A DNA stretch of 64,000 bases from Romanomermis culicivorax (Eukaryota > Nematoda > Enoplea > Mermithida > Mermithidae): positions 186,001 to 250,000 of the forward strand of contig CAWUHX010000081.1 in the NCBI GenBank assembly GCA_963922205.1. The letters are read 5' to 3'. The notes under the pieces are model-generated. The model had not been told where the DNA came from. It searched no databases and worked only from the letters and a program-made list of their open reading frames with translations. Within the stretch, counting starts at the first letter, position 1. The number at the start of each line of letters is the position of its first letter. This document shows positions 1 through 64,000 of the stretch, piece after piece. Made by a program: the position numbers and the translations under genes.

Positions 1-159
1 TACTACTACTATATGTGTGCTTTTATGGTATACATAGACTATTGACAGATTTATATCTTTAATGTACAAAGTGTTTTATTAAAGTGCGACTTTTTTGAAG
101 TCAATTCAAATAATTAGTTGTTTCGATAGCTTAGAAGGACACCAATAAGTGTACAGAAG

Positions 160-390
160 ATCAACAAAAAATAATCCAAAACGTCAATTTTATCGGCACT
201 TCGCGCCATGAATACATTTTTTATAGTTATTTAGACAAAAATTACTATTTTTTAACCGTTTTTCGGAACTTTTTTGTGAAAAAGTCGAATTTTTTCCTTC
301 AGAGACCCGTCCCCCTGAAATTTTGGGGAATCAGTGACCCACAAAAAGTCGACTGACCCCCCAGACTACGATACATTGTTACATGTATGA
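160..390 (+). mobile_element. Degenerate copy of the CATACATGTAA-ended MITE
   Basis: The stretch resembles the elements at 9803-10216 and 11199-11570. Shared blocks include the GC-rich hairpin arm near 200, the 'accgtttttcgga' block near 256, the 'ttttggggaatca' block near 322, and an end at about 375-390 reading ttacatgtatga. The left end is eroded and no target duplication is visible. The remaining sequence to 2217 shows no gene I can support, only short open frames with many stops around them. Confidence 0.55.
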
Positions 391-2217
391 GCCAAAGTTA
401 TGAACTATGAACTGAATTTGATCTACCTATCCTCCTTTCCGACACGAATCACTGGAAAATTTTGTAGAATTTTACTATATGGACGCCTGTAAATCGATGT
501 TTTTAAGACTTATTCCATGACTCAAGGTTTAGTTTTGCAGTCTAGAATGATATTCAGACTTGAGCAATGAGATGATGTTTTCAATCAGCTAACCTTCTGG
601 AAGATCAGCTTGAAGTCAATAATATGTCATAAATTCGGGTGAAACAGCAAGAAGGATAAAAAAACTTCCGGCGTGAAGCGCCGACAATTTCAATTAATTT
701 TAATATTAAAACACTGCAATGAACTTTGTCAACATTTATTTCCTGAATAATCTAAAATCATCATTTTCCATTCAAGAAAAAATTTAAAAATCACATGGAA
801 AAAATGCAAATTGAAAACCAGCATGATATGAAAATTGACTTTTGCATCGTGCACAAACGCCCTAAAAAATTGTGCGCGAACTCTGGAAATTGTGCTCAAT
901 GCAAAAAACAGCCTGTTTTCAGTGCTGTATTTACGTTTTTATCCAATTTCGAGCGATAATCTTTTTCTTGGTTTTCAGTATATATTTAAAAGGAAAAAAC
1001 TGGTACCACTGCATGTGGTTCACACCCATCTCGAGACGTTATGCACTCATAAGCAATATTGAGGAGAATCAACGGCACGAGCACGGAGTCATGTTGGCAG
1101 ACCCGATGTGTCCGTCCCGTTAAATAGTTCCAACAATCCACTATGCTTTAGTGAGTACATATAACGTTATAAGATGGGTGTTGACCAGACGTAGTAATAA
1201 AAAACGTTTTTGTGCTATCGACCCGAATTTTTTGGCCTCTTGTGCCAACCAGCGTTCCTTGTGGTCAAACACGATTTGTGGCTAGAAAACTTTGGAATGG
1301 CTCAGAAAATTTGAGCGCTTGTTTCCACAGGATTTTGATCGGTCAAAGACTAAATTTTGCTGTTTTCTGAATACTTTAGGAGCTGAAATCTTAAATTTTC
1401 TCTGCAATTTCGCACCGAATCCTTTCCTTACATCTTTGCAGATGATCCCAAAATGTTTAACGGATCAGCCAGATGAATTGTTTCACATTCTGATGTAAAC
1501 AAAAAACAAAATTGACTTTCAGTCCAAAGAAAATAAAATGAGTGTGTCATTCGATAAATATAATGTTCTGTTGTATAAATTACTATCTTGTAAGATGGTA
1601 ATATCCCGGGTACAATACAAGTTACAGGCCTGGGTATAACAATGACTAGTAGCTCATCCTGCTCACTTCTCAAATTTTCAAGGAAGACTCATGAGCTGCA
1701 AATCTGATGCCTACTTGAAAGTTCAAGCGGTAGAAATAAAAATGGGTCACTGGATTTTTTAGAAAAATGGCTTGTCTAGCGTACACTTAGCTACACACTA
1801 CCGTTCGGTATCATTGCTATCATACGCACCGACCTGCACTTTCAGTGGCAAAAAACAATCTGTTTCATAAGTTTAGCCTCAAAAAATGCATAACCACTTG
1901 GTACATATATAGGTACCTTAATTTAAACATGATAATGTTAAATGTCGCTACCACCACACACATCAAGCATTTTAGGGTCTTTCCACAAATCTGGAAAGAT
2001 AGTCGGGGGAAAAACCGTTCACATTCCAAAAAAAATTTCAAATTTATACTCTCGAACCTTACAGCATGCACATCAAGGACGTCAGCTCACTAAGAATACT
2101 CAAAATTGGAAATATCACTAGCCGTCTAAAGTCTCGATCACTAGCCACATTACTGCAATGTGCGCATAAATATTTCATTACCAATTGAATTAATGATCAA
2201 TTAACAAATATAGATAA

Positions 2218-3978
2218 TAGAGGTGTATCGGGTACCCGGACACAAAATGAGACACGAAATTACGCGACCATTTTGTCGGACCCTGACCCGATATTCTTAA
2301 AATTTTGGGCCCGGACCCGAAGAAATTGTTACAATTCTGATTGAGGTCTGATGTATAACATAGTCATTTAGCTAAAGACAAATAACCATGTGAAAGAATG
2401 TGATGACACATTAGTCAACTATTGAAGTATGAAAAGTAACAAATGAACACTTTATTGCTCAAATCATCGTGAAACTGACACACTGCGTTTACCAAAAGGA
2501 GATAAAAAAAAGCTGAAAAAATCGTTTAGATCTCTTTCCGGAGATCTTCCCATAGGATGCAGCAAAATTTTTTTCATCGTTTTTGTAGGCACTGATGTCC
2601 AGCATATTGTGTTAAAGTTTCAATCCGATTATTGTACTGTTTTGGGAGTTGTAGCGATTAGCACACACTGCACTGTCATTCAGATATTTTTTGAATCTGA
2701 ATAAATTCTCAACCAATAAGGTTCTGAGAAAACAGGATTCGTCATTACCTATGTAATCAATTAGAAGAAAAAATGTGGCTTGAAGTTTTGGTAAATTTTA
2801 ATTTATTCAATTTTGGTAATTGCTGGACAACATGCATAAAATCAACGGTCAAAAATGCTCAAAATTTTCATAAAATTTCAGAAATCGAGTGATTCTTGTA
2901 CGTTTATTTGCATAAAAACGCATGAGTATTCTAATGCACTCTGTTGTATTCGAAAGGCACTACAATCGATTATCATTTCATTTATCTTCATATGGCTAAC
3001 CTCAAGTGGCGTAAAACGGGGTGACTTCAACAGTAGAAAATTTCATCACATCGTATAACATAGGCTGGAGTCAGACAGATGTCATTTACTTATTAACATT
3101 ACTCACAGCTTCGACTTCTTCAATTGAATTATTGAGAAAAAAAAATTATGTTACATCTCTTCCGAGACACCCTCTTGCACAACCATTATGAATAGATCGA
3201 TGAAATGCCAGTGATTCGATCCACATCTTTTCTTCTTATTCATCTAATCTCAACGTTTTTAATGTTTCCTACATCCCGTTAATTACATATTTAGTGACTT
3301 CAAACGGTATTTTTGTGTCAATTTTCAAAATGTACAGACATCTACTGCTCCCAAAACGGCATGCAAACCTGATTTAAATTTTAATACAATGTGTTGGACA
3401 TTAGTGGTTACAGAAATAAAGAAAAAATGCTGCGGCGTCTTATAGGAAGGTACCTTAGAAGAAGCTTTGAATGACTTTTTCGGGTCATTTTGACTTCATT
3501 TTTGACACTTTAAAGTAGCATAAAAAGTGTAAAGTAAGATACTAGAAAATTTTTTTCTTACCTGATAAACATTTGGATAATTTATATTTCCAAACATTTA
3601 TAGAGATTGAAAAATGCAAAAAATGTAAAATTTCGAACTTTTGGTGTACTGTAGGTATGCGAATTTGGACTTTTTGCCCAGTGAATGCTCTCACAATACT
3701 CAGCATGTAAAACCATTCAAGATCTTTTCAGATATTATGAATTTCCAACTTATCTTAGGTCAATGGAACAGTAAGTCAAATTTCTCGGAAATCGTGTCTT
3801 AGTGATATCGTACAGTTTAGTGTGTGGAAAAATATAATGGGCCGGGACCCGATATTCTCAAAAGTTTTTATACCCGGACCCGATATTCTCAAAATTTTGG
3901 GCCCGAACCCGATATTCTTGAAATTTGGATCCGGCCGGACCCGATATTTCCAAAATTTTGCTACCCGATACATCTCGA
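2218..3978. mobile_element. hAT-like element, 1.76 kb, perfect 8-bp target duplication
   Basis: The left end reads TAGAGGTGTATCGGGTA and the right end, reverse-complemented, TCGAGATGTATCGGGTA. The flanks are the same eight bases, atagataa, at 2210-2217 and 3979-3986. Both subterminal regions carry 'cccggacccgatattctc'-type repeats (2230-2330 and 3840-3960). Eight-base duplications and a YARNG-like tip are typical of the hAT superfamily. I find no intact transposase frame inside, so it is probably non-autonomous or decayed. The terminal sequence resembles that of the hAT element at 52737-53901. Confidence 0.8.
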
Positions 3979-4660
3979 ATAGATAATAATAGGATTCAGA
4001 AAGTTAATTTTCGATAATCAAGTTTATTCTGCCGAATTCTATAAAAAATGTATTGGGTCGACTGCTAAGCCGATTTTTAGCCTCTCCTGGCACAATTTTT
4101 ACTGGAACTGCTGTGCGATCCTTGATTGCTCGTCTGAATATTTGACAAAACTTTTATCGAGTTTTTCGTACGGTAAAAACTTTTTGTGATTTTATGAAAA
4201 CTGGTGCGAAATGGAATTTTTTTACTATAATTCCGGGAATTCCGTCCGGTACAGACCGACCGATACGGAAAAAACACTGCCCATAGCTGAAGAAATCACT
4301 ATCACACTTGAGTTTGAATTTCAGATAGTGTAGAGGTTGCAAATGAGTTTCAAATCTATGTGCTTATCTTTACCGATATGCATTATAGCTTGACTATTGC
4401 ATTCTTTCTCCCGTTGTTAGCTCAGAAAGTTACTTGTTTCCGACTATTTTTTGGAAGATGAATAGCGTTTCTCCATCATATAAGGTAAATGTAATATGAT
4501 TCTGACATCCGTAAAATCGAAAAGTTTAATGTTCAACAACTCTTTTGTTTATTCTTTAGTAATAAATCTCATGAAAGCTAATTTCAACTTATGATCCATG
4601 ATTTCAGCCTTTTTCGGCGGCGTTCATGAAAGCCGAAAATCCTCAAAACTTCATAATATA
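3979..4660. other. Upstream region of the ZCCHC7-like gene
   Basis: This stretch runs from the right target duplication of the preceding element to the first codon of the ZCCHC7-like gene. A splice-acceptor-like TTTCAG ends at 4607, 54 bases before the chosen ATG. It could be a 5'-UTR intron acceptor or, in a nematode, a spliced-leader acceptor. No promoter element can be identified with confidence. Confidence 0.3.
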
Positions 4661-7600
4661 ATGGAAATACAAGACGACAATGATGAAATAGACCCCGAGT
4701 TAGAAGAAAAACTGTATTCATTAGTTTACCATCAATCCATTAACGATACCGTCGATTTAAATCATGGAGGCAAAGTTGATACAAAATTTAATAGTCATTT
4801 CGATTATGAGGAAAACAATTCCGATAGCGCTGTCGTCGTATGCGATAGTGAAAAATCCGATTCAACATCGAATTTGAATGAGACGTTCGACGATTATCAC
4901 AGCGTTCAATCCGTGACGCAAGATTCTGGCTGTTCGTCTGTAGAACTTTGCTCAGTAGCCTCCACGGTGGGTATTTATGGGAGAATTTCAGTGATTCACC
5001 TGGAAAAGTGAAATTACGAAGAGCGTTTTCGATTTTGCTTTGAATATCACAAAAATCGATACTGTTTGCTCTGTCTTCTATAAGTTTTCTCGTTGAGAAA
5101 TATAATTGAGTACAGCTGGAGAAAATAAATTTTTGTCTTTGAAGTTATTACGGTAGTGTTAGCAGTCAGTCGAGTTCATGAAATGACCTCTTAAAATCAT
5201 GTTTGAATTCAGGTCGTTTAGTAATCGCGATTTGACCTTTAAGCGTTTTTTATGTGCATAATTTTGTAGGTCTGTCGAAAAACTTGCGCTCAGCTGAAAA
5301 TTTTAAACTTCTCAAGCATTCGTGTACGTACTTACTGTAATACCTAAACGACGTCTATTCGTAGATATGCGAGCAGCGCTCTAAAATTGAATCTCTTTTT
5401 CAGAGCTCGTCATCACTGAATTACGAACGCTTTTTACCTAAAGATACAAATATAAGTGGTAATTTTGATACAAGTAAAATCGTCGGGTGGTTGAACGATA
5501 AAAATATTACATTAACCGAAAATGCACTGGAAATGCTATCTGTTAGAGAAATTCAAGCTTCTCTGCCTGGTACTAAAATCTTTTAAGGTTCTTATTCTTT
5601 TGTCCAATCCAATTTATGCATTTCAGATGACCCTGATCTTTGGAAAGTATGCGACGAAGACTTATTAGCCTGTGAAATTTCTATGATTTCCAGAGGTCGA
5701 TACTACGCTAAAAGATCGCGATGTAAACGTTGCAACGAAGAAGGTCACTCTGTCGCCAGTTGTACTAAGAAGCCAGTAAAGCAATCAGTTGATTTTTCTT
5801 AGGACATTGAAATTACTCGTATAAACACAACAAAATCACTCTGACTGAAATGAACTTTTCTCCCTTATGATTAAAATGTATGCCATTATGACGTAAATTC
5901 AAGTCATTCTGCTTTACGATAAAATTGGATTTCTGATAACATCGATAATTCAAAATAAGAATCAAATTGACTACAAAAATAATAGTTTTCAACTGCTAAC
6001 TTTATCAACATTTTAGCAGCGGGTTTGTGTGTTGTGCGGCGAATCTACACATTGGCTATCCAAATGTCAACAAAAACCTTGTATCCTTTGCATGAAATTT
6101 GGTCATTTCACTGAACATTGCGGTAAAACCTTGTCCGATATTCTGAAGAAACGATGTAGACGTTGTCAAAGCAATGGTCATACTGACATGGTAAGTTTTT
6201 GGTACTTTTATCGACAGTCATGCACGGAAAAATTTTTGCACGGAAAACTTCAACTTTTCATCGAGGGGGAGTGGGTGTGGATGAGCAAGCAGGCAAAAAA
6301 AGCTCCACAGGCATGTTTTTCACACCAAGTATGCATAAAAATCATTTTAAAAACTGTCTTCGAAGAAGTTCCGAGAGGGGTGTTTGACGACTTTTTTTCA
6401 GGCCGCCAAGGAGAGGTGTCCAAAAAGAAGTTCAAAAATAGGGTTTACCTCCCCTGACCCCCCTATGCGCACGTATGTTTCAAATGTCGCAAAACTAATC
6501 CTACATTCATTTTAATAAATGATAACAGTAAATTCCAACCAATTTTTTTAGGAGTGCCCAGAAATTTGGCGTCAATTTAGAGCAACGGTCGCATCGGAAA
6601 ATGATTTTGTTCGCTTGACAAAAATTGTGTATCAAGATGGAATAAAAAAGTCATGTTTCAACTGCGGAGGACGAGGTCATTTGGGTCACGTAAGTCAATC
6701 CTATATTTTCGATCTGCAATGAAATATCCTCAAAACAATTCTTAAAAATGCTTTTAGTCGCAACACATCGACGTACATGCTAATTTGCTTTCCTTTTTTG
6801 ATTTAAAAAAATTATTTTAGATTCAGATTTTCTCTCACTTTTGTCCTATTATTATCCCTTATATTCCAGGAATGTGAATTGAAAACAAACTACAATAATC
6901 GCGTAATACCATTACATCCGAGAGTGTTATGTTATGATTCGAAACAGCGATTAGTGAGCATGGAAAAGAAAGCCACTAGAAAAGCGAATATGGGTAAGAA
7001 AAATCTCATGTTAGATTGAACATATCTGAGAGAGAAGCTTTTCTAGTCTGAACTTTCAGTCGTCAAATGGAAACGCATTTGCCTTGCATCATAGCACATT
7101 ATTTGTTTCGCTCATACAAAAATACTTGGGGATTTCTTTCTTAGTGGGCGATTTTTCTTCCGTTTGGATAATTCACATCAGATTTTGAATGATGTTGTTT
7201 ATTTTGTCATAAGTTTAAGTACCCTACAATTCATATAATTTTTCGCCGGGGTATTTTGCTTAATCGATAACTTTAAACCATTCGGAAGATTTTCCCCTGC
7301 TTGCTTGCACCGAAAGTTGCTGTTTATAATTTTTTATTCTCAAAAAACTAATTTTTAAGCGAAAAAAATAATTTTTACATTTGCAGTGATGACTGTGAAT
7401 GATTCAATCTCGACTGTACTGTATTACAGTTCGTTCTAAGTTCTCCCGAATTGTGTGTCTTGCAGATTGAACTTTGTTTCAAACTATTTTAAGCTCTAAG
7501 AAAAAATTACTCGAACAACAACAAACACTTTCGTTTTCCGGACAACGAATCTTTTTTCGCGAACGAAATTCCTACACCTGTTAAAACGAAAAAATTATCG

Positions 7601-8140
7601 AAGAAGCAGCAACGAAAACTGCAGCAACAAAAACCAAAGCGGAAGGGGAAAATTGAACGCCAGGCCGAGAAGGCTAAAGAGTTACTGGATATTAGTCAAA
7701 GTAATTTCCGTGAATTGATAAAACAAAACTCGATGAAGAAACCCAAAACGAAAAAAGTCCTCTCGGCGTGTAATTCAAAAAAGAAAAAGAAAATTACGAT
7801 GAAATTAGCTTCGAATTTGAACGGAATCCCTAAAAAGCAGAAAAAGAACACGAAATCGGTCGCTCATTCGCAAAATCCCGCGATTGATCACTCATCGACG
7901 CCCAAAAACAAGAAAAGAAAATTAAAAACAAAAAATTCGGGTGTCCAACCGATGATGTGCAAAAAACGAAGAAAAATGATCGTAGATTCGTCGAAAGTTA
8001 TCGTGATTAAAGATCGCGCCAACCAAAATCTCGATTGGAACGACGTACGGTCCAAATTAAGCTGTTCGAAATCGAAACAATTTTCGTGGGATCAAGACGT
8101 CGACGTGCCCGAAATGATACGTCGCGATAGTTGGTTTTAA
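4661..8140 (+). CDS. ZCCHC7: Zinc-knuckle RNA-surveillance protein, ZCCHC7/Air1-2 type
   Basis: Seven exons: 4661-4966, 5404-5569, 5627-5775, 6017-6190, 6552-6689, 6870-6993 and 7494-8140. They join in phase to 567 codons (human ZCCHC7 is about 540). The N-terminus is acidic. The middle holds five CX2CX4HX4C knuckles: CKRCNEEGHSVASC, CVLCGESTHWLSKC, CILCMKFGHFTEHC, CRRCQSNGHTDM/EC and CFNCGGRGHLGHEC. Introns split the fourth and fifth. RYYAKRSRC just before the first knuckle and ECPEIWRQF after the fourth match the family. The C-terminal exon is extremely Lys-rich. Air/ZCCHC7 proteins are RNA-binding subunits of the nuclear TRAMP polyadenylation complex, which feeds RNA to the exosome; that role is inferred from family. 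Exon 7 uses the acceptor TTTTAAG ending at 7493, the only nearby one that keeps the frame. An in-frame upstream ATG at 4598 lies before a likely acceptor (4607) and was not chosen. Confidence 0.87.
6217..6474. mobile_element. MITE in intron 4 of the ZCCHC7-like gene
   Basis: A roughly 260-bp insertion sits just after the intron 4 donor. The left end is 'catgcacgg' and the right end, reverse-complemented, is 'catacgtgcgc', giving imperfect terminal inverted repeats. The right end holds a C-rich run, matched by a G-rich run near the left end, as in the element at 59990-60256. The target duplication is not clear. Confidence 0.45.
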
Positions 8141-9513
8141 AAACTGATTATTCTGTCGAATATCTGCGTTATGTTTTAATGGTTTCCGATTATTTGATCG
8201 CGTGCCGATTCTTCACCGGAATTATTGATTAAAATCATGAATGCTGATTGTTACTTCAAGAAATAGAATTTTTGATGGCAGTTTTATGAAAGGTGTAGTT
8301 CTAACAGAATTTTTCATTACCAGACCAGTTATCGTTGTTTGTATGACGTTGAAACGATGTGAAAATTATAAAAAACCTATGGTCTGTTTATTATAAAATG
8401 CATCCAAATAGAGGAGTGACACAAGTCAGTAACGTCGGCAAAATCGTTTACATGAAGCTTTTACTATAAAATTTTTCACTTTAAAAATTGTTAAAGGTTC
8501 AGTCGTGCTCATAAATTCACAGCCCTGTATAATTGTTCATCAGCGAATGATAAAAATCCGAAATACTCTGCTTTCATTATTTATAAGCATTTCAAGAAAA
8601 ACACTAATATTCTCTAAAACTGAAATATACTATCAAAATCGTTCAGACAAGTTTCTTTACATCATTGAGGGCCGATTTTTTTGAAGTAGTTTCTAAGCTT
8701 CAGGACAACTGACGTAACAAAAAAGTCGTCACACCGTAGTCTGTTTTCACTAAAATATTCCCCAAATCGAAAAAGAATTGGTATAATCCTTCAGACAAAG
8801 CATTACAGTAAGATTTTTCACTCAAGAATAATTTAAAAGTTAGTTGAGTATGACCACAAATCTTCAGTCGATTGTGACATATGGCTCAGCCTGAAATCAA
8901 AGTATAAATTATTTCCTTTCCACTTTTTAGAAGTATTTCAAAAACCTGACGAATTTATGTACAAAAATGTTAGTTTTTGTGTATTTTTTTGACCTTCTTT
9001 CTGTGATTCACAGGATAAAAGATCCATGCGATTTAACACTCCCATGGTTGGTTCCTGTATGCATATATTTGTGTATGCGACCACAGGGTGTTTCCAATCC
9101 ACCCTCAAATAAATAATTGATATTCGGACAGAAATTATTCATCACACTCTTATTTAGACAAATATTGAACGATCTAAACTGATATAACAATAAAAGCATA
9201 AATCCAAAACATGAAATAAGAGCGGTAAACTTAGCGCAACTCAAAGCACACATATTTAAATAAAAGGAAACCAAAGTCGTTAGGAGGGGAAGACGCAAAA
9301 CCAACACAGGTCGGTTGTTTCCATGAATCCCAAAAAATTGTTAATCGGAGCATATATGATTGCTATGCACGGAAAAGTTCGAGCAAGGATCCAGGATTCA
9401 TTGAACCACATCCTTGCTTAACTGTATTTGACCTAGGGATCCTGTCACCATCACAATTATAAATATGTAGAAAACATATAAACATAGCAGTAATTGACAA
9501 GACCAATCCGGAT
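8141..9513. repeat. Convergent spacer with two TATAGTCTG-family MITE copies
   Basis: The spacer lies between the stops of the ZCCHC7-like gene (+) and DCTN4 (-). Two degenerate copies of the TATAGTCTG MITE are recognisable at about 8379-8606 and 8737-8946, by their 'tctgtttt' start, 'aaatgcttcc/aaatag' block and 'aagcatttcaagaaa' end. The rest shows nothing I can name. Confidence 0.55.
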
Positions 9514-12500
9514 TCAACTTAGTTGAACTCTAACTTTCTGTTGCAACCAGACTATATCAGGCGTCTCCTTATGATCTCCAGCGACCGCCGTCACTACGTT
9601 CAGTAAATTTGCATAATCATACTTGATCATAAATGTCAGCTAAAAAGAGGGGAAAATACTGAGTATCGAGTAGTTTCCATTACGAGTGCAGAGACTAAAA
9701 ATAATGCAAGGGTATTGTACTCTAGCTATTGTACTTTTTCAGCTCAAGCTAAAACTTAATTTCGGGTTTTCATCTATACAAACGATAATGGGTAATTCAA
9801 TCATACATGTAATCGGGAGGGAAGTGCCATAGGAATCACCAGAAATTGTCGACTTTATGGCTAGCCATTGGATGATCCCCCGGCATTTTCCAACCGTATG
9901 GCTAACCATACATATGGCAGTCATAAGGACTTGTTCGGAAAAATAATGAAAAATGTAAATTTTTGGATAAAAAATGTCAATTTTTGGACAAGAAATAGTC
10001 AAAAATGTCATTTTTCTCGGCGTTTCGAGCTATGAATACAAATTTTACGTTTTTTAGACAAAAATGACTATTTTTGAACCGTTTTTCGAACTGTTTTGAT
10101 GAAAAATTGAATTACTGCTTTCTTCAGGGTCCCCACTCTAAAAATTTTGGGGAATCGATGATTTCCGGTCCCAAAATAGTAGCATGACTCCCCAGACTTC
10201 TGGGCTCCGTTACATGTACGTGAACGGGACATAGAAAAGATCCTGACTCTTGAATTAACATTTTAAAAGAATAAGATAAATCAGCCGTTTGTCACCAAGA
10301 ATTAAAATGGAAACCGCTACCCATTTTTGGGATAATTAATTTAAAATGAACAGATTTCGATTTTATCGCTTTCAGGACAAACCGTTTGTAGTAACAAAAG
10401 GCACCTCATTAGCTCGGGGAAATCGCTGAAAAATTAATTTATACGTTGCATTCATACTTCGTTGTTCTTCTCTGTAATATCTTCTTTCAGGATCACTTTT
10501 ATGCAAATTTTATGTCCACTGCGACTGACAACTACGCTGAAATAAAAAATAGCGTGATTGGTTCTAAAAAATGTGTATACACGAGTTAGAATCAAAGAAC
10601 AAAATAATTAATTCATGGAAAAGTTATCGACAATTACGTGTGTCGAAATCTTCATTGATGTTTTCGATTAAAGACTATCAGTTCAGGTTATCACACAATC
10701 TGAAATGTTGTGCTTAAAATTCTTGAAACTACTTTTATACACTGATTCCTTCCCTCACAATGATTTAGAATCAGAATAATAACCTCGAATCATCTTTGAA
10801 GAGATTCTTTTGTGTCTCATTTGATTCGTCTAAATCAGCCGTATCATCCTTTACTGGTAATACGAATTCGCACAGGGGAATGTCGGCCTTAATAATAAGA
10901 TAAAAATAAAATGCAACTATTCATCTAGAATAGACCAAACATACTTGAACAAACGGGGATCCTTCTAATTCAACGTTAGGTAGCATAATAACGTGCGTTT
11001 GAATGGAAGACATGTTGCTCAATGTCAGTAAAGCGGTTCTATTCTAAAAACAAACATGGTACTTGCAGGATCTTCTTGCGATTTTCTACGAAAAGTATGA
11101 AAATTCCACGATTGGGATAAATCTTCAAGGTTATTGACTCATGATTCGAAAAACTGCCGAAAATACACAACTTACTAGTAATTGTTGTACCCAGAAAGTA
11201 TATATGTAACCGGGCCCCGAAGTCTGGGAAGGTCGGGCGACTTTTTTTGGGTCGGGGGTAACTGATTTCCCTAAAATTTGGGGGGATGGGTCTCTGAAAA
11301 AATTGATCTTTTCACAAAAAAAAAGGTCCGAAAAACGGTTCAAAAAATAGTCATTTTTGTCACCAAAAAAAAACATAAAATGTATTCATGGCGCGAGGCG
11401 CTCAGAAAATTGACGTTTTTGACCATTTTTGGTACAAAAATCGACATTTTTCGTCGAAAAAAATTGGTATTGCGGAAAATCCTGGGGGTGAAATCGCCCA
11501 ATGCCTAGCCATATGGCCGACGATTTCTGGGAAGGGGTTCCTATAGCACTTCCCCCCAATTACATGTATGCCAGAAAGTTTAAATAAAGTCAAGAATCAA
11601 ATTTTGTACCTAATTGTAGACAATATACTTGACTCGTTTACCTCAATACGACATAGTCGAATTTCAGGAACGTGATATAACGCGCTCATCACCATCTTGA
11701 ATTTTATAGACGACGGATTGAATTCTGCCTTACACAAGTTATGATCGCATTTCTAAAGAAATCATCTATTTTTACCAAATCTCCATCAATTATGTATTTA
11801 CCTTGCAACGCTGAGCTCGTTTAACGTTTAAAGCTTTTCGGACGGGTAACATACACTTCGTAAATTCCGCTTGCAATTCAGGATATCTATGACGTTGTTG
11901 AACTGTGTTAACTGGAAAATTTCACAAGAATTTCTTATGGCAAGCAACAACATACAAAATTTCGAGGAAAATTACTTTGTTCAACAACAAACTTTTCAGT
12001 GAATATGCCCGCAGGGAGTGGTTCAACTTCTGAACTAGGTTCTATGCAGGACGTATTTTTTCCAGAAGCGTCACTAGACTCCATAAAACGATTAAATAAA
12101 AAAATATGCACATATTTACGGTTGGATACATAATAAAGCACTTACTTATCACTGAGTCCCAAACCGAGTCGTCGCTTAGCCAAAAGATTTTGGAAGCCAT
12201 ATTTATCCTGAAACGATAGTCAAATATAACATCGCAGCTATATAATGACTTGACTCGGGTCCGAAATCTCGTAACTACTAAAAAATATGTGAATACTATT
12301 GCCTGACATCCCTCAGTTATACGTTGCTTTTCCAAGCTTTAAATCAACTATAACTCATGAATCACAACGATGATTGCGTATTAATAAAAATTAATCTTAC
12401 TGTAACATAAGTCAATTGCGAACGTCGTTTGGTGTACTTTTTACGTTCTTTTTCCGCTTTTTCAACCGCAGCCATTTGACGAAAATCTTCTTGAACGCCT

Positions 12501-13527
12501 TGAAGCTAAATACAAAATATGTCGTAGATAATGCACATATTTATGATTGTTGTATCATATAGTATCAGAGAACCACAACTAATCGAATTCCGAGTAGCTG
12601 ATGAGCTCATATATTTGAAAAAACACTAAGAAATGAGTCGAACCGTATTTTCAACATTATGAAAGGAAACGGTTCATCGAAAGCTATAGAGATTTCAATA
12701 AGTTTACACAGATCTAGATCGAAAGTCACTCAGTTTGACCTGAAAATCATTTTTTCTTTAGATCTCTGATTGAAATACGAAATTAGAACTACAAACTATC
12801 AATTTTTTATGTTCAGCGATTTGCCGCATCAAGTTTTGTGGGTAATTTTCTCCAATGTTTTTCGACGCAGTAGAAGCATTATTAGTAAAAAAACTCACCA
12901 GTTTGGCGAAATCATTCGCAGATTCCGGCCACACGCCTGTTGCCGATTGTTGATCGGGAATTCCGGCTTCTCTGGTCGACCAACGACAAAAGCCGCACAT
13001 TAAATAGTAAACCTTTTTCGTCGCCGATGGAGTGGCATCCTTAGCTAAAGACTAAAATAAAAAACTATTTCAAAAAGCGAGGAAATTATAAAGACATTAG
13101 TAGGTAGATAAAAATACTTCATCGAACGTAGATCCAGCGCCGGATGCCGCCTCGACTAGTCCGGCCGCTCGAATAGATAACGCGTGTCCACAGGAAGGAC
13201 AATCGTAACAGTTGGTACACTTGTTCTTTTTCAAACGGGCTTCTGCGGACGGCATATTTTCCAAGCAGTTGGGGCAGTAATGGCAATCGACCTGAAGTTA
13301 TGCAAATGATCAATTATTTCTGCAACACGTATGTAGCAAGTTACACACTATTTTTATAAAAGTCGATGAAGTCGAAAAAATTGTTCTTATAAATTTACTT
13401 CATGTGAAACGCAGTCTGAGCATCGCAATGCTTGGCAATGTCGGCAAAAGTAAAGGTAGCACAACGGCTTCCACGATTTGCATTGGCATTGATAATTTAC
13501 CACGTCGGCGTTTAATATTATAGACAT
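9514..13527 (-). CDS. DCTN4: Dynactin subunit 4 (p62)
   Basis: Twelve exons in coding order: 13399-13527, 13118-13291, 12899-13051, 12401-12505, 12146-12207, 11976-12073, 11802-11911, 11642-11752, 10945-11043, 10784-10887, 10497-10536 and 9514-9639. They sum to 436 residues (human 460). p62 lies at the pointed end of the dynactin Arp1 filament, the cofactor of cytoplasmic dynein. Diagnostic features are the cysteine-rich N-terminus ([40 protein letters not shown]), the block [19 protein letters not shown], the DKYG motif opening exon 5, and [19 protein letters not shown] in the C-terminal half. The zinc-binding Cys pattern is intact. The short exon at 10497-10536 and its donor are the least certain part; it is supported by phase and by alignment of the last exon ([11 protein letters not shown]) to the family. 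The 3' end faces the ZCCHC7-like gene. Confidence 0.93.
9803..10216 (+). mobile_element. CATACATGTAA-ended MITE, copy 1
   Basis: An approximately 415-bp element in the last kilobase around DCTN4. The left end reads catacatgtaatcggg; the right end, reverse-complemented, begins cacgtacatgtaac. Internally it shares long blocks with the opposite-orientation copy at 11199-11570, including 'ggctagccat', 'aaaacggttc' reversed, and 'ttttggggaatc'. It lies inside the intron between the last two DCTN4 exons. No target duplication is evident for this copy. Confidence 0.65.
11199..11570 (-). mobile_element. CATACATGTAA-ended MITE, copy 2, 9-bp target duplication
   Basis: A 372-bp element in a DCTN4 intron, inverted relative to copy 1. 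The ends are atatatgtaaccggg and, reverse-complemented, catacatgtaatt. The nine bases ccagaaagt flank it at 11190-11198 and 11571-11579. It contains the GC hairpin 'ggcgcgaggcgctc' near 11393. A nine-base duplication fits MULE-like or some Merlin-like elements; the superfamily is not decided. Confidence 0.75.
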
Positions 13528-16500
13528 ATTTGTTCACTATGGGCTAGATAGAGTCTTCATTCATAGACATTCTCGAGGTCTAAAATTTAGATTAATCATA
13601 TTAAAATACTCAATTTTTCCTCGAATATTACCTGCTATCCAGCATTTTCAGGATTTATCTCTACTCCGCCAGTGTTTTTTGGCGGAACATGTTTTTTAAG
13701 TTTTTGAATGGCACAATCAAAATTGTGCGTTTTTGCCCAATCGCACAAATTTTTGACCGATCATAGGCTGGCCTCCCTTGATTTTTTGAGCATTTTAGAA
13801 GCTGAAAACGATGTTGGAGTTAGACTTTCGTTAAACTAAATAGGAGAGGACGTAATCGCTACTCCACCTATACAAGAAGAGTCCTGAGGTAGAAATAGGA
13901 CGCATCTCTAGACGTTCCGCGCCGAAATTATTCTTTACTTTAATTTCTATTAGTCAGCCCATACGCGAGAAAATTTTACATCAAATATTCAGGTATAATT
14001 GTCTTCGAATTTTTAACAATCTAATGCCAAAAACCATACAATATAAAGGAGTTACAAGATAAAGGAAAAGTAATTTTTTTGTGTCAAATGTCCAAAGACT
14101 TCGAAAGGGCTAATTGGAAGAAAAAATCTAATTTTTCGTTAAAAATGTGCAAAAACGGTTCAAAAATTAGTAATTTTTGAGAAAACCCATTATAACATGA
14201 ACGTTTATAGTTTTACTTTTCCGTTTTTAGTTCAAAAATAACAATTTTCTACCAAAAAACGACATTTTTTCAGTTTCTCAACCAAAACGATGGATTCCTA
14301 TGGCTAATTCATTTCTGCCATATGGTTGACAAATCTTGAGTGGGGTTCAGGTTTTTCAGCCGAGGTCATTCTATGTCAAGTGATCAAGTTTTAGAAAATC
14401 GTCCTGCTCGACCATCTCAGATTCTGCCGAAATTTTGTGTGAATGACTCACATGTCCCAAACGAACATTGTCAAAATATTAGCCTCTGATGTGCAAAATT
14501 CGTGGAGCTAGGGTCACCTGATTGACCCCATACCCAAAACTGTTAAGCACACGCGTGAGATTTCGCCAATTTTGAATCTTTATAATTCTGTGGCATTTTT
14601 CCAAAACAGCTATAAACTCGTTTTCTTATAGTTTCGAACATTCTCTTTCCAATTAAATTAATCACGCATTTGACATCCTGCACCCAAAAAGTGTGTAGTG
14701 TTTTAAAGACGACAAAATATTTGCGCACTCTGAAAAAGTGTAGACTCTGCTTAGCTCTAGCATGCAGAAAAATAAAGCTGTGAACCTGTAACTCCACTTA
14801 TTTGATCTATACGGGACCATGCTCAAACTCGATTAGTTTCGACTCGTTAACTTCGATCCTTGGTTTACAGAGCAGAGGTTCAATTTTGTGTAAACTAGCA
14901 AAAAGTAGGATATCTTTAAATCAATTTTTCAAAAAAAATTCCCCATATATATTTTTTGAAACTGGTTTCATTAGAAAGAGCGTAGTTTAAACCCATTAAA
15001 AACCTACAATGGATCTACTAAAGCTCAGATATAAGGTCCGAAATGTTGATAAAGTTGCTGTCGTTTCCATGGTAATCATATAGGTTATAACATGTAAAAT
15101 GACATCAAAATAAGTTCATTTCATGATTTTATACGCTAATTATCAAATTCATGTTGATGCTTATATGGCATCCTATGTCTCCCAATTAACCACTGCTACT
15201 ATGATGATCATTGTTATCTCAACTCGCCTTAAAGAATGTGAAAAATACACATTTCCACAAATTTTATAGTTTCAACAGCACTCTCAATTGCTAGTCTTTT
15301 TTCATTTGCTATTCGGTTTTTAGATAAATATTCTGTGAGAATAGAGTAATACTACTACTACTTTTTAAAGTTTTTATTCATACAAACTAACATAGCATCG
15401 AGGTCGGATTTCAGTGGAGGTCCCTGGAGGAAAAAAATTCAATTTTTTTACCCCAAAAGTCCAAAAAAACTGAATACTGTAAAAAATATAGATTTAGTTT
15501 TCGGTTGTTCTTGAGATATCCGTCGACGATCAGACATGCACGCCAAGAATTTTTTAGGGCGGTCTTCGGACTTTTTGTTGAGAGAGGTTGGAGGCAGACT
15601 GCCTCGTGGGGAGGGGTATGAGGGGTGTTGCCCCTACTTAACGTCCTTGAAATTGATCACTGGTTGCCTGATTTTGAGACAAAAGATTTTGGATTTTCAC
15701 TTTCTAAAAAGCCGGAAAATGAACTTTCACGGCATTGAGAAATAAAGTAAAATGAAATAAAGTAGAAAAAAAACTTTCACAGCAACCAAATTTCGGGCTG
15801 TGCAACCAAATTTTTCGAATCAAGTTGCACAGTGCAACCTGGAGCCTGACGGCCGTTATGATTATTTTACAGTTTCTCCTGTCCGGAGATGCATTTTTAT
15901 GCGTTATAAAATGGAAAATAGGCCGCCTTCGGCGGCCACCATGATCCCCAGTTTACCCACACTGGAACTCAGTTGAAAAGATTAGGCGGTTTGGAGCATG
16001 GGAAACTTTAATTCATGGCTGGGGAGCTAACGGTTCAAAAGTTATGAGCACGCTTGGAGAGCATGGTTAAACATAAAAAACGCATGAATTTTGGAGAAAA
16101 ATTGAGCGAGGTACAGTAACCCGGTCGTTCCCCGGAGACTTGGATGCACATACATGTACCTGCAGTTAGATTTCGAGTGACTGCCACTGAGAATAGCTGA
16201 TAAATTTGCATGTCGCACGAAAATAGGGGGCACCTTTGCGAAAGTTGAGAATTTTATTGACGCATTTTCGGTTTTTTGTGGAAGGTTGCTTCCGGTTGTG
16301 ATTTTGTGTCATGCTATGGTTTATGCAGAATGTGAGCATGAAATCGTGTGTGCAATGCCTTGTTTGACCCTTGACCTCATTTGCATATTGGCCGTTTGTT
16401 AGCATGGCTTGCTTATTTGGCTAATTTGCATGTTTATTTGTTCAGATTGAGTTATTAAGACCAGCTGTTCAACTGCTAATAATTTGCATAATTATTTTTT

Positions 16501-16699
16501 AGACATCTATTGGCGCTTATTTTTGGACGATTTTATTTTGGACGATTTTATTTTGGACGGTTTTATTTTGGACGAGTTTATTTTGGACGATTGTTATTTA
16601 TTGGTCTGTAATGGATGTAGATTTATTGAACCGGGATGTAAGTTGACAAGTTGATTTGATTTTTGAAAATAATACTAGTTCATTATTTGCCTAAATATT
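13528..16699. repeat. Gene-free upstream region of DCTN4 with repeat fragments
   Basis: No host gene recognised. 13655-13790 opens with cagtgttttttggcgg and hairpin-like 'ggcacaat...attgtgcg', resembling an end of the hAT-like elements further on, but its partner end was not found. 14090-14350 is a decayed relative of the CATACATGTAA MITE ('caaaaacggttcaaaaa', 'gccatatggttgac'). 15797-15842 carries a 'tgtgcaacc...ggttgca' hairpin block that recurs at 18666-18710. 15919-15937 is a GC hairpin (ggccgccttcggcggcc). At 16516-16600 the 15-17 bp unit 'ggacgattttatttt' is repeated five times. The rest shows nothing I can name. Confidence 0.5.
16516..16600 (+). repeat. Minisatellite, unit about 17 bp, five copies
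   Basis: The unit ggacgattttattttg is repeated with small changes (gacggtttt, gacgagttt). Its length and style match the minisatellites in the arms of the foldback elements at 34506-37502 and 51455-52736, but no inverted partner of this one was found in the window. It lies about 100 bp upstream of the Merlin-like coding fragment. Confidence 0.75.
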
Positions 16700-17002
16700 A
16701 TGCAGGTCACAAACCGTGACATTATTTACGTCACTGATGGTGGAATGACCCCGTTGGACATGGCTGGCCAGCTGGCGGCATGGGGATTAGTGCCTGCACA
16801 AGGGACGCTGCCCTGCCCAAAATGTGGAAAGACGATGACGTTGGGAGTGGACAACAACCGGTTATTTTCTGCTCACTTGCTCAGATATGTAAAGTAACAA
16901 TTATTTATATTTCAGGATTGACGGCTTACGGTGGACATGCGACAAGAGGAGTTCCCGGGCGAAGCAAAAGGCGAAGAAATGCAGAAAAACGGTGGAATTT
17001 CG
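16700..17002 (+). CDS. Merlin/ISXO2-like transposase N-terminal fragment, two exons
   Basis: Exon 16700-16860 and exon 16916-17002 join across a 55-bp intron (donor CG/GTTATT, acceptor TTTCAG) in phase. The join gives a continuous zinc-ribbon region: LPCPKCGKTMTL, then DNNRIDGLRWTCDKRSS, then a Lys/Arg-rich tail. The pattern CPKCG...DG.RW.C..C/R is the N-terminal zinc ribbon typical of ISXO2/IS1595-type transposases and the eukaryotic Merlin superfamily. A donor-like CG/GTGAG ends exon 2. The DDE catalytic domain should follow, but it is not found downstream, where poly-G repeat sequence begins at about 17360. I read it as a truncated element or a co-opted DNA-binding piece. Start chosen at the first ATG; function is inferred from the motif only. 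Confidence 0.55.
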
Positions 17003-17354
17003 GTGAGTAATATACATTTCTGCGGACAGTGACACGGCCTGGGTCAGGGCAGAGTCACTGGTTGGGGGTAAACTGCAGATGACGGTGGCCACCGAATTTA
17101 CCCTACCTTTAAAATTTTCTTTAGGCTTAGGCTTAGGGTACAGCAGCAAAAATTTGCATAAAATTTATTCAAATTTTTTTTTCCTTCCCGTCCCTTTCCG
17201 AGACCCAATTCCACTTCCATTGGATGCGCAACACCATAAAACCGCCAAAAACAGCCGTTTTGGAGATTTTCACTTGGCCACCATGTTCCCCAAATTTTCC
17301 AATTATTTAATAACTCTTCTATATTATTCCACAGCATACCTGTAAGAGGTCCGA

Positions 17355-17575
17355 CCAGTTGGGGGGGGGGGGAGGGTAAATCCGAAATTTGGGGGGAGGG
17401 GGTCGAAAAAAGTCGAAATTTATCACAAAAAAGGCCAAAAAACATACACTTTTTTGCAAATTTTTTCAATTTTTTCCAAAGTGGGGGGGGGGGGGGTTGG
17501 TGATGTTGGGTACATGATTGGCCAAGTTGGGGGGGGGGGTCCCCCCACCCCCCCCCCCCAAGTACACGTACGTGT
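17355..17575. repeat. Poly-G/poly-C rich repeat
   Basis: Several runs of nine or more G (near 17361, 17384, 17482 and 17531) and two C runs (near 17541 and 17549) lie within about 220 bp. An inverted relation exists between the G runs and the C run at 17541-17560. The ends 'acatgattgg' and 'acacgtacgtg' hint at another MITE related to the acatgta-ended families. The long minus-strand open frame over it is a low-complexity artefact. Confidence 0.6.
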
Positions 17576-17763
17576 TCCAGAGCGCGGTTCGAAAATGTCG
17601 TTTTAGATAATGCTTTATAGCTTTTAATTATCAACATATATGGATAAATGTTTGATCCTGTGTTGTTTTTGGCGAACGAAAAGATTTTTCTTTTCAGAAA
17701 ATTGGGTTCTGAAAGTCTAAAACTGACGCGATTCGAATGAAATAGAGAAAAAATAGCTTTTGG

Positions 17764-18581
17764 CAGCGTTTTTTGTGCACGGACATTTGTGCCAATTGGC
17801 ACAAGAGGCCAAAAAAATTTGTGCCAATGGCACAAAAAAATTTTTTTTACTAGAGACATACTGAAAACTGCGGAAAAATTTTAGGCCAAAAGTTTGATAA
17901 AAAGTTATTGTTTAACGCATTAATTTTTTGTAAAAATCGTGCCCAACCTATTTTTCAGCTAACCATGTCAGTGAGAAGAGAAAAAACTGTGCAACAAAAT
18001 ATTTCACGAAATTCCAAAAAGAAATGGAATGCTTAGATAATTTAAATAGCTCTAGAATTGTTCAGGAAGTTCAAATTGATTCGAATACCTATGTTATGTA
18101 TATTTAACAACCATGTAAAGACTAGAGAAAATAAAGTCGAAAATCGCGTTAATTTTCGATGGAAACATTGTGCCATTATCAACGATATCGATTTTTCTGT
18201 TTGAATCAATCAAACACAAAAAGTAACAATTTCAGTTTTAAATCCGAATCTGACTGAATGAAAAGAGAATATTCAGAATTTCTTTTCACTCATCAGTCTT
18301 GACAGCCTATAAAGTTTGCTGCAACGATACTAATACACTGTTCAAAGAGAAATCGTCCGCGTTCGGGTCAAATATACGAATAGGAAATATTATATTATTG
18401 ATTCGGCGCCAAGCGCCGAAAAATTTCTGCATTTTCAGCCCTAAACGTCTAAAAATCAAGGAAATCTAATTTTTTACCAGCCAAAAAATTTGTGCCAATT
18501 GGCACAAACGCTCAAAATTTTGTGTGCCATTCCAATTTTTTTTTGTGCCATAAACCATGTTTTGGCACAAAAAAAACACTG
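17764..18581. mobile_element. hAT-like non-autonomous element with GTGCCA/TGGCAC palindromes
   Basis: 818 bp. The left tip is CAGCGTTTTTTGTGCAC; the right tip, reverse-complemented, is CAGTGTTTTTTTTGTGCC. The perfect eight-base duplication gcttttgg lies at 17756-17763 and 18582-18589. Both subterminal regions contain the palindrome TTTGTGCCAATTGGCACAA (core 17787-17804; perfect 20-mer at 18489-18508) and further GTGCCA/TGGCAC half-sites. No coding capacity is seen. The tip fits the hAT YARNG consensus. Its ends resemble those of the next two elements apart from the palindrome sequence. Confidence 0.85.
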
Positions 18582-18756
18582 GCTTTTGGTATTTTTTCCG
18601 ATTAAATTGAGCTACTTTATTGATTTTAGAGTGAGCAGCAACCGCTGCAGTAATACCAAATCTGTCTGTGCAACCAAAATTTTTCCCCAAGTTGCACATT
18701 GCAACCTGGCCTGTGCAAAAAAAACCTGATGTTCCCCAGCGAAGGCGATGTACGGG

Positions 18757-20809
18757 CACTGTTTTTTTTTTCCACATTTGCACTATAATGTGGAAAAAAT
18801 TTTTGAGGTCTTTCCACAAATGTGGGAGAAAAATTTGGGGTTTTCATATTGAAAAGATACATTTTGGTGCATTTTAGAAGGTCATAATCTCAAAATTTTC
18901 CGGCGCTTCGCGCCGGTAATAACTTTAATAGTCATCATTATTCATTAAGTAGTTCAGGCGCGGCTTTATCATGTCTACCTTCATTTATCACTTAATCTAT
19001 AATAGTTTTCATCATCTTAAACGTAGTATCTCATGTTTTAATTGGTTATCTTCAACATTTTATCATAATATTTAATGAAGATTCGCATTTTTTCCTTTTG
19101 AGAAAGATGAATACACGTCAAGTCTCTATGATTTATGATGCGATTATTTCTTTGCTAACGTAAAATCAATTCAAAAGCTTCTTGGAAATATCTTTCGGAA
19201 ATTTATATTCTTCTTACTCATATATTTTCGACCAAGTTCATGAGAGTTTACAAATAAATTATACAGATTTTAAAATTTTTCAAGTAAAATTCTAGAAATT
19301 ACGACTCTTGAACACTAAATTGGAATCTAATTCTTGAAATGAATGTTCGGAAAAATGATTTTCCAGCATCCTAGAATGTCAATATACCCAAAAAATTTTC
19401 CGGCGCTACGCGCCGGAAACACTGTTTTTTTTTTCCCCAAATCGTGCTTTTTCGGGAAAAAAAATTCGGAAAGGGGAAAAAAATTTTGGGCTCTTTCCCC
19501 ATTTGGGGAAGAAAATTTTGGGGATCGGATACAGAAAAGATGCATTTTGGTGCATTTTAGAATGTCATAATCTCAAAATTTTCCGGCGCTTCGCGCCGTT
19601 TATTACTTTAATAATCATTATTATGCATTACTTAGCTCAGGCGCGGCTTTTAGCACGTCTACCTTCATTTATCATATAATCTATGATAGTTTTCATCATC
19701 TTGAACATATTATCTCATGTTTCATTGGTAATCTTCAATATTTTATCATGATATTTAATGAAGATTCGCATTTTTTCCTTTTGAGAAAGATCAGTACATC
19801 AAGTCTCTAAGCTTTTTGATGCGATTATTTCTTTTCTAACGTAAAATCAATTCAAACGCTTCATGGAAATATCTTTCGGAAATTTATACCCTGCATACTC
19901 ATATATTTTCGACCAAGCAAAGCATGAGAGTTTACAAATAAATTATACTGGTTTTAAAATTTTTCAAGTATAAAATTCTAGAAATTACGACTTTTAAACA
20001 CAAAATTCAAATCTAATTCTTGAAATAAATGTTCGGAAAATTGATTTTCCAGCGTCGCAGAATATCAATACCCAAAAAATTTTTCCGGCGCTTCGCGCCG
20101 GAAAGATTAACATCCATTTTGGGTTCTCACTTGTCATCATAGAGAACCTAACCATCGATTTCTCATGTAATTCTCAAAGTTATTATGCTTTTGGATAGTT
20201 TACTTGAAAATTTGTTCCAATGCTTGTAGATTAAACTTTGAACTCGAAAATTTCAATTTTTTCCTCAATTTTAATGAATTAACGGGTCTAAAAACACCAG
20301 AAGGCTTTAAAAAGCTCAAAAACACCTAAATAAAGCGTCTGTGAGCATTTTTAAGCGAAAAAAACGAGTTCGGGAAAATGGGGAAAAAAATTTTGACCCC
20401 TTTCCCCATTTGGGGAAAAGGCCCGGGGGAAAAAAAAAAACAGTGGCCGGAAAGTACCATCTTTTTTGGGCTTTCACTTGTCATCAGAGAGGACTTGACC
20501 ATTGATTTCTTGTGTAATTCAAGTCAATTATGCTCTTGGATAGTTTGCTACAAAACTTGTTCAACAACGCTTGTAGATTAGGCTTTTAAGTCGAACATTT
20601 CAATTTTTCTCCAATTTTAATGAATTAACTTCTCTAAAAACACCGGAAGGCTTGAAAAAGCTCAAAAACAGTGCGATAAAGCGTCTGTGAGCATTTTTAA
20701 GCCAAAAAACAGATTTTAAGACGAAAAAAAATTTTTTCCACATGTGGAAAAAAAATTTGACCCCTTTCCACATTTGTGGAAAAAAGTTCGTGGAAAAAAA
20801 AAAACAGTG
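18757..20809. mobile_element. Outer hAT-like element with TTCCACA/TGTGGAA palindromes, interrupted
   Basis: Tips are CACTGTTTTTTTTTTTCCAC at the left and the same motif inverted at the right (GTGGAAAAAAAAAAAACAGTG trimmed). The perfect eight-base duplication tgtacggg lies at 18749-18756 and 20810-20817. The subterminal palindromes are TCCACAAATGTGGG at 18812-18826 and TTCCACATTTGTGGAA at 20766-20781. A second copy sits inside at 19420-20445. Without that copy and its duplication the element is about 1019 bp. Body sequence on each side of the interruption aligns closely with the inner copy. No coding capacity is seen. Confidence 0.9.
19420..20445. mobile_element. Inner hAT-like element with TTCCCCA/TGGGGAA palindromes, inserted in its relative
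   Basis: 1026 bp. Tips are CACTGTTTTTTTTTTCCCC and, inverted, CACTGTTTTTTTTTTTCCCC. The perfect eight-base duplication gccggaaa lies at 19412-19419 and 20446-20453, and removing one copy restores the outer element's sequence. The palindrome TTCCCCATTTGGGGAA is present at 19495-19510 and again at 20402-20417. The bodies of the outer and inner elements are nearly the same length and clearly homologous, but every TCCAC site of the outer one corresponds to a TCCCC site here. Confidence 0.9.
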
Positions 20810-20817
20810 TGTACGGG

Positions 20818-21794
20818 ACGAGACGAAACGAAAAAATCGATGCCTAACAGTAATCTACACATAATTTGGCAAATTTCAATGAAATGACAAACTGCATTGC
20901 TGAATGAAGGAAATAGAAATGTAGCAACTCATACGTTTAAGAATTTGTCTCAGTTGAATTTTACAAAAAAATTCCCAACAACAAAAATAATTCTATATCA
21001 TATAATTTGGAAAAAATTATACATCACATCTGCGGATGAGCTTTCGATTTTGATGTCCTTGTTATACGTATCATTCGACGGGGCTGTTTCTTCTTCAAGC
21101 GTACTAAGGAATGCAGAAAAATCATTGTATAGCATGGTCCAAAAAACAGCAAACACGCGACAGTTCACAAAAAGGAAAATACGAAATAACAAAATCTAAG
21201 AACTTTCAGCAGACTTGAGAATTTTTATTTATATCAAATGTCATTATAGACACAATGAGTGTACATGATGAGCCTACCCCAAGAATCAAGGACTGAGAAA
21301 AAATCACATGCACTTAAGCCTCCATGAGCCTAGGAGCGGTCTGATGTTGAGTTTTCGAGTAAATGAAATATTAGCTTGATGACATTCAGAAAGGACTATC
21401 TCGGTTGGTATACATATTTCTCATACACAGACCAAGCTCAGTAGTCAAAATACTATATTTTCGGAAAAGTATTTCAAACAGCTTTAAGCGCCGAAAATAA
21501 AAATTTACGGTTTTTTATGTGGTGCCTCAATGACAAGATTATATTGTCCTACCTTGTTCAAAACTGATTTCGGAAAAACAATTACACAGGCTACTACTCT
21601 ATTCATTTTCAAATGAGCCTCGGAATACAAAAAATCCGAAGAAATCTGGGTAAATGATGACCATGCATAACATTTTCCTGTTGTAGTCGTAACTGCTACA
21701 GTCAATCTGCAGAATAAAGCGGCCGCGTACGCAGGTCGTTTCTTATTAGGTTATCTCTTTTCTTTCGGAGGTGCATTTAGAAAAAACACTTCGA
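20818..21794. other. Spacer downstream of SLC5 copy A
   Basis: No gene recognised. A minus-strand open stretch at 20998-21120 ends in an acidic, Ser-rich peptide (LEEETAPSNDTYNKD). It could be a distal C-terminal exon of the SLC5 copy A transcript, but no good acceptor in the required phase was found. It is not called as coding. Confidence 0.3.
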
Positions 21795-24700
21795 TTATTC
21801 AATTGCTTGTGAGATGAGCTCAGGAACAGAAAGGTTTCCTCCGTGCGTGTTATCGTCCGCCCCGTTTCCTATTTATATGATCATGAGTCAAATTGACTGG
21901 TTCAATTTTTTGTCACACTCACTTGTCACGTGGCTGATAATCAAGCCTGAAATCAGAGTCCACAATGCGGCCCACAGGCCTTGATACATATACGAAATGT
22001 GGTAAAGATCGAGATCATAAATCGATTTATCTTCTTGGAAACGAAATGATGATGAATTTACATTTCGATCGACAATAATAGATCCCGTTGCATTGGGGCA
22101 CCCTCTTGTCGACAAAAGTGCCGTGGGCGTCGGACTGTTACTCCTGAAGACGATACTGCCTATCGACTGATACAAAGAGGCTGAAACTCCGATGATCAGC
22201 CCTGCAAGGGCACCCTGAAAATAATTTCAAGTTTGATTCACATTTCTTTTTTCCTCCTTCGCGTTTACTTCCCAATTTGCTGACGGAAACAACAACCCTA
22301 GAAAAAACGTGGCCACGATGGGCCCGCCGGTTACCCCGAACAATGCGGAGCTACTCTGAAATGACAATGATGTGTAAGCGTGTAAAAGAAATTTTAAAAC
22401 TTATCCAGCCACTAACTAAAGTTTTAGGATCATCAAATTGTGCTCGTGTTTAATTTTCGTACATTTCACTAATAGTTCATTTAAGGCTCATTCGTACTTG
22501 CTGGAACGGAACGGAATGCAATCGACGGAACGTAATCGGACAAATGGAAATTTTCGTTTGTTCGTTCAGTTAGGTCCGAGATAACCGCCGGTCGTTTTCC
22601 GCAGAATTGCGTTTATCCTTTCCGACCAAAGTTGGATTTTCAGGCTGAACGTTTCAGGCTGTTGACAATCCGTTCCGTCGGGAGAGGCAAGTATAAATGA
22701 GCCTTAAAGTTTTCGGTGTGCCTACAGTATGATTTTTCAAGTGTACGATAGTGTCAGCTGGGAAACAGTGAATAACTGAGCCGTTTTTATTTCTGAAGTG
22801 AAGTGATCCTTGATTATATTTTCCCCGAATATTCCATCTCTGTTTTTGGAAAATGGATTACGAATGAGGCGTCGTATCAGTATGAAACACTAGAAAACCA
22901 GACTTAAAAACAATTCGGATTGAATATCAAAATGATTTTGGAGAAAGCTTGAGAAAATTGTCGTTTGACAAAATTTAGTTTTCTTTACGCACATTTCGTC
23001 TAGAATTGCACATGGTACAGAAAAATGGCCACTCATGAACTTTTAAACCTTTGGAACCCCATCGGAAGTGGATTCTCCAAAGCACCTGATTCAAGTTTTC
23101 CATTTCTGACGCCGCGAAGGCTATAAGCATGGCCAAACAGCCGTAAAAAACAGCTAGAATTTTAGTCACAACCGAGCTATCTTCGCTTTCTCGATTTTTT
23201 CCCCAACAAAAATCCATTTTGAAGTATGGTTTGATAAAATCTTCCAATGTCAAAGCGGCTAAAGCGTTGATGCTCGAAGATATAGAACTAATATGGTAAA
23301 AATAAAGTATATATCGTAAAAAATAATCCAGGTCGCGTGATTTTCAAACTTTTACCTCATGGCTGCACTGAAGATTGTGGCCACGCATAAGCCGGTGAAT
23401 CCTGGAATGTGCCCAAAATTATCAGCTACGTAGAATGGCAGGATCTATACGAATAACAAGTATGGGCATATCAATAGATATTTGTGAAAATAATCGAACC
23501 TGGTCATTTTTTGAAATCAAGTTGATCGACAAAGGATCACAATGCTGATAACGAGCAAAGGCAACTAAGCCAGTGAAACCGCATACGAGAATAATCACGG
23601 TCAATCCGGGAAAATTGATCCACAGAGCTCTGAAAAATCACTGTCTTTGAAAAGTGATGGTTATACTCATTCAAGATAATGACCTGAGTACCATGTAATA
23701 CTATTACATCTGGTTAACCAAAAGCTAGATATATCAAAATAAGCATAACAGTGTTAAGGATAATAATCCTACAGAACTATAGCTTCAGTGCAAAAGATTA
23801 TTTTCTAATTTAACTCCCACTTTTTTATTGGAAAATATCAGTCACAATTCCAAAAAAATACTAATTAATTTGACGCGGCTCGCAAAAAAAGTACTCACAT
23901 ACATGTTTTTTAATAAAAAGTCTAACGGATTCAGAATTGTGTTAGAATATAACAGTAAAAGTTTGTGCCAATATGATCACATCAGAAATTTGTGCACTAC
24001 AGTTTATTTTTCATCAGGCGAACTGGTATAAGAATTTTAATTACAATAAAAAGCTGGTCACTGCTCTTCGTCAAGACACAAAGACTGTTCTTTCAGGAAT
24101 GCTTGTATGTATGAAAATGAATTCATTGGAATCATTTCAAGCTTGTGTAATTCAACTTTGGACAATTTTATTGTACAACTAATTTCAGTTGTAATATGGT
24201 TTGTCATTAAAAAGGTAATGAGTCTGTTATCAATAAAGTGTTTATAAATCGGAAAATGATATAACCCACCACTGCCGTCGAAATCCTTTCAACAATGCTT
24301 TTGCGATGGAATTTTTTCTCAGAAAATTGTTATGTGCTAGTTAAGCACAAATTTTCAAACCTATGTGACATATAGTTCTGAGAAAGTCGTGCAAGCACAA
24401 GTAATTGCCTTCCACTGTTACTATTTACAAGAATTTCAAGAAAGACTATAGTAATTAATACTTGAGTCGCTTAGTTAGTTACTAACATGCAAACATAGAC
24501 CATTCTGTACGAAGGTTTAGCAGATTAGTCTTTCCATACACTACAAGATTGATTCCCAAAAATCAGAATTTCACGAAGTATGATTACCGTGAGACCATGA
24601 AGCTACAAATATTCGTATAAGTATACGAACAGCCTGCTTTTATTAAAATGTTTCCAAATAATAAAAATGGAAAAAGATTTCATTTTTTATGCGATCTTCT

Positions 24701-27094
24701 GCTTTACCATATATCACATTTGACTGAAAATTTGTTATCATACTCATCCGAGCGTAAACAATTTTCTGAATAAAAAATTCTACAGTAAATGCAATTTTTA
24801 TCATTTTTCAAATTAATCACGTACAACACGAAGCAGCCCTAAAACTTACCTCTGTGCACTCGTCTTGGTCCTGCAAGTCAAATATCTTTGAACCATTGAC
24901 TGATTGGAGCCATAATTATACGTCCAAATGACGGAGGCTCCGAAAGTTAACGACCAAAAAGAATGTCTCTTGAGCGGATCGGCGTCTAAACTGGATCAAA
25001 AGATGTCTAAGTGCGCTTCGCACGTGTAAGAAAAATTGCATGATTTTCTCACTCAAAAAAATTGATTCTATTCGTCTTTTTCGCCGCATGGACGACATTC
25101 CAAAAACCGCCCAGTTCGTAGCAACCACATAAACTTATGGCCAACATTCCCCCAAGCATGACCAAAATCTGTAGAGCGTCGGTCCAAAGGACTGCTTTCA
25201 TTCCACCCTAAAATTAGGGTAATAGTACGAAAGTTCGTGCGCACTGAATGGGATTTTTTCTGAAGATCAAAATCAAAATTATGTTGGGCCCAGTCCGGCA
25301 ATGGTCATCTGATGTGGATGCTTGATTTTGAACCATGATCTATGATCCTTTGAATGAGTTTCCAAAAAACACACAATTGAAATGAAGTCCCTGTCATTCT
25401 ATGTTGTTTAGCGGATCACTTTACTATTGTTGTGTAGAAGGTGCAAACGACGCCCAGTGCCAGCACAGTATGACTCCATTTTATACCACTAGCTGCCTCA
25501 AGAGCCAGCGAAGGAGCGTACAAGCAAATTCCCATGTAAATCGTCTGAAAAATAAAAACATTTGAGAATGTTGGAAGTATGAATCGAAAAAAAACTTACT
25601 GACTGCACGTGAGCATTGAACGACGCTATTCTGCGAACAGATTTGTGAAATCTGATTTCTAGATACTGAAGAAGGAAATTTAATCTGTTTTTCGTATAAC
25701 AAATCAAAAAATGATAGTACTGTCATCAAAATCATTTACAGGAAGCTTCTAGCACTGCAGATTTTTCTGCATAAGTTGTCAAGGGTCAGTCGAGTATGCT
25801 CGCCGCAATTTCCAGCCCAATGTGACGTATGGTTTAGTATAAAACCGTAAAAATATGAAATAATGCTAGCCTTCCATTTTTATGAGTCAAGAATCAATTT
25901 TATTATTCGCATTTCAAGGATTTGAATCTACATTGTGAGGTCATAAATGAAGTAGCAGAATGTGATCGATAAAAAATACAAAGTCTCGACGAATCCAGCC
26001 ACCTTATGAACTTTTTAGTTAGCTGTGATATGCACCTTCTTGACTCAATACCCATTATCTGCGAAACTGGTTTCGATAGTGACATGCAAATTTCCGATAT
26101 TAAGATTTCGCAGTGTTTCGAAAGCTCGCACATGCATGCTGCAGCTTATTTCACAATTATACAGGAAAGTGACAAATTTTTCTCTAACGTCCGTGGTTTT
26201 TATTGGTCATGCGTATGATTGGTGCTTTTAGACCAAGTCTCAACCGTGAATGTTTTAGATTCCGCATTCAAGAGATTATTCCGAATTTCACTAATAATAC
26301 ATTGCGGATACTGTTATCATTATTTCTTTCTTAATTTCAACTCTGTTTTTATACTTCTGTTCGAATTAAACCCTGGGATATGTCGAGAATATGAAAAATA
26401 AAAAAACAGCATCTGGGAGTTTCAAATATCTAGTGAAAGTGTGACACATTTGATCAGATTAATTTCAAGACAGAATTCTGAGTATGATGTTTTGGTCACA
26501 CTGTGTACGACCGAACCGGAAATACTATCAGAGAGTCTAGCTTTTTATGGTTTGTCGAATTTTCATGAATTTTGTGACATTTTTGCCATGGAATGAGCAA
26601 GAGATTATACCCTTCAGTGCTAATCACTCGATTCTAAGCCATAAAGCTGTGATTCATCGGCAGCCACGGTAACTATTTATATGAAATTTTACTACAACAA
26701 ATTGGCTATGCTGTTATACATGCAGTGAGCAGACCGTTTTTCAGACCACCCTACGCGGTAAGAAACTAACTTCGTACGCGCTGGTCAATTTAAGGTCGTA
26801 CAAAATTGGCAAAACGATCGTCGAAGACAAAGTTATCGAAATCAAGTAAGCCAAAATTATCGTCCAATACATCGTACCGTAGAAATAGAGCTCTGACGTT
26901 AGACCCAGAATCGAAATGGCCGACAATATCGTGGCCATCAGGGACATGGCTACGGGGAAAACGGGCATATTCCGATCGGCCATCAAAAATTCTCGATTCG
27001 TCCTCTGTCGACCGCCTCGACAAGCGTGGTAAAATCCAACGGCTGCCGAAGATACCAAAATGGCCACGAAAACCACGTAATCCGCAATTTGCAT
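21795..27094 (-). CDS. SLC5-family sodium/solute symporter, copy A
   Basis: Eleven exons in coding order: 26771-27094, 25600-25665, 25425-25544, 25053-25207, 24850-24990, 23500-23629, 23356-23444, 23086-23287, 22269-22355, 21923-22214 and 21795-21868. They give 559 residues. The protein is a multi-pass plasma-membrane Na+-coupled transporter closest in motif to the SMCT/SMVT branch (monocarboxylates or vitamins); the substrate cannot be told. Evidence includes DYVVF in TM1, [72 protein letters not shown], and [20 protein letters not shown], which carries the Ser pair expected at the Na2 site. The last exon follows a 54-bp intron and adds a short tail ending SQAIE. Copy B lies 828 bp upstream in the same direction with the same exon phases, so this is a tandem duplication. 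Confidence 0.93.
22485..22703. mobile_element. TTAA-flanked MITE in SLC5 copy A
   Basis: 219 bp inside the intron between the exons at 23086-23287 and 22269-22355. The terminal inverted repeats are GGCTCATTCGTACTTGC at the left and GGCTCATTTATACTTGC at the right, flanked by TTAA at 22481-22484 and 22704-22707. TTAA targets are typical of piggyBac and Kolobok families. The arms continue as a partial palindrome ('ggaacgga...tccgttcc'). Confidence 0.75.
24271..24812. repeat. Two degenerate TATAGTCTG-family MITE copies
   Basis: 24271-24452 ends in 'aatttcaagaaagactatag', an inverted family end. 24629-24812 begins 'ctgcttttattaaaatgtttccaaataat'. Both lie in the intron between SLC5 copy A exons 24850-24990 and 23500-23629. 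A further fragment is at about 25740-25885. Confidence 0.5.
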
Positions 27095-27921
27095 ATTTTT
27101 GAATGCTTATGGGACGAAAAATTTGAGAAAGTTCTTCTGTAACGGTTCGCCAGGAATAACAAATACTGGTTTTTCACAAGGACATGATGGCAAGAGAAAA
27201 TTTGGTTGAAAACCATAAAAATAGACCAGAAAGTAAAAAACGAGTTTCACTGATGAGAATGCGTTTCTCCTCTACTTTTCAAGAGTTCTACAGTTTGGAT
27301 TCGGCTTCCAAATGTTTCAGTGGCGCCTCAACGAACCAGATCCCTCAATTTTTTTTGTTTAGAATTACAGAAAAGATCTTCACAGAAAAAAAGATCAATG
27401 CGGAAAACTAAATACTAAGATTCTAGAACATGAAATTTCATACTAGTGCACTTCCAATAAATTTGAAATTTAATCTTTATTATTGTTTGCTTTTCATGAA
27501 CAAGTTATGCGGCAAAAATGCGTTTCTCGTATCTATAGTCTGTTTTTTGTTACATGCTTGTAAATTGAATAATGACAAAAAATAAATACCGCCCTCAAAG
27601 TCTTTTACATCAAACTTTTATCGTAGGATTTTTACTCAAAAATGGTGAGGGTTGGTAAAGTAAGCTCGCAAATTTTCAGTCCTATGAGACATATGGTTTA
27701 GCAGAAAATAGCAAAATGTGCAACAGCACTTGCAATTAGGGCGTTTTCAAGAAAAGACGGCCTTGAAGAGATAACCTCACTTTTTTGAAAGTAAAAATGC
27801 ATCTCATGCTTCATGAAAACCGAAAAACACGAGGATAATGGTCGAAATTCGTTATATTTTTCAAGTTAACAATTTTTTGATATTTATTTCTCAAAATGAT
27901 ATTCGGAAAGAAAAATGACGA
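27095..27921. promoter_or_regulatory. Upstream region of SLC5 copy A, with a motif shared with copy B
   Basis: On the minus strand, the sequence GAACCGTTACAGAAG lies about 50 bases before the copy A start codon (27135-27150). Copy B has ATAACCGTTCCAGAGA at the matching distance (38574-38590). Each ends in a CAG with a short pyrimidine stretch, so it may be a 5'-UTR or spliced-leader acceptor kept since the duplication. A degenerate TATAGTCTG MITE occupies 27535-27760. Confidence 0.4.
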
Positions 27922-30900
27922 TCATGCCATTAATAAAGACATGCGTTCGCCGCCTGCTTTTTCCTCAAACTGACCATCCCATTTACTAGGATAAATATCA
28001 AGTCTGAGGTCCGGCTTGTCGCTGGATTTCTGGCACGGGTACACTTTTTGTAGAAGGCCGCGGGATGCAGAACTTGCCGATGTTTTGAAGTTCTCAATAT
28101 TGTCCGAACTCATGTCGTTCAGAAGAAAGCATTTATTACTGAATGCAGAAACAAAAAAAAGATAGGTCGTGTAGCGCGTTATTTCACGATTTGCATCTCC
28201 ATAACCTGAAAGTAAATTATGGGAAGTTATCATTGGGTTTCTAGCAGTTCATGGTTATTCAAAAGTTTTACTGTGCTCAATATAAAGTTCGAACTTTGAC
28301 AGTACTTTCGTCAACTCGATCAAGGCTTTGTGCATCTATAGACCATTTTTTCCGAACGAGCCTTGGATCGCTATTTTTATCAGATTAACTGCAGCAGTTC
28401 AGGTCTATAGTCTGTTTTTCTTGAAATGCTTCTAAATAATGAAAGTGGAAAGCAAGTACTATTTCAGATTTTCACGATTTTCTGATAAACAATATATCAT
28501 ATAAGAATGAAAATTTGTGAGCGTACTGACCTAACTTTTAACAACTTTTCGAGAGAAAAATTTATAGTAGGAGTCTATATAAACGATTTTGACAACGATA
28601 TTGATTTGTGTCACTTTTCTATTTGGAAGCATTTTATAAAAAACAGACTATAATTTTTTAACGTTAAGGCTTATTTCAAAATAAATGCACCACGGAGGCA
28701 GAACCCAAGAAACAAAAGGCGATGTGGAAGTCCTTGCAACGTTTTTCTCAAAGTAGCTGATGGAAAATTAGTTTTTTCGAAACCTGCAGTTTACAGTGGA
28801 TAAATTGACAAAAGTCTATTTTATTGTGTTAAAAGCCTGCAAAACTCTAAAGTCACATAAAAATTTCGAAAAAAATTTAAAAATTTGGGAACTACGCCCC
28901 TGTATAATCGAACATTGGCTGGCTGGTCTAAACACAAAGCTTTTACCGATGAAATAAAGTGCAACTGAAAGGTCCAAAACATTTAAAAAAACATCAACTA
29001 AATGAGCTGCACAAATTTTGCAGAGATAAAGCATTGTGTTTAGAGTTTTCGTTGGGAAGCTAATTCTTCTGACAACTGTTTTTTGAGTCAGTTATAGCAT
29101 AAAAATTATAATTTCACCCATAGCATTTTTAAAATTCTTTAAAATTTTAGAATTTCAGGTTTGTAAGCTATAGCTTCTTAACAGTTTTCAATGATATGCT
29201 CCTAGATGTTAGTCATGAAGATCTTTTCATACGTTATATAGCCGTTTCTATAAAGTATTTATGCGTATGCAGACATACTTTTGCAACCCATGAAATCAGT
29301 TGCAATGAAGAAAAATAAAGGCCCATCTATACTTTTTTCTCGAAAATTTGTCGCAAGTGATTGTAACGATTAAAATCGAACGAATCCCTCATTTTTTCTG
29401 TGCGCAAGAAAAATCTTGACGAATTCTATCTAGTGAACTATAATTTGCAAAAAAAATTTGCATAGTGTTGCAGAAATCGGCTATTTTGTAAGCGTCTTGC
29501 GTCAAAGCTAGATTTAAAGCACACAGTAGATATTTGTTGAACGTGTTTGGTATCTTTCGATCGGTAATTTCAATATCTACCTTGCGATGTGTTATATGCT
29601 GAAATTGCTCCAATACTTCAAGAGTAAATGGCTTGCGTACATTTTTTAGCGAAAAAATTATAGATAGGCCTTAAGTAATAGCTCGTGCTATTGACCTTCG
29701 TGCATCTTGACCAGAACATTTTCGTTTAACTTACAACTCTGCTTCATTATCATCATATATGTCATACGAATACTTACAGGTGCTTTATTATTGTGGTCAC
29801 TTCTGCTCCCGGTAGTAAATTGAGGCCGACTACTGCAAGCTATAGACGATATAGTTTATGCTCGATGCATTATGTTAGTGAATGTTGACATACCGTTGCT
29901 AAATTGACTGACCACCAGTGAAACGGTCAGCGTCCACAAAACGGCCCAGACTCCTTGATACATATACGAAATGTGGTAAAGATCGAAATCGAATTCGGAA
30001 CTGGTGTTAGCCGGCCGCAAAGTTTTATCAAAGTATGCACTTGAGAAATTACGATTCATGAACAAATTGCCAGTTTCATTGATGCACCCTGCCGTCGAAA
30101 GCGGTGCCGTTACCGAGAGTCGTCGGAAAACATAACTGCCGCTTGCTTGATAGACGGACATCACTTCGCCAACGATAAGGCCGGAAAGAGCTCCCTATGA
30201 AACCGTACGAGTATAAGGATATATAGACCGGGTGTAGCTCAGTATAATCTTTTTCTCAATGTGCCTGAAAGATGCTCATGCAAATAACGTAAAGATATGT
30301 GTAGACATTTTCCCGAGTTGGCTGTGGCAGTTAGGCGAACAAGGCCTACGAGGCAGGTTTATTGTCTGCTCACCGATGTTTTGGGATTATTTTTCTTTCT
30401 GATGCTCATTTGAAAATGGATAGACTATAGAGCAAAGTTGGAAGGAGCTGAGGCAGAAGGAGACGATTTTGAAAATTGAGTAAGGCGAAGATCGACAACC
30501 TGGATATCCAAATCCGATAACTCGGATGTCCGATTCCGACTCGGACAAGCAAGTTTTTCGGATAACGATAAGGATTCGGTGTAGTCAAAAAATGGAGACA
30601 TCCCATTACTAACTTGGTCAGCTTCAGATTCTTATTGTTACAGCCAGCTGGACGCGTAGAAGGATCAAGATGCCCAGTATTGTTTGCAGCGGACAATAAC
30701 AGAATAATTGGAACATGAACTTTGATAAGAATGCAGTTGATGTCCATAAGTGTTCTTTGTGGCTTGCTGCAGATCCTCCTGAACCCCCCCCCCCCAGTAG
30801 CCCGTTCGCTGGTCCTCAGCCCCACATGAGCGTGGGGACGTAGTTGGGGTTAGACCTCAGCCAGAAAATGTTTGACCTCCCCTAAATGAGGACTTTTCAA

Positions 30901-33900
30901 GGCTAGCAGAAACATTTTCTTTCAAAGCGCATGCATCAGTCAAAAGACTTCGTTGAAACTGTCCAGCAGAATTCTTTTTTTAAAATCAAAATAGTAATGG
31001 TATAACGAAAGAAATATTTTTTTGCTTTCTTTTGAATAAAAATGTCACCTGTGTCGTTTATACTATTGGTTTTCTTCCGAAAAAGTCATTTACTCCAATG
31101 AGATCTGTAGAAGAATCCGAGTAGATCTCTCATATGATCATAAATGAAGCCATGTGATGACTTTGCTGGTAAAGAAACAACTTCAGTTTGCAAAGATTAC
31201 CAAGAGAAAGAAGAAAATGAACAAAGCGAAAAAATAGCATTTTTAGAACATTTTCCTCCCTTACTTTCCATGTGGCCCACGAACACAGCATACCAAGGAG
31301 GAAAGTAGCCATAATGGGTCCTCCGATTGAGCCAAACAAAGAAAAACATGCCTGAATAAACTCGAAATTTTATAGAGTTCAATTAATCATGACCAACTCA
31401 CTTGAATCAGATTACCTAATGTCGATGCCGCCATCGCGATCATAACAACCACTGTCCCGTAGCCAACAACCAAAAATTTGGAAAATAACGCACTGTCGTC
31501 GTTTTCAGTGCAAAACTTGATCTTGGAATACGGTTTAATAAAATCTTCCAATGTTACAGTGACCAGGGCGTTCACGCCCGAAGATAGAGTGCTGAAAATT
31601 CAGAATTCATAGAGGTTATTTTAGGGACTTTTAAAAAATTACTGCTTTTTTAGTGAAATATGTAAATTTGTATATATTTATATTTCCTTTATCATTTTCT
31701 TTTTTTTCTTTTTATCGTTCTTGCAATACCTCTCCATTAACATTTTTTGATCAATTTGTCTCGTTATATCAAAGTTTTCGTTTTTACATTCATTTTCGAT
31801 GTGACCATTGTCAGAAAAAAGTTCAACGTTTCGTCATTATTTTATGGGTGAGCCTGCCATCAAAATATTGAATCTTTAGTTGATTAGCTAAACATACTGT
31901 CAATAAACTACCTTACATTAAACTTTAATACCTCATGGCTCCACTGAATATTGAGGCAACAAAAAGGCCCGTGAATCCAGGAATGTGACCAAAGTTGTCA
32001 ATGACGTAAAATGGTAGAATCTAAGCTTATAAAAATAGAAAGTATTGATGGTATGCACAATTTGAGATTTACTTGATCATTTTTGTTTATCAGGTTCACT
32101 GACAGTGGATCACAGTCTTTATAGCGAGTATAGGCGACAAGTCCGGCGAATCCGCATAAGAATAGCAGCAAAATCAGACCGGGTAAGTTTAGCCAAAGAG
32201 CACTAAGAAAAAAACTAAATAGTCATATAAACATGTTAAAGATTGATGTCTCTTCTGCAGTCACATTTGCGCATTTCTTTTTGTCTTGCAAGTCAAATAC
32301 CGTTGCACTTGCGACTGATTGGAACCGTAAATAACAAGCCACGTTACAGAGCCACCCAGGACTAAGGACCAAACTGAATGCCTTTTTAGAGGACTGACGT
32401 CCAAACTGAATATTAAATGGTAAAATAAGAGGCGTTTAGCATGAAAATTAAAAAAGGAGCAGTATACTCCGAAAATTCGATGCGATTCGCGGCTTTGGCT
32501 GCCGAAAATACCCTCCCTATTCCGCCCATTTGCCAGCATCCACAAACGACAACGGCCAGCATGCCGCCGAACATAACTACAATTTGGAGCACATCTGTCC
32601 ACATAACTGCTTTCATTCCGCCCTAAAGAATGCTATGTGTGTGTGATACAACTAAATGCAGCCAGTAAGCTCACCAGTGTAGTGTATGAAGTACAGACGA
32701 AACCGAGCACTAAAACTGAATGCGACCACGGTATGTCAGTCACTGCTTCCAACGCCAAGGCTGGGGCGTACAACACTATGCCCAAGAAAACTGTCTAAAA
32801 CGACGAGACGTTTCTTGATACTAACGATAAGGAATTCAAGTCAAGCACTGACCATCTGTACAATAGAGCTTAGCGACGCTGCTATTCGAACTGATCTGTG
32901 AAATCTTCTCTCGAGATACTATAAAAGAGCATTGCTGCATATAACTCCATATTCAGCGTTTCCAAAAACCTGCTGCTATCAAGTTTAGCAAGTAAATCGA
33001 TTACCCAATCTACTCACATTTATGGCTTTGGAATTACACGTATGCACCACATTCTGATCTGTGTCAGGTTTCATTAGAAAGACCTAAGCTGCAAAAGAGT
33101 TGCAGCCCAAACTGTTAGCTTAACTCTATATGCTATACCATTGCTGTTGGTACAGCTCAGTTGCAGCTTGACCCATACACATAACGTGTCGAGAAAATTC
33201 TGCTGCAGCTTAGTTGGAACTTATATGAAACCGACCCTGCACTTAAAAATAATGAAGTGCCGCCTTTTGGAATTAATTTGTTTTTCTAGAAATGCTTCTA
33301 AATAATGAAAGTGGAAAGCAAGTAGTATTTCAGATTTTCACGATTTTCTGATAAACAATTTATCGTATAGGACTAGAAATTTGTGAGCGTACTGATCTCA
33401 CCATTAAAAACTTTTCGAGTGAAACATTTTACGGTGAGAGCTCTATGTAAACGATTTTGACGACAGCACTGATTTGTGTCACTTTTCTATTTGGAAGCAT
33501 TTTATAAAAAGCAGACTATACATATACATTAAAGAGTAGCCAGCAGTATTCATAATTTTTATGTATATTTTACTGTAAAAAGCCTAAGTTGAATTGACTC
33601 TTTCATTTCTGAGTATCAGTCATTAATTTCGATTACCAGGATGAACTGTATAGTCAAACCTGCGTTTTTCTAAAATTTTCAATACATGCTTCATTGGACC
33701 AAGCGCATGAAAATTCTGTCTTGACACAATTTTTTTAGACAGTGAGCTCGTTAAAATTTTGATTTTAAAATTAGACTGTTTATTGGTATTTTATTTCAAA
33801 CTTGTTCATTCTTCCAGAATATGTCATAAAATAATCCATGATGAAAACCGAAATTAGTTTGTCTTGTGTTCGGACAAATGAAAGTTATCTTGTTCTTCTC

Positions 33901-36900
33901 CTGAATCTAAAAAAATACAAGCGTAATGACAGATATCTCAATCATTATATGGAATTGGAAAAGAAATAAAGTTATACGTGTGATGCCAAAGTAATTTTTT
34001 TGTCGAAAAAATCGAGATATATGTTTTGCACGATATTTACTGTCGTGTACTTTATGGTTGGTAATTTTTTGGATCACCTCCTTGACTTGTGAATAATTAA
34101 CAATATTAAAAAATATCAATGTAAATTACTGAGACGATTCATAGCCCGTTCGATAGAGTAAGATTCTGTTACAATTCGCCGGTAAAGTGACTAAATGATA
34201 GACGCAGAGAAAACCAGAAAAGTAAGTTCAATTTGATGGCGATGTTCGCTCAGCGGAAAAGGTTGTACCGTAAAAAATGCAAAATTTCTTCATAAGAATG
34301 GGAAAGACCAAAATCATTGAGAGAGATGCTTATCTATATTGTCGATTTGGACAGAACTTCGTCAATACCTGGGTGTTAACTCGAGAAGTTTTGACTACTT
34401 AACCGGGTAATTGAAGCAAATTTTCAGCTGTTCTGTTTGCTGCTCACTGACAAAAAATTTTTCATTGATTACAAGCAATACAAGTTTCTTCCGTTCTATT
34501 CAATTTTGGCGTCCGTCCCAATCTGCCATCCGTCCCAACTTGGCGTCCGTCCTAACTTGACGTTCGTCTCAACTTGGCGTCCACTGTTGAAGGAAAAGCT
34601 CCTTACTTGGCGTCTGTCCTAATTTGGCGTCTATTCCCAACTTGGCGTTCAATGCATTATAAAACCAAAGTTAAATTGATTCTGACGTTTTTTCCTCTTT
34701 TAATCTTTCGAATTTATTTTTATTTCTTCTTTGTCTTTAATTTTATTACGTATTATCTTTTTTTTCCTCCAATTATGGTAGGTACCCCTATCCATATTGT
34801 ATCGATTCATCGAATGTCCCTATTCCTCCAAAGTCCCAATTCTTCGTATAGTGCTTAAGATTTTATCTACAAAGTTCCGTTTTACCGAAAGTCCCGATTC
34901 CTCGAAATTTTTTTTTCAAAAATTCCCCGTTTCCTCGAAAACAATAAATGTGCAGCTTTAAATTTACCATTTTGTAACACGAAGATTCCCACGATATAAA
35001 ATTCCCCCCGTCGCTTAAGCCTAAGCCTGAATATAAGCCCTAAGCCTAAGCCTAAGCCTGAGCCTGAGCCTGAGCCAAAGCCTAAGCCTAAGCCTAAGCC
35101 TAAACCTAAGCCTAAGCCTAAGCCTAAGCCTAAGCCTAAGCCTAAGCCTAAGCCAAAGCCAAAGCCAAAGCCAAAGCCAAAGCCAAAGCCTAAGCCTAAG
35201 CCTAAGCCTGAGTCTAAGCCTAAGCCTAAGCCTTAGCCCAGGCCTAAGCCTAAGCCTAAGCCTAAGCCTAAGCCTAAGCCTAAGCCTAAGCCTAAGCCTA
35301 AGCCTAACCCTAAGACTAAGCCTAAGCCTAAGCCTAAGCCTAAGCCTAAGCCTAAGCCTAAGCCTAAGCCTAAGCCTAAGCCTAAGCCTAAGCCTAAGCC
35401 TAAGCCTAAGCCTAAGCCTAAGCCTAACCCTAACCCTAACCAGAAGCCTAAGCATAAGATTAAGCCTAAGCCTAAGCCTAAGCCTAAGCCTAAGCCTAAG
35501 CCTAAGCCTAAGCCTAAGCCTAAGCCTAAGCCTAAGCCTAAGCCTAAGCCTAAGCCTGAGTCTAAGCCTAAGCCTAAGCCTTAGCCCAAGCCTAAGCCTG
35601 AGTCTAAGCCTAAGCCTAAGCCTAAGCCTAAGCCTAATCCTAAGCCTAAGCCTTAGCATAAGCCTAAGCCTAAGCCTAAGCCTAAGCCTAAGCCTAAGCC
35701 TAAGCCTAAGCCTAACCCTAACCCTAACCAGAAGCCTAAGCCTAAGATTAAGCCTAAGCCTAAGCCTAAGCCTAAGCCTAAGCCTAAGCCTAAGCCTAAG
35801 CCTAAGCCTAAGCCTAAGCCTAAGCCTAAGCCTAAGCCTAAGCCTAAGCCTAAGCCTAAGCCTAACCCTAACCCTAACCCTAACCATCAGCCTAAGCCTA
35901 AGCCTAAGCTTAACCCTAAGCCTAAGCCTAAGCCTAAGCCTAAGCCTAAGCCTAAGCCTAAGCCTGAGCCTAAGCCTAAGCCTATACCTAAGCCTAAGCC
36001 TAAGCTTAAGCCTAAGTCTAAGCCTAAGCCTAAGCCTAAGCCTAAGCCTAAGCCTAAGCCTAAGCCTAAGCCTGAGTCTAAGCCTACGCCTACGCCTAAG
36101 CCTAAGCCTAAGCCTAAGCCTAAGCCTAAGCCTAAGCCTAAGCCTAAGCCTAAGCCTTAGCCTAAGCCGAAGCCTAAGCCTAAGCCTAAGCCTAAGCCTA
36201 AGCCTTAGCTTAAGCCTTAGCCTAAGCCTAAGGCTAAGCCTAAGCTTAAGCCTAAGCCTAAGCCTAAGCCTAAGCCTAAGCCTAAGCCTAAGCCTAAGCC
36301 TAAGCCTGAGCCTAAGCCTAAGCATCAAAGTAGAGCACTCCAAAAATAATCAGAAATGTTCATGGATGGCCATCAACAAAAAATCTTAATGCTGTTGGAT
36401 CTATCATCAAATATGGTAATTTTGAAATTGTAGTATTTACGATCGAATTTACAGACGTTTCAAGAAAATCGATCTGTTTGTATATGCACTTTGGATGAAC
36501 TGGGATTTGTGATGCACCAATGTTCGATGAATCATAAAGTTTATCTTCCCTTCGAGGAATCGGGACTGTCGAGGAATCGGGAAAGCATTTTCATGATGCA
36601 CTAAGGCATGTTTCGAGGAATCGAGAATTTTTCTAACTTTTCGAGGTATCGGGACTTTACCAATAGACCGTTGGAACTTTATGTCGTGGGAACCCTCACG
36701 TTACAGAATGGTAAATTTAAACCTGCTCATTTATTATTTTCGTGGAAACGGGATTTTTTGAAAAAAAAAATTTCGAGTAATCGGGACTTTCGCTAAAACG
36801 AGACTTTGTAGATAAAATCTTGATCACCATTCGAAAAATCGGGATTTTCGAGGGATTGAGACTTTCGGCGAATCGGGACGTTCGAGGAATAGGGACATTC

Positions 36901-38533
36901 TATGAATCGACACACAATGAAATATTTTACTTCTACGCTATTGGCCAATCACTTGTTTTGCTTTTTCACATACAAACACAACTGATCGAAGTGACTTTGG
37001 TTTCACACACAAGTAGCGAACACAAGTAGTATTTCAAGGACAACATAAACTTCGCATTTCCAAAATCACGCATGTTTTACAGAAGAACGCAACCGACAAA
37101 CTTTTCTTAGAACCTCAAATTGGACATTTTACGGTAAGTCTGTTAGATTTTGAGGACGTAGATAATTTATTCAATTTTTGAAATTCTGGGAACGTGCGAG
37201 TTTGCATGCAAAAATGAAATGTTTCTTTGAGGAACTATGTGTTTTTTTTCTCTGGAAAACTTTTTCTGTATGTAGAAAAATGTGGGTAAAATTTACGTAT
37301 ATTGAAAACTTCTAAACTGTAATGATTGTATCACTCGCAAATGCATACTTTCAAGGGTCAAAATTAAAATGAATTTGATAAGGCACATAGATCAATTTTG
37401 ATTCAAATCATATAATATGCCAAGTTAAGACGGACGCCAAAACACCAAATTAGGACGGACGCCAAGTTAGGACAGACGCCAAGTTAGGATGGACGCCAAG
37501 TTCAGTGAAAATCATTTTTTTCCGTATTAAACTTACTTTCACTGCATTGCTGCATTGTTCATTTCAAAATGAATGGAGTATAGCTCATGAAATTGGAAAG
37601 CAAGTTTTATTTTATAATTTTGTCTTTTCCTTCTTAATCACACTTGATATGTAGTTAAAAATTTGTGAGGACATCCAACTAACCCAATCTCTCTGAACAA
37701 AAAAGTTCTTCAGTAATAGTTTCGTGTAAACAATTTTGACTTACAGTGCATATTATCGTCATTTTTAAATTTGCCTTATCGAATAGAAGCCGTCCTCTTA
37801 TAGATCATGTACCAAAGAGCTTCTATAAAGATTCAAGTGGATCAGCATTTCACAATGCAAATTCTGAGAAAATATAAGAGAAAAAATGAAAAACCAAGTC
37901 CGCACAGAAGAAGGCTCAATGACGAGGAATAATTTTTGTTCTAGTGCAGGGCCAATTGACGTTTTTTTGTTGAAATTGTAAGAGATTTCAAGTTGGAGCC
38001 CAGTAGAAGATAATAGACCTGCCCTTCAGTAGAACCCACACCGGAACTGAGAATATCATTGAACTCGCGAGTTTCAGGATGGGTAAATATGCTACAAACA
38101 TTTTATTAAAAAAACAGATGCAGGTTTTATGAGTCTTTCCTGGTTTTGAACTTCAGTTTTAGTCCTTTTCTAGACTGACAAAAGGGAAAAATCGTTACAA
38201 TAAACTGACCTCATACGCACTCGTCAACTTCATATCGTAAAAGATGGGTATGAAAACCACCGACGTCACCGCTATAGCTACGACGTACGACAAAGCGACC
38301 ATCCAGTACATAGTGCCGTAGAAGTACAATTCGGAAGCAGTGCCCAACATAGTGATGGCCGACAAAAAACTGGCCAACAGAGACATCGAGACGGGGAAAA
38401 CCGACATATTGCGATCGGCCATCAAAAATTCCCTATTCGTCCTTTGTCGATCGCCTCGAAAGGCATAATAGAATCCGACAGCTGTCGAGGCCAATAGGGT
38501 GATCGAAAAAACGACGTAATCCCAAATTTGCAT
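27922..38533 (-). CDS. SLC5-family sodium/solute symporter, copy B, two possible C-termini
   Basis: Exons in coding order: 38210-38533, 32853-32918, 32675-32794, 32468-32622, 32265-32405, 32073-32202, 31932-32020, 31402-31591, 31265-31351 and 29894-30194. Then follows either 29774-29832 (553 residues, ending TTIIKHL) or 27922-28205 (628 residues, ending MSLLMA). Both last exons fit the phase-1 donor at 29894. Family marks include [73 protein letters not shown] and [15 protein letters not shown]. Exon lengths equal those of copy A except exons 8 and 10. Intron 1 is 5.3 kb against 1.1 kb in copy A because it contains the telomere-repeat foldback element and a MITE. The long tail has a hydrophobic start and a charged end. 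Substrate unknown. Confidence 0.92.
28402..28652. mobile_element. TATAGTCTG-family MITE, well-preserved copy
   Basis: About 250 bp with terminal inverted repeats: left tatagtctgtttttcttgaa, right ending aaaacagactata. The ends and the TA step fit a Tc1/mariner-type MITE. It shares long blocks with 33277-33521 and 40959-41190 ('atgaaagtggaaagcaagta', 'aacgattttgac', 'tttggaagcatttta'). Confidence 0.8.
29833..29893 (-). other. Short intron before the alternative last exon of copy B
   Basis: Donor AAC-G/GTATG at 29893 and acceptor TTGCAG at 29833 define a 61-bp intron on the short-tail route. On the long-tail route the same donor would pair with TTTCAG at 28206, skipping the short exon. Both joins keep the frame open. 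Confidence 0.5.
30780..30800. repeat. Poly-C run in an SLC5 copy B intron
   Basis: A run of about eleven C sits in the intron between the exons at 31265-31351 and 29894-30194. The surrounding open frame on the minus strand (30406-30825) has no family similarity I recognise and is not called. Confidence 0.4.
33085..33235. mobile_element. GCAGCTTAA-family repeat, copy 1
   Basis: The stretch carries repeated 'gctgcag/ctgcagc' words, the phrase 'taccattgctgttggtacagc' trimmed, 'acacataacgtgtcgagaaaa' trimmed, and an end 'cttatatgaaacc'. Similar arrangements occur at 42090-42260 and 62180-62395. It is probably a small inverted-repeat element family. It lies in intron 1 of SLC5 copy B. Confidence 0.5.
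33277..33521. mobile_element. TATAGTCTG-family MITE in intron 1 of SLC5 copy B
   Basis: About 245 bp and very similar to 28402-28652, for example 'atgaaagtggaaagcaagta', 'tgagcgtactgat' and 'ggaagcattttataaaaa'. The left tip is eroded; the right tip is gcagactata. Confidence 0.75.
34506..37502. mobile_element. Foldback-type element with minisatellite arms and a telomere-repeat core
   Basis: From outside inward: a 17-bp minisatellite (ggcgtccgtcccaactt) at 34506-34652, inverted at 37427-37502. Next comes an inverted repeat of about 205-240 bp, 34800-35005 against 36673-36911. It matches over long blocks such as 'ttttatctacaaag' and 'aaatttaccatt', and itself contains 16-17 bp units of the type gtcccgattcctcgaaa. 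The core is the TTAGGC-type array at 35010-36325 plus about 350 bp of other sequence. Right-side sequence 36912-37426 is longer than its left counterpart. No transposase frame is visible and no target duplication could be fixed. The whole structure lies in intron 1 of SLC5 copy B. Confidence 0.75.
35010..36325 (-). repeat. Interstitial telomeric repeat array, (TTAGGC)n with variants
   Basis: About 1.3 kb of CCTAAG on the plus strand, i.e. TTAGGC on the minus strand, the nematode telomere unit. Variants include TTTGGC (ccaaag, about 35152-35190), TCAGGC (cctgag) and blocks of TTAGGG (ccctaa at 35425-35441, 35711-35727 and 35868-35885). Longer phrases recur: 'accagaagcctaagcataag' at about 35438 returns 287 bp later, and 'cctgagtctaagcctaagcc' at about 35206 returns about 350 bp later. 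This suggests block duplication inside the array. The 440-codon minus-strand frame (Leu-Arg repeats) is a by-product. Confidence 0.95.
37580..37790. repeat. Degenerate TATAGTCTG-family MITE
   Basis: Recognised by 'ttggaaagcaagtttta', 'aaaatttgtgagga' and 'gtgtaaacaattttgac' in the order found in the preserved copies. Both tips are eroded. It lies in intron 1 of SLC5 copy B. Confidence 0.45.
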
Positions 38534-40323
38534 AGTTACGGTATATCAGAGAAGGCGAAAATGCAAAAATAGTCTCTGGAACGGTTATAGTTTTCCGTTA
38601 TTTGTACAAGTGTTTCATTATTTATCACTGCCAAATGAAGAAATCCTGAACTTATCTGAAAAACTTGTTTGATTATGGCGGGAAATGCTCCAAACCCGTT
38701 ACGAAAGGTTCTTCACGTTTACTTATATTCACTTATTTTCTTTATAATTTTCATTTTTGTGTTGTATTTAATTCCAGGAATTTTCTAGAATAGCCGCTTC
38801 TGTAAACAAAATTGTAGTTTTTTACACAAGATCCTTGTTCTCTCAGTAGAATTAGAATTCGTGATCAATCTCAATTTATTGTTAGAATAAATGCTTAATG
38901 ATAATTATAGAAAAGCTTATTCACTCAATGAATTGTCCTGTCATTTGGCGACTCGCCATCAGTTTCGGGTGAAAAAATAAAAATTCTCGTGGTTTAAGTA
39001 GTGCAACATAGGAATAATAACATTAATCCGTCAGCTTTCTCGGGATAATAATTCTGATGTTCCACCAGCTCTTCAATTGCAGAGGTCTATTGTAGAGCTG
39101 CAAGAAGAAATTGTTTTAATTTTGACACCCTATTCCCTGGTATGCATTACTTCCTGCGTATCAATCACATCATATATTTTTCTATTCTCAGTTCTGTAGA
39201 TCGGTGGAAGTGCTCGTTATTTCCCTATAGATATGATTTTATTCGAATGATATTTCTCTGTTCGTTATTTTTCATTGAAAAGACAAACGTAAACCCTGCA
39301 CACACTTGGATACTTTTTTGCTTTAGTTGACTGGAGTTGGAAGAACAACCTGAGAAGAAAATATTTTGGCATGCGATGCAGGTTCATTATCTGTCCTTTC
39401 GAGGCTGATATGGAAATGAATGAAAGCATGAACTTCTCAGTCCCTGTCTCGAATTAGCTACCATTCAATTCATCAATGAAATGAATAATTTTTATTCACT
39501 TAATTAATGGATGTGTCCACGTTGTAGAATAGGGGCTGAATCAATTCAGTAGCTGAAATGCAAAATTTCATCTTAATGGTACGATTCCTGAATCGCACCA
39601 GGTCAGCTGCAGCTAACATGGGTATAAAGAATTTTAGTTACACGAAAATGTTTGCATCGGCAAGCTGAGTAATGTTACCTTGACTATTTCCACTTTGCAC
39701 TGAAATTCACATAAATATCGTCTACAATCGAAAGAACCTGATCTCGGGAACTATAACAGGTACATAACTGCACAAGTAGGAAATCACATTCAATGAAGCT
39801 CAGCGACATAAGAAAAGTTTCTCACAGGAAGACAATCTTATCACGCACTGTTTTTGATTCGTGAGCTCTTGAATTTCATAAAAGTTCAGTACAGAACTTA
39901 TGAAATTATGAAAACTTATGAAATATTATGAAAATTATGGTACGATATGTCCTCCAATGGACATGTACTGCTCAAAATTATATGTCTAATACATGTCTCA
40001 GCTTAAAATTCCCCCGTTGGTGGTATTCGATACAGGCGAACTTATCGCTGTAGACCACAATTATGCAAATTCAGTGTAATTATGACCTGTGGGTAAAAAA
40101 GATTAATGTAACATTCCTCGCACGTCTATAATATATCCTATTCACTATAACATGTACATATTTGAAAGACTTCGTGAGTCCGTGTTCAATATTGTGGTGG
40201 CAAAATTTATTACACTAAAACTATTCCTGTACTAAATACACGAGTACACGAAACAGGGTTTCTCGAGCAAGATTATATACATAATGTATGAAATATGTAC
40301 AGTACCCGTGCTAAATGTGCCCA
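38534..40323. other. Upstream region of SLC5 copy B; no gene seen
   Basis: Apart from the AACCGTTCCAGA motif at 38574-38590 shared with copy A, I see nothing that can be named. The downstream end of the scramblase-like gene enters at 40324. Confidence 0.3.
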
Positions 40324-43300
40324 TCATGGCGTGGTAACCGGAAACTTGACCGGTCCGAATTTCATGAACGCCCACATGGAGTAGCCGAGGCATACAGCTT
40401 TCAATGTGTAATTGTTGAAAGTTTGTTCGAACGTCGTGCAATAGCCAATATTATTACCGTGCCAGCCTAATTTAGGCCTTATTTTGCCGATCACATGATC
40501 GCTCCTCGTACACTCGAAAACGCGGCTGTCCATGGCCAAACCGAAAAATTTGGCCAACCGATAGAGCCAAGGCTTGCCGGCCGAAATTTTGACGTAGAAT
40601 TCTTTTTCGTCGTTTATTTTGACCACGGCGTAGAAACTGGCGTCCAAAGCCTTGGCGGCGGGGCGTGAGTGTCGACGGCCGTCTCTTAGAGCGGCCTGGA
40701 CGATGCGGTACGTGGTGACGCCAAGGACGTTTTTAACTTTACCGACCGTCTCGGGTTGCTGCAAACTGGCTCTTTGTTGGTAGCCGGTGGGCGGCTCCGC
40801 ATTAGTTGGGTACGGAAAATTTTTGGCCTCGTCACATAGCAAGGCGTTAAAGATGAATTCGCCGGTCAGATCTTGGAGCACGAAACCTTCGTGTTGGGTT
40901 AAGATGGCTGAAAATCATGAAAACAGTACAGGATGGTCTGATAAAAAAAATAATTCGACTATAGTCTGCTTTTCTTGAAATGCTTTTAAAATAATAGCAG
41001 TAGAAAGCAAATGATATTTTGTACTGTTACGATTTTCTACTGAATCACATAGGACTGAAAACTTGTGAGCACGCTCAATTAATCTTGATAATTTTTTTGA
41101 GTAAAAAAAAAATCTTAAAAGTTTTGTGTAGAGGATTTCGACGACAGTGCTGATTTTTGTAATTTTTCGATTTGAACGCATTTTATAAATTAAAGCAATT
41201 TTTGTAGCGGTTTTTACGGTATAGCAAACCCTGAATCACAGCGATGCTCTTTTAAAATGAACAACCTTATTGTCAATTTTACTATGTATGGTACAACAAG
41301 TACTGGATACGTCCTCAATTAAAAGAAGCTTGATATTTTGGACAGTAAGCCTTTGTGTTTTTTGTAGGTGGAAGTAACAGGAAAGGCAAAGACGAGAATT
41401 AAAAAAGAAAAAAGTATGGAACTAAGAAAATTGGAAAAAATTCTCGGCCAATAAATAAAAATTTCTGTGGAAAAAAGAATAATACAAAATTTACAAATTA
41501 AACATTGTGATGAGAAATACAAACTTGAAAGGACAATATAGAAAGAAGTAGAAAACGACGAAATCGAAATCCCACGCAAAGAAAACAGTGCATAAAAACA
41601 GGCGAAATAAACACCGAAAATTAAAACCACAAATACAGGAAAACAGAAAGAGACCCTAAGAGAAACAAACTGAAATCAAATATAGAAGAAACTAAGGAAA
41701 TGAAAAAATGACCTTCCCTGATTAAAATGAGGAGCATCAAACGAGATTATGAAACGGAAAAAACAAATGAATGCAGGAACAAACTGAAATATTGAGAAAA
41801 GAAACAAGAAATATAAATAAGGAAGAGATGTAAACAAAAAGTACAGAAAACAAGTTAAAAAGAAAAAATTCAACATAAAAGTGACATTGAAAAACGAGAA
41901 AGTAAGCTGAAGTCGTGGTAACGAAAAAGCAAAAATTAAAAATTAAAAGAGCAAATGTTATTTCGAGAAACGGGATAGAAATCAGTAATGGTATGTATAC
42001 GAATAATACGAATACATCAACAGAGGGGCAAAAATGCAAACAACGCAACAAGGGAGGGAAAATAAGGACCAGAGTCTCGTTTCATCAGAAGTGTTATGCT
42101 GTTTCTACTGAGATGCAGCTCAGCTTTAGATTGACTCCTACACATAATATATTGAGAAAGTTAAGCAGTACCGTAACGGCAATGTCATGTAACATGCAGA
42201 GTTAAGCTACAGCATGTAGCTTAAGTTTCATATAGGTTTTATGTAGGACTTAAGTTGCAGAAAAAGCAGTGTGACTTTTTATGTGCGGAAATTTTTTTTA
42301 TGTTGCTCTACGTGGATTCACCCAAAAAATATTCGTTTTTTTATTTATTTCAACTCACGAATTTTCAGAAGCAGAAAGCAAAGAAAATATAAATTACATT
42401 TGCTTGGAAACAAGAAGAGCATTTTATCTTCGATGTTCACAGGCTATTCCATGCCATACACTTTATATTCATTTTTGTGGTGTTATTTTACAAGATTCTG
42501 TTGAAATTTCACCAAATTATAATGTATGAATAAATATATTCGGGTTCAGATTTTTCCACGAAATTTTAGCTTTTGTTTTACGAGCACGTTTAGTGTTTGT
42601 CAAACACTGCCGTACCTACATCATTTGTTTGAACATGTGCCATCATTATGATGTCTGTTGACATTATGGATACTTGGGAAAAGTCATCAGTGAAATGTCA
42701 ATTTTTGTTTACCTGATCTTCAACGTCTAAAAGGACTGGAAATCGGTGCAGACAAAAGTAAACTGATTTTGGTGTACATTTCTTTGTCGGCATTCCTTGA
42801 TCTGTGCTTTATGGAACCGCTTGTGGTCAAAAACACTTATTGCTTCGAAATCATTCACTCAGCTTTTCTCAAGTGTAGAAAGCTAGTTGAGTGAATTCTT
42901 CACTTAACAAGCTCAGCGAAAAGTGCAAGGAGACTGACTAGAAGGAAGCAGAAGGTAAAGAAGGAGAAATTGCAAATAAAAAAGGTTCAGTGTTCAGTCC
43001 GCTCAATTTCGATTGATGTTGAAGCATCTCGACAGATAAGAAAGGTAAAAGCAATACGATATTGTTGGCTACTTAAGTTTCAAGTTGGTGTGCAAATTGG
43101 TAGACAGAAATCAGTCGGTGAATTTAAAACTCAATGAACTCTAGCTAAAATACATAGAATTTAAAAACATGAAAGTACAGTATAATCTCTATGTGTTGAA
43201 AATCCTGCTGAATGTAGGAAGACTATTTTGACATACTGTAGAGTAAGACTGCTGTAACAGAAAGATTTTCACAATGTCAATAACATGGATAAATTTGGTC

Positions 43301-43687
43301 TTCCTGACATTAAACATGCTCCTCACCTTTAAAAACAGGAAGGTCGTTGTCCACATCGTAAACTAAAAAAGGCACGTCACTGAACTGGCCAGTTATGGAA
43401 AATTGTGCTATGAGTGACTCGAAAACTTGATTGTCGGCGCAAATTAATTTCAGGCGGCGGACGTCGTCCAATCGGGCGCATTGGGCAAATTTTTGGCAGT
43501 CGGTCAAACCGGTAGCGGCTTTGGACAGTAATTTGTCGCCGGCCCTCATAGTGGCGGCGCTCATGCGCCTGCCTTGCTCCCATAGTTTGTCGGTGATGGA
43601 TTTTCGGGCGCCGCCGACGCTCATGGTCGTCGTCGAGGTCAAAGAATTAGAAATGCTCGCCCGGTGTGATTTTTCGGACGGCTTCAT
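40324..43687 (-). CDS. Two-exon protein resembling scramblase/LURP-one (tubby-like fold) proteins
   Basis: Exons 43327-43687 and 40324-40907 join in phase 1 (donor AAA-G/GTGAGG, acceptor TTTTCAG) to 314 residues. The N-terminal 60 residues are Ser/Thr/Lys-rich and probably disordered. After that come alternating hydrophobic strands: VPFLVYDVDNDLPVF, then HEGFVLQDLTGEFIF, SFYAVVKINDEKEFYVKI, DHVIGKIRPKLGW and, near the C-terminus, YTLKAVCLGYSMWAFMKFG. The order and the end pattern (GKI..., a Phe-rich strand, then KAV.LG) recall phospholipid scramblase and LURP-one families. Those fold as a 12-strand barrel around a C-terminal helix. The match is by eye and weak; a nematode-specific family is equally possible. 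The G/C content of the exons is clearly higher than the surroundings, which supports real coding. The 2.4-kb intron holds a TATAGTCTG MITE and an A-rich repeat. Confidence 0.65.
40959..41190. mobile_element. TATAGTCTG-family MITE in the scramblase-like gene
   Basis: The left tip is ctatagtctgcttttcttga. Internal blocks 'gaaagcaaatgatatttt', 'gtgagcacgctcaa' and 'cgacagtgctgat' agree with other copies. The right tip is eroded. Confidence 0.7.
41335..42060. repeat. T-poor, A-rich strand-asymmetric stretch
   Basis: Over about 700 bp the plus strand is dominated by A with G and few T runs. This opens long hydrophobic frames on the minus strand that I regard as artefacts. Stretches with the opposite bias and similar wording (ttttatttc, tttcgttt) occur at 34680-34770, 51360-51450, 54060-54160, 61890-61985 and 63460-63600. 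Confidence 0.5.
42090..42260. mobile_element. GCAGCTTAA-family repeat, copy 2
   Basis: Contains 'gcagctcagcttta', 'cctacacataata', 'agttaagctacagcatgtagc' trimmed and 'taagtttcatatagg', in the arrangement also seen at 33085-33235 and 62180-62395. It lies in the intron of the scramblase-like gene. Confidence 0.5.
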
Positions 43688-46600
43688 ATTTTATAGAATA
43701 ATTTGAGATACCGCGGTGAGGAAAAGAAAGGCTAGAAAATGAAAATTTGTACCGTAAGGAATACTTAGACGATGTGACGCCAGCAAGCACTATGCCTTAT
43801 ACGAAAAGCATTAATCTAAAAATTTGTGCTCATTTTCGGTCATTTTTTTAAAGCTCTAAGCAGGATGAAAAAATTATTCGGAAATGTGAAAATTCGTTCG
43901 TCTAAAATTAATTTTACTGTAAAAATCAATGATTCTCCAGATTCAACAACAAAATCACGTGTATGTATATATCTAAGTTTATTGTGCCTAGTGTCCATCG
44001 AAGTTTGATTTTCACTGACTGATGAAACTGGCAATGAATGTCCCGAATTTCGAGAGATGAAAATTTTTAATCAGTATTTTCAAATTGAGACATTTTTATG
44101 CCCGGTCAGTATTCCGAGTAATCTCGAGTTCTAAGTAATGACAAATTTTAGAATATTAAACATTTGAACCGTATTGAAACAATAAGTTCTGTTAATAAAA
44201 TTCTCCGACAAAGGGGTATTAAATTTTACTGTCTAAGAAGAACCATCTAGCACCATGGTACATTCATATTAAAAATCAACTTAATTTCTCTAATGACTAA
44301 TTTTGCACCAAAAAAGTATACTTTCCTACAATTTTCACATTCGTTAAAAATTACTAAATTTTAATCACATGAATGTCACGGCAATTTAACTTCAATCAGA
44401 ATTTGTGAGTAGGGGCGAGGCTTCTAGAATACCGCTTTTTGATTCATGCCTGAAACTGTTCTGGCTTTAACATAGTTTGGAGTCATGATAAACTATTAGA
44501 CTTATGCCATTTTTTTGAGACCATGCAATTCTGATAAGCAGGACTTGGCTGTATAACATGCACGATTTTATTCGAGAAAAACAGTTCTGATCTCATGAGT
44601 GAAGCAAGAATCACTGCTTTTACAGGGAAATCTGTCATGTCGTCAAAAGAATATCTATCAAGACGTTTCTACTTTGAAACTGGTGAATGAATTCCGTGTT
44701 CCAAAAACATATCAAAAAACGATTTCGTTTCAGTTCATCTATATTTAACTTGAAGTTAACTTCGTCTGCTATACGTACCCCTTTTCAGAATCTTTCGATG
44801 TTCCTTTATGCTGTTGTCAGTGAGCAAGATTACCGAACTTTTCAATGGCAAAAGACTTTCGATGAACGCTAAACTACTTATGCCATTTGTAACTTGACGT
44901 CAAAAACAAGAAAACAGCATAAATTAGCTAAAAACCTTCAAGCTTACAAAAATCTATCAACGTATGGAGCCTTTTATTGGCGAAAAAATAATGAAAATCA
45001 GCTGTTATGTGAAAAATTGATGGCTGGCGAAATCGATTTGAAACAAGCTGAAGAGGTATTAATAACTTGGGCAATCCAGATCGGTATCCAAAATATGATT
45101 GGTTTTTCAAATGTGGTGCGAGAATTCACCTTCCGACTTAGAGTAATTAATTTCCCACAAAAAGCAGTTCTCAAGCCAAAGTTCGCAGTAATGTCAATCA
45201 AACCTCCTCCTCCTGCCCACGGATAACGCAGTTTTTGTGATAGGTGAAGCTAATTTCGCTTGTCAGACGATAGCAGCAGACAGTAAACCTATTGGAAAAG
45301 AGTCAGCCTGAAAATACCGCTCGAGGGGCAAAGACCAAGCAATAACAAAATTAGTTTTCAATCACCAAAATTGGAGCAGCTTTTCATTTCCATCAACCTT
45401 TCTTACGACATTGATACGCAAGTTTGAAATGAAAAATATGTTTCAGATTGCTATTAGTCTAGTAGCCAGTAAACGTACACATAAAAGTTTGTCTACATTC
45501 ATTATTCTTACGATCGGTTTTATATCAGTTTCATGTGTTTGGCACGAAATGAGAAATGTCTTCAAAATCCTTTATACAACGGTTCAACAGTAGAATTTTG
45601 GCTCCAAAATTTCGAGATTAGTTGTGTTGGTTCAAGAATTTTCAGTTCCATGTGACGTGTGCTGGCAGAAAAAACAAAAGCATGGAACAATACTTGCTCT
45701 GTAGCTCCATTTGAAGAGCATGAAAAGAAAAGAGGTTACACAATTGATATTCGTGGCAAAATGGAGTGGCAGAATATACCATAAGAAAACCTATATTTTT
45801 CTGTTTTCTATAAAATGCTTTCAAATTGAAGAATGATAAAAACTGGTCTGTTATCGGTATCTCTAAACAGAGTACATGCTGTGTTTACCTTGACATTTCT
45901 TTAATTTGTAAGCATTTCAAGAAAAACAAACTATAGTATATTAATATCATTGGGTTTTTTTATTGATTCACACCTCAATCAAAAGATTTAATGGTTTCTA
46001 AACTCCGGGTGTGTAAAGGCGTTCAGAATTAACATTATTTTCCCTGAAGTAAAACGTCCCGACTTTAGGTTGAAATTCAAGCTTAAATTTCATTTATTTC
46101 AGATTATATTCAAAAAATGGCATATTAACCACTGAAAAAGGAAATGAAATTTGATGACTTAGCTAGATGATTCTGTCAAAAGTCGCTTCAAAATAGAGTA
46201 ATTTAACCGGCGTAGAATTTTTCAAAAACCTGAAGCCTAAAGACGTGGATTTTTCTTCTTTGCAAATCACGTTTCATTCTCTTAATCAAAAAGTTACTTG
46301 CTCTGTCGAATAAATGCCGAAACTAATTATGAACAGAATTTTTTCAAACGAAAGTAAACTGATCGAGTGGAAAAAAGTTTTTCGATAGAGAAATTTTTCC
46401 ACCCGGAATAAATGCATCTACGTTTCGTAAGAAAAGTCAGATACGACAAAATAAATTTAAAAAGGCGCACCTGAAAGCATGGACTACGTGAGCATAAAAT
46501 AAAATACACAATGAATACTAAATACTGTAGAAAATATGCTATTTCTGCAGTCTATAGAGAGAAAGAGAAATCGGAAAGTCAATAACAAAACCGCAAACAT

Positions 46601-49600
46601 CCACTGCCGACATGGATAGTCCTTGCAATAATGATAGCTTTTAGCATCACAGAATCATGGTCGACTTTTAAAGCTAATACCATCAGAATATTTGATTGAC
46701 CACATTTGCTCATTTTTATGCGAAAAATATTGTTAGCAGTGAATTCGCTTTGTGTGCTATATATAATACGGAAAAAATTTAACACAAGATTGTCAGAAGC
46801 ATAAAAAACTTAAATAATGTCAAAATTGACAGAAACTAATTTGCATTTATAATTAGTCAAGTCTCATCAAATGCGTCGTTATTGACAGTTACATCGGAGA
46901 ATCGAGGAAAAAATTTCTTCCCCAACGTTGAGCTATCCAAATTAGTTAATTTGGTATATGAACTAAAAAAATGAAAAAAAGAAAACTTGTTGTTAACTTG
47001 TTTTGCTTATACGTCGTAAGAAAATAATGATGAATATTGACCATGTAAATACTATCAATTCACACAAATTTATATGCTATAAATTCATGCCAATCTGCAG
47101 TCAAAACAATATTACCGCACCCAACGATTATGATGATATCATCTTCAGGAGTTATACATTCTGCGGAAAAATTAACCTTCAATAAAATTTCCTGAGTTGG
47201 TACGGACAAAATTTGTCAGAACGCCAATTTTCCAAGAATGACAAATTTCGCATATGCATTGACGAATGAAATCGATTAGCTCCGAACCCAAAAACTTTTA
47301 GAGGAGCAGATGTCTATAGGACTGTGATCCAAATCGAGAATTAAAACGGATTTGATCGGGCCTGAAAGCCATGTTTTAGAGACACGGTAGCAGACGTGCA
47401 TGTATAAACTGTCTTTTCGATCAATATGTGCAACTACTTTGATTTCAATGCCCGTCCTGAGGATGTGACAACGACCGCTTGTGTCCAGATTGTAGATTCA
47501 CGTTCCGGTAGGACTCATTTCATTAGAAATTGAAAAGCGCGTTATATAACGTCTACAGAAACTGTTCATGGTTTATTTTGAATCTTCCAGTCTACAGTAG
47601 TCTGAAATTCTAATGGAGAGAAAGGAAAAGAAGTCAAACAAACCTCTAGAAACGGCTTCAAGTAAAAACGAAAATTCGGGAGTCAAGTACTGAAAAGATG
47701 ATGCGTTTTAGGGAACAAAATTATCGTTTCTTGATTTGGAACTCTTGATTTGTACCTTAAAGTAATTAACTAATGAAGAACCTTCAGTTCATGGGTTAAA
47801 CAAGAAAAAAATGGCTTTTTTACTGTTCCGGAAAGCTCACGATGATCGAAACCGCCCAGCATTCCAGGCATGAACTAAACTGACTCATGTTTTTTGCACA
47901 ATGCATTAACTTTTGTTGCAGTGAAAGTCGCAAAGATCAATTTCGCTTGTTGGAATGTTTAAATGCCAAAAATTTTCCGATGGGATTGAAAATGGTGATT
48001 CATTGCTTTCCAAGATGGCGATTAGCTATTGTGAGGACTAAAATTGATTGCTCTTGTAGTTTTAAACCCCGTATAGCAAACAAGAACGTTTGTGCAGTTC
48101 AAATGGAAGGCATAGTTAGTGGATTCTTAACACATTTGACAAATATACCCAATTTTGTACTGAACGTCGAAAAAATCAACCTTTAACTTATTAGAACGTT
48201 TGGTAAAAATTTCAGCACTATACGCAAAACACCTCTTCTATCCTTGCAAAAAGGTGCTTGAAAGTGCAAGTTTTGGGCCGGTCGTTTGTAATGGTACAAG
48301 TTGAGGATAGTACGGAAAAAGAGTATAATTAAGCGTTCTGGTTCAGTTCGCTCATTTGATTTCAGGTTTCGGCGGATCGAAAAATGATGTGAAGATCACG
48401 AAAATGATGTGAAGATCATGATTTTTGAAATGCTTTTTAGCGATTTATATGTGTGACCATCCGAGTCCCAGATGTTTCGAAATAAAATATATATGGCGAC
48501 CAAAACGAGGATGGAAATGTCAAGTACTCGATATTTTCTCAGAGAAAAATCACTCTACAATGGAGACAAGTTACAGAAACATCGCAATGATTTCAATCAG
48601 CAGCCGATTTGGGCTAAAAAATAAATCAACGGCGGAAGGCATTCAGAATATTACAAAAAATATTTTAATTAGTTGATTTCTTTTTTGTTTCATACTCTTA
48701 GGCGACATGAGATTCTGCCCCTGGATTAGTGTATGCAGATCACAATATCAGAACCTTCCAAATCCCAATTCTCAGGCAGCAAAAGCAGCTTCAATGATTA
48801 AAAAAACATACGAGAGCTCAAAAACTGCATCATATCATCAAACTTTATTAACAGAAAAAACAAAACCAAGAAAAGGCAATCTTCAGGCAGCAAACCTTTA
48901 TGTAATGCTATTATAAGCATAATAATCAAATCAGCCAAATTAGCATGTCTTTACCATTTTCGATTGGCAAATCGTTATTTTTCCGAAAGGGGTAGAGTCG
49001 TCTTTAGAAGAGCTTGCGTACGGTAGCCTGGGGAAATGCGGCATTTACAGTTTTATGAATTTTTTCATCGTTGTATCAAATATTCTTTATTCAGTAATCG
49101 TGAGCTAACATCAACAAAACAAGTAAAAAATTAGTAAGTCAACATAAGCGAAAAAGTAGTGGATGTACACTAAGTAGCGGATCCGTTGCTCAATCGAAAA
49201 AAGGCGCTCGTGTACGCAGGTTGTTTATCGTTTGCAATGAAAATCTTTTTTCTTTCCGAGGTTCATGAAAAAATAGACTATAGAAAGCAAGTCCATCCTC
49301 TCAATCACTTGAAAATAAAATTTGTTTCCCTTTTTTCTACTTTTTTTGACGCAGGTCATTTTTCAGACGTTGAATCTACTTCTCCATCGCGACTCCAATT
49401 ACTGAACAGAAATTAAGTTACAAAAAAAGAACCATAGAAAAGTTTCGTCATCATGGAAAGTCTCTGACCTAAAAATATGCTAATTTACTGTCGTTTTTTT
49501 CATTTTTACATTATATATTCGCGATTCTCAATGGTTCGTGCGACGGGCACAAATTCACAAAAGTGGATTTTATTCTCTACAAAATGTGGTCGTGCCCGTC

Positions 49601-51454
49601 TGATGCCTCAGTCAGTAATAAACAAACAAAAAATTTGCTCAACGCCGGCAATTTTTTATTATCCGAGATGAAATCGAACGATATTCAGCCTTTTACGCCA
49701 TTTTCCTTAAGGTTTGGGGACACTGGTGACCGTATTGACCTAATGGATAATAAAACGGATATATAGTAGAAAGGTTAAATGGACCTTTGGAAGATTGACC
49801 AGAGACCAACGGTCATTCTGAAGAACGACTAGAGTAACCAATGGTCATGTGCCCTTTCATCCGTCTTTTTTCGCAGGTGAATGCTTTTTGCTCGTTTTTC
49901 TCTTCGGATGTTGTTTTCTGTTTTCTGTCTATGACCGACCATATATTGAGAATTAGCATAAAATACAGCTCGTTTTTTGCTATTGGGCCTTTTCCATCGA
50001 ATCATATAATATGAAAAGCTAACTTCAAGCACTTACCGGATGATTAATCTAAACGTTGGATTGCATATATACGTACAACGGTCGAATATAAAATTTTTTC
50101 TACCCATTCTCCATTATCTACTTTTTATAGCATAAAATCTTACGTTTCGAAGTTATTTAAACTTTCGTATGTTTTTCACTCTCCGCGGCTTAGAGTTTTT
50201 TGTCGTCTCGCTTTTCTGCCTCTTCAACTTAATTTTGGAAACGAATCATGTGAACAGGGTCTAGCAAAAAAATTGTATGCGAGTTTTTAGAAAAGCTTCG
50301 AGGTAAAAATTATTTTTTGGAAATTTCATGATTTTATCGATAAGAAGCCCAATTTATATTGTTGTGTCAACTTCTTGTCCATTCCTTGGTTTTTATTAAG
50401 TCGACTTCTCCTAATTTTCTTGAATTCTGATTTCGAACTTGATTTCAGTTGGTTGACTTGTCCTGGACAATTTTTTTCTGGTTTTCATCGAATAAATACT
50501 CTATACTCTGTTTTTTAGAAATGTTTGTAAATATTGAGAATGGGAAACAAGTGATATTTAACTTTTTACAATTTTCTACTGAACGATATGTCTCATAAGA
50601 CTGGAATTTTAAGAGCCTATTCAACTAATGCTTACTTTTTTTGGGTAAAAAATCCTTTAGTTGGAGTTCTGTTTACATGCGTTTGACATTTTTTGTCATT
50701 TTTCATTCTGCAAGCATACAATAGGCTACTTTATGCATTATTGATCTGTAATGTAAATGTACACTTATGGAGAGCTAAAAAGTAATACGTTAAATACTGA
50801 ACACGTTTATAATTAATTTCTGAAATTTTAGATAAAGTAAAAATTTCGTAAATTGATTTTTCACAACGTTGTTTGGCAGCTTAGCGTTACTCCATACACA
50901 CAAAGTTAGACTTTTCCGAGCCAAATTAAATCCACTGGGTTCCGCATCATTAGATCACTGTACAATTATCTAATTAAAATGTAGAAATTTTGGTCACGTT
51001 ATACATCATTTTGATATGTTTATAACTTCGGGTGAAAAGGAAAGACTAATTGAATACATGCATAAACTTGTGCACTTTTTATATTATAGTTAATCAATTT
51101 TTTGGATATGCAAATTATGGAACAAACTTTGATTTACGATGGCGATAGTGCTACTAACGGTGGGAAAAACGTGTTTATAGAAAATATTCCCCGAACCTGC
51201 AGCGGCAAAAGCTCAGAAAAAATGAAATATGTGAGTTTCAGAAACGTTTTTCCATGGGTTTTTTTCGTTTTTTGACTTATCAGCTCTATTTGTTTTATTT
51301 ATTAGATTAAAATTTTCTATTTGTTAGTCTTTTCATTATAAAATTTTTCCAAATTTTTGTAACATATTCTATAGTTTTGTTTTGTTTCATTTGTTGGTTC
51401 TTTTATTTCCTTTGTTCATTTTCGCTTCGTTTCCCGCTCGTTTTTTTCTGTTAG
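43688..51454. other. Long gene-poor stretch
   Basis: No host gene recognised in 7.8 kb. Two open stretches are noted but not called: 44894-45226 (110 codons, Lys-rich start, no known motif) and 47887-48186 (99 codons). Degenerate TATAGTCTG MITE copies are at 45789-45935 and 50501-50730. The rest is AT-rich sequence without visible repeats. Confidence 0.4.
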
Positions 51455-51934
51455 TCAACGGGATTGTGTAGCGGTTGGCCGACTGTGCCGTCTGGCCGAC
51501 TGTAGCACATGGCCGACTGTACCGGGTGGCCGAATTCAATTTGAAATAGTTTATATGTAAGTCGAGCCTTATGTAAAACGTTTTCGCACGAAATGTGAAT
51601 AAAATGTTGCTAAATATAGGTTTCAGTTCAGTGCACAAGATATCATCAAAAAATGCAAGAGCGACGCCAAAATATGCTAATTATATGCAGAAATATGCTC
51701 TTCATAATTTTTTAATTCATTATAAAAGCCTAGATTGATTGATTTTATTGACTTTTTCTAATATATTTCTAACAAAAAAAACTATGAATAAAATATGTTA
51801 GAACTTGGGAAAAAATAGAATTTTCAAGAAAGATAGAACAACAACGGAATTTCGTCTTTACTTGAGTAAATTATTTAAGGGTCGTACTCTGGAATGTCTC
51901 TAGCTCATTACTTTTTTTCGAAATATGGATTTAG

Positions 51935-52402
51935 CTATGGTAAAAGCCATGAGGCCTTCATGGCTATGAGGCCTTCATGGCTTTTACCACTTTTTACCTT
52001 CATGACTTTTTTACCACTTGACAGTCTTTCGCCATTTTCGACGCTTTTAATAATGTCCTGCTTAACACGTAAGGTTTCCGTCGTTGTAGCATCAGTTGGA
52101 GCACATTGTACGTTGTGGCCAACTTCGGGATCACTCCTGACTTGGCCATCCCTAACTACAACTCGCCTTTTTTCGCGTCCTAGCTTAGCACAATTGTTGC
52201 ATCCATAATACACGGCTTGCAAACCATCAAATCTTTGTTTAGTTTTATTGTTTTTGAAAAGCCAAAAATGATTGGGATTTGTGCGACTTTCGCTCTTGAG
52301 CAACGTCAAATTTCCATGAACTGTCAACAGATATTCTGCAGCCTCGAAATCATTTTCATTCATTTTTATAACAAATATACTCAACAAAGCGAATGGATAC
52401 AA
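51935..52402 (-). CDS. FLYWCH-like zinc-finger open frame inside the MULE-like element
   Basis: 156 codons between the two arms. The centre reads FWLFKNNKTKQRFDGLQ, then AVYYGCNNCAKLGREKRR and, about 25 residues later, GHNVQC. An aromatic start, YYxCxxC and a late His/Cys recall the FLYWCH/WRKY-like fingers that accompany Mutator-type transposases in nematodes, where they bind element DNA. The C-terminal part is basic. The last residues come from a short repeated word (gaggccttcatggc) near 51950. It may be a decayed or single-domain protein; start at the first ATG. Confidence 0.45.
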   Translation of the reverse strand: MYPFALLSIFVIKMNENDFEAAEYLLTVHGNLTLLKSESRTNPNHFWLFKNNKTKQRFDGLQAVYYGCNNCAKLGREKRRVVVRDGQVRSDPEVGHNVQCAPTDATTTETLRVKQDIIKSVENGERLSSGKKVMKVKSGKSHEGLIAMKASWLLP

Positions 52403-52736
52403 GGGGAAAAATTTCTTACAAAATAAAAAACTTTTGAATTCAAATTATCCTTGTGTGCTTTTACTTAATTAGCATATTTTTGTGTTGTTCTTGCATTTTT
52501 TGATGATATCTTGTACATTGAATCCTATATTTAGCAACATTTTGTTCACATTTCGTGCAAAAACATTTTACATAAGGTTGACTTATACATATAAACTATT
52601 TCAAATTGAATTCGGCCACCCGGTAGAGTCGGCCATGTGCTACAGTCGGCCATTTGCTACAGTCGGCCACCCGGTACAGTCGGCCAGCCGCTACAGTCAG
52701 CCAGCCGCTACAGTCGGCCAGACGGCACAGGTCTAC

Positions 52737-53901
52737 TAGGGATGCAACGGGTAGCGAATTTCGATTTATTCGGGTTCGGGTATAGTCCTATTTGATTTAT
52801 TCGGGTTCGGGTTCAGGTATTGATCCTAAAATTACTTGGGTTCGGGTTCGGGGAATTCAATAAACATGGGTTAACTTTTTTCTTGTATTACTGCATTGCA
52901 GTATGCATACTTGTACATGGGTTATGTTCATTATGTCAATGCTTCTCATATAATAAAGCATCAGTACTTTTGTTGATACGATTTTTGAAGGTATGGAGAA
53001 ACAATTTGGGAGTGTAAAACAGAATGAGTAAGAAAAAATTTCAGTAGAAAGTAGAGCACAAGTTTAAACGAGCAATGACATTTCAGAATGCACATTGTCA
53101 CATCCCAATATACCTTGATCCATTTTACAAGAATAGATTTTTTCCCAAAAATTCAATGGTGAGACTGGTGACCAGTCTCATTGAAAAATACATTGAACAA
53201 AGTGCAATAGATATAGAACCTCAGCCAATGAAGAAATGAAACAAAACAAAACCATCTACAACTTCCACAGGCTTGAGTATGGAAGACATTGCTCATGAAT
53301 CAGATAGCAGTTCAGAAGAAAATACTCAACAGGCCAATACACTTATGCTTAATATGGTAATCTTGAACATGCTTTCTCAATCATATATACTTCAATATAG
53401 CTCTTTCAGGAAATTGAAAATTACAAAAAGAAGAAACGACTTAGGATTCATGAAGACCCTTCGGATTGGTGGCCATTAAATAAAAAAAACTTTCCAATTT
53501 TGGTGCCTGTTGTAAGAAGATATTTGGCATCACCACCCGCATTATTGCACTCAGAAAGATTGTATAGCCATCCATCTCTAATTTATGAACCAAGTCAAAA
53601 CAGAATGAAGGGTGAAACTGCTGAAAAATTATTATCTGTTAAAATTAATTTGGTAAAATGCAATTACAAATATTGATAAGTAAATACTGTTGTTGATGCA
53701 CTGATTTTCCAGAATATAGGTGCTCTAAAGTCTCCTATAAATCCGAATAAAACCCGAAAAAAGTGTCAAAACTATTCGGGTTCGGTTCGGGTTCGGGTAT
53801 CTGAGAACCATTTTATTCGGGTTCAGTTCGGGTTCGGGTAGCTGAAAATAGCTCGTGTGCCGGATATTCCGGTTCGGGTTCGGGTACCCGTTGCATCCTT
53901 A
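52737..53901 (+). mobile_element. hAT element (ZBED/Dimer_Tnp_hAT type) inserted in the MULE arm
   Basis: 1165 bp. Tips are TAGGGATGCAACGGGTA and, at the right end inverted, TAAGGATGCAACGGGTA. The duplicated target is aggtctac at 52729-52736 and cggtctac at 53902-53909 (7 of 8 bases). Subterminal repeats 'attcgggttcgggta' are present on both sides. It carries the transposase fragment described separately. It lies within the outer right arm of the MULE-like element, so it is the younger insertion. Confidence 0.87.
53094..53652 (+). pseudogene. hAT transposase C-terminal fragment
   Basis: Two open blocks. 53094-53239 encodes HIPIYLDPFYKNRFF, the conserved 'LDPR(F/Y)K..FF' region of hAT transposases. 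53410-53652 encodes EIENYKKKK, DWWPLNKKNFPILVPVVRRY, LASPPALLHSERLYS and AEKLLSVKINL, the C-terminal dimerisation domain. It has a good acceptor (TTTCAG) and donor (TTG/GTAAAA). The BED finger and most of the catalytic core are missing, and the first block ends in a stop, so the element is internally deleted and not expected to be autonomous. Confidence 0.8.
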
Positions 53902-53930
53902 CGGTCTACAACGGTCAACCGCACGTTTTT

Positions 53931-54324
53931 TTCTCAAGTTTAGTAGCATTTAGGACTAAACTTGTCGGCACAGGTTTATCATCTGCCTACCGATCTCTAC
54001 ATCCGAACCTCATTATTGTAAAATCGACTTTCAAAGTTATTCGGTCGTTAGCTTATTATTTTTTTGCTTTACTGTTGTTTTTCCTTTTTCACTTCTCGTT
54101 TGTCTTTGTGAAGTTTATCATATTTTTTTGTTTTTGTTTTTGTTTTTGTTGTCTTTTCTCTCGATTATCACAATTTTATCTACTTACTTTTTCGAATTTG
54201 TTGATTCTATGTCATTCTTGTACATTATCATTGTTTAAAAAAGCAAAAATTCCCAATTGTGTATTTTGCCATTCATGGGATTTGCAACTTTATATCCGTT
54301 TTTGCTGTAATATCGATCTTTCAG
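53931..54324. other. Upstream region of the RASGEF1-like gene
   Basis: A T-rich stretch with repeats of 'tttttg' near 54128. The first coding exon of the RASGEF1-like gene must lie here or further upstream, but I cannot identify it. A strong acceptor, CTTTCAG, ends at 54324. Confidence 0.3.
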
Positions 54325-57300
54325 GCTGACGAACCGTATCGGATCAAATATCCGACACAATCCGTTGATTCTCTGATCCGCGATTTATTCCCTACGTCAA
54401 ACTATTGTCCGGATCGAAATTATGTCTTCACAGTGCTGTTGAACATACGAATTTATATAAGCCCGCTGGATTTATTACGTCATTTATCTGATCATTGCAT
54501 GTTGGAAGCTCAAATCGGGGTAAAACTGGATCAAGAGATTTTTATCACCTTTCAATCCAACACAGCTGAAAAGTTTCTTTTGACTTTTCGACAGAAAAGT
54601 TAGTTGGTGATTTGACTCTAACTTTTCCAGATCGAAAACGACAAAATGAGCCGGAATATCATGCATCTTTTGTTCGAATGGTCCGAAGCTTTCCCGTACG
54701 ATTTTTGTGTTAAAGATTGTATGGATTTATTGAAGATGATTATGAAATTTTGTTGTTCGATCAATTCGGATTTGCGTTTATTGAGCGTCAAATTGATACA
54801 AAACTTGAATGGAAAGGTAAATTGTCCTCATTTTTTGCAAGCAGAAACATGATAGATGAATAGGCTACAGCAAGTAGACATAGAGATTTTGAACATTGAT
54901 TCTCCTGATCAGATTTTTCGCTCATTACCCTGATATTTTTCACAGTTATCTAAATTGCAAAGATACGAAAAAGCCCTCTACAGTCTCAATATGAATACCG
55001 GCCTTTTATTATGCGGTCCAACGGAAAACACGGTAAAATTTGGGACAGAATGTCTCGAAAGCAATTACTTCATCACTTTTGACTTTTTAGACTTCGATTA
55101 TCGACACTTTTTATAATCCAACGGTTTTTGCCCAACAATTAGCTCACATTGAATTAGTAAATTAAAATTTTTTCGGTTTCCTGCTTGGAATATTGGAACT
55201 TGGAATATTATCACTTTTTTGAAGGAAAGATTGAGCATGATTGGTTCCGAAGAATTCGTGTATGCATTTTCAAAGAATATTCTTTTGGACGTAAGTTGCT
55301 CATCATGGAATAATTTTTCTTTGTTATATCCTGTATTCATCCAACATGTCCAGTAAAAACTCGTTTGAAGAGAGGAGCACGGATTTGGAAAATGTACCCA
55401 TGGATGAGAAACCGATATGACTATTTCAGGATTTTATTCGTTTACAAAAAGAATAGAAACTGCTCTCACTGTATCCAGGAAACTTAACAAGTTGATGCTC
55501 TCAATGATCATGTTTTTCATCCCAGCTAAAGTTTGTCCTGCGAAAGTTTATTAACTTTCGAATTTTTTTTCAATGTTGCATATAATCTGTTTTTTATAAA
55601 AAGCGGGTAAATTAAAAAATTACAAAAAGTAAGTATCGCCCACAAAATCGTTTACACTGAGCTCTTGTTGTAGGAATTTTCAAAAATGGTAAAGGTTACT
55701 TGAATATGCTCGCAAATTTCTAGTCGTATGATTTAGTAGCAAATATCAAAAAAATATGAAATAGTACTATCTTTCTACTCTGAATATTACAAGCGTTGCA
55801 AGAAAAACAGAAAGTTGATTTGAGACTCTAATATCGACATATCTTCGATTTCGAGTAGTCCTTTAACCATAGTTTTTTTCAGTTGATGCATCCATGCAAT
55901 CGCCAAGACATGATTCACATGGAATGTAGGGCTTTCAACATAAAGCACTACGCCGAATGGTGCAACCGACTTCGACTTCTGGTCGGAACGGAAATTTGTC
56001 GGGTAAGGAGTCAATGTTTTGGATTCCAAGTACAAGTGCTTTACTGGTGTCCACATGAAAATCCGAACAAATGTAGGTTGCCTCAAAGTTCGATGCTCAT
56101 CTTGAGATCTCGAGAGTAATTTGATCAAGCCTCTATGAATTATGACGTTCCGATCAAAATTACTGATCGTAAGAAATATGACTTGACTGTAGCAGTTGCC
56201 GCATTTTTGGGGCAAGAAACTACCAATCAGTCTGTCAGATAAGGATTTTTGGCGTGCTTGATATATACAAGTCCGCCTTTTGTAAAATGCTTGTCAATTA
56301 AAAAATCAAATTAATAAGTATGGTTTTCAAAATTGTTTACATGCAGCTTTTACTCTAGATTCTACAGAAAGGTACAAAAATGTACTACAGTACTTGCTTT
56401 CCGGATTCATTTTTAGAAGCTTCTTACAAAAAACAGACTATATATGGGCAGCACGTATCGTAATTGATGATTAACAACAAATTTTTAGCATATTAAAAAG
56501 AAAAATCGAGCCAAAGCTTTGGAATTTTTTGTCGACGTTGCTCAGGAATGCTTTAATATGGGCAATTTCAATTCCCTTTTCGTTATAGCTGGTACGGAAA
56601 TCAAAATTCATAAAAAAATAACCACAAGAAAGCAAAAAATATCACTTTTTGCAGGTACCATCGATTCGAACGCGGTGAAACGATTGAAGAAAACGTGGCT
56701 GAAAATGAACAACGCCAGTAAATGGAAAATTTTGGAACACCAAACTGATCCGGGATGCAATTTCTCCAATTATCGGGCTACGTTGAAAGCAGCGAATTGG
56801 CGATCCAAAGATCGGTCATCGAAAAATCGTGATGGAAAAGTGAGAGAAAGTTTTATATTTGTAGGCTGGTTTGATATTCCGCGAATGGATTGGTTACTGT
56901 AGGCTAATAGAGTTACAAGACGAATACTCCAGATGACTTTTGTCGTGAGGCAGTTATTGAACCAAAATACAAGTTGCGAATTTCCAAAAGGAACAAAAAC
57001 TTTTTGGCATAAACTGAAAATTAGGAAATGAGCGGAACTGATTAAAAAATCCCAATTATTCATCAAACCTACGAAAAATAAAAAATTTATGAGACTGATA
57101 TCTAAATTTACAGAAGTTCCAATACAGACTGTTTTCTCCAAATGAGTCTCGATGAAGTAAATTGAAAGCCTGCATCGTAAGTGAATATACTTTTTCACCA
57201 GTTGACAGAGCGTCTGATTAAATATTCCGATTTGTGTTGCATGACGAAATCGGGTGTTTCTCTTATCTTTTCTCACTTTTCCGTCTTACGTTTAACATAC

Positions 57301-58368
57301 AGCGTGAGACCCATCGAAAATGACCATCATTCTGCTTCCCGATCTAATATCATTTACGCCATTCCACAGATCGTTATACCAGCCTTCGCCGTTTTGCATC
57401 GAGACCTGCTGGCCCTCCACGAATATTCCAAGTCACCAAAAATGGATTGCCAAAATTTGAATGTGAAGGTAATCTTAAGGACATGTTGCTAGTGAAATGC
57501 TCTGTCAGAGTCTATTCCAAATCTTGGACGTTCCACACTAAATATCAGCCTGTTTTTCAAAAAAATGTTCATTAAAAAATTGGCAACATGAAATTTGAAA
57601 AATCGTCCACTCATAGCCATTATTGTAGAACATTCCGCACAAATGTTGCTAACGGTTAGCCGAATGGTTTTTCCAAATTTACAGGTCCGTGTGACCCACA
57701 TATGTCCTTAGCGTTCCATCTCATCATTTTCCAGCAGTTCAATAAAAATAGATTAAATCTGATAAAGCCGTTCAGTTCAGCCAATTTTTTTTTGTTCTCC
57801 ATTGGATCTAAATTAAATATTATTTTCTTAATTTTGTTGATTGAAAAAACGTGGCCAAACAAAAATTATGTTTTCCCTCCAGGCTTTTACCGAGTTCAGT
57901 GAACAAATGGAAGAATTTTCAAATTGGAAAGAAGCGGAGGTATAAATCCGTCCTAATTCACTGTGGCTGTCCAAATTTTTTTAAAATTTTTTCAGTGTTC
58001 ATTCGAAACTAACCATTTGCTGCTGCAATACATCTTGACGGTGCCCATTTATGATGAGCAATGTAAGCCTGAGGTCGTAATTCAAAATTATTTTTTCGTG
58101 ATACATGCGCTTTTTTGTAGTACTCGAATTTGCATCTTATCAATGCGAACCTCCGACGAACATCAAAGAAAAAGATGCTTGCAAAAAGTTGAGGTGGGAA
58201 TCAAAAGTATAATATAGTCGGTTTATTCTCGATCATAAATACTCGCCCTGCTTTGTTTTAACTTGGGGAACACTGATCTGATACGAATTTTACTGATTTA
58301 GGATGGAAATTCAATGCTCGTACTCAAATCGGGGCTGTGAGGATTCTTGCGGTTCATCGTCCACTTGA
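54325..58368 (+). CDS. RASGEF1: RasGEF domain-containing protein, RASGEF1 type (N-terminus not found)
   Basis: Thirteen exons: 54325-54519, 54631-54816, 54946-55032, 55091-55156, 55225-55290, 55883-56002, 56489-56591, 56655-56839, 57370-57468, 57883-57939, 57996-58062, 58121-58193 and 58302-58368. They give 456 residues in one frame. RASGEF1 proteins are exchange factors for small Ras-family GTPases (Rap2 in vertebrates). The N-terminal REM-like domain has NYCPDRNYVFTVLLNIR and LLFEWSEAFPYDF. The catalytic CDC25 domain runs from QQLAHIELERLS to the end, with EWCNRLRLLVGTEICR, FFVDVAQECFNMGNFNSLF, AVKRLKKTWLKM, DPGCNFSNYRATL, IVIPAFAVLHRDLLALHE and FTEFSEQMEEF. The C-terminus is a Cys/Ser-rich tail ending GSSST. 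A start codon exon is missing upstream of 54325. Introns 5 and 6 each hold a TATAGTCTG MITE. The gene is convergent with the TTBK-like kinase. Confidence 0.92.
55582..55812. mobile_element. TATAGTCTG-family MITE in RASGEF1 intron 5
   Basis: The left tip is tataatctgttttttataaa and the right tip gcaagaaaaacagaaag, with the internal 'aaaatcgtttacac' and 'ctcgcaaatttctagtc' blocks of the family. About 230 bp. Confidence 0.6.
56262..56452. mobile_element. TATAGTCTG-family MITE in RASGEF1 intron 6
   Basis: The left tip is tatacaagtccgccttttg (diverged); the right tip is aaaaacagactatata. The block 'attgtttacatgcagctttta' (trimmed) agrees with the copies at 8379-8606 and 55582-55812. About 190 bp. 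Confidence 0.6.
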
Positions 58369-58912
58369 TTCGTCAAAAATTAAGTATCGTGTGCATAATG
58401 TAAATGATAAATTACAGTAAACCATATAAAAATAAAATTTCCAAGTTCTTTCTACGGAAAGAATCTGGTGGTTCTTATACGACGATTATAAAACATCGAA
58501 AAACGGACAGCCCAAAAGAATGAGCTGTTTGAGTACTGTTCTTCCTCTTGCTTGATCAGAAAATCAGTGATTTATGTCAATGTCTAGAAATTAAACAGAA
58601 CGTATTACTGTATAAATATCTTAAAGGTATTGAATATGAGACCTACAAGTCCGTGGATTTTGAATTGCATTATTAACTTAGAACGCTAGATGCGATACGT
58701 TGTCACTAAAACGCTTAGGTTTGCGAATTCTCCCGATTGTCAGAAACCTGTCAAGTCTGATTATGCAGCTATCCGTTTCGATGATCTGTTTTCAGACAAG
58801 TTTCACAATGCTAAATTCCCAGTTAGTCTTTTATTGTAAGTGAGTTATTATATCAATAGATCGGAATAATCAGTTATTATATCAATAGATCGGAATAGTC
58901 GTTTCGGGAAAT
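58369..58912. other. Convergent spacer with a small tandem duplication
   Basis: The spacer lies between the RASGEF1-like stop (+) and the TTBK-like stop (-). A 25-bp word (gttattatatcaatagatcg and on) occurs twice, at 58843-58867 and 58873-58897, with a 30-bp period. AATAAA-like signals occur at 58428-58434 for the plus-strand gene. Nothing else is evident. Confidence 0.5.
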
Positions 58913-61900
58913 TTAATCTTCGTCCTCCTCTTCGTTGCGAGAGGAATCTTGTTCTTTTAATAATTTGAATTCGTTATCCCAATCCCAATCCATAGAATCA
59001 TCAAATTTTCTACGTTTCATCACTTTATCGCAATAGTTGATCAAAAGTTCGAAATCGGGCTTATCGTCAAATCTATGAGGGAATCATTGACAGATTTTTT
59101 CAACACAGGACTGAGTGTAACAACAGCGAATAATAAAGATAACGTCAGTAAGACTACAAAACAGCAAAATATCGTTATGTGCTATTACACCAACAGTTTT
59201 TTTCTGAAGATCCTCCTACATAACATAATGAAGAACATACTTCAAACTCTGTAAATGATCCACGTAGCGAATATATTCTTTTTCGCCAATTTCTTTGACC
59301 ATAACGCTGATAGGGTGCGCTTCTTTGGATTCGCAGACCGCCTCGTGCGTGGTCAACTTCCGCCAGGGCAATTGGCCGACGTAAAATTCGTAAGTCATAT
59401 AAAAATGCATTATCAGATCATCGCGACGGCCCAAATCCTGCGAAAGACGTAGCAGAAATACAAAAGAAAATTATTTTACGATAGACATAATTGAATGTTA
59501 CTGTAATTTTTCAACTTTTCAACTAACCTTACGCTTGTGGGACGCTATCGACGCGTATTTGAGCGTACCACGGAAGCCGGCCGTCGGTCTTTCGCGCCTG
59601 TGATGACCTTTTTCGTCGACAAACGTTCTTGATAAACCGTAATCCAATAAAAACACCACATCTTTCTGGCTAGAATCTGGCAGGCCCATTACATAATTTG
59701 ACTAAAAAACAAATCAGGTGAGGATGAGGTCTAAAAACCTTGGTTTTTATTGTCAAGCTGTAGTTTTCAAGGTGGTATTTACCGAAGTTACGATTTTTTG
59801 ACTCAATTTTCGCAGAAGTTCGAAGTTTTAGTTCTCATCTTCTCAAGAACGTCGTGCTCTGTACCTTACAAGCAACTGCAGTTGATTAGTATGGCAAAAT
59901 CTATATTTCCGAGGAACCCACTAATTTTTTTGTCGCTGGAGATCTACAATTTTTCGAGACTTTGACAGTCTACAGCCAAATAAAAGGTTTACATGCACAT
60001 GGGAGGGGGTTTGGGGGGGGGGGGGGTTTGACCCCCAGCAGATTTTTATTGACCCCCAGCAGATTCTTGCTGAAAAAAGTGTTTTCTAAGCAAATTATTT
60101 AATATATCTGACTAATATAGTCGTAAGAATATGCTGTTTGGATGTTAGAAAACCTTTCTGAGACCTTTCTCTTCATTATCAAGAATGAAAAAAAATTTGT
60201 ATTCCACCCCCCGTCCTGGCTGACCCCCAGCAGAATTTCTATGCTGTGCATGTATGGATACTATGTAAGTCATTCAAAATTTTTGTCTTGAGTTTTACTA
60301 CTCATGTGTTCTTGAAGTGGGTTTGTTTGTGGAAAAATCAAGTCGGATGATCTGAGACGAGATTCATTGAACGTACTGGTCGATTGGCTTATTGACGTTA
60401 ATTGAGAACTAATTTTCTTTTAGTATTGATTATTAACTACATAGCATGTTCTTCTGACATTATAACAGGGAACAGCTTCAAGGTACCATAGTTAACCGCA
60501 CTGATAAACATGTTTTTAATCAAGCATGAGGTTTGAGAGATCTTGTGTTATGAGACATCGGAAAACTCTAACGCTGCACAAAATTGAGCACCAATCTGTA
60601 GGTACGTTAGATCGAGGTCAACAGTCTGAAACGTAGTATGTCCATCCAAATAGAACTTGTTGACTAAATGCTACAACTAGAAGCTGATATATTTTTCTTT
60701 CTTTTGTGTTCATTTCAACTCTGTTAGCATGATTTTTCAAAGTTGCATATTGTAGAATACGAAAAGATATTATTTGTGGACAGCATTAGAAACGTATTTT
60801 AGAAAATCGAGCGTAAGAAAGACATAATTTGAAGAAATCAAGCATAATGTGAAAAATCATACATGAACAATTTCAAAACTATCTTTTGCTGGAGACTAAT
60901 CCCGAAATTCAAAAGATTTACACGTCTTACAAAAATTTTGAATTCGGCAAACATGTGATGATAAAAAAGTTGGAAAAGTACTCTTACAGTAATGTAATTT
61001 GGAGACGTCGAACAAATATTTTTAAAGATGCTAATAAGATGGATTCACAGAAAATATTGTTTCTATGTACCATTACCGGCTTTATGTCCCGATGTAGGAA
61101 GTTAATCTTGTGTACAGATTTTATGGCGTCCAGGCATTGTTTGGCCAATCGAACGCTGGTCGAACGCGAAAAACGTTTATTGTCTTCGGGGCATTGGCGC
61201 CTCAAGTCGTTCAAAGATCGACCCAGCAGCTGCATAACGATAAAATTATGTCTTTTGTTCAAAACGCCAGCCGCGTAAATTTGGGGGGCGTGGGTGTGTC
61301 CTAAAATTGTAGGGAAAAATTTGCATACAGGAAAAAGAGAAGTCGAAACGCTGATGAGACCTTGCAAAAGTTTCATTATCTTCAACTCCAAGGGTAACTG
61401 AGCTTTATACAATGGTTCGGACATTTCAGCTTTTAGCGCTGCTTTCAAACCAGTATTAGTATCGACGACCTTATAGACTTGACCAAACGCCCCCGAACTT
61501 ATTTTATTTTCCTGAAAATCGGAATGAAAGCACACAGATGGAGGAAGATGGCAATAAATTTATCGTCGTATTATATTATGGTAAGCAAGCCTGAAACCAG
61601 AAATTTTTTTTGGGGGCGCATACATTTTTTTCAGTCGATTTACTGTAAAATTGGCATTTCTTACTGGATTTTTTTCTGATGAAACGGAACCAAGGGTTTT
61701 TTGCTTTTTTTGACACTTGAAAAATTGGGGGGGGGGCATGGCCTCCAACCCCCCTGCCTACAGGCCTGATGGTAAGCATTTTCGTGCCTAACTGTAACGA
61801 TTGATCGAAACGTGAATTAATAATCGTTTCTGGTTTATTTACAGATTTTCTTTGTATTATTGTCAACGCTTAAATGTTATTCTCTCATAATCATTTCTCT

Positions 61901-62650
61901 TCCCTTTTCCTTAATTTTCGCGTTCTCTTTATTTCCGTAATTCGTCTTTTTCACCTTTCCCGTTTTTATCTGTTATTTCTCTCCTTCTTGGCTTCTGATG
62001 TATTGGATTTTAATCTCGGAATCACACATAAATCCATCAATTTTCTTTAATGTATTTAAAGGCTCCTGAATACCTACTCTAGCATAAATACCAAAAAAGT
62101 CGTTTAAATGCCGAAAATAATTGTGATAGCAAAAAGACTACGGAATATCATGGAATACCATTGAGTCGGTTACATCGAAGAGACTTAAGCCGCAGCTTAA
62201 ACTTTAGCTAAAATTCACATTAGTATACCATTGCCGTTAAGGTGCAGCTCAGCTGCAGCTCATTTCATACACACAAAACACGGTACCAAGAAAGCTAAGC
62301 TGTGCTTAACTTATAACATTACCAACAATGGTATGACATGTAGGGTCAAGGTAGCTTAAGCCGCGGCACAGCTGGAGCTTGAACCTCTCTGATCAATAGG
62401 CTAAAGGAAAAACATGAAGTACTCAAACACTTATGAAATCCAAATATCATTCAACATGGAACTTCCAAGTATTTAATTGACTCGAAAATTGGATGAAATT
62501 TTAGAAAGTTGTACTTCTTACCACTTCCCATCTGTTGTTCAAAAGGTCTTTCGGTTTGAAGAAGTCGTCTAATGGAGTCTCGTCGTCGACCCTGATGGTC
62601 CTTTCTCTTTTGGAACCCATTCCACGCATGGATCGAGAATTTTTCCTCAT
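58913..62650 (-). CDS. Protein kinase, tau-tubulin kinase (TTBK)/CK1 superfamily
   Basis: Six exons in coding order: 62522-62650, 61361-61511, 61077-61300, 59528-59701, 59241-59437 and 58913-59072; 344 residues. It is a compact Ser/Thr kinase like the many small TTBK-like kinases of nematodes. The kinase domain starts at about residue 39 (LLNNRWEV/ENKISSGAFGQVY, glycine-rich loop). The lysine motif is GLKAALKAE; VMQLLGRSLNDLRRQ lies in the hinge region. The catalytic loop is FLHRDIKPSNYVMG with HRD intact. The metal motif is DYG (LLDYGLSR) rather than DFG. GFRGTLKYASI replaces the APE region as usual in CK1/TTBK, and DLGRRDDL...YVGQLPWRKL follows. The tail has DWDWDNEFKL and a short acidic end. 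The start is the first ATG giving the basic leader RKNSRSMRGMGSKRER; an upstream exon cannot be excluded. Many nematode members are germline-enriched; that is family knowledge, not visible here. Confidence 0.9.
59990..60256. mobile_element. MITE with tacatgcaca ends in the TTBK-like gene
   Basis: About 267 bp in the intron 59702-61076. The left end ttacatgcacatggg and the right end, reverse-complemented, ccatacatgcacagc are inverted. The phrase 'tgacccccagcagatt' occurs three times, and a run of 14 G sits near 60016. It resembles the element at 6217-6474. Confidence 0.6.
61588..61768. mobile_element. Short MITE with a 10-bp flanking duplication
   Basis: 181 bp in intron 1 of the TTBK-like gene. 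It begins agcctgaaacc and ends ctacaggcctg (inverted: caggcctgtag). The bases atggtaagca flank it on both sides (61578-61587 and 61769-61778). The interior has a G run and a C run near the right end. Confidence 0.7.
62180..62395. mobile_element. GCAGCTTAA-family repeat, copy 3
   Basis: Arms 'cttaagccgcagcttaaac' and, near the other end, 'gtagcttaagccgcggcaca' are followed by 'gctggagcttgaac'. The interior has 'taccattgccgttaa' and 'caatggta', an inverted pair. Related to 33085-33235 and 42090-42260. It lies in intron 1 of the TTBK-like gene. Confidence 0.55.
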
Positions 62651-64000
62651 TGATTTTGCACCCTTTCGTCCTCAAAAGTGTGTAAGATAATGGTATATTT
62701 TGTAACACTGCGGTAAGGGTTAAAGGTGTCCAGAATCATGTCTTGGCGTATCCCAGGAATTTGGTTATGGAGAGCCAGACCATTATAAGAAGTTTCGGTA
62801 CTAATATGCACTTCTTCAGCGACCACTGAATCTTAGGCAACGCCGTGACCGGACATTAGAGCGCGGGACAATAGAGCACGGATATTAGAGCGCACGGACA
62901 TTAGAGCGCAGGGACAATAGAGCACAGGACAATAGAGCGCAAGGACATTAGAGCACAGGACAATAGAGCGCATTTGGAAAAACTCATTTTCTCGGGACAA
63001 CGTTCACTGATCTGCAATTAATGCGAATTTTGAATTGTTGTTGAACATGAAAATAATATTTAAGCAAGCAGCTTATTTCAAAACCTGACAAGAAACTGCG
63101 TATGTCATTCTGAATGCAAGTTAGAAATTCAAGATGAATTTGAAAATAACAAAATAAACAATTTGATTCACAGGTTCAAAGGTCAAAGATTTGTCATTTT
63201 TCGCGTCTTTCTCAACTTTTGTATGAAAGATTAGCATCTTTTTACCAACAACTCCAACAAGTATTGATTCCCCCGTTTATCTACTCACGAAGTGTTTTTT
63301 TAATGGATTAGAGGTAAATTCCATATTAGCGACTAAATAAAAAAATAATATGAGTAATGAGAGAGTGGACGAAAAGGTATTACATAACAAAAACTTCTGA
63401 ATAGGGCATAACAGTGGCAGGTGCCAATCAATTTTCCAACATCACGTGATTCTCATGCTAATATTTTATTTTTGTTCGCCACTTTTTATTTCATAATCAT
63501 TTACTTTTATTTCGTTCCGTTTAGTATTCCCACATGCATTTTTCTGTTCTGTTTGTATTTCGTTTATTTTATTTCTTTCTTTTTCTTTTGCACACGGGCT
63601 ACACTATGCCCTTTAGCTAAAAAACTTCCGCCAAGCGAGCTCCACGAGCTCATGGCTATTTTGGGTGCATTTCATGCCTTTCTTATCAACAAAACTAGTG
63701 TCGTTTTTGCTACAATGACTAGTTACGAAGTTTTTTCCTAAAAATGTTCGTAGGTTTAGCATAGGCACTAAACTCGGCCTCAGTGCTAAACATATTTGAG
63801 CTGGAAAATGTCTATGTGACCATAGGCATCTTCTGCACCGTTTTCTTCTGCAGAAGTTAGCTTGGGCGTCGTGAGCTCCGCTCAAGCTGTACTGTAGTCG
63901 ACAAGGTCCTTAAAAGGGCATGTTACTCTAGTTTTTTGCTCATTTTTGGGTTTACCCCATTTTCGTCTTGTTTTAGCCCCCGTGCCGCCTTTATTAAATT
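62651..64000. other. Region upstream of the TTBK-like gene; minisatellite and simple sequence
   Basis: Contains the minisatellite at 62853-62972, then AT-rich sequence with no supported gene. 63460-63600 is a pyrimidine-rich stretch of the type described at 41335-42060. Open frames at 63421-63741 (+) and 63613-63885 (-) overlap each other and show no family motif. Confidence 0.4.
62853..62972 (+). repeat. Minisatellite, unit ggacaatagagcgca (about 15 bp)
   Basis: About eight units in tandem, alternating 'acaatagagc' with 'acattagagc' and 'gagcgc' with 'gagcac'. It has the same unit length and arrangement as the minisatellites in the foldback arms. If it is one arm of such an element, the other arm would lie beyond 64000. 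Confidence 0.8.

Follow-up and report, generated by a model that had tools for sequence, protein, structure and literature searches.

Foldback elements of Drosophila have inverted termini that carry tandem repeats. The locus described here is likened to them, and to the Tetris-type elements of Drosophila, by its build and not by its sequence. The title of the Tetris report presents a Foldback element as a source of satellite DNA; the internal array here consists of telomere repeats.

The nearest described relative that was found is Tm1, a Mutator/Foldback family of root-knot nematodes (PMC3169594; what is given here on Tm1 refers to the accessible part of that article). Both are found in nematode hosts. 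In both, the inverted termini are composite, with short tandem units that vary in number and are unequal at the two ends, and an inverted-repeat element is nested in another one at one locus. The unit is 13-15 bp long in Tm1 and 17 bp long here. Target duplications of 8-10 bp, located outside short asymmetric end motifs, are found in 45 of the 53 complete Tm1 elements; duplications are thus usual in Tm1, whereas those found here are candidates, two in number and similar in layout to those of Tm1. A transposase is reported for Tm1, whereas the frames scanned here gave none, but only a weak RYYR-CCHC match. A telomere array is present here, whereas none is mentioned in the accessible part of PMC3169594.

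TTAGGC is the telomere repeat of most nematodes, and 1,229 interstitial telomere tracts are reported in C. elegans (PMC9071541, accessible part). The array described here resembles the Caenorhabditis tracts in being degenerate TTAGGC inside a chromosome; it differs from them, as far as they are described there, in being framed by two foldback layers. It resembles the TALT templates of C. elegans (PMC4595603, accessible part) in that both are telomere repeats situated internally, within a gene or close to one. In TALT1, two tracts of the same orientation enclose unique DNA, whereas here a pair of inverted arms encloses one tract. An arrangement like that of TALT1 is absent from the 64 kb analysed, where the only other tandem TTAGGC is a 12-base (TTAGGC)2 at 17121. 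Tandem-unit foldbacks in nematodes (Tm1) and common interstitial TTAGGC in C. elegans are already known. Among the literature matches listed (titles and abstract starts), their combination was not found and no foldback element carrying telomere repeats is described, which is no proof of absence.

Host gene and intron

The window is the whole stretch of DNA that was analysed: 64,000 nucleotides of contig CAWUHX010000081.1 of Romanomermis culicivorax, with a G+C content of 36.5%, without gaps and without any N. Two paralogous genes of the sodium:solute symporter family (SLC5; Pfam SSF, PF00474) lie in tandem on its minus strand. The frame of the first coding exon starts at 38533 in the gene that bears the array (PF00474 match, E 7.1e-07) and at 27094 in its paralogue (E 1.9e-06); the two frames are 68% identical across 112 residues. 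Paired exons continue, matched down to about 29900 in the former gene and about 21920 in the latter.

The whole structure is located in an intron of the first gene (32919-38209, minus strand, 5,291 bp, GT/AG borders). The equivalent intron of the paralogue (26770-25666, minus strand, GT/AG borders) is 1,105 bp long. The Pfam matches, the paired exons and the measured lengths agree with a reading made earlier from the sequence alone, which had placed the structure in intron 1 of one of two tandem SLC5 genes and had given the paralogue an intron of 1.1 kb. "Intron 1" refers here to the intron that follows the ATG exon; any exon further upstream would change its number. Coding exons flank the array on both sides, which places it away from a chromosome end.

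Copies of a repeat some 240 bp in length are dispersed over the window in both orientations (8371-8603, 28413-28652, 33279-33520, 40959-41189, 55581-55811 and weaker copies); one copy is located in the same SLC5 intron as the array. A tandem duplication of about 630 bp is found at 18792-19419 and 19475-20104 (88% identity).

The Pfam scan covered 52 distinct open frames out of the 224 that encode at least 65 amino acids; most frames and the short exons lie outside it. Six of the 52 frames match Pfam: SSF in two, a kinase, RasGEF, RasGEF_N (just under the cut-off) and a weak RYYR-CCHC. No transposase was found among these 52 frames. The RasGEF_N-like frame (28.2 bits, cut-off 28.3) and the RasGEF frame are located at 54205-54603 and 56489-56902, respectively (plus strand). 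The best solved-structure matches of the frame at 60984-61559 (minus strand) are tau-tubulin kinases. An open frame at 6026 (plus strand) has two CCHC-knuckle-like motifs, of a kind that occurs in retroelement Gag proteins; the frame 6017-6457 has no Pfam match at E 0.01.

The telomere-repeat array

The interstitial array, (TTAGGC)n, covers 35013-36324 (1,312 bases, hexamer parse); Tandem Repeats Finder gives 35016-36323, with a period of 6, 217.8 copies and 91% matches. TTAGGC is read on the minus strand, in the sense direction of the host gene, whose transcript would therefore carry UUAGGC. The array is an interstitial telomere tract as defined for nematodes: degenerate TTAGGC, away from a chromosome end. 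It is parsed into 218 hexamers, 156 of which are perfect and 62 non-canonical (most commonly TCAGGC, 10; TTAGGG, 9; TTTGGC, 7; TAAGGC, 6), and 6.3-6.6% of its bases are off consensus.

The orientation is single: reversed TTAGGC is absent from 35013-36324. When the array is divided into 11 blocks of at most 120 bases, each block fits best in the same hexamer phase; the array has therefore decayed mostly by substitution. Neighbouring hexamers have variants in common, as slippage predicts: 23 at lag 6, whereas 100 shuffles never gave more than 10. This sharing involves 23 of 140 positions at lag 6 and 18 of 144 at lag 12. A long-range higher-order repeat was sought and rejected, as just 8 of 115 informative positions are shared at lag 288. 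Single orientation and local sharing of variants are both direct observations.

The inner foldback

The inverted repeat that had been proposed to frame the array is real, and its arms are far more alike (82-84%) than expected by chance. Without gaps, 34803-35012 (plus) pairs with 36666-36875 over 210 bp with 82% complementarity; BLAST gives 34803-35005 against 36673-36875, with 84%. Compared in inverted orientation, the sequences on either side of the array reach a best local score of 244, whereas none of 200 first-order resamplings exceeds 42. Pairing of 34793-34842 with 36870-36919 extends the left arm outwards to about 34793; the right arm covers 36666-36919 (minus). On its loop side, the left arm ends at 35005 (BLAST) or 35012 (ungapped) and adjoins the array, whose first base is 1 to 8 bases beyond the paired sequence.

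The arms carry a 17-bp unit, similar to TCGAAAGTCCCGATTCC, that differs in sequence from the outer unit and that the sequence-only reading overlooked. Units matching at 12 or more of 17 positions are found at 34810, 34827 and 34885 in the left arm (plus) and at 36744, 36777, 36835, 36852, 36869 and 36886 in the right arm (minus), i.e. three and six, at a threshold for which shuffled sequence yields 8.2 matches per whole window. Three more units are found in the loop between the array and the right arm (36325-36665, 341 bases), in right-arm orientation: 36556 (16/17), 36617 (12/17) and 36645 (13/17). Together they span 36556-36661 and have no counterpart on the left. Any one unit at 12-13/17 may be a chance match, though such units are clustered here; on the right, four of the nine inner units are of this kind. 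A deletion could equally account for the asymmetry of the inner loop, in which the array directly follows the left arm while the rest of the loop and the extra units lie on the right.

For the duplex of the arms, -271.5 kcal/mol is predicted; 30 shuffles average -70.6. The arms are predicted to put double-stranded RNA, together with a UUAGGC tract, into the transcript.

The outer minisatellite pair

An inverted 17-bp minisatellite is found outside the inner arms, where it had been noted earlier. Its left part, with unit GGCGTCCGTCCYAACTT, covers 34506-34648 (plus); five units that match at 14 or more of 17 positions start at 34508, 34525, 34542, 34559 and 34609. Its right part is inverted and covers 37419-37502 (minus), with four units at 37422, 37447, 37464 and 37481. 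The inverted score of the pair is 67, against a null maximum of 29 (200 resamplings).

This outer layer consists of inverted minisatellites only, without long inverted arms. The outer and inner layers are separated by spacers (about 145 bp on the left and about 500 bp on the right) that are not inverted copies of each other. Their best inverted score is just 25, a value given without a null, and the structure is therefore read as two nested elements and not as one. A single large composite element is disfavoured on the same score.

Other foldbacks and minisatellites in the window

A separate foldback of similar build, also missed by the sequence-only reading, is located 14 kb from the array (51467-52730). 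Its arms (51467-51683 and 52466-52678) are 88% identical over 219 aligned columns and its loop is about 780 bp long. It has a third 17-bp unit, about GGCCGACTGTACCGGCT, found three times on the left and six times on the right (at least 12/17). The telomere array is absent from it. An ORF in its loop (51935-52444, minus strand) weakly resembles Pfam RYYR-CCHC (17 bits, below the cut-off of 27; E=0.0058); its predicted structure has a pLDDT of 37.6 and is unusable. Zinc fingers of the general RYYR-CCHC kind occur in transposases.

Two features of Foldback-like elements are thus found: long inverted termini (inner foldback, 210 bp at 82-84%; separate element, 88%) and terminal tandem units in unequal numbers (outer, 5/4; inner, 3/6 plus three in the loop; separate, 3/6). 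The window has 22 tandem-repeat rows; 6 of them have a period of 17, and all 6 are in the two loci with 17-bp foldbacks; one of these rows (two copies at 51949) is in the loop and not in an arm. Another inverted repeat (9712-10218 against 11201-11649) is decayed and has no period-17 row; a dispersed copy related to it is found at 164-388. Foldback DNA amounts, without the array, to 4,963 bases or 7.9% of the window. Anatomy, layering and the recurrence of the build within the window can all be read directly from the DNA.

Common ancestry of the three 17-bp units was considered but is unproven: their best circular identities are 8, 9 and 9 of 17 (p 0.81, 0.49 and 0.39). A putative end motif that the inner and the separate element seem, by eye, to have in common is not claimed. 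The units are not alike beyond chance, and the common period is therefore a likeness of build and not proof of one family. Further matches to the units elsewhere in the window are single and at 12-13/17, with 3 to 11 per unit expected by chance. BLAST at E up to 1e-4 detects no further copy of the inner arms in the window. The units were also sought in viral contigs, a collection not expected to hold nematode DNA, and none was found. None of 35 public telomere-repeat loci (4 viral and 31 genome stretches, the latter from prokaryote-titled records; perfect runs of 36-120 bp) has any of the three units at 15 or more of 17 positions, and these loci are not counted as relatives. Two other minisatellites, at 62851-62972 (periods 16/31) and 3838-3967 (29/61 bp), have no inverted partner (BLAST E up to 1e-4).

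Target-site duplications and age

Direct repeats were sought in the 28-base flanks of each element, with 3,000 random pairs as the null. The candidate duplication of the outer element is TTTCTTCCGT at 34485-34494 (plus) and TTTTTTCCGT at 37516-37525 (plus); these match at 9 of 10 positions (p=0.064, a weak lead). That of the separate foldback is CAACGGG at 51456 and 52745 (7/7, p=0.064, likewise a weak lead). For the inner element, no duplication is found in the 28-base flanks (p=0.48 or 0.87, depending on where its ends are placed). The candidates being weak and the inner element having none, we infer the transposition of each layer from the architecture.

In the body of the inner arms, 19 of 155 columns differ, i.e. 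0.067 per lineage (bootstrap 0.041-0.099). When the minisatellite part is included, the arms differ at 33 of 209 columns (0.089, 0.062-0.124) and so look older. The array differs from a perfect hexamer run at 83 of 1,308 positions, or 0.066 after correction; this value is no clock, as slippage has clumped the variants and the tract may have been impure from the start. By these two divergences, the array may be about as old as the arms or slightly younger; this is in keeping with an arrival of both together, or with a capture that followed shortly.

Origin of the array

The frame is read as two nested, decayed, non-autonomous Foldback-like (composite-terminus) DNA elements, and the array as the result of capture at a hairpin break followed by slippage; a probability of about one half is given to this reading. 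An outer element, ending in one 17-bp minisatellite, would have inserted into the intron. An inner element, with the other 17-bp unit in its arms, would then have inserted into the loop of the outer one. The inner palindrome would have been extruded as a hairpin and broken near its stem-loop boundary. Germline repair would have added TTAGGC to the broken end, either by telomerase or by the copying of telomeric DNA or RNA; the inner part of the left arm was possibly lost during this repair. The tract would then have grown by local slippage and gained point changes.

The array is located within the inverted arms; therefore, it is not simply a pre-existing tract beside which an element landed. 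It either moved inside the inner element or came later. A hairpin would be expected to break at the base of its stem, where the array starts. Insertion of telomeric repeats linked to repair is documented in mammals, where the resulting tracts are termed short stretches (PMC7215372, accessible part). The closeness of the array to the stem base and this documented type of repair place capture ahead of transport by the element. An array of 1.3 kb is long for a single repair insertion and would need later growth, which counts against capture. The contact between array and left arm could also reflect a deletion and not a break at the stem base, and the equal divergences fit joint transport just as well as capture. 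Since the window has no second copy and the inner element no target duplication, capture is preferred by default and by base rate: foldbacks make up 7.9% of the window, so that one array inside one of them is only mildly unusual.

It is possible, at rather low odds, that the inner foldback already contained the array when it jumped and is thus mobile and disperses interstitial telomere tracts. The array is indeed inside the inverted arms and not beside them, its divergence agrees with that of the arm body (0.066 vs 0.067) and foldbacks of similar build recur in the window. However, neither the arms nor the array have a second copy in the 64 kb, the 17-bp units are matched elsewhere in the window only singly and at chance level (12-13/17), the inner element has no target duplication (p=0.48), the 17-bp foldback at 51.5 kb has no telomere array, and array-free foldback DNA is itself frequent (7.9% of the window). 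Of the layered, mobile-element-like arrangement proposed earlier, the framing holds and is strengthened by the foldback at 51467-52730; carriage and spread of telomere sequence are unsupported, with no copy in the window and no inner duplication. Repair with telomeric DNA had been rejected in that proposal. The rejection is not justified, given the lack of an inner target duplication, the lack of a copy in the window and the share of foldbacks (about 8%); repair of a hairpin liable to break is at least as good an explanation as transport by a mobile unit. Wider still is the proposal that a foldback DNA transposon family acquired telomere repeats of its host within the loop and distributes copies among further chromosomal sites, as a source of the interstitial tracts of nematodes; this is doubtful.

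It is improbable that the array grew from a telomere-like seed within the loop through replication slippage and nothing else, and so owes nothing to a telomeric source. The strong sharing of variants by adjacent hexamers is in line with such growth, as are the perfect TTAGGC runs of 36-120 bp in the 31 stretches from prokaryote-titled records. The motif is, however, the exact nematode telomere repeat, and a chance microsatellite of 1.3 kb made of precisely this hexamer is unlikely in a genome that uses this repeat at its telomeres, as this one presumably does.

Inverted repeats together with telomere DNA can mark the healing or fusion of chromosome ends. The array would be a remnant of such an event if an end inverted by a foldback had been capped and later fused, which is very improbable. 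A head-to-head fusion gives both orientations, whereas one is present here; the earlier dismissal of a chromosome fusion is sound in this respect. In addition, the arms carry tandem-unit modules, coding exons of the host gene are found on both sides, and the interstitial tracts of Caenorhabditis are considered unlikely to derive from head-to-head fusions (PMC9071541, accessible part). An assembly artefact, in which telomere reads were joined to an internal locus, is scarcely credible: long simple arrays are hard to assemble, but 62 of the 218 units are non-canonical, matched arms frame the array within one intron and the window has no N.

Significance

The abundance of interstitial tracts in C. 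elegans is called a mystery in a 2022 review, and about 5% of the uncapped telomeres of telomerase mutants start DNA synthesis at interstitial tracts (PMC9071541, accessible part). A tract locked in a palindrome is a concrete place in which transport by an element can be separated from capture at a hairpin break. Should its origin prove ordinary, the locus would still be an example of nested foldbacks that enlarge an intron, with double-stranded RNA and a UUAGGC tract predicted in the transcript.
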